Virus record (IMG/VR): IMGVR_UViG_3300036832_000786 | Location: 1-64,000 of that record | DNA: 64,000 bases | DNA from: a virus | Direction: 5' to 3' (one strand) | Shown: one piece after another, positions 1-64,000 of the stretch | Layout: each line of letters opens with the position of its first letter | How positions within the stretch are numbered: the first letter of the stretch is position 1 | Made by a program: the position numbers and the translations under genes | The notes under the pieces: model-generated | Databases searched by the model: none | Told to the model about the DNA's origin: nothing | What the model saw: the letters and a program-made list of their open reading frames with translations, nothing else

Positions 1-1172
1 CAGCACCGAGTAACTCTGTCAACGGGAACCTGTGGTGGAACTCGTCACCCGGTGACGGTCAACTGTACACCTTTTTTAACGACGGAACCTCTTCCCAGTG
101 GGTGGTGTCAAACAATTTGGGGGCCGGACTCTACCTGCCGATGCTGGGAGGAACTTTGCAGGGACCGTTACTATTGGCAGCGGACCCCGCCGCGAACGCC
201 CCTCTTGGTGCCGTGACTAAGCAGTATGTTGATGCCGCACCCCACAGTGTCGGACGTAACCTGTTACATAACGGTCTGTTTAATGTTCAGCAACGTGGCA
301 CAGGACCGTGGACGACCAGCGGAGTTTACACGGCTGATCGCTGGCGCGTAAATATCAATGGCACTGACACTGATAGTTGGTCATTGGTAGCCTTGAGTGA
401 CACGGCCCGCAGTCAAATCGGTGATGAGGCTGCGATCTGGTGTCTATCAAACACGTTTACGGGTAGTGCCGCCGCTGGTTGTAGTAGTTACGTAGGGGAG
501 AGGATCGAAAAAATCCGCCGTCTGAGCGGTAAGACTGCCACTGTATCGTTTTATGCTGCCGCCGCCTCCGGGTCACCACAATTAGCCATCAACGCCTTTG
601 AGAGATTTGGCACTGGCGGATCACCTTCACCTGATGCGTGGGTTTTTGCTACAGGGTTTCCGGTAACCCTTAGTACCACATGGGCGCGATATTCTGTGAC
701 GTTTACGATACCGTCAGTAAGCGGCAAAACATTTGGGACGAATGGGGATGACTTTTTTGAGTTAGATTTCATCTATACGTCCACGCCAGGAAATCCTATT
801 GCCGGTAACATTCCCGCACAAAGCGGCACGATCCAATTGTGGGGCGTCCAGCTTGAAGTCGGCAGCGTCGCCACCCCGCTTGAGAAACCCGAATACCGGA
901 TCGATCTGGCTAACTGTCAGCGGTTTTATCAGGTGTTATGGGCGCTTTTAAGCGTCTATCAAAGCATCGGTGCGACAAATTATCAGTTTGCTGTACCTTT
1001 TGCGGTGCCAATGCGAGCATCACCGACACTGACAACACTAGTTAATAATAACACGAACATGTCAGGTTTTTCGTTAGCGGTTGCTAATGGTTATGTCTAC
1101 ACCAATGGTGCGGCAGCCGCAGCGGGTACAGCCACTGTCAATATTAATTTTACAGCATCAGCGGACCTATGA
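1..1172 (+). CDS. Tail fibre protein, 5' end cut by window edge
   Basis: The open frame runs in from the left edge (first complete codon at base 3); the GTG at 102 is internal. The N-terminal part visible here has the signature of phage fibre subunits: a segment around LWWNSSPGDGQLYTFFNDG, then the LYLPMLGGTLQGPL linker and the VTKQYVDA motif that precede a receptor-facing domain. The C-terminal ~270 residues start at RNLLHNGLFNVQQRG and form a beta-rich carbohydrate-binding-like domain common at fibre tips. It shares the TGA/ATG overlap with the next gene, so it belongs to the rightward tail operon. There is no S74 chaperone domain. Confidence 0.85.
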   Translation, partial: APSNSVNGNLWWNSSPGDGQLYTFFNDGTSSQWVVSNNLGAGLYLPMLGGTLQGPLLLAADPAANAPLGAVTKQYVDAAPHSVGRNLLHNGLFNVQQRGTGPWTTSGVYTADRWRVNINGTDTDSWSLVALSDTARSQIGDEAAIWCLSNTFTGSAAAGCSSYVGERIEKIRRLSGKTATVSFYAAAASGSPQLAINAFERFGTGGSPSPDAWVFATGFPVTLSTTWARYSVTFTIPSVSGKTFGTNGDDFFELDFIYTSTPGNPIAGNIPAQSGTIQLWGVQLEVGSVATPLEKPEYRIDLANCQRFYQVLWALLSVYQSIGATNYQFAVPFAVPMRASPTLTTLVNNNTNMSGFSLAVANGYVYTNGAAAAAGTATVNINFTASADL

Positions 1173-1480
1173 ACATGGCAGAATACCAACAAATCTGGGA
1201 TATGATGTCACCGGGCGCGATCTCGGAGACAATCCTGCGCACCGCAGATCAGGCACACATACCGCCTGATCCGGCCAACCGTGACCGACAGGAATACGAA
1301 ACGTGGTTGGCTGGGGGTAACAACCCCGATCCGCCCGATCCGCTGCCGGAACCGCCACCGCCTCAACCGGTGACTCTACCGGCACACCCGGAGGGACCGA
1401 TGGACGCGACGACAAAGGAATATGTTGATAGTCTGATAGCGTCGTTGCGAGCGCGGCTCGATGCTCTTGAAGAGAAGTGA
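1169..1480 (+). CDS. Small tail-operon protein, proline-rich middle
   Basis: 103 residues, starting at the ATG that overlaps the previous stop (an ATG six bases further on is also possible). It has a helical N-terminus, a proline-rich stretch at about residues 54-75, then KEYVDSLIASLRARLDALEEK, a short amphipathic helix likely to form a coiled coil. The KEYVDS phrase resembles the linker of the neighbouring fibres. Position between fibre genes suggests a fibre-assembly or attachment role; that is inference and I do not recognise the family. Confidence 0.7.
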   Translation: MNMAEYQQIWDMMSPGAISETILRTADQAHIPPDPANRDRQEYETWLAGGNNPDPPDPLPEPPPPQPVTLPAHPEGPMDATTKEYVDSLIASLRARLDALEEK

Positions 1481-1486
1481 CATCCG

Positions 1487-2998
1487 ATGCCAATGAACTT
1501 CCCAGACACACCGACCAATGGTGCCACCTTCACCAGTGGCGGCAGTACCTGGACGTGGTTTACGACACCGGGTGCCTGGAAAGCGGCTACGGCATCCGGT
1601 GGTGTAGCAAATTTGTATCTGCCGCTGACAGGTGGAACTCTTAGTGGATTACTTACTGCACCTCTTGGATTACGCGCTTCAGGTAGCGCCTTTAATCTAG
1701 GGAACACACCCACTTGGGCTTTGTTAAACACAGCATTTAATACGCTCGCCAACAGTGGTTCAATGGGTATTGGGTGGAACTATTCCAACGGCGGCGGTGA
1801 GACAAGTTTCTTTATCAATCGGGGCGGCGGTAACACAGGTGGTCTGATTATTTACGATTTCCCAAATACCTCGGGAACTCCAACACCGCTTTTGGCGCTT
1901 AATGGGGTGGGTGGGTTAGTCCTTGGCGCAGCCAATATGCAAGCGCCCCAACAAATCCAACCCGGCTCAATTATGGCAAGCGTCTTGACCACCTTGGGCG
2001 CGACGGGGCTGTTTAACAATGTCTATAACGACACGTCGGGTAACAACCATCTGATTGCCAACGCGATGGCAACCGCGATGAATAATAGCAGTGGTAATTT
2101 TGGTTTTTATCGTGCCGCCGCTGCCGCTGTCGGTTCCGCACCCGTTTGGATACAGAGCGTTGGAATTGGTACTGTTGGTAATCTCGCGGTCTATTGTGAC
2201 CAAAACTATGCGCTCCAAATTTCAAACCAAGCTGGTACCACCAATATCCTAAAGATTTCCGGTAGCAACACTATCGATCCTGCTTGGCCAAGCATCCGCA
2301 GTGACGGGAACAATCTCGTCCTCAATCCTAAGAGCGGTGGTGAGATTTATTTATCATATGATGTAACATCTGGTTTTGTATGTGTCGGTAGTACAACGAA
2401 TAATGTTAATGACCCACTGGAAATACACACACCTACGACCAATTACTGTCGAGTAAGATACTATACCAGTCGAACATGGAGTGCCGGTGCTTTTGGCTCT
2501 AGTGGTGGTGCCGCCGCTGGTATGTTTGGTATTGCCGATGAAAGCGGTGGTAAAGTAGAACTTATATTAGGCTATAGTGGGCAGTGGCATAAGACCTACG
2601 AGCATTGGATGGCTGGTGCTGATAATACTTACTGGTGTGGTTACACGGGCGTTGCTTGGTATGGCGTAATGTCTTACAGTTTTCCTGCTCCCTCTGATGC
2701 AAAATATAAGACCGATTTTGCTGATTTGCCAACTTGCCTCGATCTTGTGCAAGCGATCTCACCACAGCGTTACCGCTTTCATAGCGCGCCCGCTGAAGAG
2801 CGACACCGGGTGCATTGGGGCTTTGTTGCCCAGGATGTCGAGGCGGTGATGGCCCAGCGTGGTCATGATTTTAGTGGTGGGCATCGGATTGACAACGGGA
2901 ACCACGCGCTCTGCTATAATGATTTGATCGCTGTGTTGTGGAAGGCGCTGCAAGAGCTTACCGAAGAAGTTGCGTCTTTAAAGAAGGGGATGGCATGA
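1487..2998 (+). CDS. Tail fibre with C-terminal S74 chaperone
   Basis: 503 residues. The N-terminus (PDTPTNGATFTSGGSTWTW) is the short beta domain shared with the fibre at 4408. A collagen-like linker (YLPLTGGTLSGLL) follows, then a long glycine- and asparagine-rich beta shaft. The last ~110 residues are a peptidase-S74 intramolecular chaperone: SDAKYKTDFADL is the autocleavage region, followed by GFVAQDVEAVM. S74 domains trimerise the fibre and then cut themselves off. The stop overlaps the start of the small gene downstream, a pairing repeated at 4408-6394. Confidence 0.9.
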   Translation: MPMNFPDTPTNGATFTSGGSTWTWFTTPGAWKAATASGGVANLYLPLTGGTLSGLLTAPLGLRASGSAFNLGNTPTWALLNTAFNTLANSGSMGIGWNYSNGGGETSFFINRGGGNTGGLIIYDFPNTSGTPTPLLALNGVGGLVLGAANMQAPQQIQPGSIMASVLTTLGATGLFNNVYNDTSGNNHLIANAMATAMNNSSGNFGFYRAAAAAVGSAPVWIQSVGIGTVGNLAVYCDQNYALQISNQAGTTNILKISGSNTIDPAWPSIRSDGNNLVLNPKSGGEIYLSYDVTSGFVCVGSTTNNVNDPLEIHTPTTNYCRVRYYTSRTWSAGAFGSSGGAAAGMFGIADESGGKVELILGYSGQWHKTYEHWMAGADNTYWCGYTGVAWYGVMSYSFPAPSDAKYKTDFADLPTCLDLVQAISPQRYRFHSAPAEERHRVHWGFVAQDVEAVMAQRGHDFSGGHRIDNGNHALCYNDLIAVLWKALQELTEEVASLKKGMA

Positions 2999-3306
2999 CA
3001 GAATATACGAATGTTCCGCAAGCCAATCTATTGATTAATGAACAACAACAGGTCCGCAGGGCGATCAGTATTATTGACGAAGGTGGTACATTAACAAGTG
3101 TTACGGTCGCCCCGCTACCGCCGACACCAGGGCTTCCGCCCTCACCTAATGCAGTCAATGCCATTGGTATTCAGCTTCCCGATATCTCCCCACCTGAGAC
3201 GATGGCGGCGGTTCGTGCGCGGCTGGTTGAACGTGATGACGCGATCACGCAGCAACTGGCTGATCTCGGCGTCACCAGTTCACCGCCCGCGCGGTTTTCG
3301 CGATGA
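2995..3306 (+). CDS. Small protein paired with S74 fibre (copy 1)
   Basis: 103 residues from an ATG overlapping the fibre stop (ATGA). Begins TEYTNVPQANLL, has IDEGGTLTSVTVAP in the middle and a charged helix (RLVERDDAITQQLADLGVT) at the end. It is clearly paralogous to the protein at 6080-6394 (TDYTDVPQASGL, IDSGGIINNFSVAP, LDGQLAALGVT). In both places it directly follows an S74 fibre, so it is probably a dedicated fibre chaperone or adaptor. Function inferred from position only. Confidence 0.75.
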   Translation: MTEYTNVPQANLLINEQQQVRRAISIIDEGGTLTSVTVAPLPPTPGLPPSPNAVNAIGIQLPDISPPETMAAVRARLVERDDAITQQLADLGVTSSPPARFSR

Positions 3307-4418
3307 CAACCATCGGTCTATGCATGATCGTCAAGAACGAGGCACCGCTGATCGAGCGGTGTCTCGATAGTGTGTTACCGTTGATCGATTACGCGGTGAT
3401 CGATGATACCGGCTCGACAGACGGTACCCAGGACATCATCAACCGCTGGCTCGACCGGAACCATGTCTCTGGTTTGGTAACAAATGTTCCGTGGCAGGAT
3501 TTTGGTCACAACCGCTCGCTGGCGTTACAACGGCTGCATGGCATGGCGACCACGACCGATTATGCGTTGGTGATCGATGCCGATGACGTGTTAGTGACTC
3601 ACAGTGGGTTTAATCCAGTAAAGTTCAAGGCTGAACTGCAAGCCGGGCTGTACGATGTCGACATCCATTTGAACGGGATTCGCTACCGCCGGCCGCAGCT
3701 TTTTCAGAACCGGGGGTTTGTCTATCGCGGGGTGTTGCACGAATACCTGGAGGTGCCGCCAGCGATCTCGCGCGCGGTCGCGCAGGGCTTTCATATCGCG
3801 GCCGGTGTCAGTGGCGCACGCAGCCAGAACCCGCACAAGTACCGTGATGATGTGCTGACCCTGGAGCGGGCATTGCAGACCGAAGCCAACCCCTTCCTGC
3901 GGTCGCGCTACACCTTCTACCTCGCGCAGTGCTTGAAGGATGGTGGCGATCCCGGCCGGGCCTATAAAACTTATCTCGCGCGTGCATTGATGGGGTTTTG
4001 GGATGAAGAGGTTTTTGTTAGTCTGTGGCGCGCGGCGCAGTTGGCAGAACAGTTGGGCCTCCCCAGCCATACGGTCATCGGGCTACACCTGGAGGCTTGG
4101 GAACGGTGCCCGCAGCGGGCCGAATCGCTGCATGGGGCAGCGCGCTACTGCCGCCTGAAAAGCCTGTTTCACCAGGGGCGACTGTTCGCCAAGATAGGGC
4201 TGGAGATCGCGGAGCCTGAGAGCGCGCTGTTTGGCGAGCCGTGGGTCTATGCCTGGGGGGTGCTCGATGAATTCGCGGTCAGCGCCTATTGGATTGGTCA
4301 CTACCAGGAGTGTCTCGATGCGTGTGTCGAGTTACTGAACGGTAAGGTTCCTGTCGCAGAGTCACCGCGTATCGAGGAGAACGCGCGTTTCGCACGGGAG
4401 GCACTAAGTGGCGATTGA
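3303..4418 (+). CDS. Family 2 glycosyltransferase with TPR-like C-terminus
   Basis: 371 residues. Residues 1-100 are a GT-A fold nucleotide-sugar domain: IGLCMIVKNEAPLIERCLDS, then DDTGSTDGT at 34-42 and the metal-binding DADD at 92-95. The C-terminal half is helical and TPR-like (YTFYLAQCLKDGG, YQECLDACVELL). GT2 enzymes move a sugar from an activated nucleotide to an acceptor. The gene overlaps both neighbours in the fibre operon, so it is expressed with virion genes; it may glycosylate a fibre or alter a host surface sugar (inference). Confidence 0.85.
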   Translation: MTTIGLCMIVKNEAPLIERCLDSVLPLIDYAVIDDTGSTDGTQDIINRWLDRNHVSGLVTNVPWQDFGHNRSLALQRLHGMATTTDYALVIDADDVLVTHSGFNPVKFKAELQAGLYDVDIHLNGIRYRRPQLFQNRGFVYRGVLHEYLEVPPAISRAVAQGFHIAAGVSGARSQNPHKYRDDVLTLERALQTEANPFLRSRYTFYLAQCLKDGGDPGRAYKTYLARALMGFWDEEVFVSLWRAAQLAEQLGLPSHTVIGLHLEAWERCPQRAESLHGAARYCRLKSLFHQGRLFAKIGLEIAEPESALFGEPWVYAWGVLDEFAVSAYWIGHYQECLDACVELLNGKVPVAESPRIEENARFAREALSGD

Positions 4419-6096
4419 CTACCCGAACAGTCCCTATAACGGGCAGGCGTTCCAGTCAGGCGGATTCCGCTGGGTGTTTGATGGTGAGAAGTGGAACGCC
4501 GGGACCGGGCAGGGTGGTCAGGTGTGGTCGGTCGCGGGCCGAACCGGTGACGTGGTACTGACACACAGTGACATCACCGACTGGGCAACCGTGACAGCCT
4601 TTGTCCCGCTCGCGGGTGGAACGATGACCGGAGCGTTGACACTCAGTGGGAACGCTACATCGGCTTTGCAGGCTGTACCGCTCCAGCAACTCAATAGTCC
4701 CACTAGCGGGTACTTGCCAATCAGTGGAGGAACTTTGACCGGCGCACTGCGGATCAGTGGCGGCACCGATGTCCAAGGGACTACCTTCGCGAATTTCACG
4801 CCGACTCGCTGGCGGTTAAGGGTCAATACGGGTGACGAAGCCAATGCCGGGGCGATTGATTATCGTGGGTATGATGCTAATGCATTGGGGATTATTGGTG
4901 CCGGGACAACGGGTACTAACCGTTTGGTACATATCTGGGACAACCTCAATGTCAACGGCGGCATCGCCGCTCTGAGCGGTACGGTAACTTCCAGTGGCAC
5001 CCCCGCTGGTTTGGTGTTCCAGGATCGTGCGGGCGGCGGCTCAGGGTATTGGACATGGTACTCCCTCAGTAACATCGCGCGGCTTTATTGGTCTGGTGAT
5101 CTTTTTACGTTTGATACGGGTGGCAATCTCCATGCGAACGGAGAAGTCTACGGTACCCATAGCCTCGCAACAGCGGGCTATGTCTGGGTCAACGGTGGAC
5201 AACTCTACAATCGAGGGGATGGCTGGTACGGCTTTAACCAGAGCTTTCGTGTGCCCGATTTCTATTCAGACGGTAACATAAACACACCCGGTTCCCTTCT
5301 TCTGAACGGAACCCAGATGTACAATAATGCTGGCTATATGTACACGCCGAACGGCCTTGGTGCCAATGGTGACATTTACTCGAATAACAGTGTCCGTGCC
5401 GGGTCTTATCTCAACTGTGGTGGGTGTACTTGGTCGAATAACGGCGGGTGGATGTACTCACCGCAAAGTGTGCAGAGTAACGGTAACCTGCAAGCGAACG
5501 GTGGTGTCGTTTATCTCGCTGGGATGTACTGGCAGAACAACGGCGGCTGGATGTACTGTCCGTGGCAGACGAGAACGGACGGCACTTTCCAGTCCGGCAG
5601 TAACATGAATTGTGGCAATGACGTTAACTGCGCTGGTGTCTTCCGTTATTGGGGTAGTACGGGCGCGCGGATCGAATGTTACCCTGGTAGTGGTTGGGGT
5701 TACGTGCAGTTTTCTGTAGCCGATGTGGTGTATTTTAGCCCAAATGGCGGTGCTGGCGGGGTCTATTGCCTCTACACCAGTTTTTCTGATGCGCGGCTAA
5801 AGGACAATATCCGTGACACCCAAGTTGATGCGTTGGCAGCGGTCTGTGCGATACCGGTTAGGGAATTTGAATGGAAAGAGGAAGCCTGTACATGGATGCC
5901 CTTTACGGAACCGAGGGTTCCTATTGGTATCGTCGCGCAGGAACTTCCCGAAGTGATGTCACATGTGGTAGGTACGGCAACTCTTGCCGGTGGTCACCAC
6001 TACATTAATGAACAGAAAGTGACGCCGTATCTGATTCGAGCAATCCAGCAACTGACCGAACGTCTGGAGAAACTGGAACATGACAGATTACACTGA
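4408..6096 (+). CDS. Tail fibre with C-terminal S74 chaperone
   Basis: 562 residues from a GTG start; GGGAGG six bases upstream supports it, and the start overlaps the glycosyltransferase by 11 bases. The N-terminal beta domain (DYPNSPYNGQAFQSGGFRW) matches the fibre at 1487. Two YLPISGGTLTGAL-type linkers follow, then a repetitive shaft with GWMYSPQ / GWMYCPW / GYMYTPN motifs. The S74 domain begins at SFSDARLKDNIRDT and contains PIGIVAQELPEVM. It self-cleaves after assembly in this family. Confidence 0.9.
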   Translation: MAIDYPNSPYNGQAFQSGGFRWVFDGEKWNAGTGQGGQVWSVAGRTGDVVLTHSDITDWATVTAFVPLAGGTMTGALTLSGNATSALQAVPLQQLNSPTSGYLPISGGTLTGALRISGGTDVQGTTFANFTPTRWRLRVNTGDEANAGAIDYRGYDANALGIIGAGTTGTNRLVHIWDNLNVNGGIAALSGTVTSSGTPAGLVFQDRAGGGSGYWTWYSLSNIARLYWSGDLFTFDTGGNLHANGEVYGTHSLATAGYVWVNGGQLYNRGDGWYGFNQSFRVPDFYSDGNINTPGSLLLNGTQMYNNAGYMYTPNGLGANGDIYSNNSVRAGSYLNCGGCTWSNNGGWMYSPQSVQSNGNLQANGGVVYLAGMYWQNNGGWMYCPWQTRTDGTFQSGSNMNCGNDVNCAGVFRYWGSTGARIECYPGSGWGYVQFSVADVVYFSPNGGAGGVYCLYTSFSDARLKDNIRDTQVDALAAVCAIPVREFEWKEEACTWMPFTEPRVPIGIVAQELPEVMSHVVGTATLAGGHHYINEQKVTPYLIRAIQQLTERLEKLEHDRLH

Positions 6097-6394
6097 TGTC
6101 CCGCAGGCCAGCGGGCTGCACCAGAGCCGCCAGAATGTTACCGCCGCCATTACGTTGATCGACAGCGGCGGAATCATCAACAACTTTTCGGTCGCACCGC
6201 AGCCGACCACCGGGGTACCGGTGACAAACATTGGTGGTGCGATAAATATCCTGGTGCCGGACGCCAGTGCCGAACTTATGACAGCGGCGCGTGACTGGCT
6301 GGTGTCGCGGCAGGCCGATCTCGACGGTCAACTCGCGGCGTTAGGAGTCACTAACCCACCACCACAGAGTCCACCCACAGGAAGAAAGGAATAG
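6080..6394 (+). CDS. Small protein paired with S74 fibre (copy 2)
   Basis: 104 residues, overlapping the end of the fibre by 17 bases. Paralogue of the protein at 2995-3306, with the same N-terminal VPQA motif, central hydrophobic beta segment and C-terminal helix ending in AALGVTNPPP. The duplication of the fibre-plus-small-protein unit suggests the pair works together. Confidence 0.75.
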   Translation: MTDYTDVPQASGLHQSRQNVTAAITLIDSGGIINNFSVAPQPTTGVPVTNIGGAINILVPDASAELMTAARDWLVSRQADLDGQLAALGVTNPPPQSPPTGRKE

Positions 6395-6397
6395 ATT

Positions 6398-6607
6398 ATG
6401 ATTGACCAACCTGTCGCGGCCAACACCCCGTTCACCATCACCCTGGAAGCTCAACAGTGGAACGGTGTCATCAATGCGCTGGTGAAAGCGCCTTATGAAC
6501 AGGCTGCGCCGTTGATCCAGGCGATCACCGGTCAGCTACAACAACAAGCCCCGCAGTCAAACGGGGTGGATCAAGGCGTGACGATGCCGATGCCGCCGGT
6601 AAACTGA
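6398..6607 (+). CDS. Small tail-operon protein of unknown role
   Basis: 69 residues, with AAAGGAA about 7 bases before the ATG. The sequence around FTITLEAQQWNGVINALVKAPYEQAAPLI reads as one beta strand and one amphipathic helix, then a Gln/Pro-rich tail. It is a typical small protein next to fibres and baseplates, where interaction with a fibre is usual. The stop overlaps the next start (TGATG). Confidence 0.7.
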   Translation: MIDQPVAANTPFTITLEAQQWNGVINALVKAPYEQAAPLIQAITGQLQQQAPQSNGVDQGVTMPMPPVN

Positions 6608-7098
6608 TGCGTTACCGCAAACTGGATCAAGAAGGCGATATGCAGTTCGGCCACGGGACCGGCGACTTCTGGCACGACCAGCCAGAAGCCGTTGGTCAGT
6701 CGGTGAAGACGCGGCTGTTACTGTTTGCCGGTGAGTGGTTCCTGAACACGCGGGCGGGAACCCCTTGGGGCGGCTTTCCGCTGAACGACCTTGTCGTTCA
6801 GCAAGGCCAAATCCTTGGTGTCCATACGCAGTTATCGCGTGACGCGGCGATTCGTGACCGTATTCTGACGACCGAAGGTGTCACCGGGATCGTGAATTAT
6901 TGGAGTACCGTCGATCCCGACACGCGAAGTTACTCGATAGGTGCGATTATTGACACTATCTACGGCCGTCAGTTTACGGTGACTATCGGTCCTGATGTCA
7001 CCGGGCAACCGGTGGTACATGTTGCGGTCAAGGCGGCGGCGGTAATGCCGCAGATCAGACGCCGTCCACCGATCCTAACCCGTTTGCCGTTGAGGTAA
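6607..7098 (+). CDS. Baseplate wedge protein, Mu gp46 / T4 gp25-like
   Basis: 163 residues. The core FWHDQPEAVGQSVKTRLLLFAGEWFLNTRAGTPW (split here as FWHDQPEAVG and the WFLNTRAGTPW motif) followed by a GVTGIVNY segment is characteristic of the gp46/gp25-like wedge family of contractile tails. It lies directly before the baseplate-J gene, the usual order. These proteins sit in the baseplate wedge that triggers sheath contraction. The gene overlaps the previous one. Confidence 0.8.
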   Translation: MRYRKLDQEGDMQFGHGTGDFWHDQPEAVGQSVKTRLLLFAGEWFLNTRAGTPWGGFPLNDLVVQQGQILGVHTQLSRDAAIRDRILTTEGVTGIVNYWSTVDPDTRSYSIGAIIDTIYGRQFTVTIGPDVTGQPVVHVAVKAAAVMPQIRRRPPILTRLPLR

Positions 7099-7102
7099 AC
7101 CA

Positions 7103-8278
7103 ATGCCTTTCCCGGTCACGACAATCGACGCAAATGGTGTCACTGTTCCGTTGTTTACCGATGTCCTGGCCTATTTGCAGGAACAGTACCAGACGATTTA
7201 CGGTGCCGATATTGACCTTGATCCCGATACCCAAGACGGTCAATGGGTCGGTATCATCGCGTCCGCGCTCAACGACACCAACCAGACGATCGCCGCGACC
7301 TACCTGTCCTACAGTCCTTCTTTCGCGGTCGGAGCCGGGTTGTCGAGTGTCGTCAAAATCAACGGTATCCGGCGGCAACTCGCCTCGTTTAGCACGGTGA
7401 TTGTGACTTGTGTCGGTACTGCGGGTACGGAAATCGGTGGCAGTCTTGTTGGTGACAATCTGAACCTGGGTACGCAGTGGCAACTGCCGGACCAAGTCAC
7501 TATTCCCCCGGAAGGGGATATCGCGGTGACAGCAACCTGTACGACACTCGGCGCGGTGCCGGGTGACGTGGGTACGATCACCGATATTTTGACACCGGTT
7601 CCCGGTTGGCAAACGGTGAACAATACCCTGGCCGCGATTGTCGGCGCGCCAGTCGAAACCGATGCGCAGTTACGTCGCCGTCAGACACAGAGTGTCGCTA
7701 ACCCATCGCAGTCGGTGGTTCTGGGTATCCAGGGCGGTATTGAAAACCTGCCAAATGTGCGGCGGGTGATGGTGTACGAAAACCCAACCGGCGCGCCGGA
7801 TGCGAACGGGATTCCGGCGCACGCAATGGCGGCGGTCGTGGAAGGTGGTGACGCCACCGATATTGCCAATGCTATCGCACTGCGGAAGACACCGGGATCA
7901 CCGACCTACGGCACCACCAGTACCATTATCTACGATAGTCGGGGTATTCCGGCACAGATCAATTTTTTTGAACTGTTCCTGGTGCCGATACAGGTCAATG
8001 TCACTCTCAAAGCACTACCGGGGTTCACTCAGGCGATTGAACAGGAGATCGTCACCCAGATCATCGAGTTCCTGACGACGCTGCCGATCGGTTACGATTC
8101 CTATATCACCAAGCTGATCGCGGCGACACAGTTACCGGAACCCGATGGACTCACCTATGACGTGACGGTTGTCCAGCAATCGCGTGATGGTAACGCGACC
8201 GCTGCAACGGATGTTCTGATCTCGTATATCGAGGCGGCAACTTGTGACGACACAATGATCACCATCACCGTGACCTAG
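7103..8278 (+). CDS. Baseplate J-like protein
   Basis: 391 residues. The N-terminal VTTIDANGVTVPLFTDVLAY and IDLDPDTQDGQWVG, the central TLAAIVGAPVETDAQLRRRQ and VRRVMVYENPTG, and the C-terminal PIQVNVTLKALPG match the baseplate-assembly-protein-J family (T4 gp6-like). Together with the wedge protein it forms the inner baseplate ring of a contractile tail. It sits between the wedge gene and the DUF2612 gene in one operon. Length is normal for the family. Confidence 0.9.
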   Translation: MPFPVTTIDANGVTVPLFTDVLAYLQEQYQTIYGADIDLDPDTQDGQWVGIIASALNDTNQTIAATYLSYSPSFAVGAGLSSVVKINGIRRQLASFSTVIVTCVGTAGTEIGGSLVGDNLNLGTQWQLPDQVTIPPEGDIAVTATCTTLGAVPGDVGTITDILTPVPGWQTVNNTLAAIVGAPVETDAQLRRRQTQSVANPSQSVVLGIQGGIENLPNVRRVMVYENPTGAPDANGIPAHAMAAVVEGGDATDIANAIALRKTPGSPTYGTTSTIIYDSRGIPAQINFFELFLVPIQVNVTLKALPGFTQAIEQEIVTQIIEFLTTLPIGYDSYITKLIAATQLPEPDGLTYDVTVVQQSRDGNATAATDVLISYIEAATCDDTMITITVT

Positions 8279-8294
8279 AAGGGGAGATGCGGCT

Positions 8295-8954
8295 ATGACC
8301 GGGTTGACGACCTACACGTCGCAGGGTGTGTTGAACCACCTTGTGGGCAAGACCTCGATCTTTGCCATGCGGACGGCTTATGTGGCGCTGTTCACCGTGG
8401 CGGGGGCCGATGACGGTACCGGGTTCACTGAAGTCGCGGGCGGGGCCTATGCACGCGTTGCGACGGCACCGGGTGACTGGGCAGTGCCAACAGCGGCGGC
8501 ACCGAGTGTGGTGACGAACGTCAACCCGATTGTGTTCGCAACCTCGACCGCGAATTGGGGTACGGTTAACGCCTTTGGCATCTATGACGCGGCGTCTGCC
8601 GGTAACCTTTTGGCGTGGGACTATTTCGGCGCGTTTAACTGGCTTCCGTGTTCGGTCAGCGCCGCTTCTCCTGGCGTGATTACATCGCCCAGACACGCGT
8701 ACCTGAATGGTGACACGGTGATCTACTCGACCGAGTATGGTGGGGTTCCTCCCACGTTTGGTCAGGGTACCTTTACCGGCCCGCTGATTGTTGCCAACAG
8801 TCTGACCGATACCTTCACCGTGACCAATGGCGGCACCACCGTCAACACGGTGACGAGCGGTGACGGTATGGTCCGTAAGGTGGCCACCCAAGGGATCATT
8901 GCGAACGTGCAGGCGACGTTCCCCGCTAACGCGTTGTCGATCTCGCTTGCGTAG
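8295..8954 (+). CDS. Gp80-like tail protein with inserted E1-FCCH-like domain
   Basis: 219 residues. The first ~110 residues (VLNHLVGKTSIFAMRTAYVALF, EVAGGAYARVA, NWGTVNAFGIYDAASAGNLLAWD) are the beta-sandwich of the phage structural-protein family that includes gp80-like tail proteins. That fold normally ends within a few dozen residues. Here it is split by a segment of about 80 residues (CSVSAASPGVITSPRHAY, TFGQGTFTGPLIVANSLTDT) that resembles the FCCH beta domain seen in other virion proteins, and it closes with NALSISLA. GGGGAG lies before the ATG. Role: baseplate or fibre decoration. Confidence 0.7.
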   Translation: MTGLTTYTSQGVLNHLVGKTSIFAMRTAYVALFTVAGADDGTGFTEVAGGAYARVATAPGDWAVPTAAAPSVVTNVNPIVFATSTANWGTVNAFGIYDAASAGNLLAWDYFGAFNWLPCSVSAASPGVITSPRHAYLNGDTVIYSTEYGGVPPTFGQGTFTGPLIVANSLTDTFTVTNGGTTVNTVTSGDGMVRKVATQGIIANVQATFPANALSISLA

Positions 8955-10418
8955 ATGGCCCAGACTGCCGCGCCACGCGATGCCGTAAGCCTCGCGGGTA
9001 CGATCACCGCAACGAGTGCGGCGAGCATCCGAACAGTTGTTCGGATGACAGTCGCCGGGCGTATCACGGCGCACGGACATATTATCGGGCGTACCTACCC
9101 GCCCTACCTCATTGGGCGGATCACGGCGCAGGCTAAGGCGCGGATTCAGCGACCCGTCCTCAATGCGGCGGGCACCACCTTACAGTTACTGTACGGCAAC
9201 GCGATCAGTGCCGCGCAGGCTCGGTTTCAATACCCGACCTTCACTTCCAGTCTATCGGGCCGCATCACCGCGCAGGCAACGGGGCGGTCAGCGCCGCCGC
9301 TGATAACGACGGCACCGCTTATTACGCTGACCGGCCGAATCACCGCGACCCTGCGGGCGTCCCTCAACCGTCCCAAGCTGACCCCCGAACCGCTTAACCT
9401 GTTTGGTAACATCTACGCCAACAGTGTGGCGCAGCTAGGTACCGGTCCTTATTATGTCACTAATCTGGCAGGTCGGACACGAAGCGGCGTAACACTGTCC
9501 GGTACGGCGGGACCGTGGCAGCCATACCTGATCGGTGGTATCACCGCCACGGCACGGCTGTTCCTGGGTATCGCTGAGATACAGGTACCGCTACCGCCGT
9601 ACCCGCCACCGTTCTTGACATTCAGCACGCTCGATTACCTGGACCGCATCACCTCTGAGCACAACCAGAAGCCAAAATACGTCGCGACCGTCGCGCTGAC
9701 GGCCGATGCCGTGGTGCAGGATCAGCAACTGGTTGCCGGTGTTCCTGGACTCTTTGACCTTGATTATTGTGTCGGTGAACAAGAGGATTTTACGGGAGAG
9801 TGGATCGGTAAATCACGCTGGATCGAACTACCGGCTACATTCTTTTCCTGGGATACGGAAGGTGCCGGTTGGAACCAAGCCAACTGGAAGGGACCGGCCG
9901 ATTCGGATAGCGACATCGAGCGGCTCGATGACTATCACTACCGTCTGTTGCTGTACGCCAACATCATCGCTAACCATTGGAATGGCTCGATCCCGCAAGC
10001 CTACGAGGCGTGGGATACCCTCTTTCACTACATCGGATTACAGGTTATCATCCAAGATTATGGTAACATGACCATGTTGTACGGTCTGTTATCGACACAA
10101 CGGTTAGACGCGACACTTGTGTCACTGTTCCTCACGGGACAGATGGATTTGCGTCCCGAAGGTGTCGAGCTTATCGCGTATGCGCTTCAGCCGGAACCGG
10201 GTGTACCGTTTTTCGCGTGGGATGCGACGAGTGACTCGGTGCAAGGCTGGGATCAAGGCGATTGGGCTATCATGCTCCCGCCAGGGTCGGCGTACACCCC
10301 TGGTGTCAACGTAACCGTTTGGGATGCCCCGGCACCGGGGCAAGGGCAGGGACCGGTGGCAACCGATGACGTGCCGCAAACCGATTGGGATGACGGTGCC
10401 ACGGACTGGGATAAATAG
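8955..10418 (+). CDS. DUF2612-type baseplate protein with N-terminal GRITA repeats
   Basis: 487 residues, starting directly after the previous stop. The C-terminal ~220 residues (DRITSEHNQKPKYVATVA, GLFDLDYCVG, DDYHYRLLLYANIIANHWNG, LRPEGVELIAYAL) match DUF2612, a family found next to baseplate J in contractile phages. The first ~200 residues carry about eight degenerate units with the core L-x-G-R-I-T-A-x-A (GRITAHG, GRITAQA, GRITATL, GGITATA), probably a repetitive beta rod. The family is virion-associated; the repeat domain may be a spacer or adhesin (inference). Confidence 0.8.
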   Translation: MAQTAAPRDAVSLAGTITATSAASIRTVVRMTVAGRITAHGHIIGRTYPPYLIGRITAQAKARIQRPVLNAAGTTLQLLYGNAISAAQARFQYPTFTSSLSGRITAQATGRSAPPLITTAPLITLTGRITATLRASLNRPKLTPEPLNLFGNIYANSVAQLGTGPYYVTNLAGRTRSGVTLSGTAGPWQPYLIGGITATARLFLGIAEIQVPLPPYPPPFLTFSTLDYLDRITSEHNQKPKYVATVALTADAVVQDQQLVAGVPGLFDLDYCVGEQEDFTGEWIGKSRWIELPATFFSWDTEGAGWNQANWKGPADSDSDIERLDDYHYRLLLYANIIANHWNGSIPQAYEAWDTLFHYIGLQVIIQDYGNMTMLYGLLSTQRLDATLVSLFLTGQMDLRPEGVELIAYALQPEPGVPFFAWDATSDSVQGWDQGDWAIMLPPGSAYTPGVNVTVWDAPAPGQGQGPVATDDVPQTDWDDGATDWDK

Positions 10419-10439
10419 CAGGTAAGGGGAGAGACACCC

Positions 10440-12566
10440 ATGAGCGCCAATATGCATTCGGTGAACGGAAACGGTGTCGCCGGTCGAGCGGATAGTGTCG
10501 TCCCGTTTGCCTTTACCGCCGCCACCGATTTTAAGGCGGTGGGTATCGGTGCCGGGGCCAACATCGAGGCACTGCCTGCGTATTTCACCGACCCGCTCCT
10601 AGGTACTGGTAACATGCCGGGTCTGGCGATCTCGGCCTTTAACAACCGCGCGTTAAGGCAAGGCACCTTTGTCGCGTCGAGCCTGTGTCTGTGGATCAGC
10701 GGTCAGATTCAGGCATATGTCTACGATGACGGTGACCAGATCAAGTGGCAGAACGAGTTCCAGAACGCACTGGCCAATTTTGTCTCGACACTGATCCCCT
10801 CCAATCCTGACTACACTGGTGTCTACCTGCCGATCCTGGGCGGTACCATGCGGGGCAACATCAACTTCCAGGCTGGTATTACAACAGTCCTGGAAAACAA
10901 CACTTTTTATCAGGGCAAGGATACGGCTGGGCAGGCGCGCGGCCTGATCATGAAAAGTAACACTAACGATGTCATCGTCAATGATGGTTCGTCGCCGCGC
11001 GTCACCATTGCCGGGATACCCGTTGCCAACAACAACTTTGCCTGGAGCGGCAGAGACACGCCGACCGGCAATGTCCGTCCGTTAATCGGTTTGCTGAGTG
11101 ACAATAACATTCACATCGGCAGTTCAACGACCACTGATATCTATTTTGATATCACCGGGGCTGTTCACCATGCCAGTAACGTCATCCTCAACAACAACCA
11201 TTACATTTATGGCAACGATACCGGAGCTACTGCCCGCGCGTTGCTTGGTTTGGCCAATGACAACGCGATATACATCGCCAGCGGTGCCCAGAGCGCGACC
11301 CATATCTATGCGGGCGGCGGCCAGTCAATCCAGTTACACTCAAACGTGCTCGCGCTTGCGCAGTTACAAGTCAACGGTACCAGCTATCTCCAGGCTTTCA
11401 CCCGGTGCTACATCCCCGGTGGCAACGACCCGTTGCAGATTTTGGCCGATAACGGGTTCTACGCGCGGATACACTACATCACTTCGGGCGTTCGTGAATG
11501 GTCGGCGGGGTGTCTCAACAACGGTAACTATGCCATTGCTGACGAATCGGCGCACGCGTTCCGTTGGCAGATCGATACCTCCGGGAACATCACTGTTTAT
11601 AACTCCCAAACCGTCAATGGTAGTATGGCTGTCAGTGGTGGATTGACGGTGTACAACAGCCTCAATGTCGCCAGCGGTGGTTTCAACTGCGGCAATGCTG
11701 GCATGCAAGCCGTGATAGTCAACAACGGCCTCAACGTCTATAACGGGCTTGCGGTCAATAGCGGTAACCTTAGTGTTGCTGGTACTATTTCTACTGGGGG
11801 AACCATTTCTGGCGGCTACGTCTACAGCGGTGGACAGGTCTACGGCGCTGGCAGTGTCGTGTCGCCGGGAACCGTTCAGGGCGGCTACGTCTACAGCACT
11901 GGGAATTTGGATATTGCTGGTAGTATGGGTGTCGCGGGCAATTTCAATTGCAGCAACCAAGTCACTTCTAACACGATGTATGGGAACTTCGTCCACAGTA
12001 ACGGTGACATGACGTGTCAGGGTAACTTCTATGCTACTGGTACTATAGCGACACCAAACCATCTCAGCGCCGGGTACGGGTTCTGTCTCGGTGGGGCAGG
12101 CTTCAACTTCGATTACACCTTTGCCGCACCGTACAACAATCACTTCCAGATGGTCAGCGGGTTGGGGATGTACGCGCAGTTCTTCTCGTCCTACTCGGAT
12201 GAGCGGCTGAAGAAGAACATCGACACTGTCGAGCGCGATGCGGTGGCGGCGATCAAGGCGCTGCAATTCTATTCCTATGACAGCCCGCACATGTCACCCA
12301 AGGGCGAGGAGATCATCGACAAGCGCAGTCACGTCGCGCTTGGCTTCCTGGCGCAACAGGTTCAGGAGTCACTCGCCGATGCGGTCATCGAGACTGACCA
12401 GCCCACGGTCTTTCACATGGATCATCCAGAGACTGGTGTGGTGGGTTGCGATTATGAGACTCAGCCGGTCCTGGCGATCGACGTGATGACCATGCTGGCG
12501 TACTCGCTGCGCGCCATCCAACAGCTTACCGATCGTCTAGAGCAACTCGAAGGTGGGAGAGCCTAA
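10440..12566 (+). CDS. Large tail fibre with C-terminal S74 chaperone
   Basis: 708 residues, with GGGGAGAG before the ATG. The N-terminus (PFAFTAATDFKAVGIGAGAN) and YLPILGGTMRGNI linker lead into a long repetitive shaft rich in NGLNVYNGLAV, GGYVYSGGQVYG and GGYVYSTGNL units. The S74 chaperone starts at SYSDERLKKNIDTVERDAV and includes HVALGFLAQQVQESL, ending in a coiled coil (IQQLTDRLEQLEGG). It is the longest fibre here and the likely main receptor-binding fibre. Confidence 0.9.
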   Translation: MSANMHSVNGNGVAGRADSVVPFAFTAATDFKAVGIGAGANIEALPAYFTDPLLGTGNMPGLAISAFNNRALRQGTFVASSLCLWISGQIQAYVYDDGDQIKWQNEFQNALANFVSTLIPSNPDYTGVYLPILGGTMRGNINFQAGITTVLENNTFYQGKDTAGQARGLIMKSNTNDVIVNDGSSPRVTIAGIPVANNNFAWSGRDTPTGNVRPLIGLLSDNNIHIGSSTTTDIYFDITGAVHHASNVILNNNHYIYGNDTGATARALLGLANDNAIYIASGAQSATHIYAGGGQSIQLHSNVLALAQLQVNGTSYLQAFTRCYIPGGNDPLQILADNGFYARIHYITSGVREWSAGCLNNGNYAIADESAHAFRWQIDTSGNITVYNSQTVNGSMAVSGGLTVYNSLNVASGGFNCGNAGMQAVIVNNGLNVYNGLAVNSGNLSVAGTISTGGTISGGYVYSGGQVYGAGSVVSPGTVQGGYVYSTGNLDIAGSMGVAGNFNCSNQVTSNTMYGNFVHSNGDMTCQGNFYATGTIATPNHLSAGYGFCLGGAGFNFDYTFAAPYNNHFQMVSGLGMYAQFFSSYSDERLKKNIDTVERDAVAAIKALQFYSYDSPHMSPKGEEIIDKRSHVALGFLAQQVQESLADAVIETDQPTVFHMDHPETGVVGCDYETQPVLAIDVMTMLAYSLRAIQQLTDRLEQLEGGRA

Positions 12567-12818
12567 ATGAACGAAGACACCGTGCAGGGCTTTTGTGCAG
12601 CGGCCGGAAGGGTGATGGCTGAGCTTGCCGAAGAGAGCACGTCGAGCGAGTTGGTGGAGCGGGTGCGGCGCTGTACCAATGCCATCGTAACGATGCTGCC
12701 GATGCCGATGCCCCCGACAGTTCCCGATGCCGTGCAGCCGCACTCGCCGCCGCCGCCAGAACCGCCGCACTTGCCGCAGCCGCAATCTGATCCGCCGCCT
12801 ACTCCGGGACGCGCATAG
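12567..12818 (+). CDS. Small protein at end of tail operon
   Basis: 83 residues starting one base after the fibre stop. A helical N-terminal half (FCAAAGRVMAELAEE, ELVERVRRCTNAIVTML) is followed by a proline-rich tail. It ends the rightward operon and its last 20 bases overlap the end of the converging leftward gene at 12799. The family is not recognised; position suggests a fibre partner. Confidence 0.6.
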   Translation: MNEDTVQGFCAAAGRVMAELAEESTSSELVERVRRCTNAIVTMLPMPMPPTVPDAVQPHSPPPPEPPHLPQPQSDPPPTPGRA

Positions 12819-12978
12819 GCCGGTTTTGTTGCTTGGCCAGTAACGCTTCGGTGGCGAGCCGCGCGATCACCTTGAAGGCGGTCGCGTAGCGCGCATCGAC
12901 CACGACACCGTCCTTTAGGTACTCGGTGACCGTGCGGCGGATTTGCAGTAGCGTGTGCTTTGCGTCTTCGTCATCCAC
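12799..12978 (-). CDS. Small helical protein, GTG start
   Basis: 59 residues read leftwards. The start is a GTG at 12976-12978 with AGAGG five bases before it. The sequence (DDEDAKHTLLQIRRTVTEYL, ATAFKVIARLATEALLAKQQ) is two amphipathic helices. It converges on and overlaps the end of the rightward tail operon. Codon use is phage-like and it abuts the next gene; function unknown. Confidence 0.5.
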   Translation of the reverse strand: MDDEDAKHTLLQIRRTVTEYLKDGVVVDARYATAFKVIARLATEALLAKQQNRPMRVPE

Positions 12979-12989
12979 GGCAGCCTCTA

Positions 12990-13151
12990 TCAGTGAGTCT
13001 GTTTCTGTACATCCTTGACGAGGAACTCACGCAAGCCCTTCGGATCGATACCGATAAAGTCGCATATGTCCTCGAATGATTCGGGGTCGTCTTCAAGCAT
13101 GCGCAGCATCATACGCTCGACCTCGACGCGGAATATCGCATCGAGTTCCAT
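12990..13151 (-). CDS. Small acidic protein
   Basis: 53 residues read leftwards (MELDAIFRVEVERMML, EDDPESFEDICDFIG, GLREFLVKDVQ). It is helical and acidic, starting directly after the stop of the 13152 gene and ending just before the 12799 gene. No known family; retained because spacing and composition fit the operon exactly. Confidence 0.5.
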   Translation of the reverse strand: MELDAIFRVEVERMMLRMLEDDPESFEDICDFIGIDPKGLREFLVKDVQKQTH

Positions 13152-13367
13152 TTAGAGTGCCACCAGCCCGGCCTTGTCCCTGACCGACTGCAACACAAAC
13201 TTGTCGGTAGCAATGACACCGAATTCATGTTTGCTGATCGGACACCCGCCCATGTTACCGACCATGCTCGGTGGTGCCTCACAATAACACCAGCGGTAAC
13301 CGGGTAGGTCAGCGAACGTTACTGGCTTGCTCGGAATGTAGCGGTATTGGTAGCTGGTCACTGACAT
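13152..13367 (-). CDS. Small Cys-containing protein
   Basis: 71 residues. GGAGG at the end of the upstream gene is its ribosome-binding site. The middle (WCYCEAPPSMVGNMGGC) has three cysteines, and the tail is basic/hydrophobic (FVLQSVRDKAGLVAL). Unrecognised; it lies in the leftward operon of small genes behind the tail cluster. Confidence 0.6.
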   Translation of the reverse strand: MSVTSYQYRYIPSKPVTFADLPGYRWCYCEAPPSMVGNMGGCPISKHEFGVIATDKFVLQSVRDKAGLVAL

Positions 13368-13368
13368 A

Positions 13369-13620
13369 TCATCCTCCGTAGGTTCGTTCGATCTTGACGA
13401 ATTCGTATTCTAGTTCCTCTAGCTGGCGCAACAGGAACAGCAACGGTTCCATCCTCGCGCAGCACGCCTCGATGCCGTAGCGGCGGTAATCATCGGCTTT
13501 GGATACCAGCATCCGGTAGCCGATTGGGGTTCCCGGATTGAGGCCACCCATCGGCGCGCCCATGCGTATCTCGCCGCCGCTAAAGCCCGGTGAGTGGGGT
13601 TCGTTCTCGCCGTAGGGCAT
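13369..13620 (-). CDS. Small protein of unknown role
   Basis: 83 residues. A glycine-rich N-terminus (PGFSGGEIRMGAPMGG) precedes an amphipathic helical half (CARMEPLLFLLRQLEELEYEF). One-base overlap with the upstream gene and a ribosome-binding site in its end show it is co-transcribed. No family recognised. Confidence 0.6.
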   Translation of the reverse strand: MPYGENEPHSPGFSGGEIRMGAPMGGLNPGTPIGYRMLVSKADDYRRYGIEACCARMEPLLFLLRQLEELEYEFVKIERTYGG

Positions 13621-13904
13621 TAATCCTCCTTGGTGCTTTCAGGCACCTCACCATCATCACGTCCTCCGTCGCAACCAAAAGAGTCGTTGTGTTGTATCTG
13701 GCAGTACACCGAACCGGCGACAGTGATAATGAATTGGTCACCGTCTACCAGTTCCTGTAGACACTCTTCGGGAACGCCGTGTTCCAGTGCGCCGCCGAGT
13801 ATCCTGGCAAGTGTCTCTCCGGTGGTCGGCCCGAACAACCACAGTGCCGGGAACTCTGTCATCATACGTTCAACATTGACGGTAGCAATCAGTGTTGGTT
13901 CCAC
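13620..13904 (-). CDS. Small protein of unknown role
   Basis: 94 residues with a helical, moderately acidic sequence (FGPTTGETLARILGGALEHG, ECLQELVDGDQFIITVAG) and a very acidic, Gly-rich end. It overlaps the next gene by one base. No membrane segment. Family not recognised. Confidence 0.6.
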   Translation of the reverse strand: MEPTLIATVNVERMMTEFPALWLFGPTTGETLARILGGALEHGVPEECLQELVDGDQFIITVAGSVYCQIQHNDSFGCDGGRDDGEVPESTKED

Positions 13905-13913
13905 TAGGTCACC

Positions 13914-14066
13914 TCACAAACGAAACAGCCAAAAGGATACGACACTGCCGATTAACATCCCGCCAGCGGTGCTGAGCAAAACCCAGAACCAGTGTGACTC
14001 CCGCTGGATGACCGCAAGAGCGATCAGTATACCGGCCAAGCTGATATCGACTACGTCGTGACTCAT
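13914..14066 (-). CDS. Small two-helix membrane protein
   Basis: 50 residues, starting at the ATG that overlaps the stop of the SPFH-like gene (ATGA). Two hydrophobic helices (ISLAGILIALAVI and FWVLLSTAGGMLIGSVVSFW) flank a short QRESH turn. Translational coupling to the SPFH-like gene suggests both act at the inner membrane. A holin-like role is possible from size and topology but nothing else supports it. Confidence 0.55.
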   Translation of the reverse strand: MSHDVVDISLAGILIALAVIQRESHWFWVLLSTAGGMLIGSVVSFWLFRL

Positions 14067-14455
14067 TGGGCACTCGGCCGCCGTCCGGCCTCCAGGATTG
14101 GGATATTGGCTTCGGTCGGAACATAGATCACGGTTGGCGATTTGTTACCGGTGACATCGGTGATCCATAAGTACTTCAGATAAGCCTCGTTGCCTTTTAG
14201 ACTTTCACCGATGATCGCGTTGGCCTTGGCGACACCCTGCGCGCGGAGCACTTCCGCGTCCGCTAGCAGCGAGGCAGAGTCTTTCTTGGCTTGTGCCTCG
14301 CGCACCGCGACCTGTCGGTTGAAGTCGGCGCGGGCGAGTTCTGCCTCGCCTTGCAGCCGCTGGCTGTAGACACTGTATTGCGGGCAACCCCATAGACCGA
14401 ACCCGGCCAGGATCATGAGAATGAAGGCGACAACGACACCGAGTGCGACCGGCAT
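14063..14455 (-). CDS. Membrane-anchored SPFH/prohibitin-like protein
   Basis: 130 residues. An N-terminal transmembrane helix (ALGVVVAFILMILAGFGLW) is followed by a long alanine- and glutamate-rich coiled coil (RLQGEAELARADFNRQ, REAQAKKDSASLLADAEVLRAQG) and the KANAIIGESLKGNEAYLKYLW segment. These match the C-terminal part of SPFH/Band-7 proteins; the beta SPFH domain itself is missing. Phages of several kinds carry such short versions, thought to modulate membrane proteases or envelope integrity. It is flanked by two other small membrane proteins. Confidence 0.7.
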   Translation of the reverse strand: MPVALGVVVAFILMILAGFGLWGCPQYSVYSQRLQGEAELARADFNRQVAVREAQAKKDSASLLADAEVLRAQGVAKANAIIGESLKGNEAYLKYLWITDVTGNKSPTVIYVPTEANIPILEAGRRPSAQ

Positions 14456-14467
14456 GGTACGGTTCCT

Positions 14468-14698
14468 TTAATCTAGGTGCATGCGAATCGAGCAACTGGT
14501 TTCGCGAATGATAATCCCGGCGCGAGTAACTTCGACTAAGTCAGTCGAGTGCAGTACTGCATCAACCGCCTTGGCACAAAGTTCCTCTTCCTTGTCCCTG
14601 CTAGGAGCGGTGTAGGCCACGACCCCCACCATCGCTACCGCAGGCAAAAGTATCAGCGGGTAGTACCAGTAGACTCTAGAGAATGAATTCCTTGCCAT
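14468..14698 (-). CDS. Small single-pass membrane protein
   Basis: 76 residues from the ATG that overlaps the end of the HTH gene by about 20 bases. One N-terminal transmembrane helix (YYPLILLPAVAMVGVVAY), then a charged soluble domain with two cysteines (ELCAKAVDAVLHSTD, IIIRETSCSIRMHLD). It could be exported with the C-terminus in the periplasm. Function unknown. Confidence 0.6.
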   Translation of the reverse strand: MARNSFSRVYWYYPLILLPAVAMVGVVAYTAPSRDKEEELCAKAVDAVLHSTDLVEVTRAGIIIRETSCSIRMHLD

Positions 14699-15008
14699 CG
14701 GGTCCAAACACCTTGCGAGTGTAGCCGAGTGTCCGCAGTACCATGTCGACCGTGGCGTTCTGCGGCCGTCTGGTTTCGCCGTTCTGCCACTTGCGCAGGG
14801 TGGAGGCGCAGACACCGCACCTCTCCTCGATACGCTTGAGCGACCACCCGCTGTCGGTGATCACGCGGGTGACTAGCTCAAGAACCGGGTCGCGATCGGT
14901 GAATCGATATCCCCGATCGCGGGTGACGTGCTCCAGCCGCCGCTGCGGCCCGCCAGCGGGCTTGTTCTTGCCCTTACCCTTGCGGAGCGTGTGGATCGTT
15001 GCTGCCAT
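14676..15008 (-). CDS. HTH DNA-binding regulator
   Basis: 110 residues. A basic N-terminus (TLRKGKGKNKPAGG) precedes a Cro/CI-type helix-turn-helix: LVTRVITDSGWSLKRIEERC, GVCASTLRKWQNGETRRPQNA, VLRTLGYTR. The second helix-turn-helix phrase is typical of XRE-family regulators. Position at the head of the small membrane-gene group suggests local control or lysogeny regulation. Confidence 0.75.
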   Translation of the reverse strand: MAATIHTLRKGKGKNKPAGGPQRRLEHVTRDRGYRFTDRDPVLELVTRVITDSGWSLKRIEERCGVCASTLRKWQNGETRRPQNATVDMVLRTLGYTRKVFGPDGKEFIL

Positions 15009-15020
15009 CTACGCGTCCTC

Positions 15021-15587
15021 CTATTGCTCGATTATCACTCTGCGCTGCTGGGGCTGGAACTTGTGTAGCTCCTGTTTGGCGGCGAGGTAGGCTTTATGGG
15101 CTTCTTGCGGTGTGTCGAAGTAGCCAAGAAAGTGTATCTTGTTGTTGACGCGAATCCTCGCCGCCCAACGGCTTTTATCGAAGGACACCCCAGTGTATCC
15201 GCTGGTGTTGTTTTTGTACCGCGCCTTGTTTTGGTGGTTCTGCCCGAATGACGCTTCGCGTAGTACACCGATACGGTTGTCGTCACGGTTACCGTAGCGG
15301 TGATCTATCCGGTCTGTCGGCCATGCGCCGTGTGTCATTGCCCAGGCGATGCGGTGTGCCGTCGCTTTACGGTAGCCGTTCCAATTGATCCGCACCCGTC
15401 GATACCCGTACCCGTTCAATGCGCCAGCGACCGTGCCAGCGTATCGACCGTTCCAGGTACGCCACGCCTTGAATGAGACAAAGTGCGAGCGGGGCCGCTC
15501 GCGCCATGTCAGAGTGCCGTGATCCGGGTCGTAGATCAGGCATTCATGAAGGAACTCAATTGGAATGTCGGTGTCGCGCGGCTTCAC
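15021..15587 (-). CDS. HNH homing-type endonuclease with AP2 domain
   Basis: 188 residues. The HNH part spans about residues 80-140: ATAHRIAWAMTHG, then IDHRYGNRDDNRI, and REASFGQNHQNK. The C-terminal AP2 DNA-binding domain is NTSGYTGVSFDKSRWAARI followed by HFLGYFDTPQEAHKAY. HNH-AP2 proteins are mobile, site-specific nickases common in phages. The gene overlaps the upstream gene by four bases, so insertion has been accommodated in the operon. Confidence 0.85.
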   Translation of the reverse strand: MKPRDTDIPIEFLHECLIYDPDHGTLTWRERPRSHFVSFKAWRTWNGRYAGTVAGALNGYGYRRVRINWNGYRKATAHRIAWAMTHGAWPTDRIDHRYGNRDDNRIGVLREASFGQNHQNKARYKNNTSGYTGVSFDKSRWAARIRVNNKIHFLGYFDTPQEAHKAYLAAKQELHKFQPQQRRVIIEQ

Positions 15588-16600
15588 CGCGTCACCTCAT
15601 ACTCCCTGCGCACATCCGCGCCCTTCTTCCCGCGTGGATGTGAACTCCACCAGTAGACGCCTGTGCGCCTCGTTTTGAAGTGCCCTCTACACAGATGGTA
15701 CCGCGCCTCCTCGCGTGACACGCCGGACAGGCGGGCACGGTTGCTCATGACCCTAGAGATACGCAAGCGCGTGGAGATGAACTCCTTCAGCGGCGGCTTC
15801 TTGTTTTTGCGCCGCGCGTTGTTCAGCTTGGTGAAGTCATCCCGTTCCTGTTGGATGATGGAGTTCCGGGAATTCAGTAACAGGTAGAACGCCTCGACAA
15901 ACGGCAGTTCCCCCGCCAGATCGTCACAAAATGATTCGTACCACTTGTGACCGGGGAACAACTCGTAGGACGTGATAAACGGCATAAAGATTTCCAGCGG
16001 GATAATGTCACCCCGCAGGCATAACCTGTCCGCTGCCTCCCGTTCGGTCGGGCTGTCATAAGGCTTCCACCGGTCGGGCATGTCGAGCTTCTGGCTCAGT
16101 TTACGCTGGAGCACGTTAGTGACCCACGGGAGGTTGCCGTACACCGCGTGCATGTACTGACTGAGCACGGGTTCGGTGTCACCGCTGTCCCAATCAAAGA
16201 TCAGGCCAAAGGGATTGACCATCAGTGTGTCATCGTGGTGAAGCCACGACAGGATCATGTACCCCTGTCGGCACGCCGGATCGGTGATGGTCAGGGCACC
16301 GACCCGTTTGGGCATTGGCTTCTCCATGCCCATAAATTGGTGATTGTCGCGGTTACCCTCGCGTTGGGATGGTGACCATTCCACCCAGGTGCGGGAGTAG
16401 GGAGCGCGGATCAAATCGAGCGCGCCGAGTAAGGATGACGGTCGGCTCCGGTAAACGTCACTACAGGCAAAGCTGATCTCTTCCGACAACTGGAAGCACT
16501 GTGCCTTGGTGAGTTCCTTACATAATGCCGTCATCCCGCCCAGCAATATCTGGTCGAGTTCACCGCCGGGCTGTTCCAACAGCCGGTCGTAGAGTCTCAC
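15584..16600 (-). CDS. Conserved phage protein with RGHF...HxRG C-terminal motif
   Basis: 338 residues from a GTG start with AGGAGG six bases upstream. Most of it is not recognisable. The C-terminus has CRGHFKTRRTGVYWWSSHPRG, split as RGHFKTR and GVYWWSSHPRG, a motif widespread in phage and mobile-element proteins of unknown function. It is soluble with no membrane segment. A repeat array lies directly upstream (16617-16700). Confidence 0.65.
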   Translation of the reverse strand: MRLYDRLLEQPGGELDQILLGGMTALCKELTKAQCFQLSEEISFACSDVYRSRPSSLLGALDLIRAPYSRTWVEWSPSQREGNRDNHQFMGMEKPMPKRVGALTITDPACRQGYMILSWLHHDDTLMVNPFGLIFDWDSGDTEPVLSQYMHAVYGNLPWVTNVLQRKLSQKLDMPDRWKPYDSPTEREAADRLCLRGDIIPLEIFMPFITSYELFPGHKWYESFCDDLAGELPFVEAFYLLLNSRNSIIQQERDDFTKLNNARRKNKKPPLKEFISTRLRISRVMSNRARLSGVSREEARYHLCRGHFKTRRTGVYWWSSHPRGKKGADVRREYEVTR

Positions 16601-16616
16601 TGTGCCCTCCTAGAAA

Positions 16617-16700
16617 AGGCGTTCGTTGTTTTTGTGTATGTCTGGTGAAGTGACTCGTTTTGCGGTCCTGTGTCTATCTCGCAGTTTGGCTCCTGGTTCA
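16617..16700 (-). repeat. Two-part 36-bp repeat array R1 (2-3 units)
   Basis: Two clear units read on the minus strand: an ATACACA or AGACACA block is followed 15 bp later by GAACG or AAACGAGTCA, and the units are 36 bp apart. A partial third unit follows. It stands between a terminator and the GTG gene at 16600 and points in the direction of transcription. Confidence 0.8.
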
Positions 16701-16714
16701 AAGGTACTACACCA

Positions 16715-16758
16715 ACAAAAACCCCCGGCGGAACCCAGCGAGGGGTCCATCCGGGGGT
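16715..16758 (-). terminator. Rho-independent terminator
   Basis: Perfect 8-bp stem ACCCCCGG / CCGGGGGT with an A-run on the plus strand (U-run in leftward RNA). It ends transcription from the 16790 gene. Confidence 0.75.
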
Positions 16759-16789
16759 GTATCATAATGGGAACTTTCTCGCAATAGGG

Positions 16790-17356
16790 TTACAAGCGCC
16801 CGCCTGAGTTCTGGTATTCCTCAACCTCTTCCGGCATCGCCCGGCGCAGCATCTCGAACTCGACGGTGACCGGGCCGCTCCGGGGTAGCTGGATATTGGC
16901 CTTGCCGCGTAACTCTTTGTGCAGCGGCTCAGCTGGGTTGATGTCCTTTTCAGTGAAAATCTTCACCAGCTTGGCAGGCCGACCGCGACCGGCGACGACG
17001 ATCTCGCCGACCCGTAAACCATACGGGTCGGTCGGTGCCGCCGATGTCGATTCCGGTGCCTGATCCGGGTCAGGTTGTGCTGGTTGTTTGAGTGTCACAC
17101 AGAACGACGCCACGGCATCGAGTGACAGTGTCACTCGGCCTTGTGCCGTCTGCGCGTCTTCCATCAATTGTGCCACTTCGCGGGCCTCGTTGACGGTGCC
17201 TTTGTCTTCGCCCTCTTTCTCGCGCATCTCGGCCCACAAACGGATCAGTGCCGGTGCGTGCCGATCGCGCTCACGGAAGATGAATATCTGTTCATCGTCT
17301 TCGGCGATGTTCCAACAGGAGTCACCATCTTCAAAGTTTTCGAGCTTCGTCGCCAT
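16790..17356 (-). CDS. Acidic phage protein of unknown role
   Basis: 188 residues. N-terminal half acidic with aromatic strands (DSCWNIAEDDEQIFIFRERD), then a helical stretch and a Pro-rich linker at about 92-110. The C-terminal part (LRVGEIVVAGRGRPAKLVKI, GKANIQLPRSGPVTVEFEML) looks like a small beta domain. The Shine-Dalgarno GGAGTGA is the second block of the first repeat of array R2. Family not recognised. Confidence 0.65.
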   Translation of the reverse strand: MATKLENFEDGDSCWNIAEDDEQIFIFRERDRHAPALIRLWAEMREKEGEDKGTVNEAREVAQLMEDAQTAQGRVTLSLDAVASFCVTLKQPAQPDPDQAPESTSAAPTDPYGLRVGEIVVAGRGRPAKLVKIFTEKDINPAEPLHKELRGKANIQLPRSGPVTVEFEMLRRAMPEEVEEYQNSGGRL

Positions 17357-17358
17357 GC

Positions 17359-17545
17359 GTCACTCCTTTTCAATGTTTCCGTCCTGTAGCTGAGTTGGTT
17401 CACTCCATTCATGTGTTTCTTGTTCCAATTGCGTGGGTCACTTCCGGTGGTTGTTTCTGTCTGATGACAGGGTTCACTCTGCACGTTTGTTTCTGTTACC
17501 ACCTCGGGTTCGTTCTCATTCAGTGTTTCTGTCACCGTAGCTGGA
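17359..17545 (-). repeat. Two-part 36-bp repeat array R2 (5 units)
   Basis: Read leftwards, blocks GGAAACA or AGAAACA (plus-strand copies start at 17374, 17414, 17452, 17488 and 17524) each precede a GAGTGAACC-like block. Spacing is 36-40 bp. The last unit gives the ribosome-binding site of the 17356 gene; the first unit lies in the 3' end of the methyltransferase gene. Confidence 0.85.
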
Positions 17546-18391
17546 CTCATTCAGTGCGGTGATTAGGGTAATGTTCTGCAATACACCTAACGCTTGCCAC
17601 GTCAAAAGTGTACTGTGCTCCTTGTCAACCGTGGGGCTGATCGCGGTTTGCAGTGTCACTGCGACGAAGGCGAGTTTAGGGTACCGCTTATGCTGCCGCT
17701 CGACAAGCGGCAGGCCGACCGCCTCACAAAAGGCGAGATAGTTCGCATGGGTAGCGTTGCTCGCGACCGAACCGGGCAGCTTAAGCGCCATCATCCAGGT
17801 GATAAAGTCGAACTCCTGCCCCCAGAAGCCGACCTCGCGTGCCTGGATGTTAGCTTGTAACCGTTGGGTGATGTCGAGTGCTTCACTGTAACCCAGGTAT
17901 GGCCAGATGTCCGCGTAGAGGAAGTCCACCGGGAAGTCCGGCCGGTAACTCATTGCGTCACCCATGACCAGTTCCACCTTGCGAAACCCGATCCATTGGT
18001 GCGGGTCCACCGTCCGCTTCCACAAGTTCACCACGTTCTTGTCCTTTTCCAGGACAATGACGCGGGTCACTTCCGGCTTGCGGATGATGTTGTAGAGGTA
18101 GAACCCCATACCCAGCCCGGCGACGACAACGGTACCCTTCGCCGCCGCGATATGCGGCTGGTGCGACTCGAGTTCCATTGGTGCCAGTGACATCCAGAGC
18201 ATCCAGTTGTTTTCGACCTTCTGCATGAATGTCCAGCCGGGGGGTACAAAGTTGTGCGGACGCCAGTAACCGGTCATTATACCGGAGGCTGGGGTCTTAG
18301 CGCATTTCCATTTGCCGATGCTGACCTCCTTGTAACTCGGTAGAATCGGGTCAGCCCACGGTAGTGGGTAGTGTGGGTATGAGAGTGTCAT
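17516..18391 (-). CDS. SAM-dependent methyltransferase-like protein
   Basis: 291 residues. The core GTVVVAGLGMGFYLYNII is motif I of a class I methyltransferase (Rossmann) fold, VIVLEKDKNVVNLWKRT provides the acidic motif-II residue, and VELVMGDAMSYRP plus VDFLYADIWPYLG give later motifs, as in the spermidine-synthase-like branch. The substrate cannot be told. The last ~11 residues (NESSYGDRNTE) are encoded by the repeat array downstream, so the original C-terminus was probably shorter. It starts with AAGGACACAACG before the ATG. Confidence 0.75.
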   Translation of the reverse strand: MTLSYPHYPLPWADPILPSYKEVSIGKWKCAKTPASGIMTGYWRPHNFVPPGWTFMQKVENNWMLWMSLAPMELESHQPHIAAAKGTVVVAGLGMGFYLYNIIRKPEVTRVIVLEKDKNVVNLWKRTVDPHQWIGFRKVELVMGDAMSYRPDFPVDFLYADIWPYLGYSEALDITQRLQANIQAREVGFWGQEFDFITWMMALKLPGSVASNATHANYLAFCEAVGLPLVERQHKRYPKLAFVAVTLQTAISPTVDKEHSTLLTWQALGVLQNITLITALNESSYGDRNTE

Positions 18392-18411
18392 CGTTGTGTC
18401 CTTCCTAGATA

Positions 18412-18707
18412 AGGTTCACTCCACCAGTTTGTGTCTATTCTGGAGTCAGGGTTCACTCCGTCACTTTGATTCTGTCAGTAGATAGGGTTCACTCTACTTC
18501 ATTGCGTCTGTCTATGGGATGGGTTCGCTCGCCCGTAATGTGTCTGTCGCCGGGGTGGCTCACTCCTCATGTTTGATTCTGTCCGCGTGCTCTGGTTCGT
18601 TCCTCCTGTTTGATTCCGTCTGGGTGGATGACTCGTTCCTGTCGTTTGTGTCTGTCGGAGCGGGTGACTCGTTCTAGCAGTATGTTTCCGGTTCCGCAGG
18701 TTGACTC
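18412..18707 (-). repeat. Two-part 36-bp repeat array R3 (8 units)
   Basis: Eight units read leftwards. On the plus strand the TGTGTCT/TGATTCT/TGTTTCC blocks start at 18430, 18467, 18503, 18539, 18574, 18611, 18647 and 18683, spacing 35-37. Each is paired with a TTCACTC or ACTCGTTC block. It fills the gap between the IS110-like gene and the methyltransferase; I see no gene in it. Confidence 0.9.
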
Positions 18708-18740
18708 ACAAAAATAGCGCCACCGGTTTCCCGATGGCGC
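18708..18740 (-). terminator. Terminator after IS110-like gene
   Basis: Stem GCGCCA(C)CGG / CCG(A)TGGCGC with one mismatch and an A-run on the plus strand, i.e. a U-run in the leftward transcript. Confidence 0.65.
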
Positions 18741-18777
18741 GCTCCGATCACTTGATTCGAGTTCCCATGTTTGGCTC

Positions 18778-19899
18778 TTATGCCGCTTTCTTGCGCGGGA
18801 TCGGGCACGGGATGTAGTGACCGTGCTCTAGTATCGCGATGGCGTAGGGTGCCGGTGCTTCCTTGCCCCAATGGCGGAAGTACCATTCTTCGTGAAGGTG
18901 ACTGAGGAAAATCTTCACCGTGTAGCGCCGGGCCATCGCGTCGACATGGGCCGGTGGCAGGATACCTTTGCTGTAGGCCGCATAGGCGTCGGTCTTCTTG
19001 TCGACAGTGTCCTTGCGCTTCGCCGCGACCTCACGGAACTCACCGCGCTCGTTGCGGTTGACTTCGCGCTCCTTGCGACGGCGGTACATCTGTCCGTAGA
19101 AGCACTCTTCGTCGTTACTGAACATCATAAACGAGTGACCGGCTTTCCAGCACAGGGTTTTGAAGCTGGCGTTCCACGGACGCTTCTCACCCTTTTTCCA
19201 CGGGCGGTTACCGGAGTAGGCACGGATGCTGCGATCGACACCGATGATCTGCGGGTTACTGGCGATGATCGCCGGGTGTGCCGCCTCCGAATCGACCACC
19301 ACCTGGAAAAACGCGTGGAAGTGACCATCGGGGTAGAGGTAGGTTGCCTCGTAAGGCGGCTCCAGTGTCAGGTGCGGGATGACACCTTCCGGGATCGGCT
19401 CGCGGTACGCCACCTTGTAGATCGCGCGCTTAAGCTCGGTGTCGGTTTCCGGCCCGGCGATCCCGGCGTAGCTGTATATGTGACCAACGGTCGGGCACCG
19501 CTCGATCTTTATGTGCGCGAGTAACCCGGCAGAGATCACCGGGCCGATGCCGTACACCTGTCGCATCCATTCACCCATCATGTGATTCTGGGTGTAGATG
19601 TCGAGTGCGGCCTTGATCTGACTCTCCAGGACCGCGTTCTGGGTCCGCAGCCAAGTGATAATTTCGTGCGGTTCACCGGACTTGGCGAGTGCCCGTTCCT
19701 GACCGGCGGCGCGTTTACGGTTTTCTTGCAATTGGTAGTAGGCGTCTACCAGGAACCGAGATTCGTTGTCACCGAGTGTCGCCGCCCCGCGTCGTAAGTC
19801 ACGGGTCAGGCGGTTTACGGGGTTCAATTCCAGGTCGGCGTCTTCGCGGGCGCAGCCCTTCGGCCACGGACACGCGTGCAGCGTGCTCGTATCACTCAT
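18778..19899 (-). CDS. IS110-like transposase C-terminal (HhH) domain protein
   Basis: 373 residues from the ATG preceded by AAAAGGAAAC (a GTG/ATG nine codons upstream is weaker). Residues 115-130 (VYGIGPVISAGLLAHI) are the helix-hairpin-helix of the Transposase_20 (IS116/IS110/IS902 C-terminal) domain; later FKTLCWKAGHSFMMF, YRRRKEREVN and AMARRYTVKIFLSHLHEEW match the rest of that domain. The N-terminal DEDD RuvC-like nuclease of IS110 is not visible, and no inverted repeats flank the gene. It may be a domesticated DNA-binding relative rather than an active transposase. Confidence 0.7.
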   Translation of the reverse strand: MSDTSTLHACPWPKGCAREDADLELNPVNRLTRDLRRGAATLGDNESRFLVDAYYQLQENRKRAAGQERALAKSGEPHEIITWLRTQNAVLESQIKAALDIYTQNHMMGEWMRQVYGIGPVISAGLLAHIKIERCPTVGHIYSYAGIAGPETDTELKRAIYKVAYREPIPEGVIPHLTLEPPYEATYLYPDGHFHAFFQVVVDSEAAHPAIIASNPQIIGVDRSIRAYSGNRPWKKGEKRPWNASFKTLCWKAGHSFMMFSNDEECFYGQMYRRRKEREVNRNERGEFREVAAKRKDTVDKKTDAYAAYSKGILPPAHVDAMARRYTVKIFLSHLHEEWYFRHWGKEAPAPYAIAILEHGHYIPCPIPRKKAA

Positions 19900-19946
19900 C
19901 GGGTATGTTTCCTTTTCTAGCCACAATGGCTCCTACCCTACTACCG

Positions 19947-19979
19947 CAAAAATCCCGGCAGGGTCAACCCCTGCCGGGA
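19947..19979 (-). terminator. Rho-independent terminator
   Basis: Stem TCCCGGCAGGG / CCCTGCCGGGA with an A-run on the plus strand, just after the stop of the 19983 gene. Confidence 0.8.
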
Positions 19980-19982
19980 GAG

Positions 19983-20126
19983 TTAATGGCCAGCGCACGA
20001 TCCGATGAGCGCCAGGACGAGGAACAGGACGATGAGGCACCCGCAACCGTCACTAATGGCGCGCCCACTGCCCATGATCGCGTGGGCAATGAGCACGCCA
20101 AGGATGACGATCAGTAACAGGTGCAT
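19983..20126 (-). CDS. Small two-helix membrane protein
   Basis: 47 residues from the ATG next to the stop of the upstream gene. Two hydrophobic helices (HLLLIVILGVLIAHAIMG and CGCLIVLFLVLALIGSC) flank a short loop. Four cysteines/glycines cluster at the second helix. Function unknown; one of several tiny membrane proteins in this phage. Confidence 0.55.
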   Translation of the reverse strand: MHLLLIVILGVLIAHAIMGSGRAISDGCGCLIVLFLVLALIGSCAGH

Positions 20127-20127
20127 G

Positions 20128-20595
20128 CTACTGCGGCTGGATGATACCGTCGAGCATTGGCCCAACGGCATCGTCCATCCGTGTCATGGGTTCCAGAGCG
20201 ATCACCCGGTTGTTCATACCGGGTGACAGATCACGGACCATGTGTAGCAGGACCGCTTTGCTGGTGGTGGTGTCACTCCCGGAGATGTTGACGATCTCGA
20301 TACGATCGGGAGCCTCACTCGGTCGTGGACCGTCTGTACCGACCAGCCGTGTCACCGTCCACCCCTCGCTGACAAAGCAGAAGGCGCGGCACTTCATCTC
20401 GCGTGCCTTTTGCTTCACTGCCGCGAACGCCATCTGTTTTTGCAGATCGTTTTCCCACGGACAGCCGATGACGAGTGACGAACCGTCCGCACCGATCAGG
20501 TGGTAGGTCGGCATAAGAAACTTGTGCCGTTCCTCCAACAGTATCTTGCGGGCGAACTCCTCACCGAGTTGCAGAAGAGTGTCGAGTTCGGCCAT
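20128..20595 (-). CDS. Conserved phage protein of unknown role
   Basis: 155 residues, with GAGAGGTGA before the ATG. Helical N-terminus (TLLQLGEEFARKILLEERHK), a central beta region (TYHLIGADGSSLVIGCPWEN, AFCFVSEGWTV) and a C-terminal segment ending with MLDGIIQPQ. Reads as a compact soluble alpha/beta protein. Family not recognised. Confidence 0.65.
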   Translation of the reverse strand: MAELDTLLQLGEEFARKILLEERHKFLMPTYHLIGADGSSLVIGCPWENDLQKQMAFAAVKQKAREMKCRAFCFVSEGWTVTRLVGTDGPRPSEAPDRIEIVNISGSDTTTSKAVLLHMVRDLSPGMNNRVIALEPMTRMDDAVGPMLDGIIQPQ

Positions 20596-20598
20596 TGG

Positions 20599-20868
20599 TC
20601 ACCTCTCAGCCTGGGCGAGGATGCCCTGCGCGATTTGCTCCAGTTCCTCCATCACCACTTCGATCGCGGCGACACGGACGCGGTGTTGCTCGCGCGCCAC
20701 CGGCCCGGCGTCAGGACTGATGACGTAGTAGTCACGATCGTGTGGCGTGGCATCCGCCATCATGTTGAGCGCGCCACGCAGTGCCCCACGCGCCTGGGCG
20801 ATTTGCTTCAACAGTGCCGCTGCGCTGGTACCGTTGAGGTGCACGCGCGGGATCATTAGCTCAGTCAT
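20599..20868 (-). CDS. Small helical protein
   Basis: 89 residues, GGAGGG before the ATG. Mostly helical (AAALLKQIAQARGALRGAL, VRVAAIEVVMEELEQIAQG). It is co-transcribed with its neighbours at 3-10 bp spacing. Unknown function. Confidence 0.6.
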   Translation of the reverse strand: MTELMIPRVHLNGTSAAALLKQIAQARGALRGALNMMADATPHDRDYYVISPDAGPVAREQHRVRVAAIEVVMEELEQIAQGILAQAER

Positions 20869-20878
20869 GTTACCCTCC

Positions 20879-21145
20879 TCATTTTGCGAGTTTTACGACG
20901 ACGACAGCGATTGCTGCGGCGACCGCTGTTGTAAGTACTGTGTTGGTAGTCACCGCAATGATTAATTGCAGCCAGGGGAACCACCATCGTTCGCGGTCAA
21001 GCTTGCGTTCCTCAGTGTAAAATTTGAGCGCCTCGGCGCGCAACTTTGACTCTTCGGCGGCAAGTTTGTGAGACTCGGCCAACGCCTGATCGATACGAGC
21101 GACCTGTTCCCTGATGTAGAGTTCTTCGTGCGGATTATCCGCCAT
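20879..21145 (-). CDS. Coiled-coil protein with C-terminal membrane anchor
   Basis: 88 residues. Residues 10-50 form an acidic/basic coiled coil (REQVARIDQALAESHKLAAE, SKLRAEALKFYTEERKL). The last ~35 residues are one long hydrophobic segment (WFPWLQLIIAVTTNTVLTTA, VAAAIAVVVVKLAK). Tail-anchored topology. A GTGAC-CTAG-GTCAC box and GAGAGGAG site lie directly upstream. Confidence 0.65.
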   Translation of the reverse strand: MADNPHEELYIREQVARIDQALAESHKLAAEESKLRAEALKFYTEERKLDRERWWFPWLQLIIAVTTNTVLTTAVAAAIAVVVVKLAK

Positions 21146-21159
21146 GCGTTCTCCTCTCC

Positions 21160-21178
21160 GTGACCCCTAGTTGGTCAC
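21160..21178 (-). promoter_or_regulatory. Palindromic CTAG box 1
   Basis: GTGACC-CCTAGTTG-GTCAC, 14 nt before the start codon at 21145, between the preceding terminator and the Shine-Dalgarno. One of eight copies. Confidence 0.7.
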
Positions 21179-21180
21179 GC

Positions 21181-21213
21181 AAAAAGAAACCCCCGGCATC
21201 GCTGCCGGGGGTT
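21181..21213 (-). terminator. Rho-independent terminator
   Basis: Perfect 11-bp stem AACCCCCGGCA / TGCCGGGGGTT followed by a U-run on the minus strand; ends the 21235 gene. Confidence 0.85.
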
Positions 21214-21234
21214 ACCTCTACCACAGTCACGCAG

Positions 21235-21618
21235 TTACATCGAGTCGGCTTCCTGCGGGGCGTTTTCCAAAGCCTCAACATGTTCGAATTCCGGCGCGTC
21301 CGGTATTTCGGGAACCTCGACCTCGTCCAGTTCCAGCCCTTCCCATTCATCGATCCACGACTGGTACTGTTGACCGGCGTCACCCTCCTGCCACTTGTCG
21401 GAACGCTCGCCCTGGTAGTCAGTCATCTCGTTGACGATACCGTCACGCCATTCGATGACATTGGTAAGGGCACCGTTGTACTCACCAATGGCTTCGGCGA
21501 GTTCACCATGTGCCAGTTCAAACCTTTCCCAGGCTGCCTCGATCTCGATCTTCTTGTCAGCGAGCATGGCGATGTGGGCGCTAAGCTCGTTCTGTTGTGT
21601 CTTGTTTAACCGCTTCAT
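21235..21618 (-). CDS. Acidic helical protein
   Basis: 127 residues from the ATG with GGAAGGAG before it. N-terminal two thirds are helical (NELSAHIAMLADKKIEIEAAW, GELAEAIGEYNGALTNVIEW); the tail is strongly acidic (EGLELDEVEVPEIPDAPEFE). It might be a DNA mimic or an inhibitor, but only its charge suggests this. It stands alone between a box and a terminator. Confidence 0.6.
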   Translation of the reverse strand: MKRLNKTQQNELSAHIAMLADKKIEIEAAWERFELAHGELAEAIGEYNGALTNVIEWRDGIVNEMTDYQGERSDKWQEGDAGQQYQSWIDEWEGLELDEVEVPEIPDAPEFEHVEALENAPQEADSM

Positions 21619-21632
21619 CGTTACTCCTTCCA

Positions 21633-21648
21633 GTGACCCTAGTGTCAC
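21633..21648 (-). promoter_or_regulatory. Palindromic CTAG box 2
   Basis: GTGAC-CCTAGT-GTCAC, 14 nt upstream of the start at 21618 and four bases from the terminator stem. Confidence 0.7.
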
Positions 21649-21652
21649 ACAC

Positions 21653-21688
21653 AAAGTAACCCGGTCACCGAAGTGACCGGGTTACTTT
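21653..21688 (-). terminator. Long perfect terminator hairpin
   Basis: 16-bp perfect stem AAAGTAACCCGGTCAC / GTGACCGGGTTACTTT with a CGAA loop. The stem end repeats the GTGAC half-site of the adjacent box. Confidence 0.8.
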
Positions 21689-21942
21689 TAGCATACCGGG
21701 GGTAGCGGCGCTAGGGCGTTTTGTTCCCAGCGCACGATGTTACGGAACTTCGTCGTGACCATGATCGCGGTAGTACCGTCACGCGGTAATTTGCGTTCGC
21801 AGAGCCTTCCGTGCGCGAAGTAGCGGACAAAAACATGCGGCCGATCGGTCCACGCCTTGTGGATGCGATATTCACCGTCGTGCCAGTTGATGATGCCGTC
21901 ATCGCGCCACCCTTCATTGATCATTCTCTGGTGTTGGTTCAC
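21688..21942 (-). CDS. Small basic protein
   Basis: 84 residues if the GTG at 21942 is used (GAGGAGG just before it); the ATG at 21924 (INEGWRDDGI) is the alternative. Tryptophan-rich N-terminus (EGWRDDGIINWHDGEYRIHK) and a basic middle. It overlaps the end of the upstream gene, so translation is coupled. Unknown function. Confidence 0.55.
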   Translation of the reverse strand: MNQHQRMINEGWRDDGIINWHDGEYRIHKAWTDRPHVFVRYFAHGRLCERKLPRDGTTAIMVTTKFRNIVRWEQNALAPLPPVC

Positions 21943-22120
21943 TGCCTCCTCCTCGCTTGATCACCTCGGTGGTGATGTCGAATTTCGACAGCCGTACCCG
22001 TTTCATGTCGGGGTAAACGGTCCACGCCAGATTTAGGTACACCATCGCCTCCTCCCGGCTGTTGAACGTGCGTTCCGCAGCCGGGATGTTTTTGTCGGTC
22101 AGTCGCCATTTAGTGATCAT
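21914..22120 (-). CDS. Small protein of unknown role
   Basis: 68 residues from ATG at 22118-22120, behind GGGAGGAGG. Sequence (WRLTDKNIPAAERTFNSREE, MVYLNLAWTVYPDMKRVRL, FDITTEVIKRGGG) reads as a small alpha/beta protein. It overlaps both neighbours by 11-29 bases, typical of this compressed operon. Confidence 0.6.
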   Translation of the reverse strand: MITKWRLTDKNIPAAERTFNSREEAMVYLNLAWTVYPDMKRVRLSKFDITTEVIKRGGGSEPTPENDQ

Positions 22121-22298
22121 GCCTCCTCCCAATGAATCGAGCGGTACCGACCCGGTTACCGTTGATGTCAAAGATCGGCCACGGTGGCGGTTCGTGCTCG
22201 ATTTGATCGGCCAGTTTGCGCAGCAAGCTCGCAACCTCGGCTTCCGGTATCGGCTCAAAGGCCGAGTTGTCACAGTCGATTTCAAGCGTGAATTTCAT
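22110..22298 (-). CDS. Small conserved phage protein
   Basis: 62 residues from the ATG behind GGAGGACGACG. The pattern KFTLEIDCDNSAFEPIPEAE, VASLLRKLADQIE, IFDINGNRVGTARF is common in alphaproteobacterial phages and prophages: one strand, one helix and a DINGNRVG hairpin. No function is known for it. Confidence 0.7.
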   Translation of the reverse strand: MKFTLEIDCDNSAFEPIPEAEVASLLRKLADQIEHEPPPWPIFDINGNRVGTARFIGRRHDH

Positions 22299-22308
22299 CG
22301 TCGTCCTC

Positions 22309-22386
22309 CTAGTGGAACATACCATTGAACAGGTACAAGGCGATGGCCAAAGGTATCGCCATGAATATAAGGTTCGTCGCGGTCAT
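22309..22386 (-). CDS. 25-residue membrane peptide
   Basis: A tiny frame with GAGAGG before its ATG. Nearly the whole product (NLIFMAIPLAIALYLFNGMF) is one hydrophobic helix. It directly follows a terminator and precedes the 22298 gene by 10 bases. It may be a real single-pass peptide or a leader; conservation would decide. Confidence 0.45.
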   Translation of the reverse strand: MTATNLIFMAIPLAIALYLFNGMFH

Positions 22387-22420
22387 TTTGTCCTCTCGGT
22401 ATCCAGCGGATTGCTGACAC

Positions 22421-22455
22421 CAAAAGGAAACCCCGCCAGTTGCCCGGCGGGGTTT
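22421..22455 (-). terminator. Rho-independent terminator
   Basis: Stem AAACCCCGCC / GGCGGGGTTT with a U-run on the minus strand, after the 22461 gene. Confidence 0.8.
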
Positions 22456-22460
22456 GAGTG

Positions 22461-22865
22461 TTAGCGCCATTCCCGATGAACGCTTTCCTCTTCGCATACC
22501 CATTTATTGTGCGGGATCGCGGGTTCGGCGTGACAGTGATTTTCGACCCAGATTCCGGCTGAACTGTTACCGTCACCTCCCATGTGTCGATAGTCGCCGA
22601 TGATCAAATCCATCGCCGCGTCGTAACGCTCTTCCGGTACCTTACAGGTGTGGATAACATCGTCGGTTTGCTGCGGTTTGTGGTTCCAGAAGTGGATACA
22701 TTCCCATTCTTTGTAGACAAGTCCCTGGTAGAGTTCTACCGGTGCCTTCTGGCCGGGCGCGTCCAATGCGCACAACTGTCCGGGATTAGCTACGCTGCAC
22801 ATTACAGCATGGGCGGGGGACAGCGTCATCAGGGTGAGCGCGATCCCGGTAATGAGTGACTTCAT
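22461..22865 (-). CDS. Secreted Cys-containing protein
   Basis: 134 residues. The N-terminus KSLITGIALTLMTLSPAHA is a classical signal peptide with an AHA cleavage site. The mature part has six cysteines, an FWNHKP phrase (FWNH also occurs at 23726), and no membrane helix, so it should be periplasmic with disulfides. Likely a moron or superinfection-related envelope protein (inference). Confidence 0.65.
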   Translation of the reverse strand: MKSLITGIALTLMTLSPAHAVMCSVANPGQLCALDAPGQKAPVELYQGLVYKEWECIHFWNHKPQQTDDVIHTCKVPEERYDAAMDLIIGDYRHMGGDGNSSAGIWVENHCHAEPAIPHNKWVCEEESVHREWR

Positions 22866-22879
22866 CGTTGCTCCTTTCA

Positions 22880-22895
22880 GTGACCCTAGCGTCAC
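22880..22895 (-). promoter_or_regulatory. Palindromic CTAG box 3
   Basis: GTGAC-CCTAGC-GTCAC, 14 nt before the start codon at 22865, directly after a terminator. Confidence 0.7.
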
Positions 22896-22900
22896 ACCAA

Positions 22901-22933
22901 AAGGAAACCCCCGGCGTCACTGCCGGGGGTTTT
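22901..22933 (-). terminator. Rho-independent terminator
   Basis: Stem AAACCCCCGGC / GCCGGGGGTTT, U-run on the minus strand; ends the 22948 gene. Confidence 0.8.
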
Positions 22934-22947
22934 GGGTAGTGGGTTTG

Positions 22948-23199
22948 TTACACCTCCTTCTGAAGCTTAAACAGCCGCGCGGCATCCTGTGGCCGCAGCC
23001 CGACACAGTGGTCGAGCGGGATGTCATTACGGTGGATTGTGTGATCCTCGTAAATGGTGACACCCTCCATGACCCGTCCTTTGGGGGTCACCCGGTTTAT
23101 CTGGCACGGCAGATCGAACCGCTCGTTCGATCGGCGTACCCGAAGGTTGGGTGACTCACTGGCAGCGGCAATCAGCCGCTTCACTGTCCATACTTTCAT
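22948..23199 (-). CDS. Small basic protein
   Basis: 83 residues, coupled to the upstream gene by an ATGA overlap. Sequence (VKRLIAAASESPNLRVRR, RVMEGVTIYEDHTIHRND, GLRPQDAARLFKLQKEV) is alpha/beta and basic. Family not recognised. Confidence 0.6.
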   Translation of the reverse strand: MKVWTVKRLIAAASESPNLRVRRSNERFDLPCQINRVTPKGRVMEGVTIYEDHTIHRNDIPLDHCVGLRPQDAARLFKLQKEV

Positions 23200-23438
23200 G
23201 ACCGTACTCTTTCCAGTTTCTCGGTTTTCAGGTTGAGCTTGGCGGGTCTGGTTCTGAACTCACCCACCTGTACATACACCGGGTACAACCGGTTACCGTG
23301 GTCATCGACTTCGTAGAACCACTGGATGATGTCATCCACAAGGTTCCCCCATTCCGCCCAGACGTGGACCCAAGGTTCACCTTCGGGTTTGTAAGTGAGC
23401 CGACAATACTGTTGTCCGTTTTCCAGATACCGTTTCAC
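23196..23438 (-). CDS. Small aromatic protein, GTG start
   Basis: 80 residues from a GTG with GGAAGGAGG at good spacing. Tryptophan/tyrosine-rich (YCRLTYKPEGEPWVHVWAEW, IIQWFYEVDDHG). A CTAG box lies 14 nt upstream. Unknown function. Confidence 0.6.
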   Translation of the reverse strand: MKRYLENGQQYCRLTYKPEGEPWVHVWAEWGNLVDDIIQWFYEVDDHGNRLYPVYVQVGEFRTRPAKLNLKTEKLERVRS

Positions 23439-23452
23439 GGTACCTCCTTCCT

Positions 23453-23470
23453 GTGACGCTAGCTCGTCAC
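23453..23470 (-). promoter_or_regulatory. Palindromic CTAG box 4
   Basis: GTGACGCTAGCTCGTCAC, an 18-bp near-perfect palindrome, 14 nt upstream of the GTG start at 23438. Confidence 0.7.
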
Positions 23471-23471
23471 A

Positions 23472-23514
23472 CACTAACACAAAACCCGGCGAGCCGAAGC
23501 CCGCCGGGTTAGTG
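23472..23514 (-). terminator. Terminator hairpin
   Basis: Stem AACCCGGCG / CGCCGGGTT, extended by CACTAA / TTAGTG. It follows the stop of the 23515 gene immediately. Confidence 0.75.
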
Positions 23515-23724
23515 CTACTTGAACATGTGTAAAGCGGCCAGGACACTGATCGCGACGCCGATGACACTCGCCATACCGAAGACCACGACGATGATGCCGG
23601 TGAACATGGTCATGAGTGACGGTTTACTGTCGATCTTGGCTTCGAGGCGAATGATGTCGATGTGTAACTCAGTACGCATCGACATCAGATCGTTGTGTAG
23701 TGTGTCTAGTGTTACCTCGGCCAT
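23515..23724 (-). CDS. Small tail-anchored membrane protein
   Basis: 69 residues from the ATG just after the upstream stop (TGACATG). A short helix (LMSMRTELHIDIIRLEAKID) precedes a long C-terminal hydrophobic segment (MFTGIIVVVFGMASVIGVAI). Topology resembles phage membrane-stress or superinfection proteins; function unknown. Confidence 0.6.
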   Translation of the reverse strand: MAEVTLDTLHNDLMSMRTELHIDIIRLEAKIDSKPSLMTMFTGIIVVVFGMASVIGVAISVLAALHMFK

Positions 23725-23725
23725 G

Positions 23726-24202
23726 TCACTCCTCCATCTTCCGCTGACACTCTGGTCCGATGCCAATTTCGACACTCGACGGGACCGTTAAAGTTCTGCC
23801 ACACCGGCCACATTTTCCAGCATGACGGACCACCATATCGGTCGGGAGGTGACCGCGCTCGACATGGTTCCAGAAGTAGACAAAGCCTTTGACGCAGGGT
23901 GCATCGGCCTTGAACTTCGCCTTGGCGGTCTGCCGGAACAGGCAGCCGTTTAGCCGGGTTTCGATCAGCCCGATGTAGTTGTAGTCACTGTCGTTGTCGG
24001 GACCGCTCAGGACACCGACAAACCAGCGGTTTGCCGGTTCACCGTTGTCGTCCTTGGCGCGTGCCACTTTGTAGGTGAAGTGTTTCCCGGTGCGGCGCGA
24101 CTCGAGAGTGATCGTCGCGTTACCGGCAGTGGTGTACGAGGCAGCGTCAGCGGCATCGGTGAAACCGTTGACGTTGACCAAGCCGTTGTCATCGTGTGTC
24201 AT
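23726..24202 (-). CDS. DUF6011-type zinc-ribbon protein
   Basis: 158 residues. The C-terminus CGRCGRTLTVPSSVEIGIG then PEC is the four-cysteine motif of DUF6011, found in many phage accessory proteins. The N-terminal half is beta-rich (ATITLESRRTGKHFTYKVAR, NRWFVGVLSGPDNDSDYNY). The domain probably binds zinc and nucleic acid or protein; no activity is established. Confidence 0.75.
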   Translation of the reverse strand: MTHDDNGLVNVNGFTDAADAASYTTAGNATITLESRRTGKHFTYKVARAKDDNGEPANRWFVGVLSGPDNDSDYNYIGLIETRLNGCLFRQTAKAKFKADAPCVKGFVYFWNHVERGHLPTDMVVRHAGKCGRCGRTLTVPSSVEIGIGPECQRKMEE

Positions 24203-24236
24203 CGTTAAGGTTCCTTCCTAGAATAAGGATCACACA

Positions 24237-24271
24237 TAAAGAAAACCCCCGGCTCTTGCAAGCCGGGGGTT
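24237..24271 (-). terminator. Rho-independent terminator
   Basis: Perfect stem AACCCCCGGCT / AGCCGGGGGTT with U-run on the minus strand, after the 24276 gene. Confidence 0.85.
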
Positions 24272-24275
24272 CCTT

Positions 24276-24491
24276 TTAAGCCTTCAGGATGACAAAATCC
24301 TCCAGGCGGTTGTAGCGGATGCGGACATGCTGGCCGGTCCAGTCACCTTTGCTGGTGTACTTGCCGTCCCAGCGGTTACCGATGTCGGCGATGAGGAAGT
24401 CCTTATTGGCGTTCCAGTCCTTTTTGACCGCTTCCTCGTCTTTGTAGTCACGCCCGTAGGCGGGAACCAAGTTCACGGCGTATGTGGGCAT
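24276..24491 (-). CDS. Small conserved phage protein
   Basis: 71 residues (YAVNLVPAYGRDYKDEEAVK, WNANKDFLIADIGNRWDGKY, VRIRYNRLEDFVIL). Beta-strand alternation suggests a small barrel. GGAGGTAAC before the ATG. It resembles small proteins common in proteobacterial phages; no function known. Confidence 0.65.
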   Translation of the reverse strand: MPTYAVNLVPAYGRDYKDEEAVKKDWNANKDFLIADIGNRWDGKYTSKGDWTGQHVRIRYNRLEDFVILKA

Positions 24492-24500
24492 TGTTACCTC

Positions 24501-24779
24501 CTACTCGTTGATGATGGTGAGCTTCAGATCAAGGTGAGCCTTGGACTGTGACTCGAAGCGCATCAGCTTCCAGTCGCGTTGTCCCTGCACCACCTGGACA
24601 ACCTCGAACACCACCTCGCCGTGGGTCTTCTCGTTGCGGATAGTGACCAACGTGTTGAAGGTGTGACCGTGACGTTGCCACAGGTTACTGAAGTACCCGA
24701 CAAACGTCTTAGTCTTGGCATCGTAGGTGAACAGGGTGGCCGGGATCACCTCGTTGTGAAGTGCTTTTCTACCGGACAT
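24501..24779 (-). CDS. Small beta-rich protein
   Basis: 92 residues (LFTYDAKTKTFVGYFSNLWQ, LVTIRNEKTHGEVVFEVVQV). TAGGAGGTACAC precedes the ATG, the same context as the next gene upstream. Soluble, unknown function. Confidence 0.6.
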   Translation of the reverse strand: MSGRKALHNEVIPATLFTYDAKTKTFVGYFSNLWQRHGHTFNTLVTIRNEKTHGEVVFEVVQVVQGQRDWKLMRFESQSKAHLDLKLTIINE

Positions 24780-24788
24780 GTGTACCTC

Positions 24789-24971
24789 CTAAAGTTTCAT
24801 CATCAGCCGCTGCGCAGCAAACAGTGCCTGTTGCGCCTCGATCAGCTTGGTGACAATCTCGTCCGGCAGTTCGAGCGGCTGCATCGATGCCTTGGCGCGG
24901 ACGATCAACTTGCTGATCGTTTCGCCAGCATCGAACATCGTGCCGTAGGCAGCTTTTTGTAACTCGTTCAT
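24789..24971 (-). CDS. Small helical protein
   Basis: 60 residues, helical (AAYGTMFDAGETISKLIVRA, VTKLIEAQQALFAAQRLMMK). CTAGGAGGTACAC precedes the ATG. First gene of a three-gene unit ending at 24276. Unknown function. Confidence 0.6.
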   Translation of the reverse strand: MNELQKAAYGTMFDAGETISKLIVRAKASMQPLELPDEIVTKLIEAQQALFAAQRLMMKL

Positions 24972-24995
24972 GTGTACCTCCTAGCAGGTTACACA

Positions 24996-25028
24996 TAAAG
25001 AAACCCCGCCGGTCACCCGGCGGGGGTT
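24996..25028 (-). terminator. Rho-independent terminator
   Basis: Stem AACCCCGCCGG / CCGGCGGGGGTT (one bulge) with U-run on the minus strand; follows the 25034 gene. Confidence 0.75.
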
Positions 25029-25033
25029 GGTGT

Positions 25034-25429
25034 CTAATCATTGAAGTCCCACGGGAGCGCGCTCCACGCTTCCGAGTGCTGAACCACGCCGCCGAGTTTC
25101 TTGGCCCACTGTTCGGTCAGAGCTTCGCTGATCGCGTCCAGTTCCTGGTACAGCGGCTTATCGGGTACGTTGCCCTCGCTGCACTGGTAGATCAGGCACT
25201 CCAGCGCCTTGAACTGCGCGAGCGTGGTGTCGTCCTGGTGCTCGCGGTGCTTGTAGGTGAACCGCTTCGGCTTGTCACCGTAGCGTTGCCGTAACGCTTC
25301 CATGTTGAGCCGGTATAGCCGGGCACCAAACTTGTCGGCGTTGTCACCTTCGATCGCTTGGTTGCGGAAGGCAAACACTAGACTGACGACACGATCGATC
25401 GTCCCGTCGCTGACTAAAAATGCTGACAT
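25034..25429 (-). CDS. Helical phage protein of unknown role
   Basis: 131 residues. Helical throughout (DRVVSLVFAFRNQAIEGDN, LYRLNMEALRQRYGDKPK, LAQFKALECLIYQCSEG, ISEALTEQWAKKLGG). No known motif. Monocistronic between a CTAG box and a terminator. Confidence 0.6.
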   Translation of the reverse strand: MSAFLVSDGTIDRVVSLVFAFRNQAIEGDNADKFGARLYRLNMEALRQRYGDKPKRFTYKHREHQDDTTLAQFKALECLIYQCSEGNVPDKPLYQELDAISEALTEQWAKKLGGVVQHSEAWSALPWDFND

Positions 25430-25443
25430 CGTTACCTCCGTTA

Positions 25444-25461
25444 GTGACGCTAGATCGTCAC
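25444..25461 (-). promoter_or_regulatory. Palindromic CTAG box 5
   Basis: GTGACGCTAGATCGTCAC, 14 nt upstream of the start at 25429. Confidence 0.7.
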
Positions 25462-25465
25462 ATGT

Positions 25466-25499
25466 AAAGAAACCCCCACCGGTCACCCGGTGGGGGTCA
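25466..25499 (-). terminator. Rho-independent terminator
   Basis: Stem ACCCCCACCGG / CCGGTGGGGGT with U-run on the minus strand. Confidence 0.8.
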
Positions 25500-25502
25500 G
25501 TG

Positions 25503-25841
25503 TTACCGAAGCTTGGCTACCAGTTCCTCGCCCAACTCGGCGGTGACATCATCCTCGCCACCGTTGATGCAGCGGGTGATGTAGTGCCAGACGTGCGGGT
25601 CGGTGATTTCCAACTCGGTGTCTTTGGCATCCATCTTACCGGTGCGCCGGACAATGAGGCTCGCGGTCGGCTTCTTTTGCCGCTCTCCGGTCGCAAAGTC
25701 GCGGCCCGCGACCAGCGGATGACGCGACCACCCGAAGCCGTTGTGCTTGTCCGGTTCCCAGTCCGGCGGGAACATCTCACCCACGTTCAACAGGTGTATC
25801 TCGTAGGTCAGGTCAGGTGTCTTGATTGTCAGTACCTTCAT
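25503..25841 (-). CDS. Small phage protein of unknown role
   Basis: 112 residues from the ATG with GGAG seven bases upstream. N-terminal beta strands (KVLTIKTPDLTYEIHLLNVG), then FGWSRHPLVAGRDFATGERQ and a C-terminal HYITRCINGGEDDVTAELG helix. Soluble; family not recognised. Confidence 0.6.
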   Translation of the reverse strand: MKVLTIKTPDLTYEIHLLNVGEMFPPDWEPDKHNGFGWSRHPLVAGRDFATGERQKKPTASLIVRRTGKMDAKDTELEITDPHVWHYITRCINGGEDDVTAELGEELVAKLR

Positions 25842-26036
25842 CGTGATTCTCCATCGGGTCATCGTGTTTCTGTCTGGCAGCGTCGAGTGGACTCGGCTTC
25901 TTGAGGGAGCGGAACGGCGTCACTGTTGCCGGTGAACCGGCGGCGAGTGTTAGTCGCCTTATTGAGGTAGCAGGTTCGACGTTTCGTTGCTGTCACTTAA
26001 AGCAAAACCCCCGGTCATGAATGACCGGGGGAAGTG
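25842..26036 (-). other. Non-coding gap with one degenerate repeat unit and a terminator
   Basis: Contains a single TGTTTCTGTCT block near 25866 that resembles block 1 of the two-part repeat, and the terminator at 26003. I see no gene or clear promoter. Confidence 0.4.
26003..26031 (-). terminator. Rho-independent terminator
   Basis: Stem CCCCCGGTCAT / ATGACCGGGGG with an A-run (U-run in leftward RNA), just after the 26037 gene. Confidence 0.8.
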
Positions 26037-26267
26037 TTACCAGCCGAAACCGTTCGCCTTACCGACATCCTCCACCCACGCCTTGATGATGGTGGCGTTC
26101 TGAGCGATGTTGCGGAGCGTCAGTTCCAGGTTATGCGGCGATAGGCTGTTGATCGCATTCAGGTCTTGCAGCGAGACAACCTCGCTGGCGATCTTGAGCG
26201 CAGCTCGCAGCGCGGATGCCGTGCTCTTCAAGTCTTGCGGCTTCGGGTTTGGACTCAACTTCGGCAT
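26037..26267 (-). CDS. Small helical protein
   Basis: 76 residues; its AAGGAG site lies in the end of the upstream gene. Helical (STASALRAALKIASEVVSLQ, HNLELTLRNIAQNATIIKAW). Unknown function. Confidence 0.6.
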   Translation of the reverse strand: MPKLSPNPKPQDLKSTASALRAALKIASEVVSLQDLNAINSLSPHNLELTLRNIAQNATIIKAWVEDVGKANGFGW

Positions 26268-26272
26268 AGTGA

Positions 26273-26611
26273 CTACTCCTTTTTCTGGTCAGGGGTCTTG
26301 CGGGCGGCGACCCGCACGCTGGCCTTGCGCACCGATTCCTTGGAGTGCTCGGCGACCCAGTCGTCACCCATCTCGGTTTTGATGAGATCGGCATCGAGTG
26401 ATGTTACCGCGCACTCCGCGACGATCGTCGCGGTGTACAGGTGACCGTCGATGTACTTCCGGTTCCCGGCCCTCGCCAGCAACTCGGCGACCGCTGCCTT
26501 CTTCTGTTTCTCGAAGTCGGCGACAACAGCGGCGAGTGAGCCGATCTTGTCAACCAGAGCGGCGGTGTCGATGCTGCCGATGTTGGCAGGTTTCTTCGTC
26601 TTGGCTTTCAT
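26273..26611 (-). CDS. Lys/Ala-rich protein of unknown role
   Basis: 112 residues with a basic start (KAKTKKPANIGS), helical middle (LVDKIGSLAAVVADFEKQKK) and a C-terminal VAEHSKESVRKASVRVAARK. The style resembles small host-nuclease-inhibitor (Gam-like) proteins, but length and motifs are too weak to call that. AAGGAG-TAACG precedes the ATG. Confidence 0.55.
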   Translation of the reverse strand: MKAKTKKPANIGSIDTAALVDKIGSLAAVVADFEKQKKAAVAELLARAGNRKYIDGHLYTATIVAECAVTSLDADLIKTEMGDDWVAEHSKESVRKASVRVAARKTPDQKKE

Positions 26612-26623
26612 CGTTACTCCTTC

Positions 26624-26642
26624 GTGGTCCCTAGTGACCCAC
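26624..26642 (-). promoter_or_regulatory. Palindromic CTAG box 6 (diverged)
   Basis: GTGGTCCCTAGTGACCCAC: arms GTGGTC / GACCCAC around CTAG, 12 nt upstream of the start at 26611. Confidence 0.55.
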
Positions 26643-26678
26643 TAAAAGAAAACCCCCGACACCGAAGTGCCGGGGGTT
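26643..26678 (-). terminator. Rho-independent terminator
   Basis: Stem AACCCCCG-ACA / TGC-CGGGGGTT (one mismatch) with A-run on the plus strand. Confidence 0.75.
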
Positions 26679-26682
26679 GTGG

Positions 26683-26883
26683 CTAGATCGCCTCAAGGTG
26701 ACCATCGACCCAACGGTAGTTCGGCGGGTCGTCACTCTCGACAACGCGCTTGTCGCGCACCGCGAACCAGCGCAGCATCAGAGCGCAGACATTGGCCTCG
26801 GCTTCCTCGCGGGTGGCGAAGCGGAGTTGGTTGCCAACCCATTTACCGGAACTGTCGGCGATCACTTCGGGTTTAAAGCTCAT
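26683..26883 (-). CDS. Small conserved phage protein
   Basis: 66 residues: FKPEVIADSSGKWVGNQLRF, ATREEAEANVCALMLRWFAV, RDKRVVESDDPPNYRW. This strand-helix-strand pattern recurs in small proteins of many alphaproteobacterial phages. No function is known. Coupled to the upstream gene. Confidence 0.7.
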   Translation of the reverse strand: MSFKPEVIADSSGKWVGNQLRFATREEAEANVCALMLRWFAVRDKRVVESDDPPNYRWVDGHLEAI

Positions 26884-26885
26884 TG

Positions 26886-27122
26886 TCAGCCCTCCTTGAT
26901 AAGGCCCAGCTTGCGCGCGGCCCGCTCGATGATGTCAGCGGACAGCGTGATCCGGTGTTCGACATAGGCACCGTGGGTGCCGCTGTAGCGGTGACCCGTA
27001 ACGCGAACCCGCGCCCCCGGCTCACCGACATCGAGTGCCTCGATGTTAGTGATGTTGGCGTTGTTTAGGATGTCTTTCCAGGCACCCGTTTTCGGGTCGT
27101 GGCGTGAAACTTTCCAATGCAT
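26886..27122 (-). CDS. Small protein of unknown role
   Basis: 78 residues (WKVSRHDPKTGAWKDILNNA, VRVTGHRYSGTHGAYVEH, IIERAARKLGLIKEG). GGGGAGAGTAACG precedes the ATG. First gene of a pair ending at a terminator. Confidence 0.6.
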   Translation of the reverse strand: MHWKVSRHDPKTGAWKDILNNANITNIEALDVGEPGARVRVTGHRYSGTHGAYVEHRITLSADIIERAARKLGLIKEG

Positions 27123-27193
27123 CGTTACTCTCCCCTAGATGAGAGGTTCTTGGGAACCCGGTGACCAACCACTGGCCAGCGACTTCACACACA

Positions 27194-27230
27194 GAGAAAA
27201 CCCCGGCACCTTTCGATGCCGGGGTTTCTC
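27194..27230 (-). terminator. Rho-independent terminator
   Basis: Stem AAACCCCGGCA / TGCCGGGGTTT with flanking GAGA / TCTC pairs. Confidence 0.8.
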
Positions 27231-27368
27231 TCGCCGCGAAGGAGGAGATTGTACCTCCGCGAGATGTCGGTGTTGTTCCCTCAACGCCGAAAAAGGCCGA
27301 CACTTGCCGACTTGTCGGACGCGATTGCCGGGAGTGATGCACAGCTTGGACCGGCTGCCTCGCGCGGG
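27231..27368. other. Non-coding spacer with hairpin
   Basis: 138 bases between the terminator and the 27369 gene. A hairpin CGCG..GGAGG / CCTCCGCG lies near 27236-27266. No frame here looks like a gene. Confidence 0.4.
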
Positions 27369-27566
27369 CTAGTTGTACTCCAGCCCGGCATCGATCATAC
27401 CAGACACCAGCCCCTCGGCATAGCGGTGCTCGACAAACAGGCTGCCGCCCATCCACTGCCAGCCTTCGGACACGACGTTTTCATCGATCCATTCGCGGGC
27501 GGTGTCGGTCAGCGGCGTGATCGCGACCAGCGTGCCGTGATCAGTGACAGAGAAATCGTACAACAT
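27369..27566 (-). CDS. Small conserved phage protein
   Basis: 65 residues from the ATG behind AAAGGAGGTG. The pattern DFSVTDHGTLVAITPLTDTA, REWIDENVVSEGWQWMGGSL, FVEHRYAEGLVSGMIDAGLE belongs to a small family widespread in rhizobial and related phages. Function unknown. Confidence 0.75.
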   Translation of the reverse strand: MLYDFSVTDHGTLVAITPLTDTAREWIDENVVSEGWQWMGGSLFVEHRYAEGLVSGMIDAGLEYN

Positions 27567-27567
27567 G

Positions 27568-27798
27568 CTACACCTCCTTTCGGTTAGCGTGGTTTTGGGC
27601 GCAATGCTTGCACTCAGACTGAGTGTCAATCATCGCGCCGATCTTGACCCGGCTGCGGGCGTGGCCCGGCTCCGGGTAGTGGTACAGCGTGTACCACTGC
27701 GGTGTTTCGGAGTGGTTGTACGCAGGCTCAATGCTGTAGTGACCGCAGTGAGTCTCCGTGGAACCCTCTTCCGACCGCTTCCATTTCAGTTCGTTCAT
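27568..27798 (-). CDS. Small Cys/His protein
   Basis: 76 residues. WKRSEEGSTETHCGHYSIEP then a C-terminal ECKHCAQNHANRKEV give possible metal ligands (CKHC). GGAGGTAACG before the ATG, with a CTAG box 10 nt upstream. Unknown function. Confidence 0.6.
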   Translation of the reverse strand: MNELKWKRSEEGSTETHCGHYSIEPAYNHSETPQWYTLYHYPEPGHARSRVKIGAMIDTQSECKHCAQNHANRKEV

Positions 27799-27808
27799 CG
27801 TTACCTCC

Positions 27809-27826
27809 GTGACGCTAGATCGTCAC
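27809..27826 (-). promoter_or_regulatory. Palindromic CTAG box 7
   Basis: GTGACGCTAGATCGTCAC, identical to box 5, 10 nt upstream of the start at 27798. Confidence 0.7.
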
Positions 27827-27831
27827 TATAA

Positions 27832-27859
27832 GAAAAACCCGGTCACTTGCGTGACCGGG
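27832..27859 (-). terminator. Rho-independent terminator
   Basis: Stem CCCGGTCAC / GTGACCGGG with an AAAAA run (U-run leftward). Confidence 0.75.
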
Positions 27860-28037
27860 CTGGTATGAGGTGGACACCCTTCGCGGCGTACCGCTCGATT
27901 AGCCGAAGGAATGCCTCGGCTGAACGCTCGGTGTCGGAACTCCACCGGGCGTGGGTGATGATCCGGTCGTAGGCTTCGCGCACCGCGCGGTCCACGATGT
28001 AACCGGATTCATCGGTGATTTTGATAGGGTCAGACAT
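27843..28037 (-). CDS. Small helical protein
   Basis: 64 residues (DPIKITDESGYIVDRAVREA, RSAEAFLRLIERYAAKG). CGGAGGTAACG before the ATG. Its stop overlaps the terminator stem. Unknown function. Confidence 0.55.
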   Translation of the reverse strand: MSDPIKITDESGYIVDRAVREAYDRIITHARWSSDTERSAEAFLRLIERYAAKGVHLIPARSRK

Positions 28038-28039
28038 CG

Positions 28040-28273
28040 TTACCTCCGTACAAAGGCGACACCGTTGTGCGCCAGGGTGATTGCCGTCTGTACCTGCGCC
28101 TCGCTCGGCACCACGACCGGGTAGAACCGCCCGGCAGGCGTGCTGGCGATCAGGTACCAGAGGTGCTCGTCAGTGCCGCCCAGGTTTTCCACCGTCTTGT
28201 GGAGCGCCTTTTCGGCGTTCGCGTAGGTGGCGTAGGTGCGCGACAGGTCGTCACCGAAAACTTTGTGTAACAT
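28040..28273 (-). CDS. Small conserved phage protein
   Basis: 77 residues: TYATYANAEKALHKTVENLG, LWYLIASTPAGRFYPVVVPS, ITLAHNGVAFVRR. A helix-strand-strand-helix pattern with a terminal (G)VAFV-type motif common in phage small proteins. First gene of the leftward small-gene cluster. Confidence 0.65.
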   Translation of the reverse strand: MLHKVFGDDLSRTYATYANAEKALHKTVENLGGTDEHLWYLIASTPAGRFYPVVVPSEAQVQTAITLAHNGVAFVRR

Positions 28274-28286
28274 CGTTTGTCTCCTT

Positions 28287-28304
28287 GTGACGCTAGCTCG
28301 TCAC
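28287..28304 (-). promoter_or_regulatory. Palindromic CTAG box 8
   Basis: GTGACGCTAGCTCGTCAC, identical to box 4, 13 nt upstream of the start at 28273. Confidence 0.7.
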
Positions 28305-28312
28305 ACCTTTAG

Positions 28313-28353
28313 AAACGACAAACGCCCCGCAACCGGTGAAGGTCGGGGGGCGC
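28313..28353 (-). terminator. Weak terminator-like hairpin
   Basis: CGCCCC / GGGGCG stem with an AAACGACAAA run on the left. It sits at the head of the cluster, with no gene directly upstream, so it may be an attenuator. Confidence 0.45.
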
Positions 28354-28866
28354 TTGGGTATTCTCTAGGTTCTATTTTTCCGCTGACTGCATCCGTGCCC
28401 CGTCGCCGCGCGCGAGTGGACTGCGCGTGGTCTATCATCTGTGTCACCGGTACTGGGGGCCGCACGCCGGGTTCCTTTTTGGGGTCCAGCGCACCCTTAC
28501 GACAGGTGCGGACATGGTGCAAGCGCGGCGTTGGCCGGGTGGCGCGCGGGAACCTTTCGGAACCGGGCCGGTGGCCTAGCCGCTTGCGGAGCCGTCGCAC
28601 TGTGCGGCGGGGGATTTGCGAACCGAAGGCTTTTTTCGGGAGGTTGTCTTCCGAACCCTGACGGGGGCCTTTCTCGGTACCCTCCCCGGAGGCTCCCTCC
28701 CTGATCCTCCGGGAGGGACCACCCTCTGGGGTCCACCATATAGATGGGCATCCAGAGTCACTTTTTCAAGGGGGGAGTGACTTTTATGTTTCGTGACTTT
28801 TCAAGTGGTTAGGGGGGTTTGAGCGTTTTTTCTCCGTTGGGTTCCCGGATACAGTTACTTCAGTGT
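28354..28866. other. GC-rich non-coding region with hairpins and direct repeats
   Basis: No frame in these ~510 bases looks like a protein. It holds a strong hairpin (CCCTCCCCGGAGG / CCTCCGGGAGGG near 28680-28715), a second (GGACC / GGTCC near 28716-28733), an inverted repeat AGTCACT / AGTGACT at 28756-28782, and three GTSACTTTT copies at 28757, 28777 and 28793. It lies upstream of the leftward small-gene cluster and could hold its promoters, a structured RNA or an origin; I cannot choose. Confidence 0.45.
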
Positions 28867-29607
28867 TCAAAGTACAGAGTCACTTTCTTTTAAAGTAACA
28901 TTTTCTATGCATACCGTTTTGACCGGTACTCTAATAACCCCCAGTTTTCTGCCAATGATCTGGGTTTCTATATTGGTTTCGGCGGTGAATTCGGCAAAGG
29001 CTTGTAGTGCTCCGTCCCATTCCTCGACCCGCCAACAATCATCGACCACTAGGGTACCGCCGGGGGCCATTGCCCGGTAAATCTTTGGCAAGGCGTTTTT
29101 GACCGGTAGATACAAGTCGACATCCAGCAGGCAAAAGGCGATCGGGGCGAGTGCGGTAAAATCAAACACGTTGGCATCGCCTTGGATCGACCGTACCCGG
29201 TGGATATTGTTGTGGATCATGGTTTTGTCGAACCATGTTTGCCGGTTGTCATCAAAGGAGGAGAACAACTTGCGCACCACCTTTGGTGACTTTTGACGTT
29301 GTTCCTTTTCGTAGTCAATATCGTTTGCGGTAAAGCCTGAAAAGGTGTCAATCGCATAATAGTTACGATTGATCCCCAGGTCATCCATGTACTTGTTGAG
29401 AAAGACGGTGGTTGATCCGTAGGCACAACCAACTTCGACAATCGAGCCGGGGGTTCTTCGGACCTTTGCGACGCACTCGGCGAGGAACATAAGTTCTATG
29501 GGAGAGAACATGTAACTGTAGACGTTACAGAAGGAGTGGTAGAGCGGGGTGTTAAAGGCGATTTGCTTGAGGAGGGTACGAATGGTGGATTTTACGGCTG
29601 GGTACAT
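28867..29607 (-). CDS. TylF/MycF-like SAM methyltransferase
   Basis: 246 residues. GSIVEVGCAYGSTTVFLNKY is SAM-binding motif I, YYAIDTFSGFTANDIDYE the TylF-type acidic motif, and FCLLDVDLYLPVKNALPKIY plus GGTLVVDDCW carry the metal-binding aspartates. TylF/MycF enzymes O-methylate sugars in antibiotics and surface polysaccharides. Here it might modify a sugar on the phage or host envelope, a possible partner of the GT2 enzyme. It is more AT-rich than its neighbours, suggesting recent acquisition. Confidence 0.8.
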   Translation of the reverse strand: MYPAVKSTIRTLLKQIAFNTPLYHSFCNVYSYMFSPIELMFLAECVAKVRRTPGSIVEVGCAYGSTTVFLNKYMDDLGINRNYYAIDTFSGFTANDIDYEKEQRQKSPKVVRKLFSSFDDNRQTWFDKTMIHNNIHRVRSIQGDANVFDFTALAPIAFCLLDVDLYLPVKNALPKIYRAMAPGGTLVVDDCWRVEEWDGALQAFAEFTAETNIETQIIGRKLGVIRVPVKTVCIENVTLKESDSVL

Positions 29608-29635
29608 TTAGACTCCTCTGTTGGCATGGAGTGGA

Positions 29636-31225
29636 TCACCTCCCGTTCTTGTTTTTTGATAAGTTCAGTGTCTTTTGTGGGTCATCGACCAGGGCTTTCC
29701 ACAGGTCGCCGCCTGATTTATGAAAGTTCAGGATCAATTCGTCAACCGAGTCCTTGATCACAAGGTCGTAAACAAAGCAGCGGTTTTTCTGCCCGGTGCG
29801 GTGGATGCGCCCCTCCGCTTCGGCGCGCGGGATCACACCGACCGGCGATTCGTAAAAGATGGCGTAGCTCCCGACTTGCAGGTTCAGACCCATCGCCGCC
29901 TTTTTCCAGTTGGCCACCAGGAACCGGTAACTCTTATCGCGGTTGAAGGAGTCTTTGATCGATGTCCAATCCTTGGTGCCGCCCCAGAGCCACCCATGTT
30001 TCAGTTTTGCCGTTTTCAAAGCGTCACTAATCCGCTGGCCAGAGTGGTTGAACTCATAAAAGATGACACACTTGCGATCCTCCGGTACCTCGCGCACAAT
30101 GTCCATCAGGAGTTCCAGCTTCGGGTTCACCGCGAACTCCACCTGGGCACGGTCACCGGTATCGTCATCGATAAAGCCGACAAACCCGGAACTTATCTGC
30201 CGCATCCGCAGGAATGCGTTCTGTATCTCCCGGTAGTTACCTTTACCGGCGAACAGGGCGTCACGCGCTTTGATAAAATACTCCCAGTTCTCGATCGGGA
30301 ACTCGGTGCTCTTGACCACCGGCACCTTGGGCGGCAGTTCGACACATTCCTCGACGCTGTACCGTAGTGACGACGCGGCGATAAACCGGGCGAGGGTCGG
30401 TTGCAGTTTCTTGCGTAGGGTGTACTCGGTGCCACCCCACTTGGGGAAGAACTTGCTGTAGAACGCCTCACGGAACATGTAAAGGTTGTCACCAAGTGCG
30501 TGCCCGTGGTCACAAAGGTACAACTGTGCCCAGATCAGCGCCGGGTCGCGGCCAAAGGCACGTCCGGCCAGCCCGAACCGAATCTTGGCGTTCATCGATA
30601 GGTACCGGCACACCTTGTAACTGAGAGAACCGGTATTCCCCACGGAGGTGGATTGATCCATAAACAAGGCGTCCACCTGGAACCCGACCTTGGCGAGCAT
30701 CTCGGTGACCGGCTGCCGCTTGCGGTGGGTCGGCTTGTCACGGCGCGCCACCATCTTGGACACCATCGCCGAGATACCGGTGTAGGTGCCGATGATCAGC
30801 CCGTCACCGGTCAGCGTGCTCAGCGTCAGCCATTTCTGGGTCGAGGAACCCTTGCGCAGTGACACATAGGGAAATGTGAATCCCCATCTCGCTATTTCGT
30901 CCTCCCAGGATTCCACCAGTTCATCGGTTGGCGCAAAGACGATCCCGCGCCGGATGTACCCATTGGTGAGAAAGTAGTTGAAGAGTTCCAGTGACACCAC
31001 GGTCTTGCCGAGTCCCAGGTCGGTCATCAACAACAGTTCCGGGTAGGCGACACCGAGAAGAAAGCATATCTTCTGATCGGTGCGCAGCGGCGCGTGGAAC
31101 TCCGGTACCGGATCGATCAGCGCAAGGTCTTTGGCCACCGCCTTTGGTGACAGGGTCTTGATCCAGGCGAGTTCCTCGACTTCGCGTTCGAGGTAGGCGC
31201 TAATCGCTTTTGGGGATATCGGCAT
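29636..31225 (-). CDS. SNF2-like helicase with altered DExx box
   Basis: 529 residues. Motif I is DLGLGKTVV, Ia IVFAPTDELVESWEDEI, motif V NWKKAAMGLNLQ and motif VI EGRIHRTGQ, as in SNF2/DEAD-like superfamily 2 translocases. Motif II is FMDQSTS instead of DExH, and the usual TGTP of motif III is AGRA. The catalytic glutamate is therefore glutamine, which in this family slows or stops ATP hydrolysis. It lies in an operon with the DnaB-like helicase and may act in replication or recombination. Confidence 0.85.
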   Translation of the reverse strand: MPISPKAISAYLEREVEELAWIKTLSPKAVAKDLALIDPVPEFHAPLRTDQKICFLLGVAYPELLLMTDLGLGKTVVSLELFNYFLTNGYIRRGIVFAPTDELVESWEDEIARWGFTFPYVSLRKGSSTQKWLTLSTLTGDGLIIGTYTGISAMVSKMVARRDKPTHRKRQPVTEMLAKVGFQVDALFMDQSTSVGNTGSLSYKVCRYLSMNAKIRFGLAGRAFGRDPALIWAQLYLCDHGHALGDNLYMFREAFYSKFFPKWGGTEYTLRKKLQPTLARFIAASSLRYSVEECVELPPKVPVVKSTEFPIENWEYFIKARDALFAGKGNYREIQNAFLRMRQISSGFVGFIDDDTGDRAQVEFAVNPKLELLMDIVREVPEDRKCVIFYEFNHSGQRISDALKTAKLKHGWLWGGTKDWTSIKDSFNRDKSYRFLVANWKKAAMGLNLQVGSYAIFYESPVGVIPRAEAEGRIHRTGQKNRCFVYDLVIKDSVDELILNFHKSGGDLWKALVDDPQKTLNLSKNKNGR

Positions 31226-31598
31226 TGGTCACCTTCATCGCAGTGTCTATCTTGGCAAGCTCGGCCTTGGCCCACTCGATCGCCCGCTGGTGACCTTTCT
31301 CGGCTTCGTCCCAGGTTTCGTAGCGGTCCTGGTAGTTTAGCTCACTGCGCATCAGGCGCGCTCGCTTGCCGATCTTGACCATTTTATCTTGGGCACCAAA
31401 GCACATGGTTTCAAACAACTGGACCCGGCCGCGAAAGCCGTGGTCCAGACCCAGGAACACCGTGGACACCTCGATGGGTCCGACCCTGGTGAAGCCGACC
31501 ACGCGTTCCTCGCGGGCGTTCTCAAACCACCACGCCCACTCCAACAAGTCACCGCAGGGTACCGGGAGCTTACCGATCAGTCGATAGTATCGGATCAT
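31200..31598 (-). CDS. Small conserved phage protein
   Basis: 132 residues from the internal ATG (IRYYRLIGKLPVPCGDLLEW). The pattern EWAWWFENAREERVVGFTRV, VSTVFLGLDHGF, VQLFETMCFG, YETWDEAEKGH is a family common in phage genomes, often near helicases. No activity is known. It overlaps both neighbours by 26-29 bases. Confidence 0.75.
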   Translation of the reverse strand: MIRYYRLIGKLPVPCGDLLEWAWWFENAREERVVGFTRVGPIEVSTVFLGLDHGFRGRVQLFETMCFGAQDKMVKIGKRARLMRSELNYQDRYETWDEAEKGHQRAIEWAKAELAKIDTAMKVTNADIPKSD

Positions 31599-31800
31599 TG
31601 GGTGTCTCTTTCGCGGCGAACAGGATCGCGTCGTGACCGCACTCGCCAAAGGGACTGCGCATAATTTCGGTGTCCTTTGCGATTGTCCTAGTGGTACCTT
31701 CAAGATAGATCGGTACCTCGATAAATGACTTTGGGTGGTGACACAACGCGACCCACTCGGATTTTATGTGGATATGGATACAGTCTTTGCAGGCTTTCAT
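31570..31800 (-). CDS. Small Cys-rich protein
   Basis: 76 residues with a metal-site-like pattern (ACKDCIHIHIKSEWVALCHH, then FGECGHDA). Possibly a zinc ribbon. Coupled to the DnaB-like gene by an ATGA-type overlap. Confidence 0.65.
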   Translation of the reverse strand: MKACKDCIHIHIKSEWVALCHHPKSFIEVPIYLEGTTRTIAKDTEIMRSPFGECGHDAILFAAKETPNDPILSTDR

Positions 31801-33290
31801 AGCTCCCTCCTAAAGCCTCCCCGGTCCTCTGACTCTTCTTCGTCATCGGCAACGATGTTACGTCCGGTGTAGGTACTGATCTTTGCCGATAGGTCGTCAC
31901 TCATATAGTAGGCTTGGTCAGGGATACAGAACTGACCCGATGCGTAGTGTTGCGCGATGACCACCGTTTGCCGGGCCTCGTCGTTGCGGACCTTCTGGGT
32001 GTAGAGCCGGGCGATCCCGCTCTTCTCCTCCGCTTCGGTCTGCGAATAGGTGATCGCGTTGTCGGCGACCGACAGCATGCCGATCGAGCCGCTGCCGTGG
32101 TGCCCCCGCACCTCGCTGGCGCTCTCTGCGGCGCGGGAGCCTTGCTGGGGTACCGCCAGGGCGTAATCGCGCTCCACGGCGCTCCCGCGAAGCTGGATGG
32201 CCAAGTCCTCTAGCTTCTCCCAGCGGTCTTGCGGGCCGGGCTTTAGCCGCATGATCTGCGGATAGTCAATCATCACCATCTCGGGCCGGAACCCATCCAA
32301 CAGTTCCATCTCGTCTAAGTCCCTTTCGAGCATCTCAAACGACAGGGAACCGGTTGGATACGCCTTGACCCGCAGGTTGTCGAGAAAATAGTCACGGTCC
32401 ATTTTCGCGCCCAGGTACCTCTCGGTGGCGTCCTTGCGCTCGATGATAAAGTCCGGCCGGAACACCGTGGCGCGCGGCTCGACCGTCTTGCCGCGTTCCT
32501 CAAAAACCGTGTGGTGATAGTCACCGTCACGTTTGACACCGGAGTACAATGTCTGGAAGTACCGTTGCGCGGTGATCTCGGCGCTATTCTCTAGTGTGTA
32601 GTGGATCGTGCGCCACCCCTTGAGTAACGCCATCTTGCCGAGGTGGTTGAGCCAGAAACTCTTGCCCCGGTTCCGCGCGGCGATAAAGAGGTGCATCTCC
32701 TTTTTGGTCGGTACACAGCCGACCCGATCGAGCGGTAGGATACCGGTGTTACAGTAGTCACCAGGGTGACGGTTGAGAAACCCTAGCGCCGCTGTCTCGG
32801 ACAAGGTGAAGCCTTTGTTGCGTGACAGAACACGGGTAGACTTTAGTGACTCGCGGAATAGGGTGTCGATCTGATCGGCGGCGTCTTCGGCGCTCTCCTG
32901 GTAGATTTGTGCCGCGCGGTGAATGGCGATCCGCTGGTTACGGCGACGGTTAAATTCGTGGACAAGGTCGGCGACGTACCGCGTGTTGAGTGTCCGTTCC
33001 AGCCGGATCATTTGTGTCAGTATACGTTGGTAGCTGTTGTGACGTTTGTCATCCTTATTCGACAAAATTGCGGTGAAAACGTCATCGACGTGTTCCCGTC
33101 CTGGTGCTGCCTTGTACTTCTTACGGTAACTCAGACACCGGGCGACGATGTCATTGAGCGGCGGGTCGAGAAGAGTGACATCGACCGCGCTCGCGACAAA
33201 CGCCGCGTTGTCATCGGTGCCAAAAGCGACACAGGTGCTGATCGACTCCTGCACCGAGAGGGTAAAGTGTTCTGTGTCAGTGTCCGACAT
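31797..33290 (-). CDS. DnaB-like replicative helicase
   Basis: 497 residues from the ATG at 33288-33290 (an upstream in-frame start is unlikely). The C-terminal RecA-like ATPase has LFIAARNRGKSFWLNH (Walker A), IHYTLENSAEITAQRYFQ, VMIDYPQIMRL (Walker B) and AVPQQGSRAAE, the DnaB/gp41-like order. The N-terminal ~200 residues are helical. It should unwind the phage fork together with the primase at 44663, although the two genes are 11 kb apart on opposite strands. Confidence 0.85.
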   Translation of the reverse strand: MSDTDTEHFTLSVQESISTCVAFGTDDNAAFVASAVDVTLLDPPLNDIVARCLSYRKKYKAAPGREHVDDVFTAILSNKDDKRHNSYQRILTQMIRLERTLNTRYVADLVHEFNRRRNQRIAIHRAAQIYQESAEDAADQIDTLFRESLKSTRVLSRNKGFTLSETAALGFLNRHPGDYCNTGILPLDRVGCVPTKKEMHLFIAARNRGKSFWLNHLGKMALLKGWRTIHYTLENSAEITAQRYFQTLYSGVKRDGDYHHTVFEERGKTVEPRATVFRPDFIIERKDATERYLGAKMDRDYFLDNLRVKAYPTGSLSFEMLERDLDEMELLDGFRPEMVMIDYPQIMRLKPGPQDRWEKLEDLAIQLRGSAVERDYALAVPQQGSRAAESASEVRGHHGSGSIGMLSVADNAITYSQTEAEEKSGIARLYTQKVRNDEARQTVVIAQHYASGQFCIPDQAYYMSDDLSAKISTYTGRNIVADDEEESEDRGGFRREL

Positions 33291-33768
33291 CGAAGGGCAC
33301 CACCAGTGAAAGTAACCGGGATTGCATGTAACCGGGGTAGGCTTCTTCAAGCGCGGTGGGTATCAGGTGAACATGGTTCATCATCGACTGGAAGCTCGGC
33401 TGCCGCAGGTAGTTGGCAAGCTCGCGGGCACAGACTTGACCCAAGGCGACACGCTGGACCGGGGTTAGCCCCGGCGCGCATTCGGCGAGTAGCTCGCGCA
33501 GGGCTTCCGATTTGGTGATAAAGGCGGCGAAAGAGCCGGTACGTTTTATGTGAAAGCTTCGGCCAACATAGATGCCACGATGCTGGCATTCATGCAAGAT
33601 GCCTTCGAGTATCCAGTCTTGCTCCTCGACGGCGTCACTGCGGATCGACTGGTTTTGCATTAGTAACGCGCAGCGTTTCCTTATGTCATCGAGTTCCTTG
33701 CGGGTGAGTGACGGTAACTCTTCGCAGATTGATTGATACGACATCCGGCTTTCCCCCGGTCGATTCAT
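33277..33768 (-). CDS. Helical phage protein upstream of helicase
   Basis: 163 residues (ATG 33744 behind GGGGGAAAG is an alternative). Helical (CEELPSLTRKELDDIRKRC, ALRELLAECAPGLTPVQRVA, CARELANYLRQPSFQSMM). Overlaps the helicase gene by 14 bases. Position fits a helicase loader or regulator, but there is no ATPase motif. Confidence 0.6.
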   Translation of the reverse strand: MNRPGESRMSYQSICEELPSLTRKELDDIRKRCALLMQNQSIRSDAVEEQDWILEGILHECQHRGIYVGRSFHIKRTGSFAAFITKSEALRELLAECAPGLTPVQRVALGQVCARELANYLRQPSFQSMMNHVHLIPTALEEAYPGYMQSRLLSLVVPFDVGH

Positions 33769-33774
33769 TGGTCC

Positions 33775-34134
33775 CTATTCATTTATACGGACGAGCGCAC
33801 CGCTGCCGGGCGGCTCAAAAAAATATTTTCGCTCAGCCCCAAAATAGGGGGGGCGTCGCTCGTATGATTCTAATAGGAGAGCATTTTCATAGCGGCTCCG
33901 GGTCGATAGCAAGATTCTGCCGGTGCGGATCGGTGGAAGGGTGTGCTGACCGCCGCGCAAACCAAAGGACGTAGCGGTCACTTCGGTGACGACATGCTTG
34001 ACTCTCGGTGAGTGACCGACCTTGCCGCTGGGAGTGATAGACACCGCGTGATGTGGATTGGCGGTAAACCCCGGAACTATCGCACGCCGCCGGGTACCAA
34101 GCAATTGGTCAGCTAGGGTCGGTTCGTGACTCAC
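33775..34134 (-). CDS. Putative protein, GTG start
   Basis: 119 residues with no ribosome-binding site of note before the GTG. Sequence (TLADQLLGTRRRAIVPGFTA, VVTEVTATSFGLRGGQ, YFGAERKYFFEPPGSGALVR) looks like a soluble basic protein. It is the first leftward frame from the divergent control region. Not recognised. Confidence 0.45.
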   Translation of the reverse strand: MSHEPTLADQLLGTRRRAIVPGFTANPHHAVSITPSGKVGHSPRVKHVVTEVTATSFGLRGGQHTLPPIRTGRILLSTRSRYENALLLESYERRPPYFGAERKYFFEPPGSGALVRINE

Positions 34135-34153
34135 CCGTGCGTGTCATGGTGTC

Positions 34154-34178
34154 GTAATCCCCCGTCAAGGGGGATTAC
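34154..34178. promoter_or_regulatory. Perfect 10-bp inverted repeat in divergent control region
   Basis: GTAATCCCCC and GGGGGATTAC flank a 5-base spacer. It lies between the leftward 34134 gene and the rightward 34256 operon, where an operator would be expected; it has no U-run and is not a terminator for either side. Confidence 0.6.
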
Positions 34179-34203
34179 ATGATCTTCCCGGCGGTCATGG
34201 TAG

Positions 34204-34238
34204 TAAGATTTTGAGTAAGATTTTGAGTTAGACTTGAG
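34204..34238 (+). repeat. Tandem iteron-like direct repeats
   Basis: TAAGATTTTGAG twice in tandem (34204-34215, 34216-34227), then TTAGACTTGAG. An AT-rich island of about three 11-12-bp units directly upstream of the rightward operon. Candidate binding sites for a regulator or replication initiator. Confidence 0.6.
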
Positions 34239-34255
34239 TCACAAGGGAGGGAGAG

Positions 34256-34456
34256 TTGGGAAGTTACATCATTCACCCACCTAGATCGTGGTTCGGTCAG
34301 GTTTCCACCAGAACTCGGAAGAGTCTCCTTCGTCAGAGGGAGAAAAAGCTGCTGGATGACGCATGGATTGCAGCTATGACCGAACGTGCCCGTGCTTCTG
34401 GACCGGAGCTGCGGAAACGGAAGGGTCACAAGTACCGCGTTCTGATCGAGGTGTGA
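34256..34456 (+). CDS. Small basic protein, TTG start
   Basis: 66 residues. AGGGAGGGAGAG before the TTG supports the start. Basic and helical (TRTRKSLLRQREKKLLDDAW, RARASGPELRKRKGHKYRVL). First gene of the rightward operon; likely nucleic-acid binding by charge. Confidence 0.6.
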   Translation: MGSYIIHPPRSWFGQVSTRTRKSLLRQREKKLLDDAWIAAMTERARASGPELRKRKGHKYRVLIEV

Positions 34457-34477
34457 CTTTAAGAGGGAGGGATCAAA

Positions 34478-35584
34478 ATGATGACTGATACCGCTTCCGA
34501 AAATGTGTACCCCCTAGACTTCCGTCAGAAACGACGGCGTAAGGGTACTACCTTAACCGAAGACTCGATCACCGGTTCCAAGCGATGGCTGCGTGTGGTG
34601 TACTGGAAACACACGATAAGCGCGCTGCGTGTCAGGTTCCCAAAGACGACATTGCAGGTTTTAATCCTTGCAGGACCGTTACCGCAGGAAGAGATCGGTT
34701 TGCTTCGGTCACTCGATGACAATTTGTACATCGTTGTAGTGGACCGGGACAAGGAACTGGTCACGCGGGCAAAGGAAGCTGGGGCTGATGAGGCGATTTG
34801 GTGTCATGTCGGCGGTATGGTCGGACGGCGGTTCAGACTGTCCCCCCAACTTATGGGCCGAAAGTTCCACGCAATCTGGCTTGACACCAGTACACTGGCT
34901 ACACTCCAGCTTAGAAAAATGGTGCATGTGTGTTATGATAATGGTCTGCGGCTTCGCGGTATGTTGTTAGTCACCTTCCAGGTATCAAAGGACTTCGATT
35001 ACAAGGACAAGGCAACCGGTGAGTGGCACACCCAGAAAAGACTCCGTAACTCCGCCGTGCATTACGTCAACCGCTGGCTTGTTTCTACCGGATATATCGA
35101 TGAGGGCATGGCTGCGCGTATCTGGTACGTGTTCACCGCACTGAGCCGTATCCTAACTTGTTGTGTCCAATACAACGGCGGTGAGGGCGAGAAAGTACCG
35201 ATGATGGCGTGCTTGCTGACAAAGCCTCCTACTATGCCAAAGCGTGTTGTAACACCGATAAAGTTTTTTAGGTTGGAGAAGGATGATTACATGCGGGCTG
35301 CGGTGACTGGGAATCTGGTCGGTCCTGTGGAACAGCTTGAACAAGTCCGTCACAGATACGACCAGCTTATCAAGGAGGATATCGTGAAGGGGATCAATCG
35401 TAGCGCCGGGGCTTTTAAGGCTAATATCACTCGGCGTAATAAACGGATCGAGGAACTCGAAGCGGAGCTTTTAGCGGAAACCGGAGCGCGGATCGGTGAC
35501 CTCGATGCAATTGAGTTCCTTCAGCTATGCGTCAAGGAACTCAACCGACAGCTTGCGGATACAAAGGAGTTGATCAATGAGTGA
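34478..35584 (+). CDS. Rossmann-like protein paired with DUF5131 gene
   Basis: 368 residues. TTLQVLILAGPLPQEEIGLL and LYIVVVDRDKELVTRAKEAG look like the first two strands of a Rossmann or methyltransferase-like fold, but the glycine-rich SAM loop is degenerate. A middle WLDTSTLATLQLRKMVHVC follows; the C-terminal ~100 residues are a charged coiled coil (RRNKRIEELEAELLAETG). It overlaps the Gp37/Gp68 gene by eight bases, implying a shared function. Not a recognised family. Confidence 0.6.
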   Translation: MMTDTASENVYPLDFRQKRRRKGTTLTEDSITGSKRWLRVVYWKHTISALRVRFPKTTLQVLILAGPLPQEEIGLLRSLDDNLYIVVVDRDKELVTRAKEAGADEAIWCHVGGMVGRRFRLSPQLMGRKFHAIWLDTSTLATLQLRKMVHVCYDNGLRLRGMLLVTFQVSKDFDYKDKATGEWHTQKRLRNSAVHYVNRWLVSTGYIDEGMAARIWYVFTALSRILTCCVQYNGGEGEKVPMMACLLTKPPTMPKRVVTPIKFFRLEKDDYMRAAVTGNLVGPVEQLEQVRHRYDQLIKEDIVKGINRSAGAFKANITRRNKRIEELEAELLAETGARIGDLDAIEFLQLCVKELNRQLADTKELINE

Positions 35585-36914
35585 CATTAATTTTGATGGT
35601 ACCAATGATCCTGATATCGAGTTGGGACTCATGCTGGAGGAACAGGAAGAGATCATCGAGAACGCCGACCGCAGTGGTTACTATGAGAAGGGTAAGGCAC
35701 TCGCTGCGATCCGTGACACTAAAGTCGAGATCGACGGTAAGACGGTGAAGGGGCTGTATCATCAAAAACACGACGCTTTCGACACTTTTGAGGAGTATTG
35801 TGACGAGCGGTGGGAGATGGCTGACAGGCATGCGCGGCGGTTGATCGAGGCGGCGTTGTTTGCGGACCAATTGGTCCGGTGTAAACTCTCGCTTCCTGCC
35901 CGTGAGGGGCATGTACGTTTGCTGTTGTCTAAACTCGATACCGATGATGATCGGATCGCAGTGTGGAAGAACGTGTTGAAAGAATGTGGCCGACCGCGCG
36001 ATGTGCGTGCATCCGATGTCGAGGCCGAGATCGAACGTTACCTAGCGTCAGTAAAGCGTGACTATGTCACCCTCGATGAATGGAACGCTTTGGATGTGGT
36101 GGGGCAGTCCGAGATTCTGAAGGTGCGTGGTACTGATGGACTCAACAAACAGACCAATGCCGACATCGAGTGGGCTGATTGGTCATGGAACCCGGTGACC
36201 GGTTGCTTGCACGGCTGCCCATATTGTTACGCGCGTGATCGTGCCTTCCGGTACTACCCAAAGGAGCTAGGCTTTATTCCGGCGTTGCGGTCTAGGCGGC
36301 TCGACGCGCCGACCAGTCGCCACCCTGATGGTCACGGTGCGGCGAAAAACATATTTGTGTGTTCGATGGCTGACCTGTTTGGCCGCTGGGTGCCGACAGA
36401 CTGGATTATCGCGGTGCTCGAAACAGTACTGGCGTGCCCGCAATGGAACTTTTTGTTCCTCACCAAGTTTCCCCTGCGTATGTCGGAATTTGTGATTCCG
36501 CCAAATGCCTGGATGGGTACCAGTGTCGATTTACAGGCGCGCGTGGCCAACGCCGAGAAGGCGATGGCTTCGGTTAAAGCTTCGGTGCGTTGGCTGTCAC
36601 TGGAACCGATGCTGGAGCCGCTGACGTTCTCGCGGCTCGATATGTTTGATTGGGTGGTTATCGGTGGTGCATCTGCCTCGCAGGCAGTTGACGGCTTCCC
36701 TGCAACACCGGAGTGGAATGTACCTGCGGATTGGCTTGCTGATGTACAGCGGCAGGCCCGCGATGCCGGTTGCGCCGTGTACCATAAAACGAACAGTGGT
36801 TACACCGGTACGACCCGGCTGCGTGAGTACCCTGGTGTTGAGCGTGCTGTGCCTCACGCGCCGAAAGTTTTCGACTATCTTCGTGCCATACCGAAAGCGG
36901 ATCGTTTGGGTTAG
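35577..36914 (+). CDS. Gp37/Gp68 (DUF5131) radical-SAM-like protein
   Basis: 445 residues. The N-terminal ~180 residues (GYYEKGKALAAIRDTKVEID, FDTFEEYCDERWEMADRHAR) are a phage/plasmid helical DNA-binding-like domain. From ~200 on is DUF5131: WSWNPVTGCLHGCPYCYARD carries CxxxCxxC, the radical-SAM iron-sulfur pattern, then KNIFVCSMADLFGRWVP, FLTKFPLRMSEF and RWLSLEPMLEPL. The family is widespread in phages; its chemistry is not established. GGAG precedes the ATG. Confidence 0.85.
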   Translation: MSDINFDGTNDPDIELGLMLEEQEEIIENADRSGYYEKGKALAAIRDTKVEIDGKTVKGLYHQKHDAFDTFEEYCDERWEMADRHARRLIEAALFADQLVRCKLSLPAREGHVRLLLSKLDTDDDRIAVWKNVLKECGRPRDVRASDVEAEIERYLASVKRDYVTLDEWNALDVVGQSEILKVRGTDGLNKQTNADIEWADWSWNPVTGCLHGCPYCYARDRAFRYYPKELGFIPALRSRRLDAPTSRHPDGHGAAKNIFVCSMADLFGRWVPTDWIIAVLETVLACPQWNFLFLTKFPLRMSEFVIPPNAWMGTSVDLQARVANAEKAMASVKASVRWLSLEPMLEPLTFSRLDMFDWVVIGGASASQAVDGFPATPEWNVPADWLADVQRQARDAGCAVYHKTNSGYTGTTRLREYPGVERAVPHAPKVFDYLRAIPKADRLG

Positions 36915-36925
36915 GGAGTGACACA

Positions 36926-37222
36926 ATGCCGTACCAAGTGCCACGCCCGATGTATGTGCGTTTTCCTGAACTGAAGAATATCCTGGGGTTCAGTTGGTCA
37001 CGGCAGCATCTCATTGTCTTGTGTAAGGAGGGAAAGTTCCCCAAGCCGTACCAACTGTCACCAAATCGGGTTGGTTGGGATGTCGATGAGATACTGGCAT
37101 GGAAGGCGAGTCGGGAGCGCGCTGCGGCGAAGGCTTCCGGCCCGCGCAGGCGGGGTCGGCCGCCCAAGCAAGCGCCGCCACCGGACAAGCCAAAGTTGCG
37201 GGTGATGATTGACGATGAGTGA
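36926..37222 (+). CDS. AlpA-like HTH regulator with basic tail
   Basis: 98 residues. FPELKNILGFSWSRQHLIVL then GKFPKPYQLSPNRVGWDVDE, ILAWKASR is the AlpA/MerR-like winged HTH of phage excision regulators. The C-terminal RRRGRPPKQAPP is an AT-hook-like tail. A paralogue lies at 40293 on the other strand. It may regulate the operon or integrase excision. Confidence 0.8.
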   Translation: MPYQVPRPMYVRFPELKNILGFSWSRQHLIVLCKEGKFPKPYQLSPNRVGWDVDEILAWKASRERAAAKASGPRRRGRPPKQAPPPDKPKLRVMIDDE

Positions 37223-37262
37223 CTTTTCCCCTAGGATTCCGGGTTCTAGGAAAGGAATTCGT

Positions 37263-38039
37263 ATGGCCAATCAATTTCCCGATATCGTGCGGGCGTGGAA
37301 GCAGCGAGATCGGTTACAGTGGGAAATCGGTGACAAGATCAACAATGTCGCTCCGCCCGGTAAAGATGGTGTTAACGACGATGGTGTAAGCATTGAGAAA
37401 CTAAAACAGATCAAGGCCGAACTCGAAGCCAACGGTTACCCGTGCCCGATCAAAACCCTTATGGATTACCGCACTATTGCTCATGCGTTTCTGGCTTCGG
37501 ATCGATCCGAAGCCTCCTGGACAGTCTGTCGTATTGCAGGCGATCCGCAGATGCTGGCTAGAATTGTCGCCGAATCCGGCGATAAGCGGTTGACGGCATC
37601 GGGTGCACGCTCACTCAAAGATAAGTTGAATGGTAAGGTCAGAAAGCCTAGAGCCAGAAAGAAGAAGACCGACACCGAACCCGCCCCGGCAGCCGCGCCG
37701 GAAGTGAAGTCTGTCACTACGACCGTCACCGCCCCAGCCGCTGCCCCCGTCCGTGTCGTATCGTCAGGTTCATCGGCACCGGCTGCGGCGGCGAGCCGCG
37801 CCACGCGGGTGAGTGTTGTTGCTAAATCGGATAATGCGGAAGTGACTTATTATGACGCCGATTCAAGTGCGGCGAGCGAAATGGCGCAACATATGATGGA
37901 TGATCCCGACTATTACCGTGATACTGATCTTCACGGGATTAAAAATGGTGTTACCAAGTTGCGGGCGGCGCTTGACAAGCTGGAAGTGGTTGTTGATGCC
38001 TTGATCAAGGAGCGCGCCCGCAACTCGGATGCTGCCTAG
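37263..38039 (+). CDS. ParB-like (DUF6192-like) DNA-binding protein
   Basis: 258 residues from the ATG behind AGGAAAGGAATTC (upstream in-frame ATGs lack a good site). LQWEIGDKINNVAPPG, PIKTLMDYRTIAHAFLASDR and SEASWTVCRIAGDPQMLARI resemble the helical DNA-binding region of DUF6192/ParB-like proteins. A Lys/Ala/Pro linker (~140-200) separates an acidic C-terminal helical domain. It ends one base from the converging gene. Confidence 0.6.
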   Translation: MANQFPDIVRAWKQRDRLQWEIGDKINNVAPPGKDGVNDDGVSIEKLKQIKAELEANGYPCPIKTLMDYRTIAHAFLASDRSEASWTVCRIAGDPQMLARIVAESGDKRLTASGARSLKDKLNGKVRKPRARKKKTDTEPAPAAAPEVKSVTTTVTAPAAAPVRVVSSGSSAPAAAASRATRVSVVAKSDNAEVTYYDADSSAASEMAQHMMDDPDYYRDTDLHGIKNGVTKLRAALDKLEVVVDALIKERARNSDAA

Positions 38040-38040
38040 T

Positions 38041-38391
38041 CTACTTCTTGTAGCCGCCGTAGGAGAACGGATCGTCGGGGTCACCGTCTTCGGGATCGGG
38101 ATCGGAATCTTCTGGCTCTTGGTTCCATTTAAGCGCCGGGTTTGCTTTGGCCCAGCGGCTGACGAACAACGCATCGGAGGGGTGGTGTAAGCCGCCTTCT
38201 GCCATGAGTTTGCTCCGGGTGATGGTTTCCCCTGGTATCATGTTTTTGATGTAAGCCTGCATCCGCCGGACAGCTTCGGCGCGAATGTTGAACAGATTCG
38301 GTTTCGCCTCGCCTATTACTATATTGAGCACTTCGGTGATAGGTTCCCTTTCGTCTACCACTATGTTGATGATGGTAGGTTCCTTCGGCAT
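38041..38391 (-). CDS. Small protein, paralogue of 38941 gene
   Basis: 116 residues. The core IRAEAVRRMQAYIKNMIPGE, TITRSKLMAEGGL, LFVSRWAKANPALKW aligns with AKAIAAAQEFIDTLEPG, SVNREMLMAKSGL, IFMLRWAKENAQLNF in the 38941 product. Acidic Asp/Pro tail. Likely a small regulator; the family is not known to me. Confidence 0.65.
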   Translation of the reverse strand: MPKEPTIINIVVDEREPITEVLNIVIGEAKPNLFNIRAEAVRRMQAYIKNMIPGETITRSKLMAEGGLHHPSDALFVSRWAKANPALKWNQEPEDSDPDPEDGDPDDPFSYGGYKK

Positions 38392-38479
38392 GTCCTTTTC
38401 CTCCCTGCGGCGCGCGGTGATGGGGATTACCGCGCAAGACAGATATTTACAGCGCCCGGCTGAGCGGCGTCAACCCCAC

Positions 38480-38506
38480 CCGATACCGCCGATACCGCCG
38501 ATCCCG
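38480..38506. repeat. Short tandem CCGATACCG repeats
   Basis: CCGATACCG at 38480 and 38489 and CCGATCCCG at 38498, just upstream of the promoter at 38517. Possible operator cluster for the divergent promoters. Confidence 0.5.
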
Positions 38507-38516
38507 ATATCTCGGC

Positions 38517-38545
38517 TTGCGTCGTATTATTGCCGTGCATACATT
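38517..38545 (+). promoter_or_regulatory. Sigma-70-type promoter
   Basis: TTGCGT, 17-bp spacer, TACATT. Expected start of transcription falls at the left edge of the inverted repeat at 38553. It drives the RHH gene. Confidence 0.6.
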
Positions 38546-38552
38546 GTAAGGC

Positions 38553-38573
38553 GTCGTAATCGTTGTTTACGAC
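38553..38573. promoter_or_regulatory. Inverted-repeat operator GTCGTAA-N7-TTACGAC
   Basis: Perfect 7-bp inverted repeat just downstream of the promoter and 60 bp before the ribbon-helix-helix gene. The layout suggests autoregulation by that protein. The half-site GTCGTAA also occurs at 34153. Confidence 0.6.
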
Positions 38574-38632
38574 AGAACGCGGGCAATGGTGTCCGGTTCC
38601 AAAAACTTTTAAGGATGTTTGGAGTAAAGCCT

Positions 38633-38863
38633 ATGGATACCTTTAGCACAGAAGATTCGGTGTCGGTGACTATTAGGTTCTCACCTGAAATGCTCGACGG
38701 GATCGATCGGTACCGACATCAAGTACGCTATCGGCCGACACGGTCGGCGGTCATTCGCACCGCATTGGAGGAATGGCTGAAGATGCAACCGGAGCTACAG
38801 TACAAACCCCCACGTCAGCCGCAACACCAGAAAAGAGTGATGCCTGACGAGAAGGCAGCTTGA
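38633..38863 (+). CDS. Ribbon-helix-helix regulator
   Basis: 76 residues from the second ATG (GGAG nine bases upstream; the ATG at 38615 has no spacing). VSVTIRFSPEMLDGIDRYRH is the RHH beta strand and helix A, RYRPTRSAVIRTALEEWLKM helix B, as in CopG/Arc proteins. Basic Gln-rich tail. Probable repressor of the 38.5 kb divergent promoters. Confidence 0.8.
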   Translation: MDTFSTEDSVSVTIRFSPEMLDGIDRYRHQVRYRPTRSAVIRTALEEWLKMQPELQYKPPRQPQHQKRVMPDEKAA

Positions 38864-38881
38864 CGCGGTTTTGAACCGCGT
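38863..38881 (+). terminator. Hairpin after RHH gene
   Basis: ACGCGGTT / AACCGCGT stem with a 3-base loop directly at the stop codon. No strong U-run, so it may only be a weak terminator or RNA stability element. Confidence 0.4.
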
Positions 38882-38940
38882 GGTAATACATCGTCTTGCG
38901 CAGCGATGACTGCGCGAACGATGGTGAAAGGAGGCTTCAG

Positions 38941-39333
38941 GTGTCTGATCGCGTCCGTAACCCAGACGGCTTTCAGCCGTACCTGGATTTTATCCAGGAG
39001 TTCTGCGGTGGTACGCCACTGGCGTTTGACAAGATGAACTACTGCATCCAGCGCATGATCGAAACGGTGGTTATTCACACCGATCCGATCCCCGGCTCGC
39101 CGCCGGACGTGCGCGCGAAGGCGATCGCCGCCGCGCAGGAGTTTATCGACACGCTGGAACCCGGCATGTCGGTCAACCGCGAAATGTTGATGGCGAAGAG
39201 CGGCCTGCCAAAGGACAACCGCTCCGACAGCATCTTTATGCTGCGTTGGGCCAAGGAGAATGCCCAACTCAACTTTGATCCCGGCGGCTCGCCGCACTTT
39301 GTCAAGCAACTGACCAACGGCGCGACCCACTAA
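38941..39333 (+). CDS. Small protein, paralogue of 38041 gene; GTG start
   Basis: 130 residues from GTG behind AAAGGAGG. An N-terminal extension (FQPYLDFIQEFCGGTPLAFD) precedes the domain shared with the 38041 product. Ends at a strong terminator. Likely a small regulator or scaffold; no family name. Confidence 0.7.
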   Translation: MSDRVRNPDGFQPYLDFIQEFCGGTPLAFDKMNYCIQRMIETVVIHTDPIPGSPPDVRAKAIAAAQEFIDTLEPGMSVNREMLMAKSGLPKDNRSDSIFMLRWAKENAQLNFDPGGSPHFVKQLTNGATH

Positions 39334-39353
39334 AAAACCCGTTGAGTCACACG

Positions 39354-39384
39354 AACGGCGGGTTACTATAACCCGCCGTTTTCT
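39354..39384 (+). terminator. Rho-independent terminator
   Basis: Perfect 12-bp stem AACGGCGGGTTA / TAACCCGCCGTT, CTA loop, U-run. Ends the 38941 gene. Confidence 0.9.
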
Positions 39385-39400
39385 ATTTGTGGAGTGTCCG

Positions 39401-40258
39401 ATGCCGACTGATAAGTTACCGCCGTTTTTGGAAGATGAGGCGCATAGCCTGCGAGTCACTTGGCGTAAGTCGATCAATTATTTTAGCACCTTCGCGACTC
39501 AGTGGTTTCAACTGAAGCGCCGGTTTGATGCCGGTGAATTTGATGACCGTCGCGGCGAACTGAAATTCGGCGGCTCGACTTTTAGTGCCTGGGTCGCGGA
39601 GATCGGTATGCCGGATGAGTTTATCGCCAAGCTGCTAAAGGTACACGAATTGGCTTTGGCGCAGGAACATCGCCAGGAGATACAACGCGAGATCGCCCGG
39701 CAGCAACGCGAGCGGCGGGAAGCGGCGATGCAGAAAAGGATCGATGCGGAGGAGAAAAAGATCAAGCGGCTTGAGGAACAACAGGCGACCGCTAAAGCGT
39801 CTGATCAAGCCAAGTTCATGGCCCAGCTTGAGACAATGCGCGAGAAGCAAAAAGAACGGCGCGCCGAGAAGGCGCGACAAATCAGTTTGCGGGGTCCGCA
39901 CCATCCCGAACTTCGGGCGCTTCTTGAAGCCAGTGCCTATCTGCGGCAGCGCGACCCGGTCGATCTGGGGTTGATCGGTCACTGCTACTGCGACATGCGG
40001 ACACTTATTGAACAGCCTGGAGTGCGCGAGGGTGAGGGGAAGGATGAAGATGGTCATCTTGTCACCTGGGGTAAGTTTATTATCCTGCATATCGACGGTA
40101 GCCCCGATTCGCGTATCCGCAATAAAAAGGTCAATGTCGAGCGGTTGGTTCGGCAGTACGAGGATAGCCTGCCGATCGGGCAGAAGCCGGTGATGCTGAC
40201 GCGTGACGAGCGGTTGGCGTTGATGCCGTCGCCGGAACGGGAACGGGAGGCGAGCTAG
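39401..40258 (+). CDS. Coiled-coil phage protein of unknown role
   Basis: 285 residues; ATG with GGAG seven bases upstream. N-terminal FLEDEAHSLRVTWRKSINYF and FGGSTFSAWVAEIGMPDEFI, then a long charged coiled coil at ~85-155 (RQQRERREAAMQKRIDAEEK). The C-terminal part has GLIGHCYCDMRTLIEQPG and a beta segment. Perhaps a DNA-associated protein; not recognised. Confidence 0.65.
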   Translation: MPTDKLPPFLEDEAHSLRVTWRKSINYFSTFATQWFQLKRRFDAGEFDDRRGELKFGGSTFSAWVAEIGMPDEFIAKLLKVHELALAQEHRQEIQREIARQQRERREAAMQKRIDAEEKKIKRLEEQQATAKASDQAKFMAQLETMREKQKERRAEKARQISLRGPHHPELRALLEASAYLRQRDPVDLGLIGHCYCDMRTLIEQPGVREGEGKDEDGHLVTWGKFIILHIDGSPDSRIRNKKVNVERLVRQYEDSLPIGQKPVMLTRDERLALMPSPEREREAS

Positions 40259-40263
40259 AATCG

Positions 40264-40294
40264 AAAACCCCGCCGTGATGGCGGGGTTTCTTTT
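40264..40294 (+). terminator. Bidirectional terminator
   Basis: AAACCCCGCC / GGCGGGGTTT with T-run to the right and A-run to the left. It serves the 39401 gene and the converging 40293 gene. Confidence 0.85.
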
Positions 40295-40550
40295 ATTTAT
40301 CGAGGGGTACCCGATATTTGTGTTTTCTTCCCGGTTGACCGGAGCCGGGCCGGTCCTGCCACGGTTTGGCTTCGCCGCGACTCTCGGCCCAGGCGAGCAA
40401 ATCGGTGTAGCGCCACGCGACCCGCTGCGATGACAGGTTGACCGGTCGCGGGAACCGGCCTTGCTTTACGAGATTGGCAACGTGTTGCCGGGTCCAGGAG
40501 AAACCGATGACGCTGGCCAATTCTTTGAAGGGCACAAAGATGCGATCCAT
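40293..40550 (-). CDS. AlpA-like HTH protein
   Basis: 85 residues. FVPFKELASVIGFSWTRQHV, ANLVKQGRFPRPVNLSSQRV and LLAWAESRGEAKPW align with the 36926 product, the AlpA/excisionase winged HTH. Located 1 kb from the integrase, so an excisionase or integrase-regulator role is plausible. Confidence 0.8.
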   Translation of the reverse strand: MDRIFVPFKELASVIGFSWTRQHVANLVKQGRFPRPVNLSSQRVAWRYTDLLAWAESRGEAKPWQDRPGSGQPGRKHKYRVPLDK

Positions 40551-40561
40551 AGAACGGCTCC

Positions 40562-40804
40562 TTAGCGGCGGGGTGCACCGGGGTAACGCTCGCCGATATA
40601 GGTGCGAGCGTCATCGAGTGTGTCAAATAGCTGGTTGAAGTCGTCCGGCTCGTCGCTGTCGATGACCACCCAATTCATGCCGGGCAGGTTCTCGTAAGCG
40701 CGGCGGATGTCCAGCCGTATGGTGCGTGGTGAACCCGGTATGGGGTAGGTGTAGACGTAGTAACCGCCGTCGCGGCGATTATGTTTGAAGGTGACCTTGC
40801 TCAT
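40562..40804 (-). CDS. Small protein of unknown role
   Basis: 80 residues (VTFKHNRRDGGYYVYTYPIP, TIRLDIRRAYENLPGMNWVV, LFDTLDDARTYIGERYPG). Alpha/beta pattern; ATGA overlap with the upstream gene. Not recognised. Confidence 0.6.
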   Translation of the reverse strand: MSKVTFKHNRRDGGYYVYTYPIPGSPRTIRLDIRRAYENLPGMNWVVIDSDEPDDFNQLFDTLDDARTYIGERYPGAPRR

Positions 40805-41040
40805 TTCTTGGGTTCCTTGAGGAAGGGGAAGGGTGGCGTGGGTTTAGTGGTGGCAACGTGCATGATGCGGGCGCAGGTTTCTTCGCCTAGTATCTCCTCC
40901 GGTGTCATATTTGGCGCGAGTGCGCGCAGCATTTCCTTCGCGATCTTGTAGGTTTCGCGGCCCCGTTTGTTTATTGGTAGGCACTCCATCGCCACGATGG
41001 ACGCGGCTATGTCCTGTATACTCACTTTTGGGGTTTTCAT
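40801..41040 (-). CDS. Small helical protein
   Basis: 79 residues (VSIQDIAASIVAMECLPINK, IAKEMLRALAPNMTPEEILG). Starts at a TAATG context, suggesting coupling to a gene upstream that has probably lost frame (next entry). Unknown function. Confidence 0.6.
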   Translation of the reverse strand: MKTPKVSIQDIAASIVAMECLPINKRGRETYKIAKEMLRALAPNMTPEEILGEETCARIMHVATTKPTPPFPFLKEPKK

Positions 41041-41218
41041 TATGGGGTTCCTTCGGGTTTCGGGTCGGGAGCAAACCGACCGTTTGGTAGATGGTCACGC
41101 GGTCGTCCCAATCGGCGGCGTTTAACAGGTATATCGGTGCCGGTTGCTGCTCGACGTAAATCTCGACATCGACCGGGCTAGTGGAGGTCACGGTGATACG
41201 CACGGGCACGCTTGTCAT
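40844..41218 (-). pseudogene. Small gene, probable frameshift near its 3' end
   Basis: The start (TSVPVRITVTSTSPVDVEIY, PAPIYLLNAADWDDRVTIYQ) reads like a real protein, but the frame then runs ~200 bases antiphase through the 40801 gene (HSRVHRGDG, ARTRAKYDTGG). In another frame a stop falls exactly at TAATG before the 40801 start. One indel between about 41040 and 41110 would explain this. Confidence 0.4.
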
Positions 41219-41316
41219 TCGTCGCACTCCTTTGTAAGATCGCGCACGGATTAAATGGTATGGCAACGCTGGCCGTCAAGCGGGGTAAACCCGAATGAAA
41301 GCGGGTGACTCGGCAA

Positions 41317-41341
41317 GTTGTTAGGTTAAGTGTTAGGTTGG
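41317..41341 (+). repeat. Direct repeat A upstream of integrase
   Basis: GTTGTTAGGTTAAG then TGTTAGGTTGG. It is itself an internal TGTTAGGTT duplication and matches copy B at 41585 except for a few bases. Confidence 0.65.
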
Positions 41342-41410
41342 CGCGGCGGTTGCCGCAAAGTTCGCATGGGTTCGCTAATTTAAATCGTTGATACGGCTCG
41401 CGGTTCCCGT

Positions 41411-41562
41411 TTAGATGAGGAACACGGCGATCTCCTCGACCAGGAGGGCGACAGTGTTCTGGGCGGTATCGCGGCGGTTCAGATAATTGGCAAAAGAGAC
41501 ACCAAAGCCCTTGGAAAACTGCCAAAAAGTGACTATGTGTGGGGTGAGGCGGCAGGGACCGC
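41411..41562 (-). pseudogene. Gene remnant lacking a start
   Basis: A frame ending at 41411 encodes FANYLNRRDTAQNTVALLVE, EIAVFLI and looks like a real protein end, but no start codon is found before the upstream stop near 41563. Could be the tail of a gene cut when the integrase module arrived. Confidence 0.3.
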
Positions 41563-41584
41563 CTCACGTCGCCGCCAGGACGCA

Positions 41585-41608
41585 GTTGTTAGGCTGGTGT
41601 TAGGTTGG
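41585..41608 (+). repeat. Direct repeat B upstream of integrase
   Basis: GTTGTTAGGCTGG then TGTTAGGTTGG, ending 15 bases before the integrase ATG. Its distance to copy A is 268 bp. Confidence 0.65.
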
Positions 41609-41622
41609 GAAGGAACCTTGAA

Positions 41623-42876
41623 ATGCCGACCGTCGAAAGATACAAGTTCAGCGACCGTTTTTTGCAAGGGTTGAAGCCTGCCGAGTCCGGCGGGCTTATC
41701 CGCTATTGGGATACTCAGTTGGCCAATTTTTGCGTCGAGGTGACCCCCACAAACACGTCGTTTGTCGTTCAGGGGCGCATCGATGGCAAGCAGCTTTGGC
41801 GCACCGTGGGCCGGTACCCCCGGATGGGGCTGGTCGATGCCCGCCAGAAGGCGCGCGAGATGCTCGATGCCCTGGCGCACGGCGTGGACCCCAAGGCGGA
41901 ACAGAAGACGAAGACGGTGGACGGGTCGTTTGCCGGGGTGGCCGAAGAGTACATGGCGGCGGCACTGCCTACGCTGCGCACCGGCAGGGACACCGAACAG
42001 ATGATCCGGCGGGTGTTGCTCAAGTCGTTGGGTGACCGGCCGGTGGCCGACATCAACCGACATGAAGTGCTCACCTTGATGGAGAAGATCAGGGATAGTG
42101 GCAAGCTCATCCCCGGTACGCGGCGCATGAAGGGTGGCGGTTTGGAAACCGCGCGGAAAGCGCTATCGAGTCTGTCACAGATTATCGATTGGGCGCTTGA
42201 CCACGAACGGCGCACCGAAGTCAATCCTTGTGTCGGTATCCGCAAGCGGCTGGGTCCGCAGAAGGTGCGTGACCGGGTGCTTAGTGACAATGAGCTTAGG
42301 TCATTGTGGCCGGTGTTTCAAGCCGAGGGTCAGCCCAACGGTGTCCTCCTTCAGATACTCCTACTGACCGGTCAGCGGGAGAGCGAGTGGGCCGAGGCGA
42401 AGTGGTCCGAGATTGACCTGAATCAAACGGTGTTGATTGTGCCGCAGGAGCGGATGAAGGCAAAGCCGGGTTACGAGAAGTCGCATCTGGTGCCACTGAC
42501 ACCAAAGGTCGCGGAGTTGCTGCGGTCACTGCCGCAGTCGAAGCCTGATGGCTATGTGTTTTCGATGACCGGCGGTGACACTCCGGTTAACGGCTTTGAC
42601 CGGATGAAGCAACGCATCGATCGTAAGTGCCCGCTTCCCGCTTGGGTGTTCCACGATCTGCGGCGCACGGTGTCTACCAATATGGCACGGTTTGACGTAC
42701 CAGACGCGCACGCCGAAGCGGTCCTGGCGCACTCGCAGCGTGGTATCCGCCGGAATTACAATCATTGGAAGTACCATACCCAGAAGCGCGCGGCGCTGGA
42801 AACTTGGGAACGGGAACTGTTGGCGATCGTTGGCGAGTTCCCGCCGGTCGGCAAGCCTCTCGCCCAGGCGGGGTGA
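41623..42876 (+). CDS. int: P4-type tyrosine integrase
   Basis: 417 residues from the ATG behind GGAAGGA. N-terminal arm-binding (DUF4102-like) domain includes WDTQLANFCVEV and GRYPRMGLVDARQKA. The catalytic domain has TGQRESEWAEAKW (Arg at about 252), HDLRRTVS (His 344, Arg 347), LAHSQ (His 370) and RNYNHW (Tyr 379). It integrates and excises the phage at attP, making the phage temperate. Ends just before a 22-bp palindrome. Confidence 0.95.
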   Translation: MPTVERYKFSDRFLQGLKPAESGGLIRYWDTQLANFCVEVTPTNTSFVVQGRIDGKQLWRTVGRYPRMGLVDARQKAREMLDALAHGVDPKAEQKTKTVDGSFAGVAEEYMAAALPTLRTGRDTEQMIRRVLLKSLGDRPVADINRHEVLTLMEKIRDSGKLIPGTRRMKGGGLETARKALSSLSQIIDWALDHERRTEVNPCVGIRKRLGPQKVRDRVLSDNELRSLWPVFQAEGQPNGVLLQILLLTGQRESEWAEAKWSEIDLNQTVLIVPQERMKAKPGYEKSHLVPLTPKVAELLRSLPQSKPDGYVFSMTGGDTPVNGFDRMKQRIDRKCPLPAWVFHDLRRTVSTNMARFDVPDAHAEAVLAHSQRGIRRNYNHWKYHTQKRAALETWERELLAIVGEFPPVGKPLAQAG

Positions 42877-42891
42877 TTTTGCTATTCTGGC

Positions 42892-42913
42892 CTCCGAACG
42901 TTCGGAGGCCGGG
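42892..42913. repeat. 22-bp perfect palindrome
   Basis: GGCCTCCGAAC joined directly to its complement GTTCGGAGGCC, with no loop, between the integrase stop and the next start. No U-run; operator or recombination site rather than a terminator. Confidence 0.6.
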
Positions 42914-42921
42914 GGTGCGCC

Positions 42922-43305
42922 ATGAGGAAATTTGCTCAAGACACAACGGTGCCGATCGCGGGCACAAAGGGTGACATCGCCGCTATTATTGGCAGGTATG
43001 GCGGGCGGCTGGAGAATATCGATGAGAGTGTTTCCGGTCGCGTCATTATCTTGTTCAGATCAAACCAAGCGCCGCCGCGCTATCTGCGTGTTACGATGAG
43101 TGTGCCGATTATTCCTGCCGATGGTCAGGCAGCGCGGCGCAAGTGGCGCGCCCTGTTCAACGACATAAAATTCAAGTTTGTGTCGGTTGACGAGGGGATC
43201 GAAACCTTTGACCAAGCCTTTATGGCGTGGATTATCGGTCCCGATGGACAGACACTTTTCGATAAGGTAGTTGAACTGCATCTGTTACCGGCAGGAGGGG
43301 TGTGA
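42922..43305 (+). CDS. Conserved phage protein near integrase
   Basis: 127 residues. VPIAGTKGDIAAIIGRYGG, RVIILFRSNQAPPRYLRVTM, RKWRALFNDIKFKFVSVDEG and FDQAFMAWIIGPDGQTLFD match a widespread family of ~130-residue phage/prophage proteins of unknown function, often near replication genes. Confidence 0.75.
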   Translation: MRKFAQDTTVPIAGTKGDIAAIIGRYGGRLENIDESVSGRVIILFRSNQAPPRYLRVTMSVPIIPADGQAARRKWRALFNDIKFKFVSVDEGIETFDQAFMAWIIGPDGQTLFDKVVELHLLPAGGV

Positions 43306-43520
43306 TGCATGAGCTTGAGTACAAAATACTGAACCTCAGTGAGGAAGTCAGACGTGGGGTGATTAGTGCGCGGAGACTCGTTCGCACGTTGCGGACGCTG
43401 GCGACGGATGCGCATGATTACATCCCCGATCCGATTCTTAGCTGGAACGATGACGGAAGCCGGAACTATCTAGCCGACCAAGAACGGCGGCTACGCATAC
43501 TTGAAGGAGAGTCACAATGA
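43305..43520 (+). CDS. Small helical protein
   Basis: 71 residues; GGAGGGG before the ATG, which overlaps the previous stop. Helical (ELEYKILNLSEEVRRGVISA, LVRTLRTLATDAHDY). Unknown function. Confidence 0.6.
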   Translation: MHELEYKILNLSEEVRRGVISARRLVRTLRTLATDAHDYIPDPILSWNDDGSRNYLADQERRLRILEGESQ

Positions 43521-43822
43521 TGGTCTGGGTCAGCAAGCACCGGCAGTTTCACCCCGAGATGCTGGGGTTTATTCCGATGTTTTTGAGTGAGAACGACCCG
43601 CGCCCGGCGGTGGAACAGTTCGACGCGAAGTACCAGTCCGGCTGGAGGGCGCAGCCGGGTTTTACGATGGCGGCAAATGGTGACCTGTTGTACCCTGGTG
43701 ACCCGCCGTTGGAACTCTTGTGCGAGGCGCAGTTCCGTGACGAACTGATCCGCTTCTACAATTACGAGTATGTCGCTGTCGTTCAAAAGGACGGCTCATT
43801 TGAAGCCTGTCGGATGGATTAG
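43517..43822 (+). CDS. Small protein of unknown role
   Basis: 101 residues; AAGGAGAG before the ATG. Aromatic and proline-rich (FIPMFLSENDPRPAVEQFDA, YPGDPPLELLCEAQFRDELI). Soluble; not recognised. Confidence 0.6.
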   Translation: MMVWVSKHRQFHPEMLGFIPMFLSENDPRPAVEQFDAKYQSGWRAQPGFTMAANGDLLYPGDPPLELLCEAQFRDELIRFYNYEYVAVVQKDGSFEACRMD

Positions 43823-43828
43823 TGACAT

Positions 43829-43939
43829 ATGGATTGGGATTGGTGGGCGGATTTTGTGACTAAGGTTATTGTCTTTGGCGGGCTTGTCGTGGCGGCGGTC
43901 ATGGTGTTACAGTGGGTGTGCCGACATCTGGGAGGGTGA
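43829..43939 (+). CDS. 36-residue membrane peptide
   Basis: Tryptophan-rich start (DWDWWADF) then one transmembrane helix (VIVFGGLVVAAVMVLQWV). Tightly packed between neighbours and ending in the ribosome-binding site of the next gene. Unknown function. Confidence 0.5.
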   Translation: MDWDWWADFVTKVIVFGGLVVAAVMVLQWVCRHLGG

Positions 43940-43942
43940 CCG

Positions 43943-44320
43943 TTGCCCCAGCCCCTCATTGATTATACACGGTACAACGGGTATCTGTATAAGGTACTGA
44001 AGGATATTGTTGCGGCCTACCAGCGTGGGTACACCCCACGGCAGATTGCCGATGACTTGATTCCCCGGCTTACCGGTTACTACGTTTCAAGTTCGATGGT
44101 CACTTACATCTTGCGCCGGGTCGGCGCGATACAGGATTGCTATACAGAACGGTCACCGCAGGAACTGCGGCGCATTGAAATTAATGCCCGGCTCCGTCAC
44201 CCTGAGTGGTACGGTCTTCCCGAACATTATGGTATGTCTGTGGAGTCACTGGGTCGACCGCTCGACATGGGCGGGCCGCGCGACGTGTGGATCGAACAGT
44301 CACCGTGGGACGATCTGTGA
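43943..44320 (+). CDS. HTH-like protein, TTG start
   Basis: 125 residues; GGGAGGGTGACC precedes TTG. YLYKVLKDIVAAYQRGYTPR, QIADDLIPRLTGYYVSSSMV, TYILRRVGAI reads as a resolvase/HTH-type helix-turn-helix. C-terminal half tyrosine/tryptophan-rich. Possible DNA-binding regulator. Confidence 0.6.
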   Translation: MPQPLIDYTRYNGYLYKVLKDIVAAYQRGYTPRQIADDLIPRLTGYYVSSSMVTYILRRVGAIQDCYTERSPQELRRIEINARLRHPEWYGLPEHYGMSVESLGRPLDMGGPRDVWIEQSPWDDL

Positions 44321-44670
44321 TGCCGATCGAATGGGCGCAGCTACCCGGAATTGGTGTTAGCGGTTACGGTGATCTTCTCCGTCAGGTGTACCGCCACGGA
44401 CGGCTGGAGACTTATGATCTGGTTCTCTCCAATTTTGATAATGGTTATGACGACCGGGATGCGGAACAGCGCGACGCTGCCGAACAACGGCGTGTTGATA
44501 GTGTGCAAAGGCGTTACCGCAACGCTCATCCACAAAGACCCTACAATGGCGGTGAGCCGCGCAAGCCGCGCAAGCCGCGCGCCAGGAAGCACAAGTTCCG
44601 GGTGAAGATCATGCTGCGGGATAAGTACCACAAGCGGCGTGTGAAGATCGAAGCTGACGACGATGTTTAA
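44320..44670 (+). CDS. Basic-tailed phage protein
   Basis: 116 residues; ATG overlaps the previous stop. An N-terminal helix (GYGDLLRQVYRHGRLETYDL) and a very basic C-terminus (PRKPRKPRARKHKFRVKIML, KYHKRRVKIEA). Overlaps the primase by eight bases; likely nucleic-acid binding. Confidence 0.6.
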   Translation: MPIEWAQLPGIGVSGYGDLLRQVYRHGRLETYDLVLSNFDNGYDDRDAEQRDAAEQRRVDSVQRRYRNAHPQRPYNGGEPRKPRKPRARKHKFRVKIMLRDKYHKRRVKIEADDDV

Positions 44671-45673
44671 CTGGGAACAGTTCCTCGACAGTCACGGTAT
44701 CGAAACGACCGTCCGCACCCGTTATGTCACCCGGCACCATATCGGGATCAACTGTCCGTTCTGCGGCGATGACACCGGTTATAATCTGGGTATCGATATC
44801 CGCAGCGGGTTCTGGCATTGTTGGCGGGAACCGGTACCGGGTTCCCATTCCGGTCGGTTACCGTATCGGTTGATCGAGGCGTTACTCGGTTGTGGTCGTG
44901 CCGTGTCACGACAGATTGTCGAACGCGGTGAGAGTGCCATCGTTGTTAGTGACCGATCGTTTGGTAGTGACATCGGTAGGATGTTGGGTGGCCCCATCAA
45001 GATGAGTCACACCGTCACGGCATTAGAGTTCCCGCGCGAGTACCACCGAATTGACTCGCCGCGTGCCAAGCGGTTGTACTACCCATATCTCCAGGGTCGC
45101 GGTTACACCGAACGGCAGGTTGATTGGCTGGTTGAGCGGTTCCGGTTGTGTTACGCGATAAAGGGACCATTTGTCTACCGGGTAATCGTACCGGTGTATG
45201 TCCGCAATAAGTTGGTCACCTGGACCGGGCGTGCGATCGGTGACGATGAGTTGCGGTACCGTACCCTATCCCACGACCCCGACAATGCGTTGCGCACCGG
45301 ACTGCCGCAGGCGGTGGTGAACATCAAGCACACATTGTTTGATTGGGATGCGGCGAGCTACGGCGGTCGTACCCTGGTGGTCACCGAGGGGGTGTTCGAC
45401 GCGATGCGGGTTATTTTCTTTGGCCACGGTTATGGTGTGCAGGCGATCGCGCTCTACGGCAAGCAAGCGACCCCGGAGCAATTGGAGCTTTTGGCGGAAC
45501 TGATCCCGCGTTACCGCCGCGTTGTGTCTCTCTTAGATGCGGATACCGGGTTGGCCGGATTCATCGGGTTCCCGGAGGATTTCCATATAAAACAATACGA
45601 TGTACCGAGTGGGGTGAAAGACCCGGCACTCTTGAACCGGGAACAGTTTGGCCGGTTGTTCCTGAGTACCTAA
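44663..45673 (+). CDS. DNA primase (zinc-finger and TOPRIM)
   Basis: 336 residues. An N-terminal zinc-finger segment (CPFCGDDTG at 31-39, then FWHCW at 50-54) and a TOPRIM domain (TLVVTEGVFDAMRV, VSLLDADTGLAGF) give the DnaG/gp4-type primase layout, but short. It should lay down RNA primers for the phage fork. Followed by a 290-base leader region. Confidence 0.85.
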   Translation: MFNWEQFLDSHGIETTVRTRYVTRHHIGINCPFCGDDTGYNLGIDIRSGFWHCWREPVPGSHSGRLPYRLIEALLGCGRAVSRQIVERGESAIVVSDRSFGSDIGRMLGGPIKMSHTVTALEFPREYHRIDSPRAKRLYYPYLQGRGYTERQVDWLVERFRLCYAIKGPFVYRVIVPVYVRNKLVTWTGRAIGDDELRYRTLSHDPDNALRTGLPQAVVNIKHTLFDWDAASYGGRTLVVTEGVFDAMRVIFFGHGYGVQAIALYGKQATPEQLELLAELIPRYRRVVSLLDADTGLAGFIGFPEDFHIKQYDVPSGVKDPALLNREQFGRLFLST

Positions 45674-45846
45674 ATAACTTGCAATTTAGAGTATCCGTCT
45701 GTATGTGTGGCGGTGCAGTAGGGCGTAGGGCAGACGACGCTCCTCCACCTTGCCGGACCATTACGCCGCCCCCCGGCGTTGCCCCCCGGTCGCGACAAGG
45801 TATGTGAGAAGCAGGACCGGTCGTTCTGTCCTCCTAGACTGTCGGG
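45674..45846 (+). other. Non-coding segment, possible small RNA or leader
   Basis: No gene is seen. It runs from the primase stop to the terminator at 45847 and is GC-rich with C-runs. Could be the 3' UTR or a small RNA ending at that terminator. Confidence 0.35.
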
Positions 45847-45884
45847 CCGTCCAGCGGCAGCCGCTCTACACTGGACGGGGTTTT
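45847..45884 (+). terminator. Rho-independent terminator
   Basis: CCGTCCAG / CTGGACGG stem enclosing a small inner CGGCAGCCG hairpin, then GGTTTT. It separates primase and sigma-like genes. Confidence 0.8.
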
Positions 45885-45889
45885 CCCTA

Positions 45890-45918
45890 TTGTCAGGTTA
45901 CTGACCCTATCATAGACT
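45890..45918 (+). promoter_or_regulatory. Sigma-70-type promoter for sigma-like gene
   Basis: TTGTCA, 17-bp spacer, TAGACT, about 40 bp before the start codon and right after a terminator. Confidence 0.55.
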
Positions 45919-45920
45919 GC

Positions 45921-45958
45921 GTGCCCTGGTTCCACTTGCATCTAGGAAAGTGGGGCAC
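45921..45958 (+). promoter_or_regulatory. Hairpin around the ribosome-binding site of the sigma-like gene
   Basis: GTGCC pairs with GGCAC and CCACTT with AAGTGG around the loop GCATCTAGGA, which contains the Shine-Dalgarno. It ends two bases before the ATG at 45961, so translation may be controlled by this fold. Confidence 0.5.
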
Positions 45959-45960
45959 CA

Positions 45961-46428
45961 ATGACGAATCGCGCTCAGCGTAGCGGCGGTGTGCCGCTTC
46001 CTGTTGTCGGCTGGATACACAACTTCGCGGTTAACAACTATTGGCGTGTATCAGCGTTTTACGAACTCGATGATTTGTGTCAAGATGGGTTGGTTTGCGC
46101 CGTCAAGTGCCGAAACCGTTACGGGACTCCCGGCGTCGATATCAGTCACCCGCACTTTATGTCATTGGTACAGACCGCTTTTAACCGGTACCTGATCGAC
46201 TTGACGCGGCGACAGTTGGTCACCACGGTCTATCTCGCTGATCTGGGTGCCGATGAGATAGCGGTGCGGGAGAAATACAGCATCCCGGAGAATCCGCTAG
46301 GTGAACTGGCGCGATGTATCGAAGAGCTTCCCGACTACCTGTACCGGGTGATCATGTGCTTACTCACCGATCCTGGGTTTCGGCGATCTCGGCGTGACGA
46401 ACGTGATCTACGGGCTTTTCTTGTGTGA
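45961..46428 (+). CDS. Sigma-70-like region-2 protein
   Basis: 155 residues. FYELDDLCQDGLVCAVKCRN and FMSLVQTAFNRYLIDLTRRQ resemble sigma region 2 (core binding and -10 recognition). The C-terminal ~50 residues (ELARCIEELPDYLYRVIMCL) are a reduced region 4 at best. It may redirect host RNA polymerase to phage promoters during replication. Small for a full sigma factor. Confidence 0.7.
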   Translation: MTNRAQRSGGVPLPVVGWIHNFAVNNYWRVSAFYELDDLCQDGLVCAVKCRNRYGTPGVDISHPHFMSLVQTAFNRYLIDLTRRQLVTTVYLADLGADEIAVREKYSIPENPLGELARCIEELPDYLYRVIMCLLTDPGFRRSRRDERDLRAFLV

Positions 46429-46508
46429 CAGTTGACAACTTTTCTCTTGCATCCCACTTGAGACTCGTTATCAACTGTTCCACTTTTGGTAGGGAGGTAG
46501 AGAATCCT

Positions 46509-47309
46509 ATGCGAAACACTGGTAGTCAAGCTGACAGCGATGAACTGTCGTCACTGTACGATCAGATTGTTGATGCCACTGGTATCGAGTTCGACCCTGT
46601 CGAGTTTAAGGGTGGGGCCGAGGAGTACAAAAACAATCTGGTCCGTCACTTCGGACACATGCCACCGGAGGAATTTGACGTTTTGTCAGAGGAACTGCGC
46701 GATTGGATCAACGAGGCCACCTTGGTCTTCAACGCCAATCGTCGCGCCAAGGATCGGTCACCACTTCCTGATATCGAGGGTATGCCGGAACCACCGCCCC
46801 CCACAAAGGCGCGCTCCAGCCGGGTGATGTTTGAGGAAGACGAAGACGAAGATGAGTCGCCCCCGCCGCCACGGCGTCTACGGGTAGCGGCTGCGCCGCC
46901 ACCGGAGGATGAAGACGAGCCAGACGACGACCCGGACGACGGCGAACCGGAACCGGAAGAGGAACCGGAGGAGGAGGCCGCCGCGCCGCCGCCACGGGTG
47001 GCACGGGGAGCACGGACCCGTGCGCGCGGCAGTGCGACACCAGCAAAGCCCCCGGCACGGGTGGCGCGTGGGGTTGCGGCCGAACCGGCGCGGACACGCG
47101 ATCCCGATGCGGGGCGGTATGCCAAGGTTATGCCGCACTACCTCAAGGATCGCACGATCGAGATTGAGGAACTCCAAGAGAAGATCGAAAAGACCGATGG
47201 AGCCGGTTACTCTCCTACGACACTCGATCGTACCCTGGCGGCATGCCGTAGTGTTGTGGCCTGGGCCGAGCATAACGGTGTCGATTTTAGTCCCGCGCTC
47301 AGAAGGTGA
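46509..47309 (+). CDS. Acidic low-complexity protein
   Basis: 266 residues from the ATG behind GGGAGGT (earlier in-frame starts lack a site). N-terminal helical domain (LSSLYDQIVDATGIEFDPVE, LVRHFGHMPPEEFDVLSEEL). The middle (~100-200) is a Pro/Arg/Glu/Asp-rich tract. The C-terminal helical end (DRTIEIEELQEKIEKTDGAG) is charged. Sits between the sigma-like factor and the clamp; role unknown. Its composition resembles the tail of the SSB at 53047. Confidence 0.65.
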   Translation: MRNTGSQADSDELSSLYDQIVDATGIEFDPVEFKGGAEEYKNNLVRHFGHMPPEEFDVLSEELRDWINEATLVFNANRRAKDRSPLPDIEGMPEPPPPTKARSSRVMFEEDEDEDESPPPPRRLRVAAAPPPEDEDEPDDDPDDGEPEPEEEPEEEAAAPPPRVARGARTRARGSATPAKPPARVARGVAAEPARTRDPDAGRYAKVMPHYLKDRTIEIEELQEKIEKTDGAGYSPTTLDRTLAACRSVVAWAEHNGVDFSPALRR

Positions 47310-47312
47310 TTG

Positions 47313-48401
47313 ATGAGGGTTGCGCGTGATCTCTTACTGGCGGTTCTCGAAGCAGCATCACCAGCGTTAGGGACCACGCGCAATCTCGTACCCGGTTTGT
47401 CACACTTCTGGTTTGACCGTGAAACGGTCACCGCGTTTAATGATGTACTGGGTATCCGAGTCGTGTTCGCCAGTGACTTCGAAGGCGGGGTCGAGGGGGA
47501 ACGGTTACTCGGTCTGCTAAAGAACAGTACTGCAAAAAATGTCACTCTCACCTCCAGGACCGGTGGTCGGAAACCGGTTCTTCATGTCGAGGTCGGTACT
47601 GCCGGTGTCACCCTGCCAATGCGCCCGGTGACCGAGTCACTATTCAAGGAACAGTTCCCCGATCACTCTGGCAGCGCGATTAGTCAGGAACTGATCGACG
47701 CGCTCAAGCTCACTATGTTGTCGTGTGTCAGTAAGAAACTGGCATCAGCGGCAGAGCGTGGTGTGACTCTTATTCAGACAGACACCGTGCTTGACGCCTA
47801 CACCACCGATGATGCGACAGTGTCGTGGGCACGGGTCAAGGATAGTGCCTTGTTCCCGACCGCACACGGACGCGCGTTGTGGCCGAGAGAGTTTTGTGAC
47901 TATTTCATTAGACACTTTACCCACGGTACCATAGTCGCGATGACCGATGATGCGGTGTGGGCGTATGGTGGCGTAAAGTACCAATCCGATCCCTTGATGG
48001 TGACGGTGTACGCGAAGTTGATCGAGGGGAGTACCTCCGACTTCCCCGGCTTTGTCCGGCGGTACCAGGGTGAGGCGGCAACCGCGTTTAAGATACCGGA
48101 TGAGTTGACCCGCGCCTTGTCGCGCGCGGCGGTGATGATACCGGACAAGACACTGATCGAGCTTGAAGTCACTGGGTTGGACGACACCAGCGTCCTGCGG
48201 CTTTACTGCAACAGTGCAGCCGGTGAGTTTGACGACCTTGTCGAAATCGATGCCAACGGTCATACTGAACTGACGGTCAAGGCCGATGTCGCGTTGATCC
48301 GGCGCGCCCTGGCAGGCCGCACTTCCCTGGCGCTGACCCGTGATAGTGTCGTATTGACCGGCCCGCCGGGCTTTTTTCACTTTATTTCTGTCCGTCGCTA
48401 A
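47313..48401 (+). CDS. DNA polymerase sliding clamp (beta-like)
   Basis: 362 residues; AAGGTGA before the ATG. The repeat of beta-strand segments (VLHVEVGTAGVTLPM, VSWARVKDSALFPTAH, IVAMTDDAVWAYGG, ALTRDSVVLTGPPGFFHF) fits a bacterial-beta-like or phage clamp. It lies directly before polymerase and loader genes, the usual order. It should ring the DNA and bind the polymerase at 48460. Confidence 0.75.
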   Translation: MRVARDLLLAVLEAASPALGTTRNLVPGLSHFWFDRETVTAFNDVLGIRVVFASDFEGGVEGERLLGLLKNSTAKNVTLTSRTGGRKPVLHVEVGTAGVTLPMRPVTESLFKEQFPDHSGSAISQELIDALKLTMLSCVSKKLASAAERGVTLIQTDTVLDAYTTDDATVSWARVKDSALFPTAHGRALWPREFCDYFIRHFTHGTIVAMTDDAVWAYGGVKYQSDPLMVTVYAKLIEGSTSDFPGFVRRYQGEAATAFKIPDELTRALSRAAVMIPDKTLIELEVTGLDDTSVLRLYCNSAAGEFDDLVEIDANGHTELTVKADVALIRRALAGRTSLALTRDSVVLTGPPGFFHFISVRR

Positions 48402-48409
48402 GGTTCTCG

Positions 48410-48438
48410 TTAAGTTCACTGCCACTCCCACGTATAAT
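48410..48438 (+). promoter_or_regulatory. Sigma-70-type promoter before polymerase
   Basis: TTAAGT, 17-bp spacer, TATAAT (perfect -10), 21 bp before the ATG at 48460, which also has AGGGAGGG. Confidence 0.65.
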
Positions 48439-48459
48439 TAAGTAGGGAGGGCAAGACAT

Positions 48460-51048
48460 ATGGGCTTTGCGGGTGCGCTTGGCTTGGTCCCGGCTGACAA
48501 TGGGACGATCACCAATAATAAGAGTGTTGTCAGTGACCGGCTCCTACACCAGTTGGGGTGTCGGGCATGTCCGCTCAATCATGCGCCGGGGCTGCGCTCA
48601 CCAAAGATGCCCGCGACCGGCGCGCGCGAGCCGGTGGTGTACATTATCGGCGAGGCTCCCGGTCGGGTCGAGGATGAGGAGGGCTATCAGTTTGTCGGCG
48701 AATCCGGTGACCTGTTGCGCCCCTACATCCCGGACAAGTTCCAAAAGCATATCCGCTGGAACAACATTCTAAACTGTAGACCGCCGGACAACCGTGATCC
48801 CGATCGGATTGAGCGGGAGTGTTGTCGACCACGAATCGAGCATGACATTGCGCTGACCAAACCGGATGCGATCTTTGGCATGGGGGCGCAGCCGTTGTCC
48901 TGGGCCGGGCGGATCGGCGGTATCTACCAGTGGCGCGGTCGCCGGTTCCCGATCAAGGTTGGTGACCATCTATGTTGGTACTACCCGATGCTGCATCCGG
49001 CGGGTATCATCCACCAACGGCGCGCCGGTTGGCGCAGTGCCAATGATGACGAGTTCGCTTTGGAACTCGATTTGCGCCGGGCATTTGCCGAGGTTGCCGC
49101 CGGGTTGCCAGAACCCATTGTCCATACAGAGGAATTTGCCAAGAGTAACATTGTTTGTGTCACCGGTCGTAGGCGTGACGACCTTGACTACCTATTGGAG
49201 TTCCTCAAATACGCCAGTGCGCAGCGGGTGACCGGCGTCGATTATGAGACACAAAACCTGCGTCCGTATAATACTGACTCGGAGATACTCACCGCAGCGG
49301 TGGCGACCGAGGACGAAACGGTGGCGTTTGCTTACCGTCACCCCGATGCTGGATGGAGTGACCGCCAGTTAAACGCGGTTGATGACGCCTGGATGAAGTT
49401 CCTTCAGTCACGCGCCAAGAAGGCGGTGCACCAACTGTCATTTGAGATGGAGTGGACATGTTACTTTTACGGTAACGAGTTCGCCCGGTCGGTTCCTTGG
49501 GAAGATACGATGACCCAGGCTTATGTGATTGATGAGCGGGTCGGTGACACCAAGCCGGGCGCATTGTCACTCGAATGGCTGACGCAGCAACACTTCGGGG
49601 TCAACATCAAAAAGTTGTCACCGAAGATGAACAAGGCGAGGATGCGAGATGAGAGTCTTGAAACGTTACTTCCTTACAATGGCATTGATGCCAAATATCA
49701 CCGGTTGGTCTATCTGGCACAAAGCGCCACCATCAAAGAAGCTGACCTTGTGGCAGTGTATGAAGAAAAGGTACGCCAAGTTCCAACAGTGGTGCTCACG
49801 CAGCTTAAGGGTATCCCGCTCGATGCAGTGGTAAACACCGAGTTACGGCGGGAGTATGCGCGTAAGCTGGCCAAGGCTAAGGAACAGGTACAGTCACTGC
49901 CGGAAGCCCAAGAGTTCAAGAAACTCGCCCGCGAGGAGTTCAATCCGGGATCACCGCAACATGTCATCATTATGCTGCGTGACATCCTCAAGACCCGCGC
50001 CGGGCAGGAGGGTCCAGGCTGGTCGACCAAGGAAGCGGTGCTGAAGGAAGTCAAGCACCCGATGTCACGGGCAATCTTGAACTACCGCAAAGTACAGAAA
50101 ATCAAAGGTACCTACGTCGACCCGTATTCACCGGACAGTCCGAACGTGTATCCCGGTAACATTATTCACACCAATCTCGGCACCTGTTTCACCGAAACCG
50201 GTCGACTCAATAGTGAAGACCCCAATATCCAAAACGTGCCAGCCAGGGAGGATGAAGCCAAAAAGGTACGCAGGCAGATTGCTTCCAAGGTGATGGCGTC
50301 GTTTGATTATGGGCAGATCGATGCGCGGATCATTGCCTGCGGCTCGCGTGACCGTCACTATTGCAAGGCACTGTGGGAAGACTACGACATCCACATGGAG
50401 TGGGCGGAACGAATCGCTCATACAGTGCCCCGGCTGGTTGGTGGCAAGAAGGGGCTTAAAGACCCAAAGGTGATGGGTGACTTCCGCCAGAATGTGAAGT
50501 CGGTGTGGGTGTTCGCGCTGTTCTATGGTGCCGCATTGTGGTCTACCGCCAAGCGGTTGGAATGTGAGGAACGGGAACTGACCAAACTGTACGACGAGTT
50601 TTGGACACAGTTTGCCGGTGTCCGTAAGTGGCAGGACGAAATCGGCAAGCAGTTCCACAAGCTTGGGTACGTGCAGTTGTTTGGTGGGTTACGGCGTCAC
50701 GCACCGTTGGGTCATGGTCAGCAAATCAATACGCCGGTACAGGGTGCTACCAATCGGATCGTCATGTTGGGGATGAACCGACTCAGTGAAACCGGTGACC
50801 CGCTGTTGCAGGCAAACATGCAGATACACGATGACCTGACATTCTGTTTCAATTCGCACCGTACCTACGAAGACTCCATGCCCCGGATACTCGACATCAT
50901 GCTCGATGGCCGGGAGTTCGATTGGTTTGCGGTACCGCTGATCGCCGAGGTTAAGACCGGTTCTAATTGGGCCGAGATGACCAAGGTCGGTAACTTTTCC
51001 AGTGTCGAACGGTTGGGTTGGCCACAACGAGCGAAGGAGTTTGTGTGA
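48460..51048 (+). CDS. Uracil-DNA-glycosylase / DNA polymerase I fusion
   Basis: 862 residues. Residues ~25-200 are a family-4-type uracil-DNA glycosylase: CRAC (34-37), GEAPG (64-68), FVGESGDLL, NCRPPDNRDP and C121/122 (iron-sulfur ligands), and HP at 179-180. From ~255 it is PolA: exo I VDYET (260-264), exo III YNGID (406-410), motif A FDYGQID (615-621), motif B R676-K680-YG (689-690), motif C QIHDDL (788-793). It is the replicative enzyme; the fused glycosylase may remove uracil at the fork. Exo II has Glu rather than Asp. Confidence 0.9.
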   Translation: MGFAGALGLVPADNGTITNNKSVVSDRLLHQLGCRACPLNHAPGLRSPKMPATGAREPVVYIIGEAPGRVEDEEGYQFVGESGDLLRPYIPDKFQKHIRWNNILNCRPPDNRDPDRIERECCRPRIEHDIALTKPDAIFGMGAQPLSWAGRIGGIYQWRGRRFPIKVGDHLCWYYPMLHPAGIIHQRRAGWRSANDDEFALELDLRRAFAEVAAGLPEPIVHTEEFAKSNIVCVTGRRRDDLDYLLEFLKYASAQRVTGVDYETQNLRPYNTDSEILTAAVATEDETVAFAYRHPDAGWSDRQLNAVDDAWMKFLQSRAKKAVHQLSFEMEWTCYFYGNEFARSVPWEDTMTQAYVIDERVGDTKPGALSLEWLTQQHFGVNIKKLSPKMNKARMRDESLETLLPYNGIDAKYHRLVYLAQSATIKEADLVAVYEEKVRQVPTVVLTQLKGIPLDAVVNTELRREYARKLAKAKEQVQSLPEAQEFKKLAREEFNPGSPQHVIIMLRDILKTRAGQEGPGWSTKEAVLKEVKHPMSRAILNYRKVQKIKGTYVDPYSPDSPNVYPGNIIHTNLGTCFTETGRLNSEDPNIQNVPAREDEAKKVRRQIASKVMASFDYGQIDARIIACGSRDRHYCKALWEDYDIHMEWAERIAHTVPRLVGGKKGLKDPKVMGDFRQNVKSVWVFALFYGAALWSTAKRLECEERELTKLYDEFWTQFAGVRKWQDEIGKQFHKLGYVQLFGGLRRHAPLGHGQQINTPVQGATNRIVMLGMNRLSETGDPLLQANMQIHDDLTFCFNSHRTYEDSMPRILDIMLDGREFDWFAVPLIAEVKTGSNWAEMTKVGNFSSVERLGWPQRAKEFV

Positions 51049-52448
51049 TGGCACGGTCATTCACTGATCCCCGCCGACTCTATCGGAGCGGCGCTTCTGA
51101 CAGTTCGCGTGAAGTGGCTGAGAAGACTACTGTCATTGATGACTGTTTAGCGTTGCTTGAGATTTATGCGGAACACGGAGCACTGATCCCGCAGGACGCT
51201 TATATTCTGGCCGGTTTCCGATCAGATATGAAAGGTAACCAACCGCGTTGCAGTGACTTACTCAATTTCGGATGTACCGAGCGGACTGGGAAGAAGGGTG
51301 TTACCAAATCAGGGAACAAGGCTGATTTGGCCCGAATCACCGATCTCGGTCAAGAGTGTCGCGGTGACCCAGATAAGCTAAAGAAATTGAAACAGATACA
51401 CCGGGAAAAGACCAAGGCTAAGCGAGTCATTATGGAAAGTGATGTGACACCGGAAAAGGTGATAGCCAGCAAGGCCGAGATTCTCGGCCGGGAAGAGACA
51501 TTACAGAACCGGTACCGACCGGCGTTTCTTGATGAGATACTCGGACACGACGAGGTTATTGCAGCGATCAAAGCGGCGATCAAAGCCGGTGAGCGCGCGT
51601 TCGTCCTAACCGGGATATCGGGTGTCGGTAAGACGACGATGGCATTGCGGTTTGCCGAGGAGGTGATCGGCGCGTCGGGGGATCAGATTATACCGCTGGA
51701 CGCCGCCAAGTTTAATGGTGTCGAAACGATGACGACGCTGTCGGATACAGTCGAGCGTCACCGCGACCACCCGTTCTTGACCGGTGGTCTGCGGGTGTAT
51801 ATTCTCGATGAAGTCCACGCGATAACCAAAGCCGGTTGGAGTGTGCTACTAAACGCGCTCGAAAATCTGCCGCCGGGTTGGTACTTCTTCTTGTTGACTA
51901 ACGACCTAGATAAGGTACCTCCTGAGATAAAGTCACAACGCTGCGCGGTATTTGAGTTACTGCCGGTACCGACCAACGACACAGTCAAGATACTTAAGGA
52001 CGTGGTGCATTGTGAGGGGTGGTCAACACCAAAAGAGATAATCGGCTTGTGTGCGCGAGAGTCACTTGGTTCACCGCGCCGCGCTATTACGCATCTTGGA
52101 GCTTGTTACCACTGCACCGACCGAGATCAGGCAGCGAGATTGATCCGTGCCGCAGTGACAAAGACGCAAGGTGACTGGGGGTACAAGCTGGCGCAGGCGT
52201 TACAGACACCGCTACGATCGGCGCTTCAACGAATCTTGCGCGATGCGAGGGAAGCAAAAGAACATCCTGAAGGTATGCGCCGGGTGGTTTGTATTTTTTA
52301 CGAGACAGTGGGTTTGAACGCCAAGGATGATCGGACGTGGTCATACGCCGAGATGGTGTTAAACAATTTCGCGGATGTAGTGACAGACTCTTACCAGTTA
52401 CTTTTGGCAGCCATGCGGACACTACGGGAGGCTAACAATGGCAAATGA
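51048..52448 (+). CDS. Clamp loader ATPase with N-terminal extension
   Basis: 466 residues; TGATG overlap with the polymerase and AAGGAG upstream. AAA+ core: Walker A GISGVGKT (189-196), Walker B YILDEVH (251-257), arginine-finger-like SQRCAVF (296-302), sensor GSPRRAI. It loads the clamp in place of a multi-subunit complex. The first ~150 residues have no counterpart in DnaX or gp44 and contain a basic stretch (KLKK, REKTKAKR). Confidence 0.85.
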   Translation: MARSFTDPRRLYRSGASDSSREVAEKTTVIDDCLALLEIYAEHGALIPQDAYILAGFRSDMKGNQPRCSDLLNFGCTERTGKKGVTKSGNKADLARITDLGQECRGDPDKLKKLKQIHREKTKAKRVIMESDVTPEKVIASKAEILGREETLQNRYRPAFLDEILGHDEVIAAIKAAIKAGERAFVLTGISGVGKTTMALRFAEEVIGASGDQIIPLDAAKFNGVETMTTLSDTVERHRDHPFLTGGLRVYILDEVHAITKAGWSVLLNALENLPPGWYFFLLTNDLDKVPPEIKSQRCAVFELLPVPTNDTVKILKDVVHCEGWSTPKEIIGLCARESLGSPRRAITHLGACYHCTDRDQAARLIRAAVTKTQGDWGYKLAQALQTPLRSALQRILRDAREAKEHPEGMRRVVCIFYETVGLNAKDDRTWSYAEMVLNNFADVVTDSYQLLLAAMRTLREANNGK

Positions 52449-52917
52449 CCAACGTGAGCATGAGGCTTACGAAGACCTTTGTGCTTCGCGGGATCAGATT
52501 AATCATCTGTCACTCGGAGAGAGTATCCTTGAGCAACCGCAGTTGTTTGGTCACTGCGCGTCATGGTGCGCGCATGTCATCGCTCGCCGTGATGCGCTCA
52601 AGGATAACATCCAGGACACCGAGTCTGCGGTTGAGTTACGGGTGCGGAACGAGATCGCCGAGTCCGGCGAGAAGACCACCGAAGGCAAGGTTGCCGCGAT
52701 GGTCCGGGTGGACCCCGAGGTGAAGGAAGCCCGTAAGCGGTGGCACAAGGCTAAGGAAGTTGCTGATCGGTGGACGTACCTGTTGGACTCCTACAAACAG
52801 CGATCCTATTCGCTCACCCAGTATGTCAACTGGCGGGCCGGTGACTATGTTGACGAGAAGATGGGGCATACCCCCACAGCGTCGCGGGCGTCACTCAGTA
52901 GAAGGATGCGACAATGA
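52438..52917 (+). CDS. Helical protein, possible recombination mediator
   Basis: 159 residues, ATG overlapping the loader end. All-helical and charged (ARRDALKDNIQDTESAVELR, VKEARKRWHKAKEVADRWTY, LDSYKQRSYSLTQYVNWRAG). Size, helix content and position with SSB and RecA-like genes fit UvsY-like mediators, but I see no decisive motif. Confidence 0.5.
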   Translation: MANDQREHEAYEDLCASRDQINHLSLGESILEQPQLFGHCASWCAHVIARRDALKDNIQDTESAVELRVRNEIAESGEKTTEGKVAAMVRVDPEVKEARKRWHKAKEVADRWTYLLDSYKQRSYSLTQYVNWRAGDYVDEKMGHTPTASRASLSRRMRQ

Positions 52918-53054
52918 CACCGATCTTCATTGTCACTGGCTACCTGTTCCTGATGGTCAGTGTCTATGTTGCTGGCTACCTCGCGTCATGCGGCTGGCAT
53001 CGAGCCAAGCGCGAGTCACTTAACAAGATGATGCAGGAGGTGACACATGGCTAG
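52914..53054 (+). CDS. 46-residue membrane peptide
   Basis: One hydrophobic helix (IFIVTGYLFLMVSVYVAGYL) and a basic tail that overlaps the start of the SSB gene. Unknown function. Confidence 0.5.
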   Translation: MTPIFIVTGYLFLMVSVYVAGYLASCGWHRAKRESLNKMMQEVTHG

Positions 53055-54135
53055 AGGTGCAACACGACGGCGTGAGTTTGACTACCAACCACCGAGTTAC
53101 GAACAAACGGTGGAGCGTGCCGATCGGCAAGGCTCGATGTATGACAACTTGTTTAAGTCGGTGAAGACCTACCGGGCGGCCGAGGGCCGCAACATCGTGC
53201 GTATCCTGCCGCCGACCTGGAAGGGAGCGGCCCATTACGGGTTGCCGATCTGGGTACATTATGGTGTCGGTCCCAAGGAGGCGGCGTATCTCTGCCTGCG
53301 GGAAAACAAATCGTCACCACACAAGCGGTGTCCGCTTTGTGAGGAACTGTACAATCTCGGTGCGCGGGCAACACCCGATGACCGCAAGGCATTGTTACCG
53401 ACACAGAGCATTCTCTATTACATCCTCGACCGGAACCAACCGCAGAGCGGTGTCATGTTGTGGCGAGTATCGGGTACCGCTGACAGTGAAATCGCGGCAC
53501 AGAGTGTCAATCGTCGTAAGGGTAGTGTGCTCAATATCGTGGACCCGGAGCATGGTTACGACCTGGAGTTCCTGCGCACCGGCCAGAAGCTGAATACCCG
53601 GTACCGGGGGTATCAGGTGGTCCGTGAAGAGAGTCCTATGTGCGAGGACGATCGGACTTATGAGGAGGTGCTCGACTTCATTTTCGACAACCCGTTGCCG
53701 GGGGTACTGAACTTCTATCGGCCGGAACATATCGAGGGCGTGTATTCCGGCAAGGTTGGAGGTGACGAAGAAGATGACACTAGCGGTCGCGATCGTGGCC
53801 GTCCACGCGGGCGTGATGATGAAGACGACGAGCGGGAAGCCCCACGGATGCGGTCACGCGCCGCGCCACCGCCGGATGACGAGGAGGAGGAGGAAGAAGA
53901 AGCCGCGCCGCGACGGTCACGGCTGGCACGGGAGATTGATGACGAGATACCGGAGCCGGAACCCAAGCCGCGCCGCGCGCGCGGCCGGGTGGAGGTGGAA
54001 GAAGAGGAGCCGGAAGACGAGCCGGCCGAAACCGCGCCCCGGAGCACGCGCCGCCGGGCCGATGATGACGAGGAGGAGGAGGTAGACGATCGGCGCTCCC
54101 GCCTGCGGCAGCGGTTGAGCCGCAACCGCGATTAG
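53047..54135 (+). CDS. gp32-like single-stranded-DNA-binding protein
   Basis: 362 residues. N-terminal ~240 residues include GRNIVRILPPTWKG, CLRENKSSPHKRCPLC (zinc ligands at 83, 95, 98) and ADSEIAAQSVNRRK, matching the zinc-containing gp32-type SSB family of phages. The last ~125 residues are a highly acidic, Arg-spiked tail, longer than in T4 gp32, which would recruit partner proteins. It lies between the mediator-like and RecA-like genes. Confidence 0.8.
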   Translation: MARGATRRREFDYQPPSYEQTVERADRQGSMYDNLFKSVKTYRAAEGRNIVRILPPTWKGAAHYGLPIWVHYGVGPKEAAYLCLRENKSSPHKRCPLCEELYNLGARATPDDRKALLPTQSILYYILDRNQPQSGVMLWRVSGTADSEIAAQSVNRRKGSVLNIVDPEHGYDLEFLRTGQKLNTRYRGYQVVREESPMCEDDRTYEEVLDFIFDNPLPGVLNFYRPEHIEGVYSGKVGGDEEDDTSGRDRGRPRGRDDEDDEREAPRMRSRAAPPPDDEEEEEEEAAPRRSRLAREIDDEIPEPEPKPRRARGRVEVEEEEPEDEPAETAPRSTRRRADDDEEEEVDDRRSRLRQRLSRNRD

Positions 54136-54154
54136 TCACTAACACCGGAGGGGT

Positions 54155-55201
54155 ATGATGGCACGGGTAGCAATTGAAGACGACAACGTGGTGGACGCTG
54201 GTCACTACTTCGCCCGGCGCAGCAACAGTATCGAATTCATCCCCTCCGGTGCCGCTGTTTTGGATTGTGCGCTGGGCGGCGGCTGGCCGTTGTCACGAAT
54301 CAGCAATATCATTGGTGACGAAAGTTCCGGGAAGACGCTGATGGCGATCGAAGCCTGCGCCAATTTCGCCCGGCTGTATCCAAAGGGGAACATCTACTAT
54401 CGCGAAAGTGAGGCAGCCTTTGATGTTCCATATGCCGAGGCGATGGGTATGCCGGTGGACCGGGTACAGTTTATTGAACCGGACGATTTTGTCACCATTG
54501 AGGACTTTTACGAAGACCTGCACAAGGCGGTGGAACAGACTGCCAAACGTGACAGTGCCGCCTTATACATCGTGGATTCGCTCGACGGATTGAGTGACAA
54601 AGCCGAGCAAGGTGCGGCGTTTGACGCCGCGAGTTACAACGTCACTAAGGCCAAGCAGATCGGTAAGTTGCTGCGGATGTGTAAGGGCGAAGTGTCCAAG
54701 GCGCGGATGAACCTGATGATCATCAGTCAGACACGGGACCGGATCACCGAAGGGTTTATGGCGCGATACGCTAAGAAGAAGACCCGCAGCGGTGGCCGCG
54801 CGCTCGACTTTTATGCAAGTCAGTGTCTGTGGCTGAGTCACTTGGACACGATCCGCGAGCAAAAGTCCAAGGTTAAGCGGCCGGTTGGTATCCGTATTCG
54901 TGCCAAGTGTGAGAAAAACAAGATTTCACTGCCATTACGGGAGTGTGAATTCACCATACGTTTTGGTCAGGGGATCGATTCGCTGGCGTCCGGTCTGGAC
55001 TGGCTCGATGACGTGGGCCGGTGGGGCGACGTGATCGATGTCACGCGGCCGACATATATGAAGCGGGTCGATGCCATGTCCGAACCCGATTATTGGGCCG
55101 AGGTCGCGCGGGTTGATGAGGCGGTGACCGGGATATGGGCCGAAACCGAAGAGCTATTCCTCGCCGGTACGCGCCGCAAATACCGCTATGCCGCCGAATA
55201 G
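54155..55201 (+). CDS. RecA/UvsX-like recombinase
   Basis: 348 residues. Walker A GDESSGKT (54-61), Walker B ALYIVDSLD (136-144), SQTRDRI and the SGGRALDFYASQCLWL segment are RecA/UvsX family features. It should form filaments on ssDNA for strand invasion, with the SSB at 53047 and SbcCD-like nuclease downstream. Confidence 0.9.
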   Translation: MMARVAIEDDNVVDAGHYFARRSNSIEFIPSGAAVLDCALGGGWPLSRISNIIGDESSGKTLMAIEACANFARLYPKGNIYYRESEAAFDVPYAEAMGMPVDRVQFIEPDDFVTIEDFYEDLHKAVEQTAKRDSAALYIVDSLDGLSDKAEQGAAFDAASYNVTKAKQIGKLLRMCKGEVSKARMNLMIISQTRDRITEGFMARYAKKKTRSGGRALDFYASQCLWLSHLDTIREQKSKVKRPVGIRIRAKCEKNKISLPLRECEFTIRFGQGIDSLASGLDWLDDVGRWGDVIDVTRPTYMKRVDAMSEPDYWAEVARVDEAVTGIWAETEELFLAGTRRKYRYAAE

Positions 55202-55409
55202 ATGTAAGAATTGTGGCGGTGACCACCCCGTCAAGGCACCGTGCCGCGTCCATGAGATTGCCCGCCGGGCCGGGAAATATGATAGGATTCGTGCGGGAGA
55301 GCCGGTGCGGGAGGCGAAATGGCCAGCGGGTACCTGGGGTCACGCGGATTACTGGCTGGGGTACTACATCGGCACGGTGCGAGATACCTTGTTAAGGGAA
55401 CCACGATGA
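55188..55409 (+). CDS. Small zinc-ribbon protein
   Basis: 73 residues; overlaps the RecA-like gene by 14 bases. RCKNCGGDHPVKAPCRVHEI gives CxxC...C, then a tyrosine/tryptophan-rich C-terminus. Likely binds zinc; unknown role. Confidence 0.65.
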   Translation: MPPNRCKNCGGDHPVKAPCRVHEIARRAGKYDRIRAGEPVREAKWPAGTWGHADYWLGYYIGTVRDTLLREPR

Positions 55410-55564
55410 CGCTTGAATGTTTTTACAGGAAAACGTATATGAGACATCTGAGCGGTGTCGGCCAACGCGGTGAATCTTCCCGTGGGTCGGACAGACCCTC
55501 GTTGGGGTGTCGCACTAAGAAGCCCCCACTGACAACCGCATCTTTATTAGCCGGGCGGCAGTAA
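55406..55564 (+). CDS. Small basic protein
   Basis: 52 residues (LECFYRKTYMRHLSGVGQRG, GCRTKKPPLTTASLLAGRQ) with ATGA coupling on both sides. Composition alone is not convincing; keep as possible. Confidence 0.4.
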   Translation: MTLECFYRKTYMRHLSGVGQRGESSRGSDRPSLGCRTKKPPLTTASLLAGRQ

Positions 55565-55848
55565 TGAGCCGCCCGGCTGTGCGCACGCGTGAGATGCGGG
55601 TTGGGATCGACAACCCGATCGTCATCCAGTTGAAGACGCGTCCGCGTCCTAGTGAAGCCAACCTGCTACACATTCTCGGCGAGTTCCCGAACCGCTACGT
55701 CGCGGTCAATGACTTGTGCGCGCGGTTGAAAGTGTCACGAACCAGTTTGAAGATACACGCGTGCCGATTGCGGAAACACCTGACAGGTGACTGGCTTGTG
55801 CAGGGAATAGGTAATGGTTACCGGCTGATCGATTTGAGGGATAAGTGA
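55564..55848 (+). CDS. OmpR-type winged-HTH regulator
   Basis: 94 residues. LLHILGEFPNRYVAVNDLCA, RLKVSRTSLKIHACRLRKHL and GIGNGYRLI form a Trans_reg_C-type winged helix without a receiver domain. A transcription regulator of the replication region. Confidence 0.7.
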   Translation: MSRPAVRTREMRVGIDNPIVIQLKTRPRPSEANLLHILGEFPNRYVAVNDLCARLKVSRTSLKIHACRLRKHLTGDWLVQGIGNGYRLIDLRDK

Positions 55849-55850
55849 CC

Positions 55851-56069
55851 ATGAAAGTATCATGCACCATCGATTATATGACACTTGAGAGTGACAGTGG
55901 ACGTGAGATTGATAGTGTCGAGGTGACATGTAAGCGGTGTGACCATTCGACCCAGTCTTATGGTGACGGTGCGGCCAGTGTCCGGCGGTGTCTAGTATTG
56001 CTACGCGAAGAGTGTCCGCGCCACGAAGAGAATTATTACGCCGCCGAAGGCGGCGAGGATGAGTGCTGA
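55851..56069 (+). CDS. Small Cys-rich protein
   Basis: 72 residues; GAGGGA before the ATG. Two Cys pairs (VEVTCKRCDHSTQSY, VRRCLVLLREECPRHEE) suggest a zinc finger. TGATG coupling to the next gene. Confidence 0.65.
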   Translation: MKVSCTIDYMTLESDSGREIDSVEVTCKRCDHSTQSYGDGAASVRRCLVLLREECPRHEENYYAAEGGEDEC

Positions 56070-56317
56070 TGCGGTGCGAAACCTGCCGGGGAACCGGTGA
56101 TCGGCTCAACCCAGCATTAGATGTTAGGGTACATCCTCGTAATGGGGTTAGTATCAAGAACCCACACAGTCTGCCGATATTAGTACCTTGCGCCGAGTGT
56201 GGCGGGTGTGGCATTTTAAGTTGCTGCGATGGCGCAGGAGGCACCGAAGCCGATCTAGGAGGCTCAGATGTCCCGCTGGCCCGACAACGGGGTTTGGGAA
56301 CCAAAGGACGCGTTTAA
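56069..56317 (+). CDS. DnaJ-type zinc-finger protein
   Basis: 82 residues. CETCRGTGDR and CAECGGCGILSCCDGAGG follow the CxxCxGxG pattern of DnaJ cysteine-rich domains. Its end overlaps the next start by 50 bases; the true stop may be earlier in another frame. Probably a protein- or nucleic-acid-binding finger. Confidence 0.6.
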   Translation: MRCETCRGTGDRLNPALDVRVHPRNGVSIKNPHSLPILVPCAECGGCGILSCCDGAGGTEADLGGSDVPLARQRGLGTKGRV

Positions 56318-56465
56318 TCGGGCACCCCGCCCGGCATTGACCGAATGTGAACCGTCACGGAAACTGGCGCGCCGCCTGCGGCTTATGCGTTGGCTGGTGA
56401 AGTTCGTCCTGTTTGGCGGGTTCTTTGTGGTGGTCATGATCGGCCTGTTCTACTTTGCGAGGTGA
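56268..56465 (+). CDS. Small C-terminal membrane protein
   Basis: 65 residues; CTAGGAGG before the ATG. Basic middle (SRKLARRLRLMRWLVK) then one helix (FVLFGGFFVVVMIGLFYF) at the C-terminus. Unknown function. Confidence 0.6.
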   Translation: MSRWPDNGVWEPKDAFNRAPRPALTECEPSRKLARRLRLMRWLVKFVLFGGFFVVVMIGLFYFAR

Positions 56466-56466
56466 C

Positions 56467-56661
56467 ATGAACTACCCTGATGTCAATCCGACCTGGGGCT
56501 TGCGTTACTATGATGGTCACTTCCATCTCCACTTGATGTGGATGCACTGGAGGACCGGTTACTGGACAGCGACACGCACCGTGTCGCGTCGTTATAGGAC
56601 ACTCGACATCGCACTTGCGTCTACGAGGGATATAGGTGCGGTGATGCTCTTTCCGGTGTAA
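56467..56661 (+). CDS. Small aromatic protein
   Basis: 64 residues; GAGGTGAC before the ATG. His/Trp/Tyr-rich start (TWGLRYYDGHFHLHLMWMHW) and a basic middle. Precedes repeat array R4. Unknown. Confidence 0.55.
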   Translation: MNYPDVNPTWGLRYYDGHFHLHLMWMHWRTGYWTATRTVSRRYRTLDIALASTRDIGAVMLFPV

Positions 56662-56676
56662 GAGTCACCTCCGTGA

Positions 56677-56777
56677 ACAGAAACACAGTAAGGGAACGAG
56701 TCTTGGTGGTAGAGTGACACAAATCGAAAGAACGAGTCATACGGCGCACACAGAAACACGCAAGAGGAACGAAGTGA
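56677..56777 (+). repeat. Two-part 36-bp repeat array R4 (3 units)
   Basis: AGAAACA-like blocks at 56679, 56715 and 56752, each followed 15 bp later by GAACGA at 56694, 56730 and 56767. The third block 2 contains the GTG start of the sbcD gene. Confidence 0.85.
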
Positions 56778-58615
56778 CAGCGATATTGGTGAGTGACACT
56801 CATCTCACGGATCGTCCGAACGACGAATACCGTTGGGGTTTGTGGCCTTGGCTGCGTGAGCAAGTCAAGCGGGTGCAGGCTGACGAGATCGTACACCTGG
56901 GTGACATGACCGATGCCAAGGACCGTCACCCGGCCCGGCTGGTCAATCGGTTGGTGGAGTCGGTTGGCGGTATTACCGATCTGTGCCGCCTCTACCTGTT
57001 AAAGGGGAACCACGATTATATCGATCCTCTCGATCCGTTCTTCGGATTCACCGGCTCGCATTCCAAAATCAAGTATATAAAGATACCCTTAATGGCTCAA
57101 CTGTCGATCGGCAAGGCCACCTTTGTTCCTGCCGGTGAAACCTGGAACTTCCAGCTACACGATTTCCCTTACTGTTTCACCCATGTCACCTTTGATGGGG
57201 CGGAAGCCGAAAATGGTTCCTTGCTACCGGGTGTCGATCCGGCGAGACTCAAGGATTACGCGGGGATGGTGTATTGCGTGACCGAAGGTCACGAAGTTCT
57301 GACTAAGTCGGGATGGGTTGATATCTCGACCACGCCGGATGAGATAGCGGTGTGGGATGATGGTGCGATCACTTTTGAAACACCCTTGCGGTGGAATGTT
57401 GGGGAAGCAGACGATTTGATATCCGTGACGACAAGGGCGATGTCTATAGTAGGCACGCGGGAACACCAGATGCCGGTCGTGGAGGGAAGTGGAGTCGGTA
57501 AGCGGTGTCTGGACGAGTTACCGGGCACTCATGATATATCTCCTGGTGTCGGTACATACGATAAAGGAACTAAATCTGTTGAGCATGTCCAGCTTATCGC
57601 TGCGTTCCAGGCTGATGGGCACCGAGATCGTCACGGTGACATAACTTGGACATTCGGGAAGCAGCGAAAGATTGATAGACTGAGGGCGTTGCTAGAAGCT
57701 TCTGGGTTGCGGTTCTCTGAGTATCCGGTAACTCGCGGATATACGCGGTTCCTTGTCCATAGGCACCAGGGTCAAGAAAGCTGGCCAAAGCATTGTGGCG
57801 CTGAAATTTTAGAGTGGAACAATGATAGCCTGGAAGATTTTTGTGAGTCTCATTTATGGTGGGACGCCAGTGTCGGTCAGTATCCTCGCATTGAGGCGAA
57901 ATCGAAGGAACACCTTGAATGGTTGGCTGTTGCTTACATGTGTACAGGTCGGATGATCCGGGTGACCAAACTGGTGAAGCCGAGAGGTATGTATTGGCGG
58001 CTGTCACTCAGGAATAACAGCGTTCATGGATTTTATAAGTCGGAGGTGGATGAGGTACCGGGCGCGCATAAGGTCTACTGTCCTACGGTGCGTTCGGGGT
58101 TCTTTATGATGCGTCGGGAAGGTAAGGTTTTTGTTTCCGGGAACAGCGGGGATATCCACGTCCCGCAGAAGGTCCGCAAGAACATTGAGTATGTGGGTGC
58201 ACCGTACCATATCCGTTTTGGTGACACCTTCACTCCGCGTGTCCTGGTGGTATACAATAATGGTAAAACCAACGAGTTACACTACCCGGCACCGCGTAAG
58301 ATAGTGTTCAGCCTCGACAACCCCAAGGGACTCGACCGGCTGATCGCGGAACCGGGTGACCATGTCCGTATCCGGTATCATTTGCGCCGTAGTGACTATG
58401 ACACTTGGCACGAAGTCCGCGAGCGGATCAGGCAGTACGCCACCGAGCGGGGATGGGTACTGTTTGGTGTCGAGGCGATGCCGATCGAAACCAAAGAGCG
58501 CGACAGAAGCAAGGTTGACGAGTTACTGACACCGGATCAGTTATTCGATGACTATGCCAAGCGTCACAAGCTGAGCGAGGAGTACATCAGGATCGGGCGA
58601 GAGTTACTGCTATGA
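56774..58615 (+). CDS. sbcD: SbcD-like nuclease interrupted by an intein
   Basis: 613 residues from the GTG in the last repeat unit (GAGGAAC upstream; an earlier GTG at 56714 lies inside the array). The exteins make a calcineurin-type metallophosphoesterase: SDTHLTD (7-13), GDMTDAKDRH, KGNHDYI, and after splicing YAGMVY joined to SGDIHVP. Residues 168-457 are an intein. With the SbcC-like ATPase it forms an Mre11/Rad50-like complex that resects or cuts DNA ends. Confidence 0.9.
   Translation: MTAILVSDTHLTDRPNDEYRWGLWPWLREQVKRVQADEIVHLGDMTDAKDRHPARLVNRLVESVGGITDLCRLYLLKGNHDYIDPLDPFFGFTGSHSKIKYIKIPLMAQLSIGKATFVPAGETWNFQLHDFPYCFTHVTFDGAEAENGSLLPGVDPARLKDYAGMVYCVTEGHEVLTKSGWVDISTTPDEIAVWDDGAITFETPLRWNVGEADDLISVTTRAMSIVGTREHQMPVVEGSGVGKRCLDELPGTHDISPGVGTYDKGTKSVEHVQLIAAFQADGHRDRHGDITWTFGKQRKIDRLRALLEASGLRFSEYPVTRGYTRFLVHRHQGQESWPKHCGAEILEWNNDSLEDFCESHLWWDASVGQYPRIEAKSKEHLEWLAVAYMCTGRMIRVTKLVKPRGMYWRLSLRNNSVHGFYKSEVDEVPGAHKVYCPTVRSGFFMMRREGKVFVSGNSGDIHVPQKVRKNIEYVGAPYHIRFGDTFTPRVLVVYNNGKTNELHYPAPRKIVFSLDNPKGLDRLIAEPGDHVRIRYHLRRSDYDTWHEVRERIRQYATERGWVLFGVEAMPIETKERDRSKVDELLTPDQLFDDYAKRHKLSEEYIRIGRELLL
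57275..58144 (+). other. Intein with degenerate LAGLIDADG endonuclease
   Basis: 290 residues inside SbcD. Starts at Cys (CVTEGHEVLTKSGWVDI, block A), has TREHQMPV (block B), a homing-endonuclease motif LIAAFQADG at residues 274-282, a second motif LAVAYMCTG without the acidic residue (about 383), and ends VFVSGN before the +1 Ser (SGDIHVP). The penultimate His is Gly. Splicing is expected; the endonuclease may be dying. Confidence 0.85.
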
Positions 58616-58890
58616 ACCGTCTAAAAGTCACAGAGTCAACCGATTTAATCGAGATGACTAATAGTCAAAGGAAGATCGCTGATATGATATTCAGTGTAGT
58701 TGCAAGCGAGCTTGCGGCACAAGGATACAATCCCGGTGATCCTGCTATAGGATGGAGTCTCGTTGCCATGTTGGGGGCGTATTATAGGGAGACAGGTTGT
58801 GATCAAGAATACCGGCGAGTGTTTACGAGACTGATCGAGGCGCAGTTTAATCTTGAGGAAAGTGAGTCTCGTATGTGTGGGAGTGACTAA
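58612..58890 (+). CDS. Small helical protein between SbcD and SbcC
   Basis: 92 residues, ATGA overlap with sbcD and start of sbcC. Helical (QRKIADMIFSVVASELAAQG, RVFTRLIEAQFNLEESES). Not recognised; may be an SbcCD accessory by position. Confidence 0.65.
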   Translation: MNRLKVTESTDLIEMTNSQRKIADMIFSVVASELAAQGYNPGDPAIGWSLVAMLGAYYRETGCDQEYRRVFTRLIEAQFNLEESESRMCGSD

Positions 58891-60737
58891 TGCCCTTACT
58901 GAGCCTGAAGAAACTGACGGTGACCAACTTCCGGGCGGTGACAAGCACTGTCGAGGTCGATTTCGACCAGCCGCCCGGTCTGTACTTTGTCGCCGGGCGT
59001 AATGAATCACGCCCACGGCTGGGAGCAAACGATGCTGGTAAATCTACCCTGTTCTGCGAAGCCCTTTCTTGGTTGCTCCAAGCGCGCACTAGCCGCTCCA
59101 ACCGACCCGGTGCCGATATCGTCAACTGGTACGCTGACGGTAACACTGCCGGTGTCACGGGAGTGTTTGTGCTTGATGGTGTCACGCACGTACTGGAACG
59201 ATACCGTAATCCAAGCCGCCTCACCCTCGATGGTCGCACCGTCGAGCAACGCGATATCGATCAGTTACTACCGTTATCAGACACCGCGCTAAGACGTACC
59301 CTATTGATTGATCAGTTTGGCACCATGTTTATGGGGCTGCGGCCGGAAGAGAAGTCACGAATATTCTCCGAGACACTGAGCCTTGACAAGTGGATCAAGG
59401 CATCCGATGGCGCGGGCCGCAAGGTGACCGATACCGAGCGGGCGATCCAGCGGTTGGAACAGGAATTGGCAGTCACCACCGGTACCCTGGCGGAAGTCAC
59501 CGATCAACGCGAGGCAGCGGTAGACTGCGAAACAAAATTCGAGATTGAGCAACTCGCCGCGATCAGGCGGTTAAGGCTTGAGGTGCGCGATGCCGAAGCG
59601 GCCCGCGCGAAGTCCGAAGCAGTGTTGAACGCCGCGCGCGCGGAGTTCGCGGAGTTCTCTGGTGACGACCTGCGGGAACTGGAAGACTACCGCGCCACGG
59701 AGCGTAAACTGATCCGCACTATCGCCACTACCGAACAGGATGCAGCGAACGGCGCGGAGAAGATTGTGGCGTTGCAGCGGGAGTTGCGCAGGTACACCGA
59801 TGCAAAGGGTGTCTGTCCTGAATGTGGCCAGGAGGTGAGTGACGAGCACATTGCCGAGAAAGCCGCCGGGGTGCGCAAGAGGATTAAGGAGGCGAGGGTG
59901 GAACTAGCGGAGCACAGTAAAGCATTTGCCGAGTTACCGGCAGAGCTTGAAGCGGTGCGGGTTGCGATCAGTCAGTTCGAACAGGCGCTCGCGGGGTACC
60001 AGAAGGCACAAAGCGCGGTGTCGGTCGCCGCCGGGCAGTCGATCCACGACACCCGCGAGATGCACCGGCTGAACAAGTTACTGAAAGAAACGACAGAACA
60101 GGATAACCCGTTCAATGATCAGTGTGACAAGCTCGATGCGCGGCTGACTGAGTTACGCGATACCCGTAAGCGGCAACGTAGCGAGTTGAACGAGGCGCGC
60201 CGGTTAATGGCGGTGTATGTGTTCTGGCAGAACGGGTTTCGCGAGATACGGCTCGACCAGATCGACACCACGCTGATGGAACTGGAACTGGCAGCAAACC
60301 GTCACAGTGAGTCACTCGGCTTGGATGACTGGGAGATACAGTTCGCCACCGAACGCGAAACCGCTTCGGGATCATTGTCACACAAGTTCACTGTGTACCT
60401 GTTCCCGCCCGGCCAGGACAAGCCGGTGGATTGGGAGAACTATGCTGGTGGTGTGTCACAACGGTGGCAGTTGGCAGTGACCAGTGCTCTGGCCGAGATA
60501 CTGTTAGCGCGTGCTGGTATCGACACCGATTTTGAGATACTCGATGAATGCTCAACCCATCTTTCGCGGGAAGGTATTGAGGATTTGTTGTCGTGTCTTC
60601 GGAATCGTGCCCGCGAACTCAATCGGCGTATCTATTTTATAGACCATCATATGCTTGATCATGGTGCGTTTGACGGTGTGTGTACTGTGGCGAGAACAAA
60701 TGATGGTGTGACTCTGGAATGGAGTGGCGGCGTATGA
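58890..60737 (+). CDS. sbcC: SbcC/Rad50-like ATPase
   Basis: 615 residues. Walker A GANDAGKS (45-52), two coiled-coil arms, zinc hook CPEC (309-312), ABC signature AGGVSQR (519-525) and Walker B FEILDE (548-553). Shorter than cellular SbcC because the coils are short. Partner of the SbcD-like nuclease in end processing. Confidence 0.9.
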   Translation: MPLLSLKKLTVTNFRAVTSTVEVDFDQPPGLYFVAGRNESRPRLGANDAGKSTLFCEALSWLLQARTSRSNRPGADIVNWYADGNTAGVTGVFVLDGVTHVLERYRNPSRLTLDGRTVEQRDIDQLLPLSDTALRRTLLIDQFGTMFMGLRPEEKSRIFSETLSLDKWIKASDGAGRKVTDTERAIQRLEQELAVTTGTLAEVTDQREAAVDCETKFEIEQLAAIRRLRLEVRDAEAARAKSEAVLNAARAEFAEFSGDDLRELEDYRATERKLIRTIATTEQDAANGAEKIVALQRELRRYTDAKGVCPECGQEVSDEHIAEKAAGVRKRIKEARVELAEHSKAFAELPAELEAVRVAISQFEQALAGYQKAQSAVSVAAGQSIHDTREMHRLNKLLKETTEQDNPFNDQCDKLDARLTELRDTRKRQRSELNEARRLMAVYVFWQNGFREIRLDQIDTTLMELELAANRHSESLGLDDWEIQFATERETASGSLSHKFTVYLFPPGQDKPVDWENYAGGVSQRWQLAVTSALAEILLARAGIDTDFEILDECSTHLSREGIEDLLSCLRNRARELNRRIYFIDHHMLDHGAFDGVCTVARTNDGVTLEWSGGV

Positions 60738-60847
60738 CCGAAACCTGGAAACCCATTCCCGATTGGCCTTGGTATGAGGCTGGTGACCAAGGTCGGATAA
60801 AACGTAACAACAGACACAAGATGTCGGAACGGAGTCGTAAGAATTGA
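60734..60847 (+). CDS. Truncated NUMOD4-like protein ending in the repeat array
   Basis: 37 residues. WKPIPDWPWYEAGDQGRIKR resembles the NUMOD4 motif at the start of HNH homing endonucleases. The rest (NNRHKMSERSRKN) is translation of the first unit of array R5, so the endonuclease is lost and the frame ends in repeat DNA. Confidence 0.5.
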   Translation: MTETWKPIPDWPWYEAGDQGRIKRNNRHKMSERSRKN

Positions 60848-61022
60848 CAGACACAAGTGTGATGAACGAGTCACGAAGATCGATAGAAACAAATAATGTG
60901 AATGAGCTAAGACCCAATGACAGACACAAAGCAGATGAGCGAGTCACTGATCTAGACCTGAAACACTTGGAGAGAGCGAACCAACCAAGTTGAAAGACAC
61001 ATGTCGCCAGAGTGCGCCCTTT
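60810..61022 (+). repeat. Two-part 36-bp repeat array R5 (6 units)
   Basis: Block 1 at 60812, 60849, 60885, 60922, 60959 and 60995 (AGACACA, AGAAACA, TGAAACA variants) with block 2 exactly 15 bp later each time. Spacing 36-37 bp. Confidence 0.9.
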
Positions 61023-61166
61023 CGGGCGGGAGACGCACTGACTTGTAAACATGGAAGATTCTGGCGTTCCTGCCTACGTTGTAAAAAACTTGTTGCGTGG
61101 AGGAACCTGGATCGATTGAAATGGATACAAGCCCAGCCTATCGAGAGTACGCCGCCCCCGGTGTAG
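60990..61166 (+). CDS. Possible small Cys-rich protein, TTG start
   Basis: 58 residues. LTCKHGRFWRSCLRCKKLVA, WRNLDRLKWIQAQP looks like a zinc-binding small protein, but only a TTG start with weak ribosome-binding site exists, and it lies in the last repeat unit. Confidence 0.35.
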   Translation: MKDTCRQSAPFRAGDALTCKHGRFWRSCLRCKKLVAWRNLDRLKWIQAQPIESTPPPV

Positions 61167-61258
61167 AAGAAGGTTTGCTCCGAGGGATGTTCTTTGGTAT
61201 TCTGATCGAAGGCATCACGGCTGGGGTGGTGTGGGCTTTGGTCACTATTATTCCATGA
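61121..61258 (+). CDS. 45-residue membrane protein
   Basis: DTSPAYREYAAPGVEEGLLR then a hydrophobic helix (MFFGILIEGITAGVVWALVT). Its stop overlaps the start of the nuclease gene (ATGA). Unknown function. Confidence 0.5.
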   Translation: MDTSPAYREYAAPGVEEGLLRGMFFGILIEGITAGVVWALVTIIP

Positions 61259-61785
61259 AGAGTGGCGGGGGCAAGGAGAAGGGCGCGCGCAATGAGCGCC
61301 GCTTGAGCCGCGAGCTATCGTTACTGATTTCCAATGGTGAGCGCGACGACTTGCTTTGGAGAAGTGCGATGAGCGGGGGTACCGCCACCGCCGGTAAGCG
61401 CATGGGCGCTACCAGAGGTGCACAGGCCGGTGACTTAAGTTCGATCGACGGCACTAGTCACTGGCTGGTGCGCGATTGGTATATCGAGGCCAAACACTAC
61501 CGCGATCTTCAGATACTGCGTGGCTTGCTGGTGAACACCGGCAGGCTGCATCGGTTCTGGTTGAAGACGGTGAAGGAGGCGAGTCACTACGGTAAGCGCC
61601 CGATGTTGATTGCCAAACAGAACCGGTTACCGGAATTGTTGATTGTCACTAAAGGTCAGCGGCTGAGCACGATTATCCGGTCACCGGTTATCACCCTGCC
61701 AAACTGGAACGCGGATGTCTACCTGTTTGCCGGGGTGGAACTGACACCCGTTGTGCACAAGCATCGGGTGATGTTGGAGTGTTAA
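61255..61785 (+). CDS. Resolvase-like PD-(D/E)xK nuclease
   Basis: 176 residues from the ATG overlapping the upstream stop. GGKEKGARNERRLSREL (Glu in the first helix), RGAQAGDLSSI (Asp), WYIEAKHYRDL (ExK) match the active-site layout of Holliday-junction resolvase-like or VRR-type nucleases. Fits the recombination cluster as the junction-cutting enzyme. Confidence 0.7.
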   Translation: MKSGGGKEKGARNERRLSRELSLLISNGERDDLLWRSAMSGGTATAGKRMGATRGAQAGDLSSIDGTSHWLVRDWYIEAKHYRDLQILRGLLVNTGRLHRFWLKTVKEASHYGKRPMLIAKQNRLPELLIVTKGQRLSTIIRSPVITLPNWNADVYLFAGVELTPVVHKHRVMLEC

Positions 61786-61798
61786 ACCAGCACCAATG

Positions 61799-61973
61799 AA
61801 TGAAACAATCGACTAGAGTGAACCACCTACTGAGATAGACATAAATGTTCTGGGTGAACCAAGGCAAAGGATTAGACACATACGCGAAGAGTGAACCCTA
61901 GACCATGATTTGAAACAGCCGCTGGGAGTGAGCCAACTGACACGAAGGGAAGCAAAAGGAGGGAGTGACTTGC
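61799..61973 (+). repeat. Two-part 36-bp repeat array R6 (5 units)
   Basis: Block 1 at 61801, 61837, 61874, 61911 and a decayed one at 61948; block 2 (GAGTGAA, GGGTGAA, GAGTGAG, GAGTGAC) 15 bp later. The last block 2 is the ribosome-binding site for the 61975 gene. Confidence 0.9.
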
Positions 61974-61974
61974 G

Positions 61975-62247
61975 ATGGCGGGCAAGGGTAGACCCTCGAA
62001 CTGGACGCAGGGGCAGGTGACACTGTTGCAGGCTTGCGCGCAGTATGGCTACACCATGCCGTACACTGCTAAGTTACTCAGTATGACGGTACCGGCGGTG
62101 GGGATGAAGGCGCACAGGTTAGGCATCAAGTTCCACGGCAAAGCCGGCGCACCGCAGGGTAACATCAACCGTAGACTATACTTGCTGCGCCAGGAGATAG
62201 AGGATACTCTAGCGCGTGACCAAGCCAAGTACGGTTTAGTCGGGTAG
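61975..62247 (+). CDS. HTH-like DNA-binding protein
   Basis: 90 residues. GRPSNWTQGQVTLLQACAQY, GYTMPYTAKLLSMTVPAVGM, KAHRLGIKF is a SANT/Myb- or GcrA-like helix-turn-helix. It lies between two repeat arrays and is a candidate binder of them (speculative). Confidence 0.65.
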   Translation: MAGKGRPSNWTQGQVTLLQACAQYGYTMPYTAKLLSMTVPAVGMKAHRLGIKFHGKAGAPQGNINRRLYLLRQEIEDTLARDQAKYGLVG

Positions 62248-62259
62248 TCATACAGGGAA

Positions 62260-62530
62260 ATAGACACAAAATCGGAGAACGAGCCAAGCCTGTAGACAGA
62301 CACAAACAAACGGAACGAGTCAACCCGCTAGAAGAGACACAAACGAGTTGAACGAGTCAGGTGCGCAGTAGAGAAACAAATAAGCGAACGAGCCAGTATT
62401 GCTGATAGACACAAAAACAGGGAGCGAGCCATCTGGCTGGGTAGATGCAGTAACAATGAGTGAACCAAATCTCGGACAGACACAATCGAGTTGAGCGAGT
62501 CATAAAACGGGAGTAGAATCAACAGCATAG
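62260..62530 (+). repeat. Two-part 36-bp repeat array R7 (8 units)
   Basis: Block 1 at 62262, 62298, 62335, 62372, 62407, 62443, 62478 and 62516; block 2 14-15 bp later (GAACGAG, GAGCGAG, GAGTGAA). Spacing 35-38, so the unit is not a multiple of three. Confidence 0.9.
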
Positions 62531-62775
62531 AACGGGGTTGCCAGACCGGTTCCCGGCTCTATAATAGGTCACGCGGCAACGCGCGGTGTTAAAGGGGGTA
62601 AGTACCTAATGGCGGCGCGCCGAGTACCTGCCGCGCTTGTATCTTTCGGAACAAATGGCGGTACATCGCAACCGACAAGCTGTGGTGTACTTGTTCCCCA
62701 CAGTGGGATATGGGCGCACCGCATGCAGCCGTGGTCACCGTAAGGGCAGGCGGGGTGACACAGTCGGATGATATG
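62531..62775. other. Non-coding or weakly coding gap
   Basis: Between arrays R7 and R8. A 44-codon frame at 62609 is not convincing. No promoter or hairpin of note. Confidence 0.35.
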
Positions 62776-62908
62776 GCAGAAACAGTAAACGAGAGCGAGT
62801 CACGATATATGACAGACACAATGTATCGGAACGAGCCAACGGCTTAACAGACGCAAACACGGTGAGTGAACCAGATTCTATGACAGACACATACTCTATG
62901 GGTGACCT
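62776..62908 (+). repeat. Two-part 36-bp repeat array R8 (4 units)
   Basis: Block 1 at 62778, 62814, 62849 and 62885; block 2 at 62793, 62829, 62864 and 62900. The last block 2 (GGGTGAC) is nine bases before the ATG at 62909. Confidence 0.9.
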
Positions 62909-63103
62909 ATGACACGCCGTATCATCCGGCTCTATGTTTCGGAAGGTCACTACACCAGCGCCGTTTACGCGCGATGCGACGACGACACCATTTGGAAACT
63001 GAGTCACTACAGTGACGCCCCGCATTATCGCTGGCAGAAGATTCCACCGATCCCACAGGACGAAGAACCAACGGATATTGACAGACACAAGGACCGGGAG
63101 TGA
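62909..63103 (+). CDS. Small protein between repeat arrays
   Basis: 64 residues (RRIIRLYVSEGHYTSAVYAR, TIWKLSHYSDAPHYRWQKIP). The C-terminal DIDRHKDRE is encoded by the first unit of array R9. Alpha/beta, unknown function. Confidence 0.6.
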   Translation: MTRRIIRLYVSEGHYTSAVYARCDDDTIWKLSHYSDAPHYRWQKIPPIPQDEEPTDIDRHKDRE

Positions 63104-63369
63104 CCCATCCATCCGGACAGACACACTGATCGCAGAGTGAACCACTCCTGTTGATTAGACACGCATCGCCAGAGTGAGCCAACCCGCAGACAATGATGCC
63201 GGCTCGAACCCTCAGTGCCGATAGACGCAGACTACCAGTGTGACCCATCTTCGCAGATAGACACAAAATAGCAGAGTGAACCAAGTTGCCGGACAGACAC
63301 AAGGACGTAGACGTGAACCATTCATTAAGACTAGACACAATGGATAGGAGTGTCACCGGAGAGTGACCC
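63081..63369 (+). repeat. Two-part 36-bp repeat array R9 (8 units)
   Basis: Block 1 near 63083, 63119, 63157, 63188 (degenerate), 63223, 63259, 63295 and 63333; block 2 14-16 bp later. An extra GAGTGAC at 63361 lies nine bases before the next ATG. Confidence 0.9.
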
Positions 63370-63558
63370 ATGATCGAGATACAGAGGGACGGTAAGTTCC
63401 GGGTACGCCTAAGTCACGATGAGCGGATCGAAGTGACCAATATTGACACCAGGGAACTGGCTGAACAGATCGACAAAGCCCTTCACGAAGCCTACCATCG
63501 TGGTACGTTGTCACCGACAATGCGACCGCCGCGACGGCGTGGTGATGATGACGGTTAG
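63370..63558 (+). CDS. Small protein before terminase
   Basis: 62 residues (IEIQRDGKFRVRLSHDERIE, VTNIDTRELAEQIDKALHEA). Basic Arg-rich end. The ribosome-binding site is GGAGAGTGACCC, a repeat block 2. Unknown function. Confidence 0.6.
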   Translation: MIEIQRDGKFRVRLSHDERIEVTNIDTRELAEQIDKALHEAYHRGTLSPTMRPPRRRGDDDG

Positions 63559-63760
63559 ATGACAAGCTCCAAGGGGGCCGCCCGATTTTGTCCTTTGGGT
63601 TGGGCTGGTCCCTGTTGAGGCCCGTGGCCCGGTGCGGGTGGAGAGACACTGGGTATTTCACTAAAATCGTGGAAACTTTGTTTCCGTTTGCAATGAGTTT
63701 ACACCGATCCGCATTTGTGGATAATGCCCCCGGTGTAGATTTGTCAGTTGGGTGTAGGGG
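63559..63760 (+). other. Non-coding gap before terminase
   Basis: About 200 bases with GGAAAC-TTT-GTTTCC, a short perfect inverted repeat near 63670-63684, and no gene. Probable control region of the packaging/head operon. Confidence 0.4.
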
Positions 63761-64000
63761 ATGCCGGACGACCATCGCCATCGGGTGTTGATCGAGAGCC
63801 TTGCCCAGTCCAAGCCTAGGGTGACGCTGGATGAGTTGCCGGTGCCGTATGAGGGCAGGCTGTTAAATGAGGGGGTGAGCAAGCGCGAGGAGACTTTCCT
63901 GCGGCACTGGGTGACGAGTTATGGCCGGCCGATGGAGAGCGCCATTGCCGCCGGTTATCTCGCTCCTACCGCTCGCCAGAAGGCGTATGACCTCCTCGCC
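63761..64000 (+). CDS. Probable small terminase, cut by window edge
   Basis: The first 80 codons are visible and the frame is open to the edge. EETFLRHWVTSYGRPMESAI, AAGYLAPTARQKAYDLLA is the helix-turn-helix typical of phage small terminase subunits. It should recognise the packaging site; head genes would follow. A GTG or TTG a few codons later could be the true start. Confidence 0.6.
   Translation, partial: MPDDHRHRVLIESLAQSKPRVTLDELPVPYEGRLLNEGVSKREETFLRHWVTSYGRPMESAIAAGYLAPTARQKAYDLLA

Follow-up and report, generated by a model that had tools for sequence, protein, structure and literature searches.

Eight leftward genes of a viral genome were predicted to carry a palindromic CTAG box, GTGAC..CTAG..GTCAC, shortly before their start codons, which raises the question of whether such a box works as DNA or as RNA; a start-associated operator, an RNA-processing site and a translational operator had all been proposed. 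The window analysed here is 64,000 nucleotides long (positions 1 to 64,000 of IMGVR_UViG_3300036832_000786) and belongs to a virus record of 112,650 bases, hereafter A. The structural and packaging genes of A include portal, major head protein, tail sheath and terminase, and its replication genes include DNA polymerase, helicases and SbcCD-like genes. A also encodes a RusA-like resolvase and a tyrosine integrase, and is probably a temperate myovirus, temperate because it carries the integrase. Among named phages, the relatives of its DNA polymerase and helicase are all distant (~30% identity). One protein from the genes considered below resembles proteins of Caulobacter, Brevundimonas and Rhizobium phages, a resemblance that hints at an alphaproteobacterial host.

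Two relatives carry the same gene array: IMGVR_UViG_3300036846_000590 (B), nearly identical to A there, and IMGVR_UViG_3300021168_000025 (C), with a helicase 79% identical. The array comparison covers these three related genomes only, two of them (A and B) nearly identical in the array. A search of related phages for the box had been recommended in the original prediction; box patterns, an array protein and a leader motif returned only B and C as viral relatives, both with the same layout as A, and isolated matches in two other contigs (L005 and L007) were taken as chance. A DNA similarity search of the phage collection gave no match to the window, and bacterial genomes searched with a DNA polymerase profile and the leader motif yielded no relatives. 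More distant relatives (~35% in DNA polymerase) had no terminator array in the stretches examined.

The box family and its cassettes

All eight predicted positions are occupied by a box, and the 3′ end of each box does lie 10–14 nt before a leftward start codon, with (A)AGGAG or GGAGG in between. Exact matches to GTGAC-N-CTAG-N-GTCAC in the window number seven, with spacers of 6, 8 or 9. These are, on the minus strand, 28287–28304 (GTGACG-AGCTAG-CGTCAC, upstream of start 28273), 27809–27826 (GTGACG-ATCTAG-CGTCAC, start 27798), 25444–25461 (GTGACG-ATCTAG-CGTCAC, start 25429), 23453–23470 (GTGACG-AGCTAG-CGTCAC, GTG start 23438), 22880–22895 (GTGAC-GCTAGG-GTCAC, start 22865), 21633–21648 (GTGAC-ACTAGG-GTCAC, start 21618) and 21160–21178 (GTGACC-AACTAGG-GGTCAC, start 21145). 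The box at 26624–26642 (minus), upstream of start 26611, departs from the predicted consensus; it reads GTGGGTCACTAGGGACCAC and pairs as GTGGGTC-ACTAGG-GACCAC with a single bulged G. The sequence TAACG-ATG, also linked to the boxes, is indeed seen at starts, but it is found at box-less starts too (e.g. at 28.04 kb) and is therefore separate from the box.

These matches exceed expectation. GTGAC..CTAG..GTCAC did not occur in any of 60 dinucleotide shuffles of the window, compared with seven observed, and GTGAC-N5-10-GTCAC occurred eight times against a shuffle mean of 0.9. A search with the rigid pattern GTGACNNCTAGNNGTCAC found no match, because the spacing of the boxes varies. The density of CTAG in record A is 1.08 per kb, compared with 3.76 expected from base composition, while its count of 122 is only slightly below a Markov expectation of 143; CTAG is thus uncommon in the record, and its recurrence before many starts stands out.

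The family proved wider than eight. Between 21 and 28.3 kb, 11 of 13 starts placed directly after an intrinsic terminator have a CTAG, three of them in degenerate hairpins on the minus strand at 27.14, 24.98 and 24.22 kb. The first of these (27127–27147, ACCTCTC-ATCTAG-GGGAGAGT, start 27122) includes the Shine–Dalgarno (SD) sequence in its 3′ arm; the second (24972–24994, GTGTAACCT-GCTAGG-AGGTACAC) encloses the SD within a stem that extends to start codon 24971; the third (24212–24229) is TCCTT-ATTCTAGG-AAGGA, upstream of start 24202. The two starts lacking CTAG are at 22.42 kb, where there is a hairpin only (GGTGTCAGCAATCCGCTGGATACC, 22398–22421, minus, start 22386), and at 25.98 kb, where no element is evident and where, in B, a box precedes the same gene. 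All boxes of the array are on the sense (minus) strand, ahead of the SD of small genes.

The array is built of short units. About 13 intrinsic terminators lie on the leftward strand between 21.1 and 28.3 kb, and a small gene starts after each of them, in most cases no more than a few dozen bases away; a cassette reads terminator stem, T-rich stretch, GTG, hairpin or CTAG, SD and start. The terminator at 27836–27861 (minus), immediately 5′ of the box at 27809, is representative of those preceding each box; the others, also on the minus strand, are at 26651–26678, 25004–25025, 24242–24273, 23483–23510, 22905–22932, 22428–22455 and 21188–21213. GTG lies 9–11 nt past the terminator stem in 28 of the 35 cassettes measured, and the layout of terminator, GTG at this distance, hairpin, SD and start is common to A, B and C, with about 20 terminators in C likewise followed by small-gene starts. 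The common form in A and B has a stem of 5–6 bp, GTGAC(G)/(C)GTCAC, followed by an SD that is left free, and in the common form of C GTGTAAC is separated by a short spacer from CTAGGAGGA, where CTAG directly adjoins the SD. The SD lies open in the GTGAC class but is buried in other hairpins, so a uniform effect on translation cannot be deduced. Put most simply, there are two frequently coinciding features: a hairpin that begins directly after the terminator, and CUAG, placed either in the loop of that hairpin or next to the SD.

Conservation of pairing and loop

We relied on two tests in which sites were not selected for pairing: reassortment of the flanks of CTAG among sites, and comparison of array CTAGs with all others in the record. 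Cognate flanks gave a mean folding energy of −7.7 kcal/mol, compared with −4.4 for reassorted flanks. For the A and B sites z was −5.4, with none of 300 reassortments as low, and for all 33 sites z was −5.2; in C alone, where the hairpins are weak, z was −1.5 (22 of 300). Array CTAG hairpins had a mean of −9.3, compared with −3.3 for the 111 CTAGs elsewhere in the record (p 2e-6), and the same comparison in C gave p 0.07. In a set of 18 hand-picked hairpins, 68 of 72 inner positions were paired, compared with a mean of 25 after reassortment, but these were chosen for pairing and the figure is illustrative only; inner pairs were counted by script, as MAFFT brought the 18-mers into register by CTAG and not by the loop.

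By these scores, pairing is kept through changes on both sides of the stem, more weakly so in C alone. Orthologous starts of A and C keep the hairpin, and usually CTAG, on quite different stems, for example start 26611 compared with 48181 in C, and 24202 compared with 45491 in C; hairpins with a new stem are illustrated by GTGGGTCACTAGGGACCAC in A and GTGTAACCTCTAGGAGGATCAC in C, and by GTGACGAGCTAGCGTCAC in A and GTGACGGTATCTGTTACCGTCAC in C. The leader 5′ of start 27122 is kept in A, B and C, and the base pairs of its CUAG stem differ. The C orthologue of the box at 23453 has a 9-bp stem with the loop TCTGT.

The original description of the box as a small RNA hairpin with CUAG in the loop is supported by these data, except that the constant feature is a loop of 5–7 nt, usually 6, and not a pair of half-sites at fixed spacing. 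The distance between GTGAC and GTCAC is 5, 6, 7, 8, 9 or 13, yet the loop stays at 5–7 nt, the additional letters being taken up by the stem as pairs. Such variable spacing is compatible with an RNA hairpin and speaks against a DNA operator of fixed spacing, since a dimeric DNA-binding protein would hardly be expected to accept it. The constant spacing and conserved half-sites of a site for a dimeric repressor are not seen here, as the arms differ as well. Conservation of the stem-loop shape, and not of its exact letters, points to a putative RNA-level control element.

The element is not uniform. Many C stems are weak, and CTAG is there often fused to the SD (CTAGGAGG), therefore the structure is not universal. 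Hairpins without CTAG also occur, at 44.71, 40.04 and 44.15 in C and 22.42 in A; taken with the weak stems and the SD-fused CTAG of C, they suggest that loop and stem are separable. What the three-genome comparison shows is the layout, its repetition, the conservation of pairing over sequence, and the conserved loop length and CUAG.

Expression of the cassettes and competing explanations

Of the three original proposals, an RNA-level element is favoured by the co-variation of the stems, the loop length and the placement on the sense strand before the SD, while a DNA operator is weakened. The best-supported reading, to which we give about an even chance, is a start-associated RNA element that affects either translation initiation or the mRNA 5′ end. 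The boxes would act in cis, as hairpins in the 5′ untranslated leaders of small phage cassettes. The leader of each cassette mRNA would begin at the GTG 9–11 nt past the terminator stem and fold into a short stem whose loop, about six bases long, displays CUAG, the hairpin ending just before the SD or overlapping it. Such a hairpin could act on translation initiation, protect or define the mRNA 5′ end, or do both, and a trans-acting factor of phage or host may read CUAG, which would make the cassettes one post-transcriptional regulon. In an extended version, which we regard as doubtful, at least a dozen unrelated small genes would share the CUAG hairpin and one factor, a conserved structured leader RNA would control read-through of all their terminators, and the terminators and hairpins would jointly uncouple transcription from translation in each cassette.

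A sigma-70 consensus scan showed no excess over shuffled sequence and no match at the minus-strand cassette starts, and cassettes aligned on GTG had no conserved letters at −35 distance beyond the terminator stem, the terminator loop itself being variable; these results uphold the original observation that there is no room for a normal promoter between terminator and box. Neither a sigma factor region 2 nor CsrA was found in record A, and no RNA-binding regulator was identified. A search for T7-type RNA polymerase had no match, although the same search matched no control genome either. Either the cassettes have promoters of an unfamiliar type, or transcription comes from upstream through the terminators. 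We favour entry from upstream, as no promoter is visible between cassettes. If there is no local promoter, the RNA-element reading requires transcription to pass through about 12 terminators.

The first cassette is preceded by a conserved leader (28313–28737, minus), 425 bases long, non-coding and strongly folded, with the first terminator as its 3′ end. One position differs between A and B, and a well-conserved 5′ part is common to C. Rfam had nothing at gathering score over 20500–29500 and gave three weak sub-threshold hits, with the leader unmatched. A role for the leader in antitermination is a guess.

It is possible, though unlikely, that the box is instead a DNA operator, with a cassette promoter overlapping the terminator T-tract and a palindrome at the transcription start that binds a phage repressor, in the manner of cluster A stoperators or cluster K ESAS promoters. 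Palindromes beside terminators would suit short independent units, the tyrosine integrase makes a temperate phage probable, GTGT(G/A)AC at 9–11 nt from the stem is conserved even when unpaired, some T-tracts read TATAGT or TATGGT, and the Adephagia ESAS combine putative promoters with an inverted repeat (PMC11373665). This explanation has to contend, however, with the 5 to 13 bp range of half-site spacing, with stems that vary between sites yet remain paired, and with sigma-70 matches at shuffled expectation and the lack of −35 conservation.

Processing of a read-through transcript is a further alternative, which we consider rather improbable. Here an RNase E-like enzyme would cleave one long transcript in the U-rich gap that separates the terminator hairpin from the box hairpin, so that each small mRNA would have protecting stem-loops at its 3′ and 5′ ends. 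The gap is a near-constant 9–11 nt in most cassettes, some leaders have hairpins even without CUAG, local promoters are not seen, and the conserved structured leader ahead of the array could aid antitermination. Retention of CUAG in the loop or beside the SD is left unexplained by a processing junction, the hairpins of C are weak, and the intrinsic terminators must still be overcome. Least probable by far are recombination linkers, in which terminator and box would serve as homology blocks for cassette gain, loss and shuffling with no role in expression: in B a terminator present once in the window is found as two identical copies with an additional cassette between them, and a cassette that B has at 25.98 kb is absent from the window, but homology blocks would preserve sequence and not pairing, boxes of A and C orthologues differ in sequence, and the position at the SD is unaccounted for.

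Three other candidates were set aside. Minimal start-stop ORFs (GTG-TRA) at the box have no preceding SD and are inconsistent; integron attC sites do not fit the motif by eye, and the integrase is of the arm-binding phage type; for extended SD pairing, CUAG has no known partner at the 3′ end of 16S rRNA.

Relation to known start-associated elements and operators

Start-associated repeats of mycobacteriophages were described in 2011 (PMC3203893); a paper from 2024 still referred to their role as unknown. The cluster K SAS is a 13-mer, GGGATAGGAGCCC (up to 2 deviations), described as non-palindromic, that includes the SD and typically lies 3–7 bp before the start (PMC3203893). ESAS are 17-bp inverted repeats with a variable spacer, whose left and right departures argue against RNA pairing (PMC3203893), and those of Adephagia include putative SigA promoters (PMC11373665). 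The array boxes resemble SAS as short repeats just 5′ of many non-structural starts, in essentially one orientation and before unrelated genes. They lack the 13-bp consensus and its distance, being GTGAC..CTAG..GTCAC or CTAGGAGG at 10–14 nt from the start, and differ from ESAS in having arms of 5–9 bp, supported pairing and no sigma-70 hexamers. Unlike in SAS and ESAS, pairing is kept here while sequence varies, the loop displays CUAG and a terminator precedes each element. The comparison with SAS made originally is apt as an analogy, although sequence and relation to the SD differ; on the features compared, the CUAG element is an analogue of SAS/ESAS and not a member.

Phage translational operators include the MS2 and PP7 coat protein hairpins and the T4 gp43 and RegA sites. 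These are likewise small hairpins or sites, located at the SD or next to it, in which letters are conserved, but they have a known binding protein and mostly serve one or a few genes, whereas at least a dozen genes and no known protein are involved here. Stabilising 5′ stem-loops of the ompA type also lie in the 5′ part of the mRNA, 5′ of the SD; their loop sequence is generally unimportant, whereas CUAG is kept here. Stoperators of cluster A mycobacteriophages, which are asymmetric 13-bp repressor sites of fixed sequence, similarly occur as many short copies near gene boundaries but, unlike the CUAG boxes, are not hairpins. The GGA loop of CsrA/RsmA targets is missing from AGCTAG and ATCTAG, and a host CsrA is still conceivable.

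The array would add an independent case of start-associated repeats in an unrelated phage group, one in which comparative data favour an RNA structure over a DNA site, and it would be relevant to the expression of terminator-rich small-gene arrays in phages. As each cassette is cleanly bounded by a terminator, a single small gene suffices to test what one hairpin does.

CTAG also adjoins the SD at a few other starts (22312, 18408 and 16613 on the minus strand; 37246 and 56255 on the plus strand). An outlying CUAG hairpin at an SD, GTGAACCTTATCTAGGAAGGACAC, is found at 18396–18419 (minus), upstream of start 18391.

Possible cassette exchange within the array

The related contig IMGVR_UViG_3300036846_000590 (contig B), which is nearly identical to the record analysed here, carries an extra cassette (terminator, CTAG hairpin or box, and small-gene start) between two identical terminator copies at its positions 22258 and 22667, while the window holds a single copy at 23483-23510. 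Identical terminators on either side of a cassette are the pattern expected if homologous exchange had occurred at terminators. A spacer at 25841-26008 (-) has no box; the matching place in B is occupied by one more gene with a terminator and a box, suggesting that a cassette was either lost or gained.

The leader and flanks of the array

The array is preceded by a 425-nt non-coding leader (28313-28737, -), the end of which is formed by a terminator. It differs from B at one position, and good conservation of the 5' portion extends to the more distant IMGVR_UViG_3300021168_000025 (contig C; helicase 79% identical). Predicted folding energies were -178 kcal/mol in the window and -257 kcal/mol in C, and both leaders contain two CTAG motifs. 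Comparison of the leader with Rfam gave no match. Upstream of the array lies a TylF-like O-methyltransferase gene (28867-29607, -); downstream, a protein (18778-19926, -) matches a PHROG family annotated as transposase.

Additional hairpins and rightward genes

The long leader of the array gene starting at 27122 contains a second, larger hairpin (27148-27195, -), found in all three genomes and reading GTGACCAGTGGTTGGTCAC in B and C. Immediately 5' of rightward gene starts, and inside predicted hairpins, are CTAGGAAAGG at 37246 (+) and CTAGGAGG at 56255 (+). A DUF5131 protein is encoded at 35577-36914 (+).
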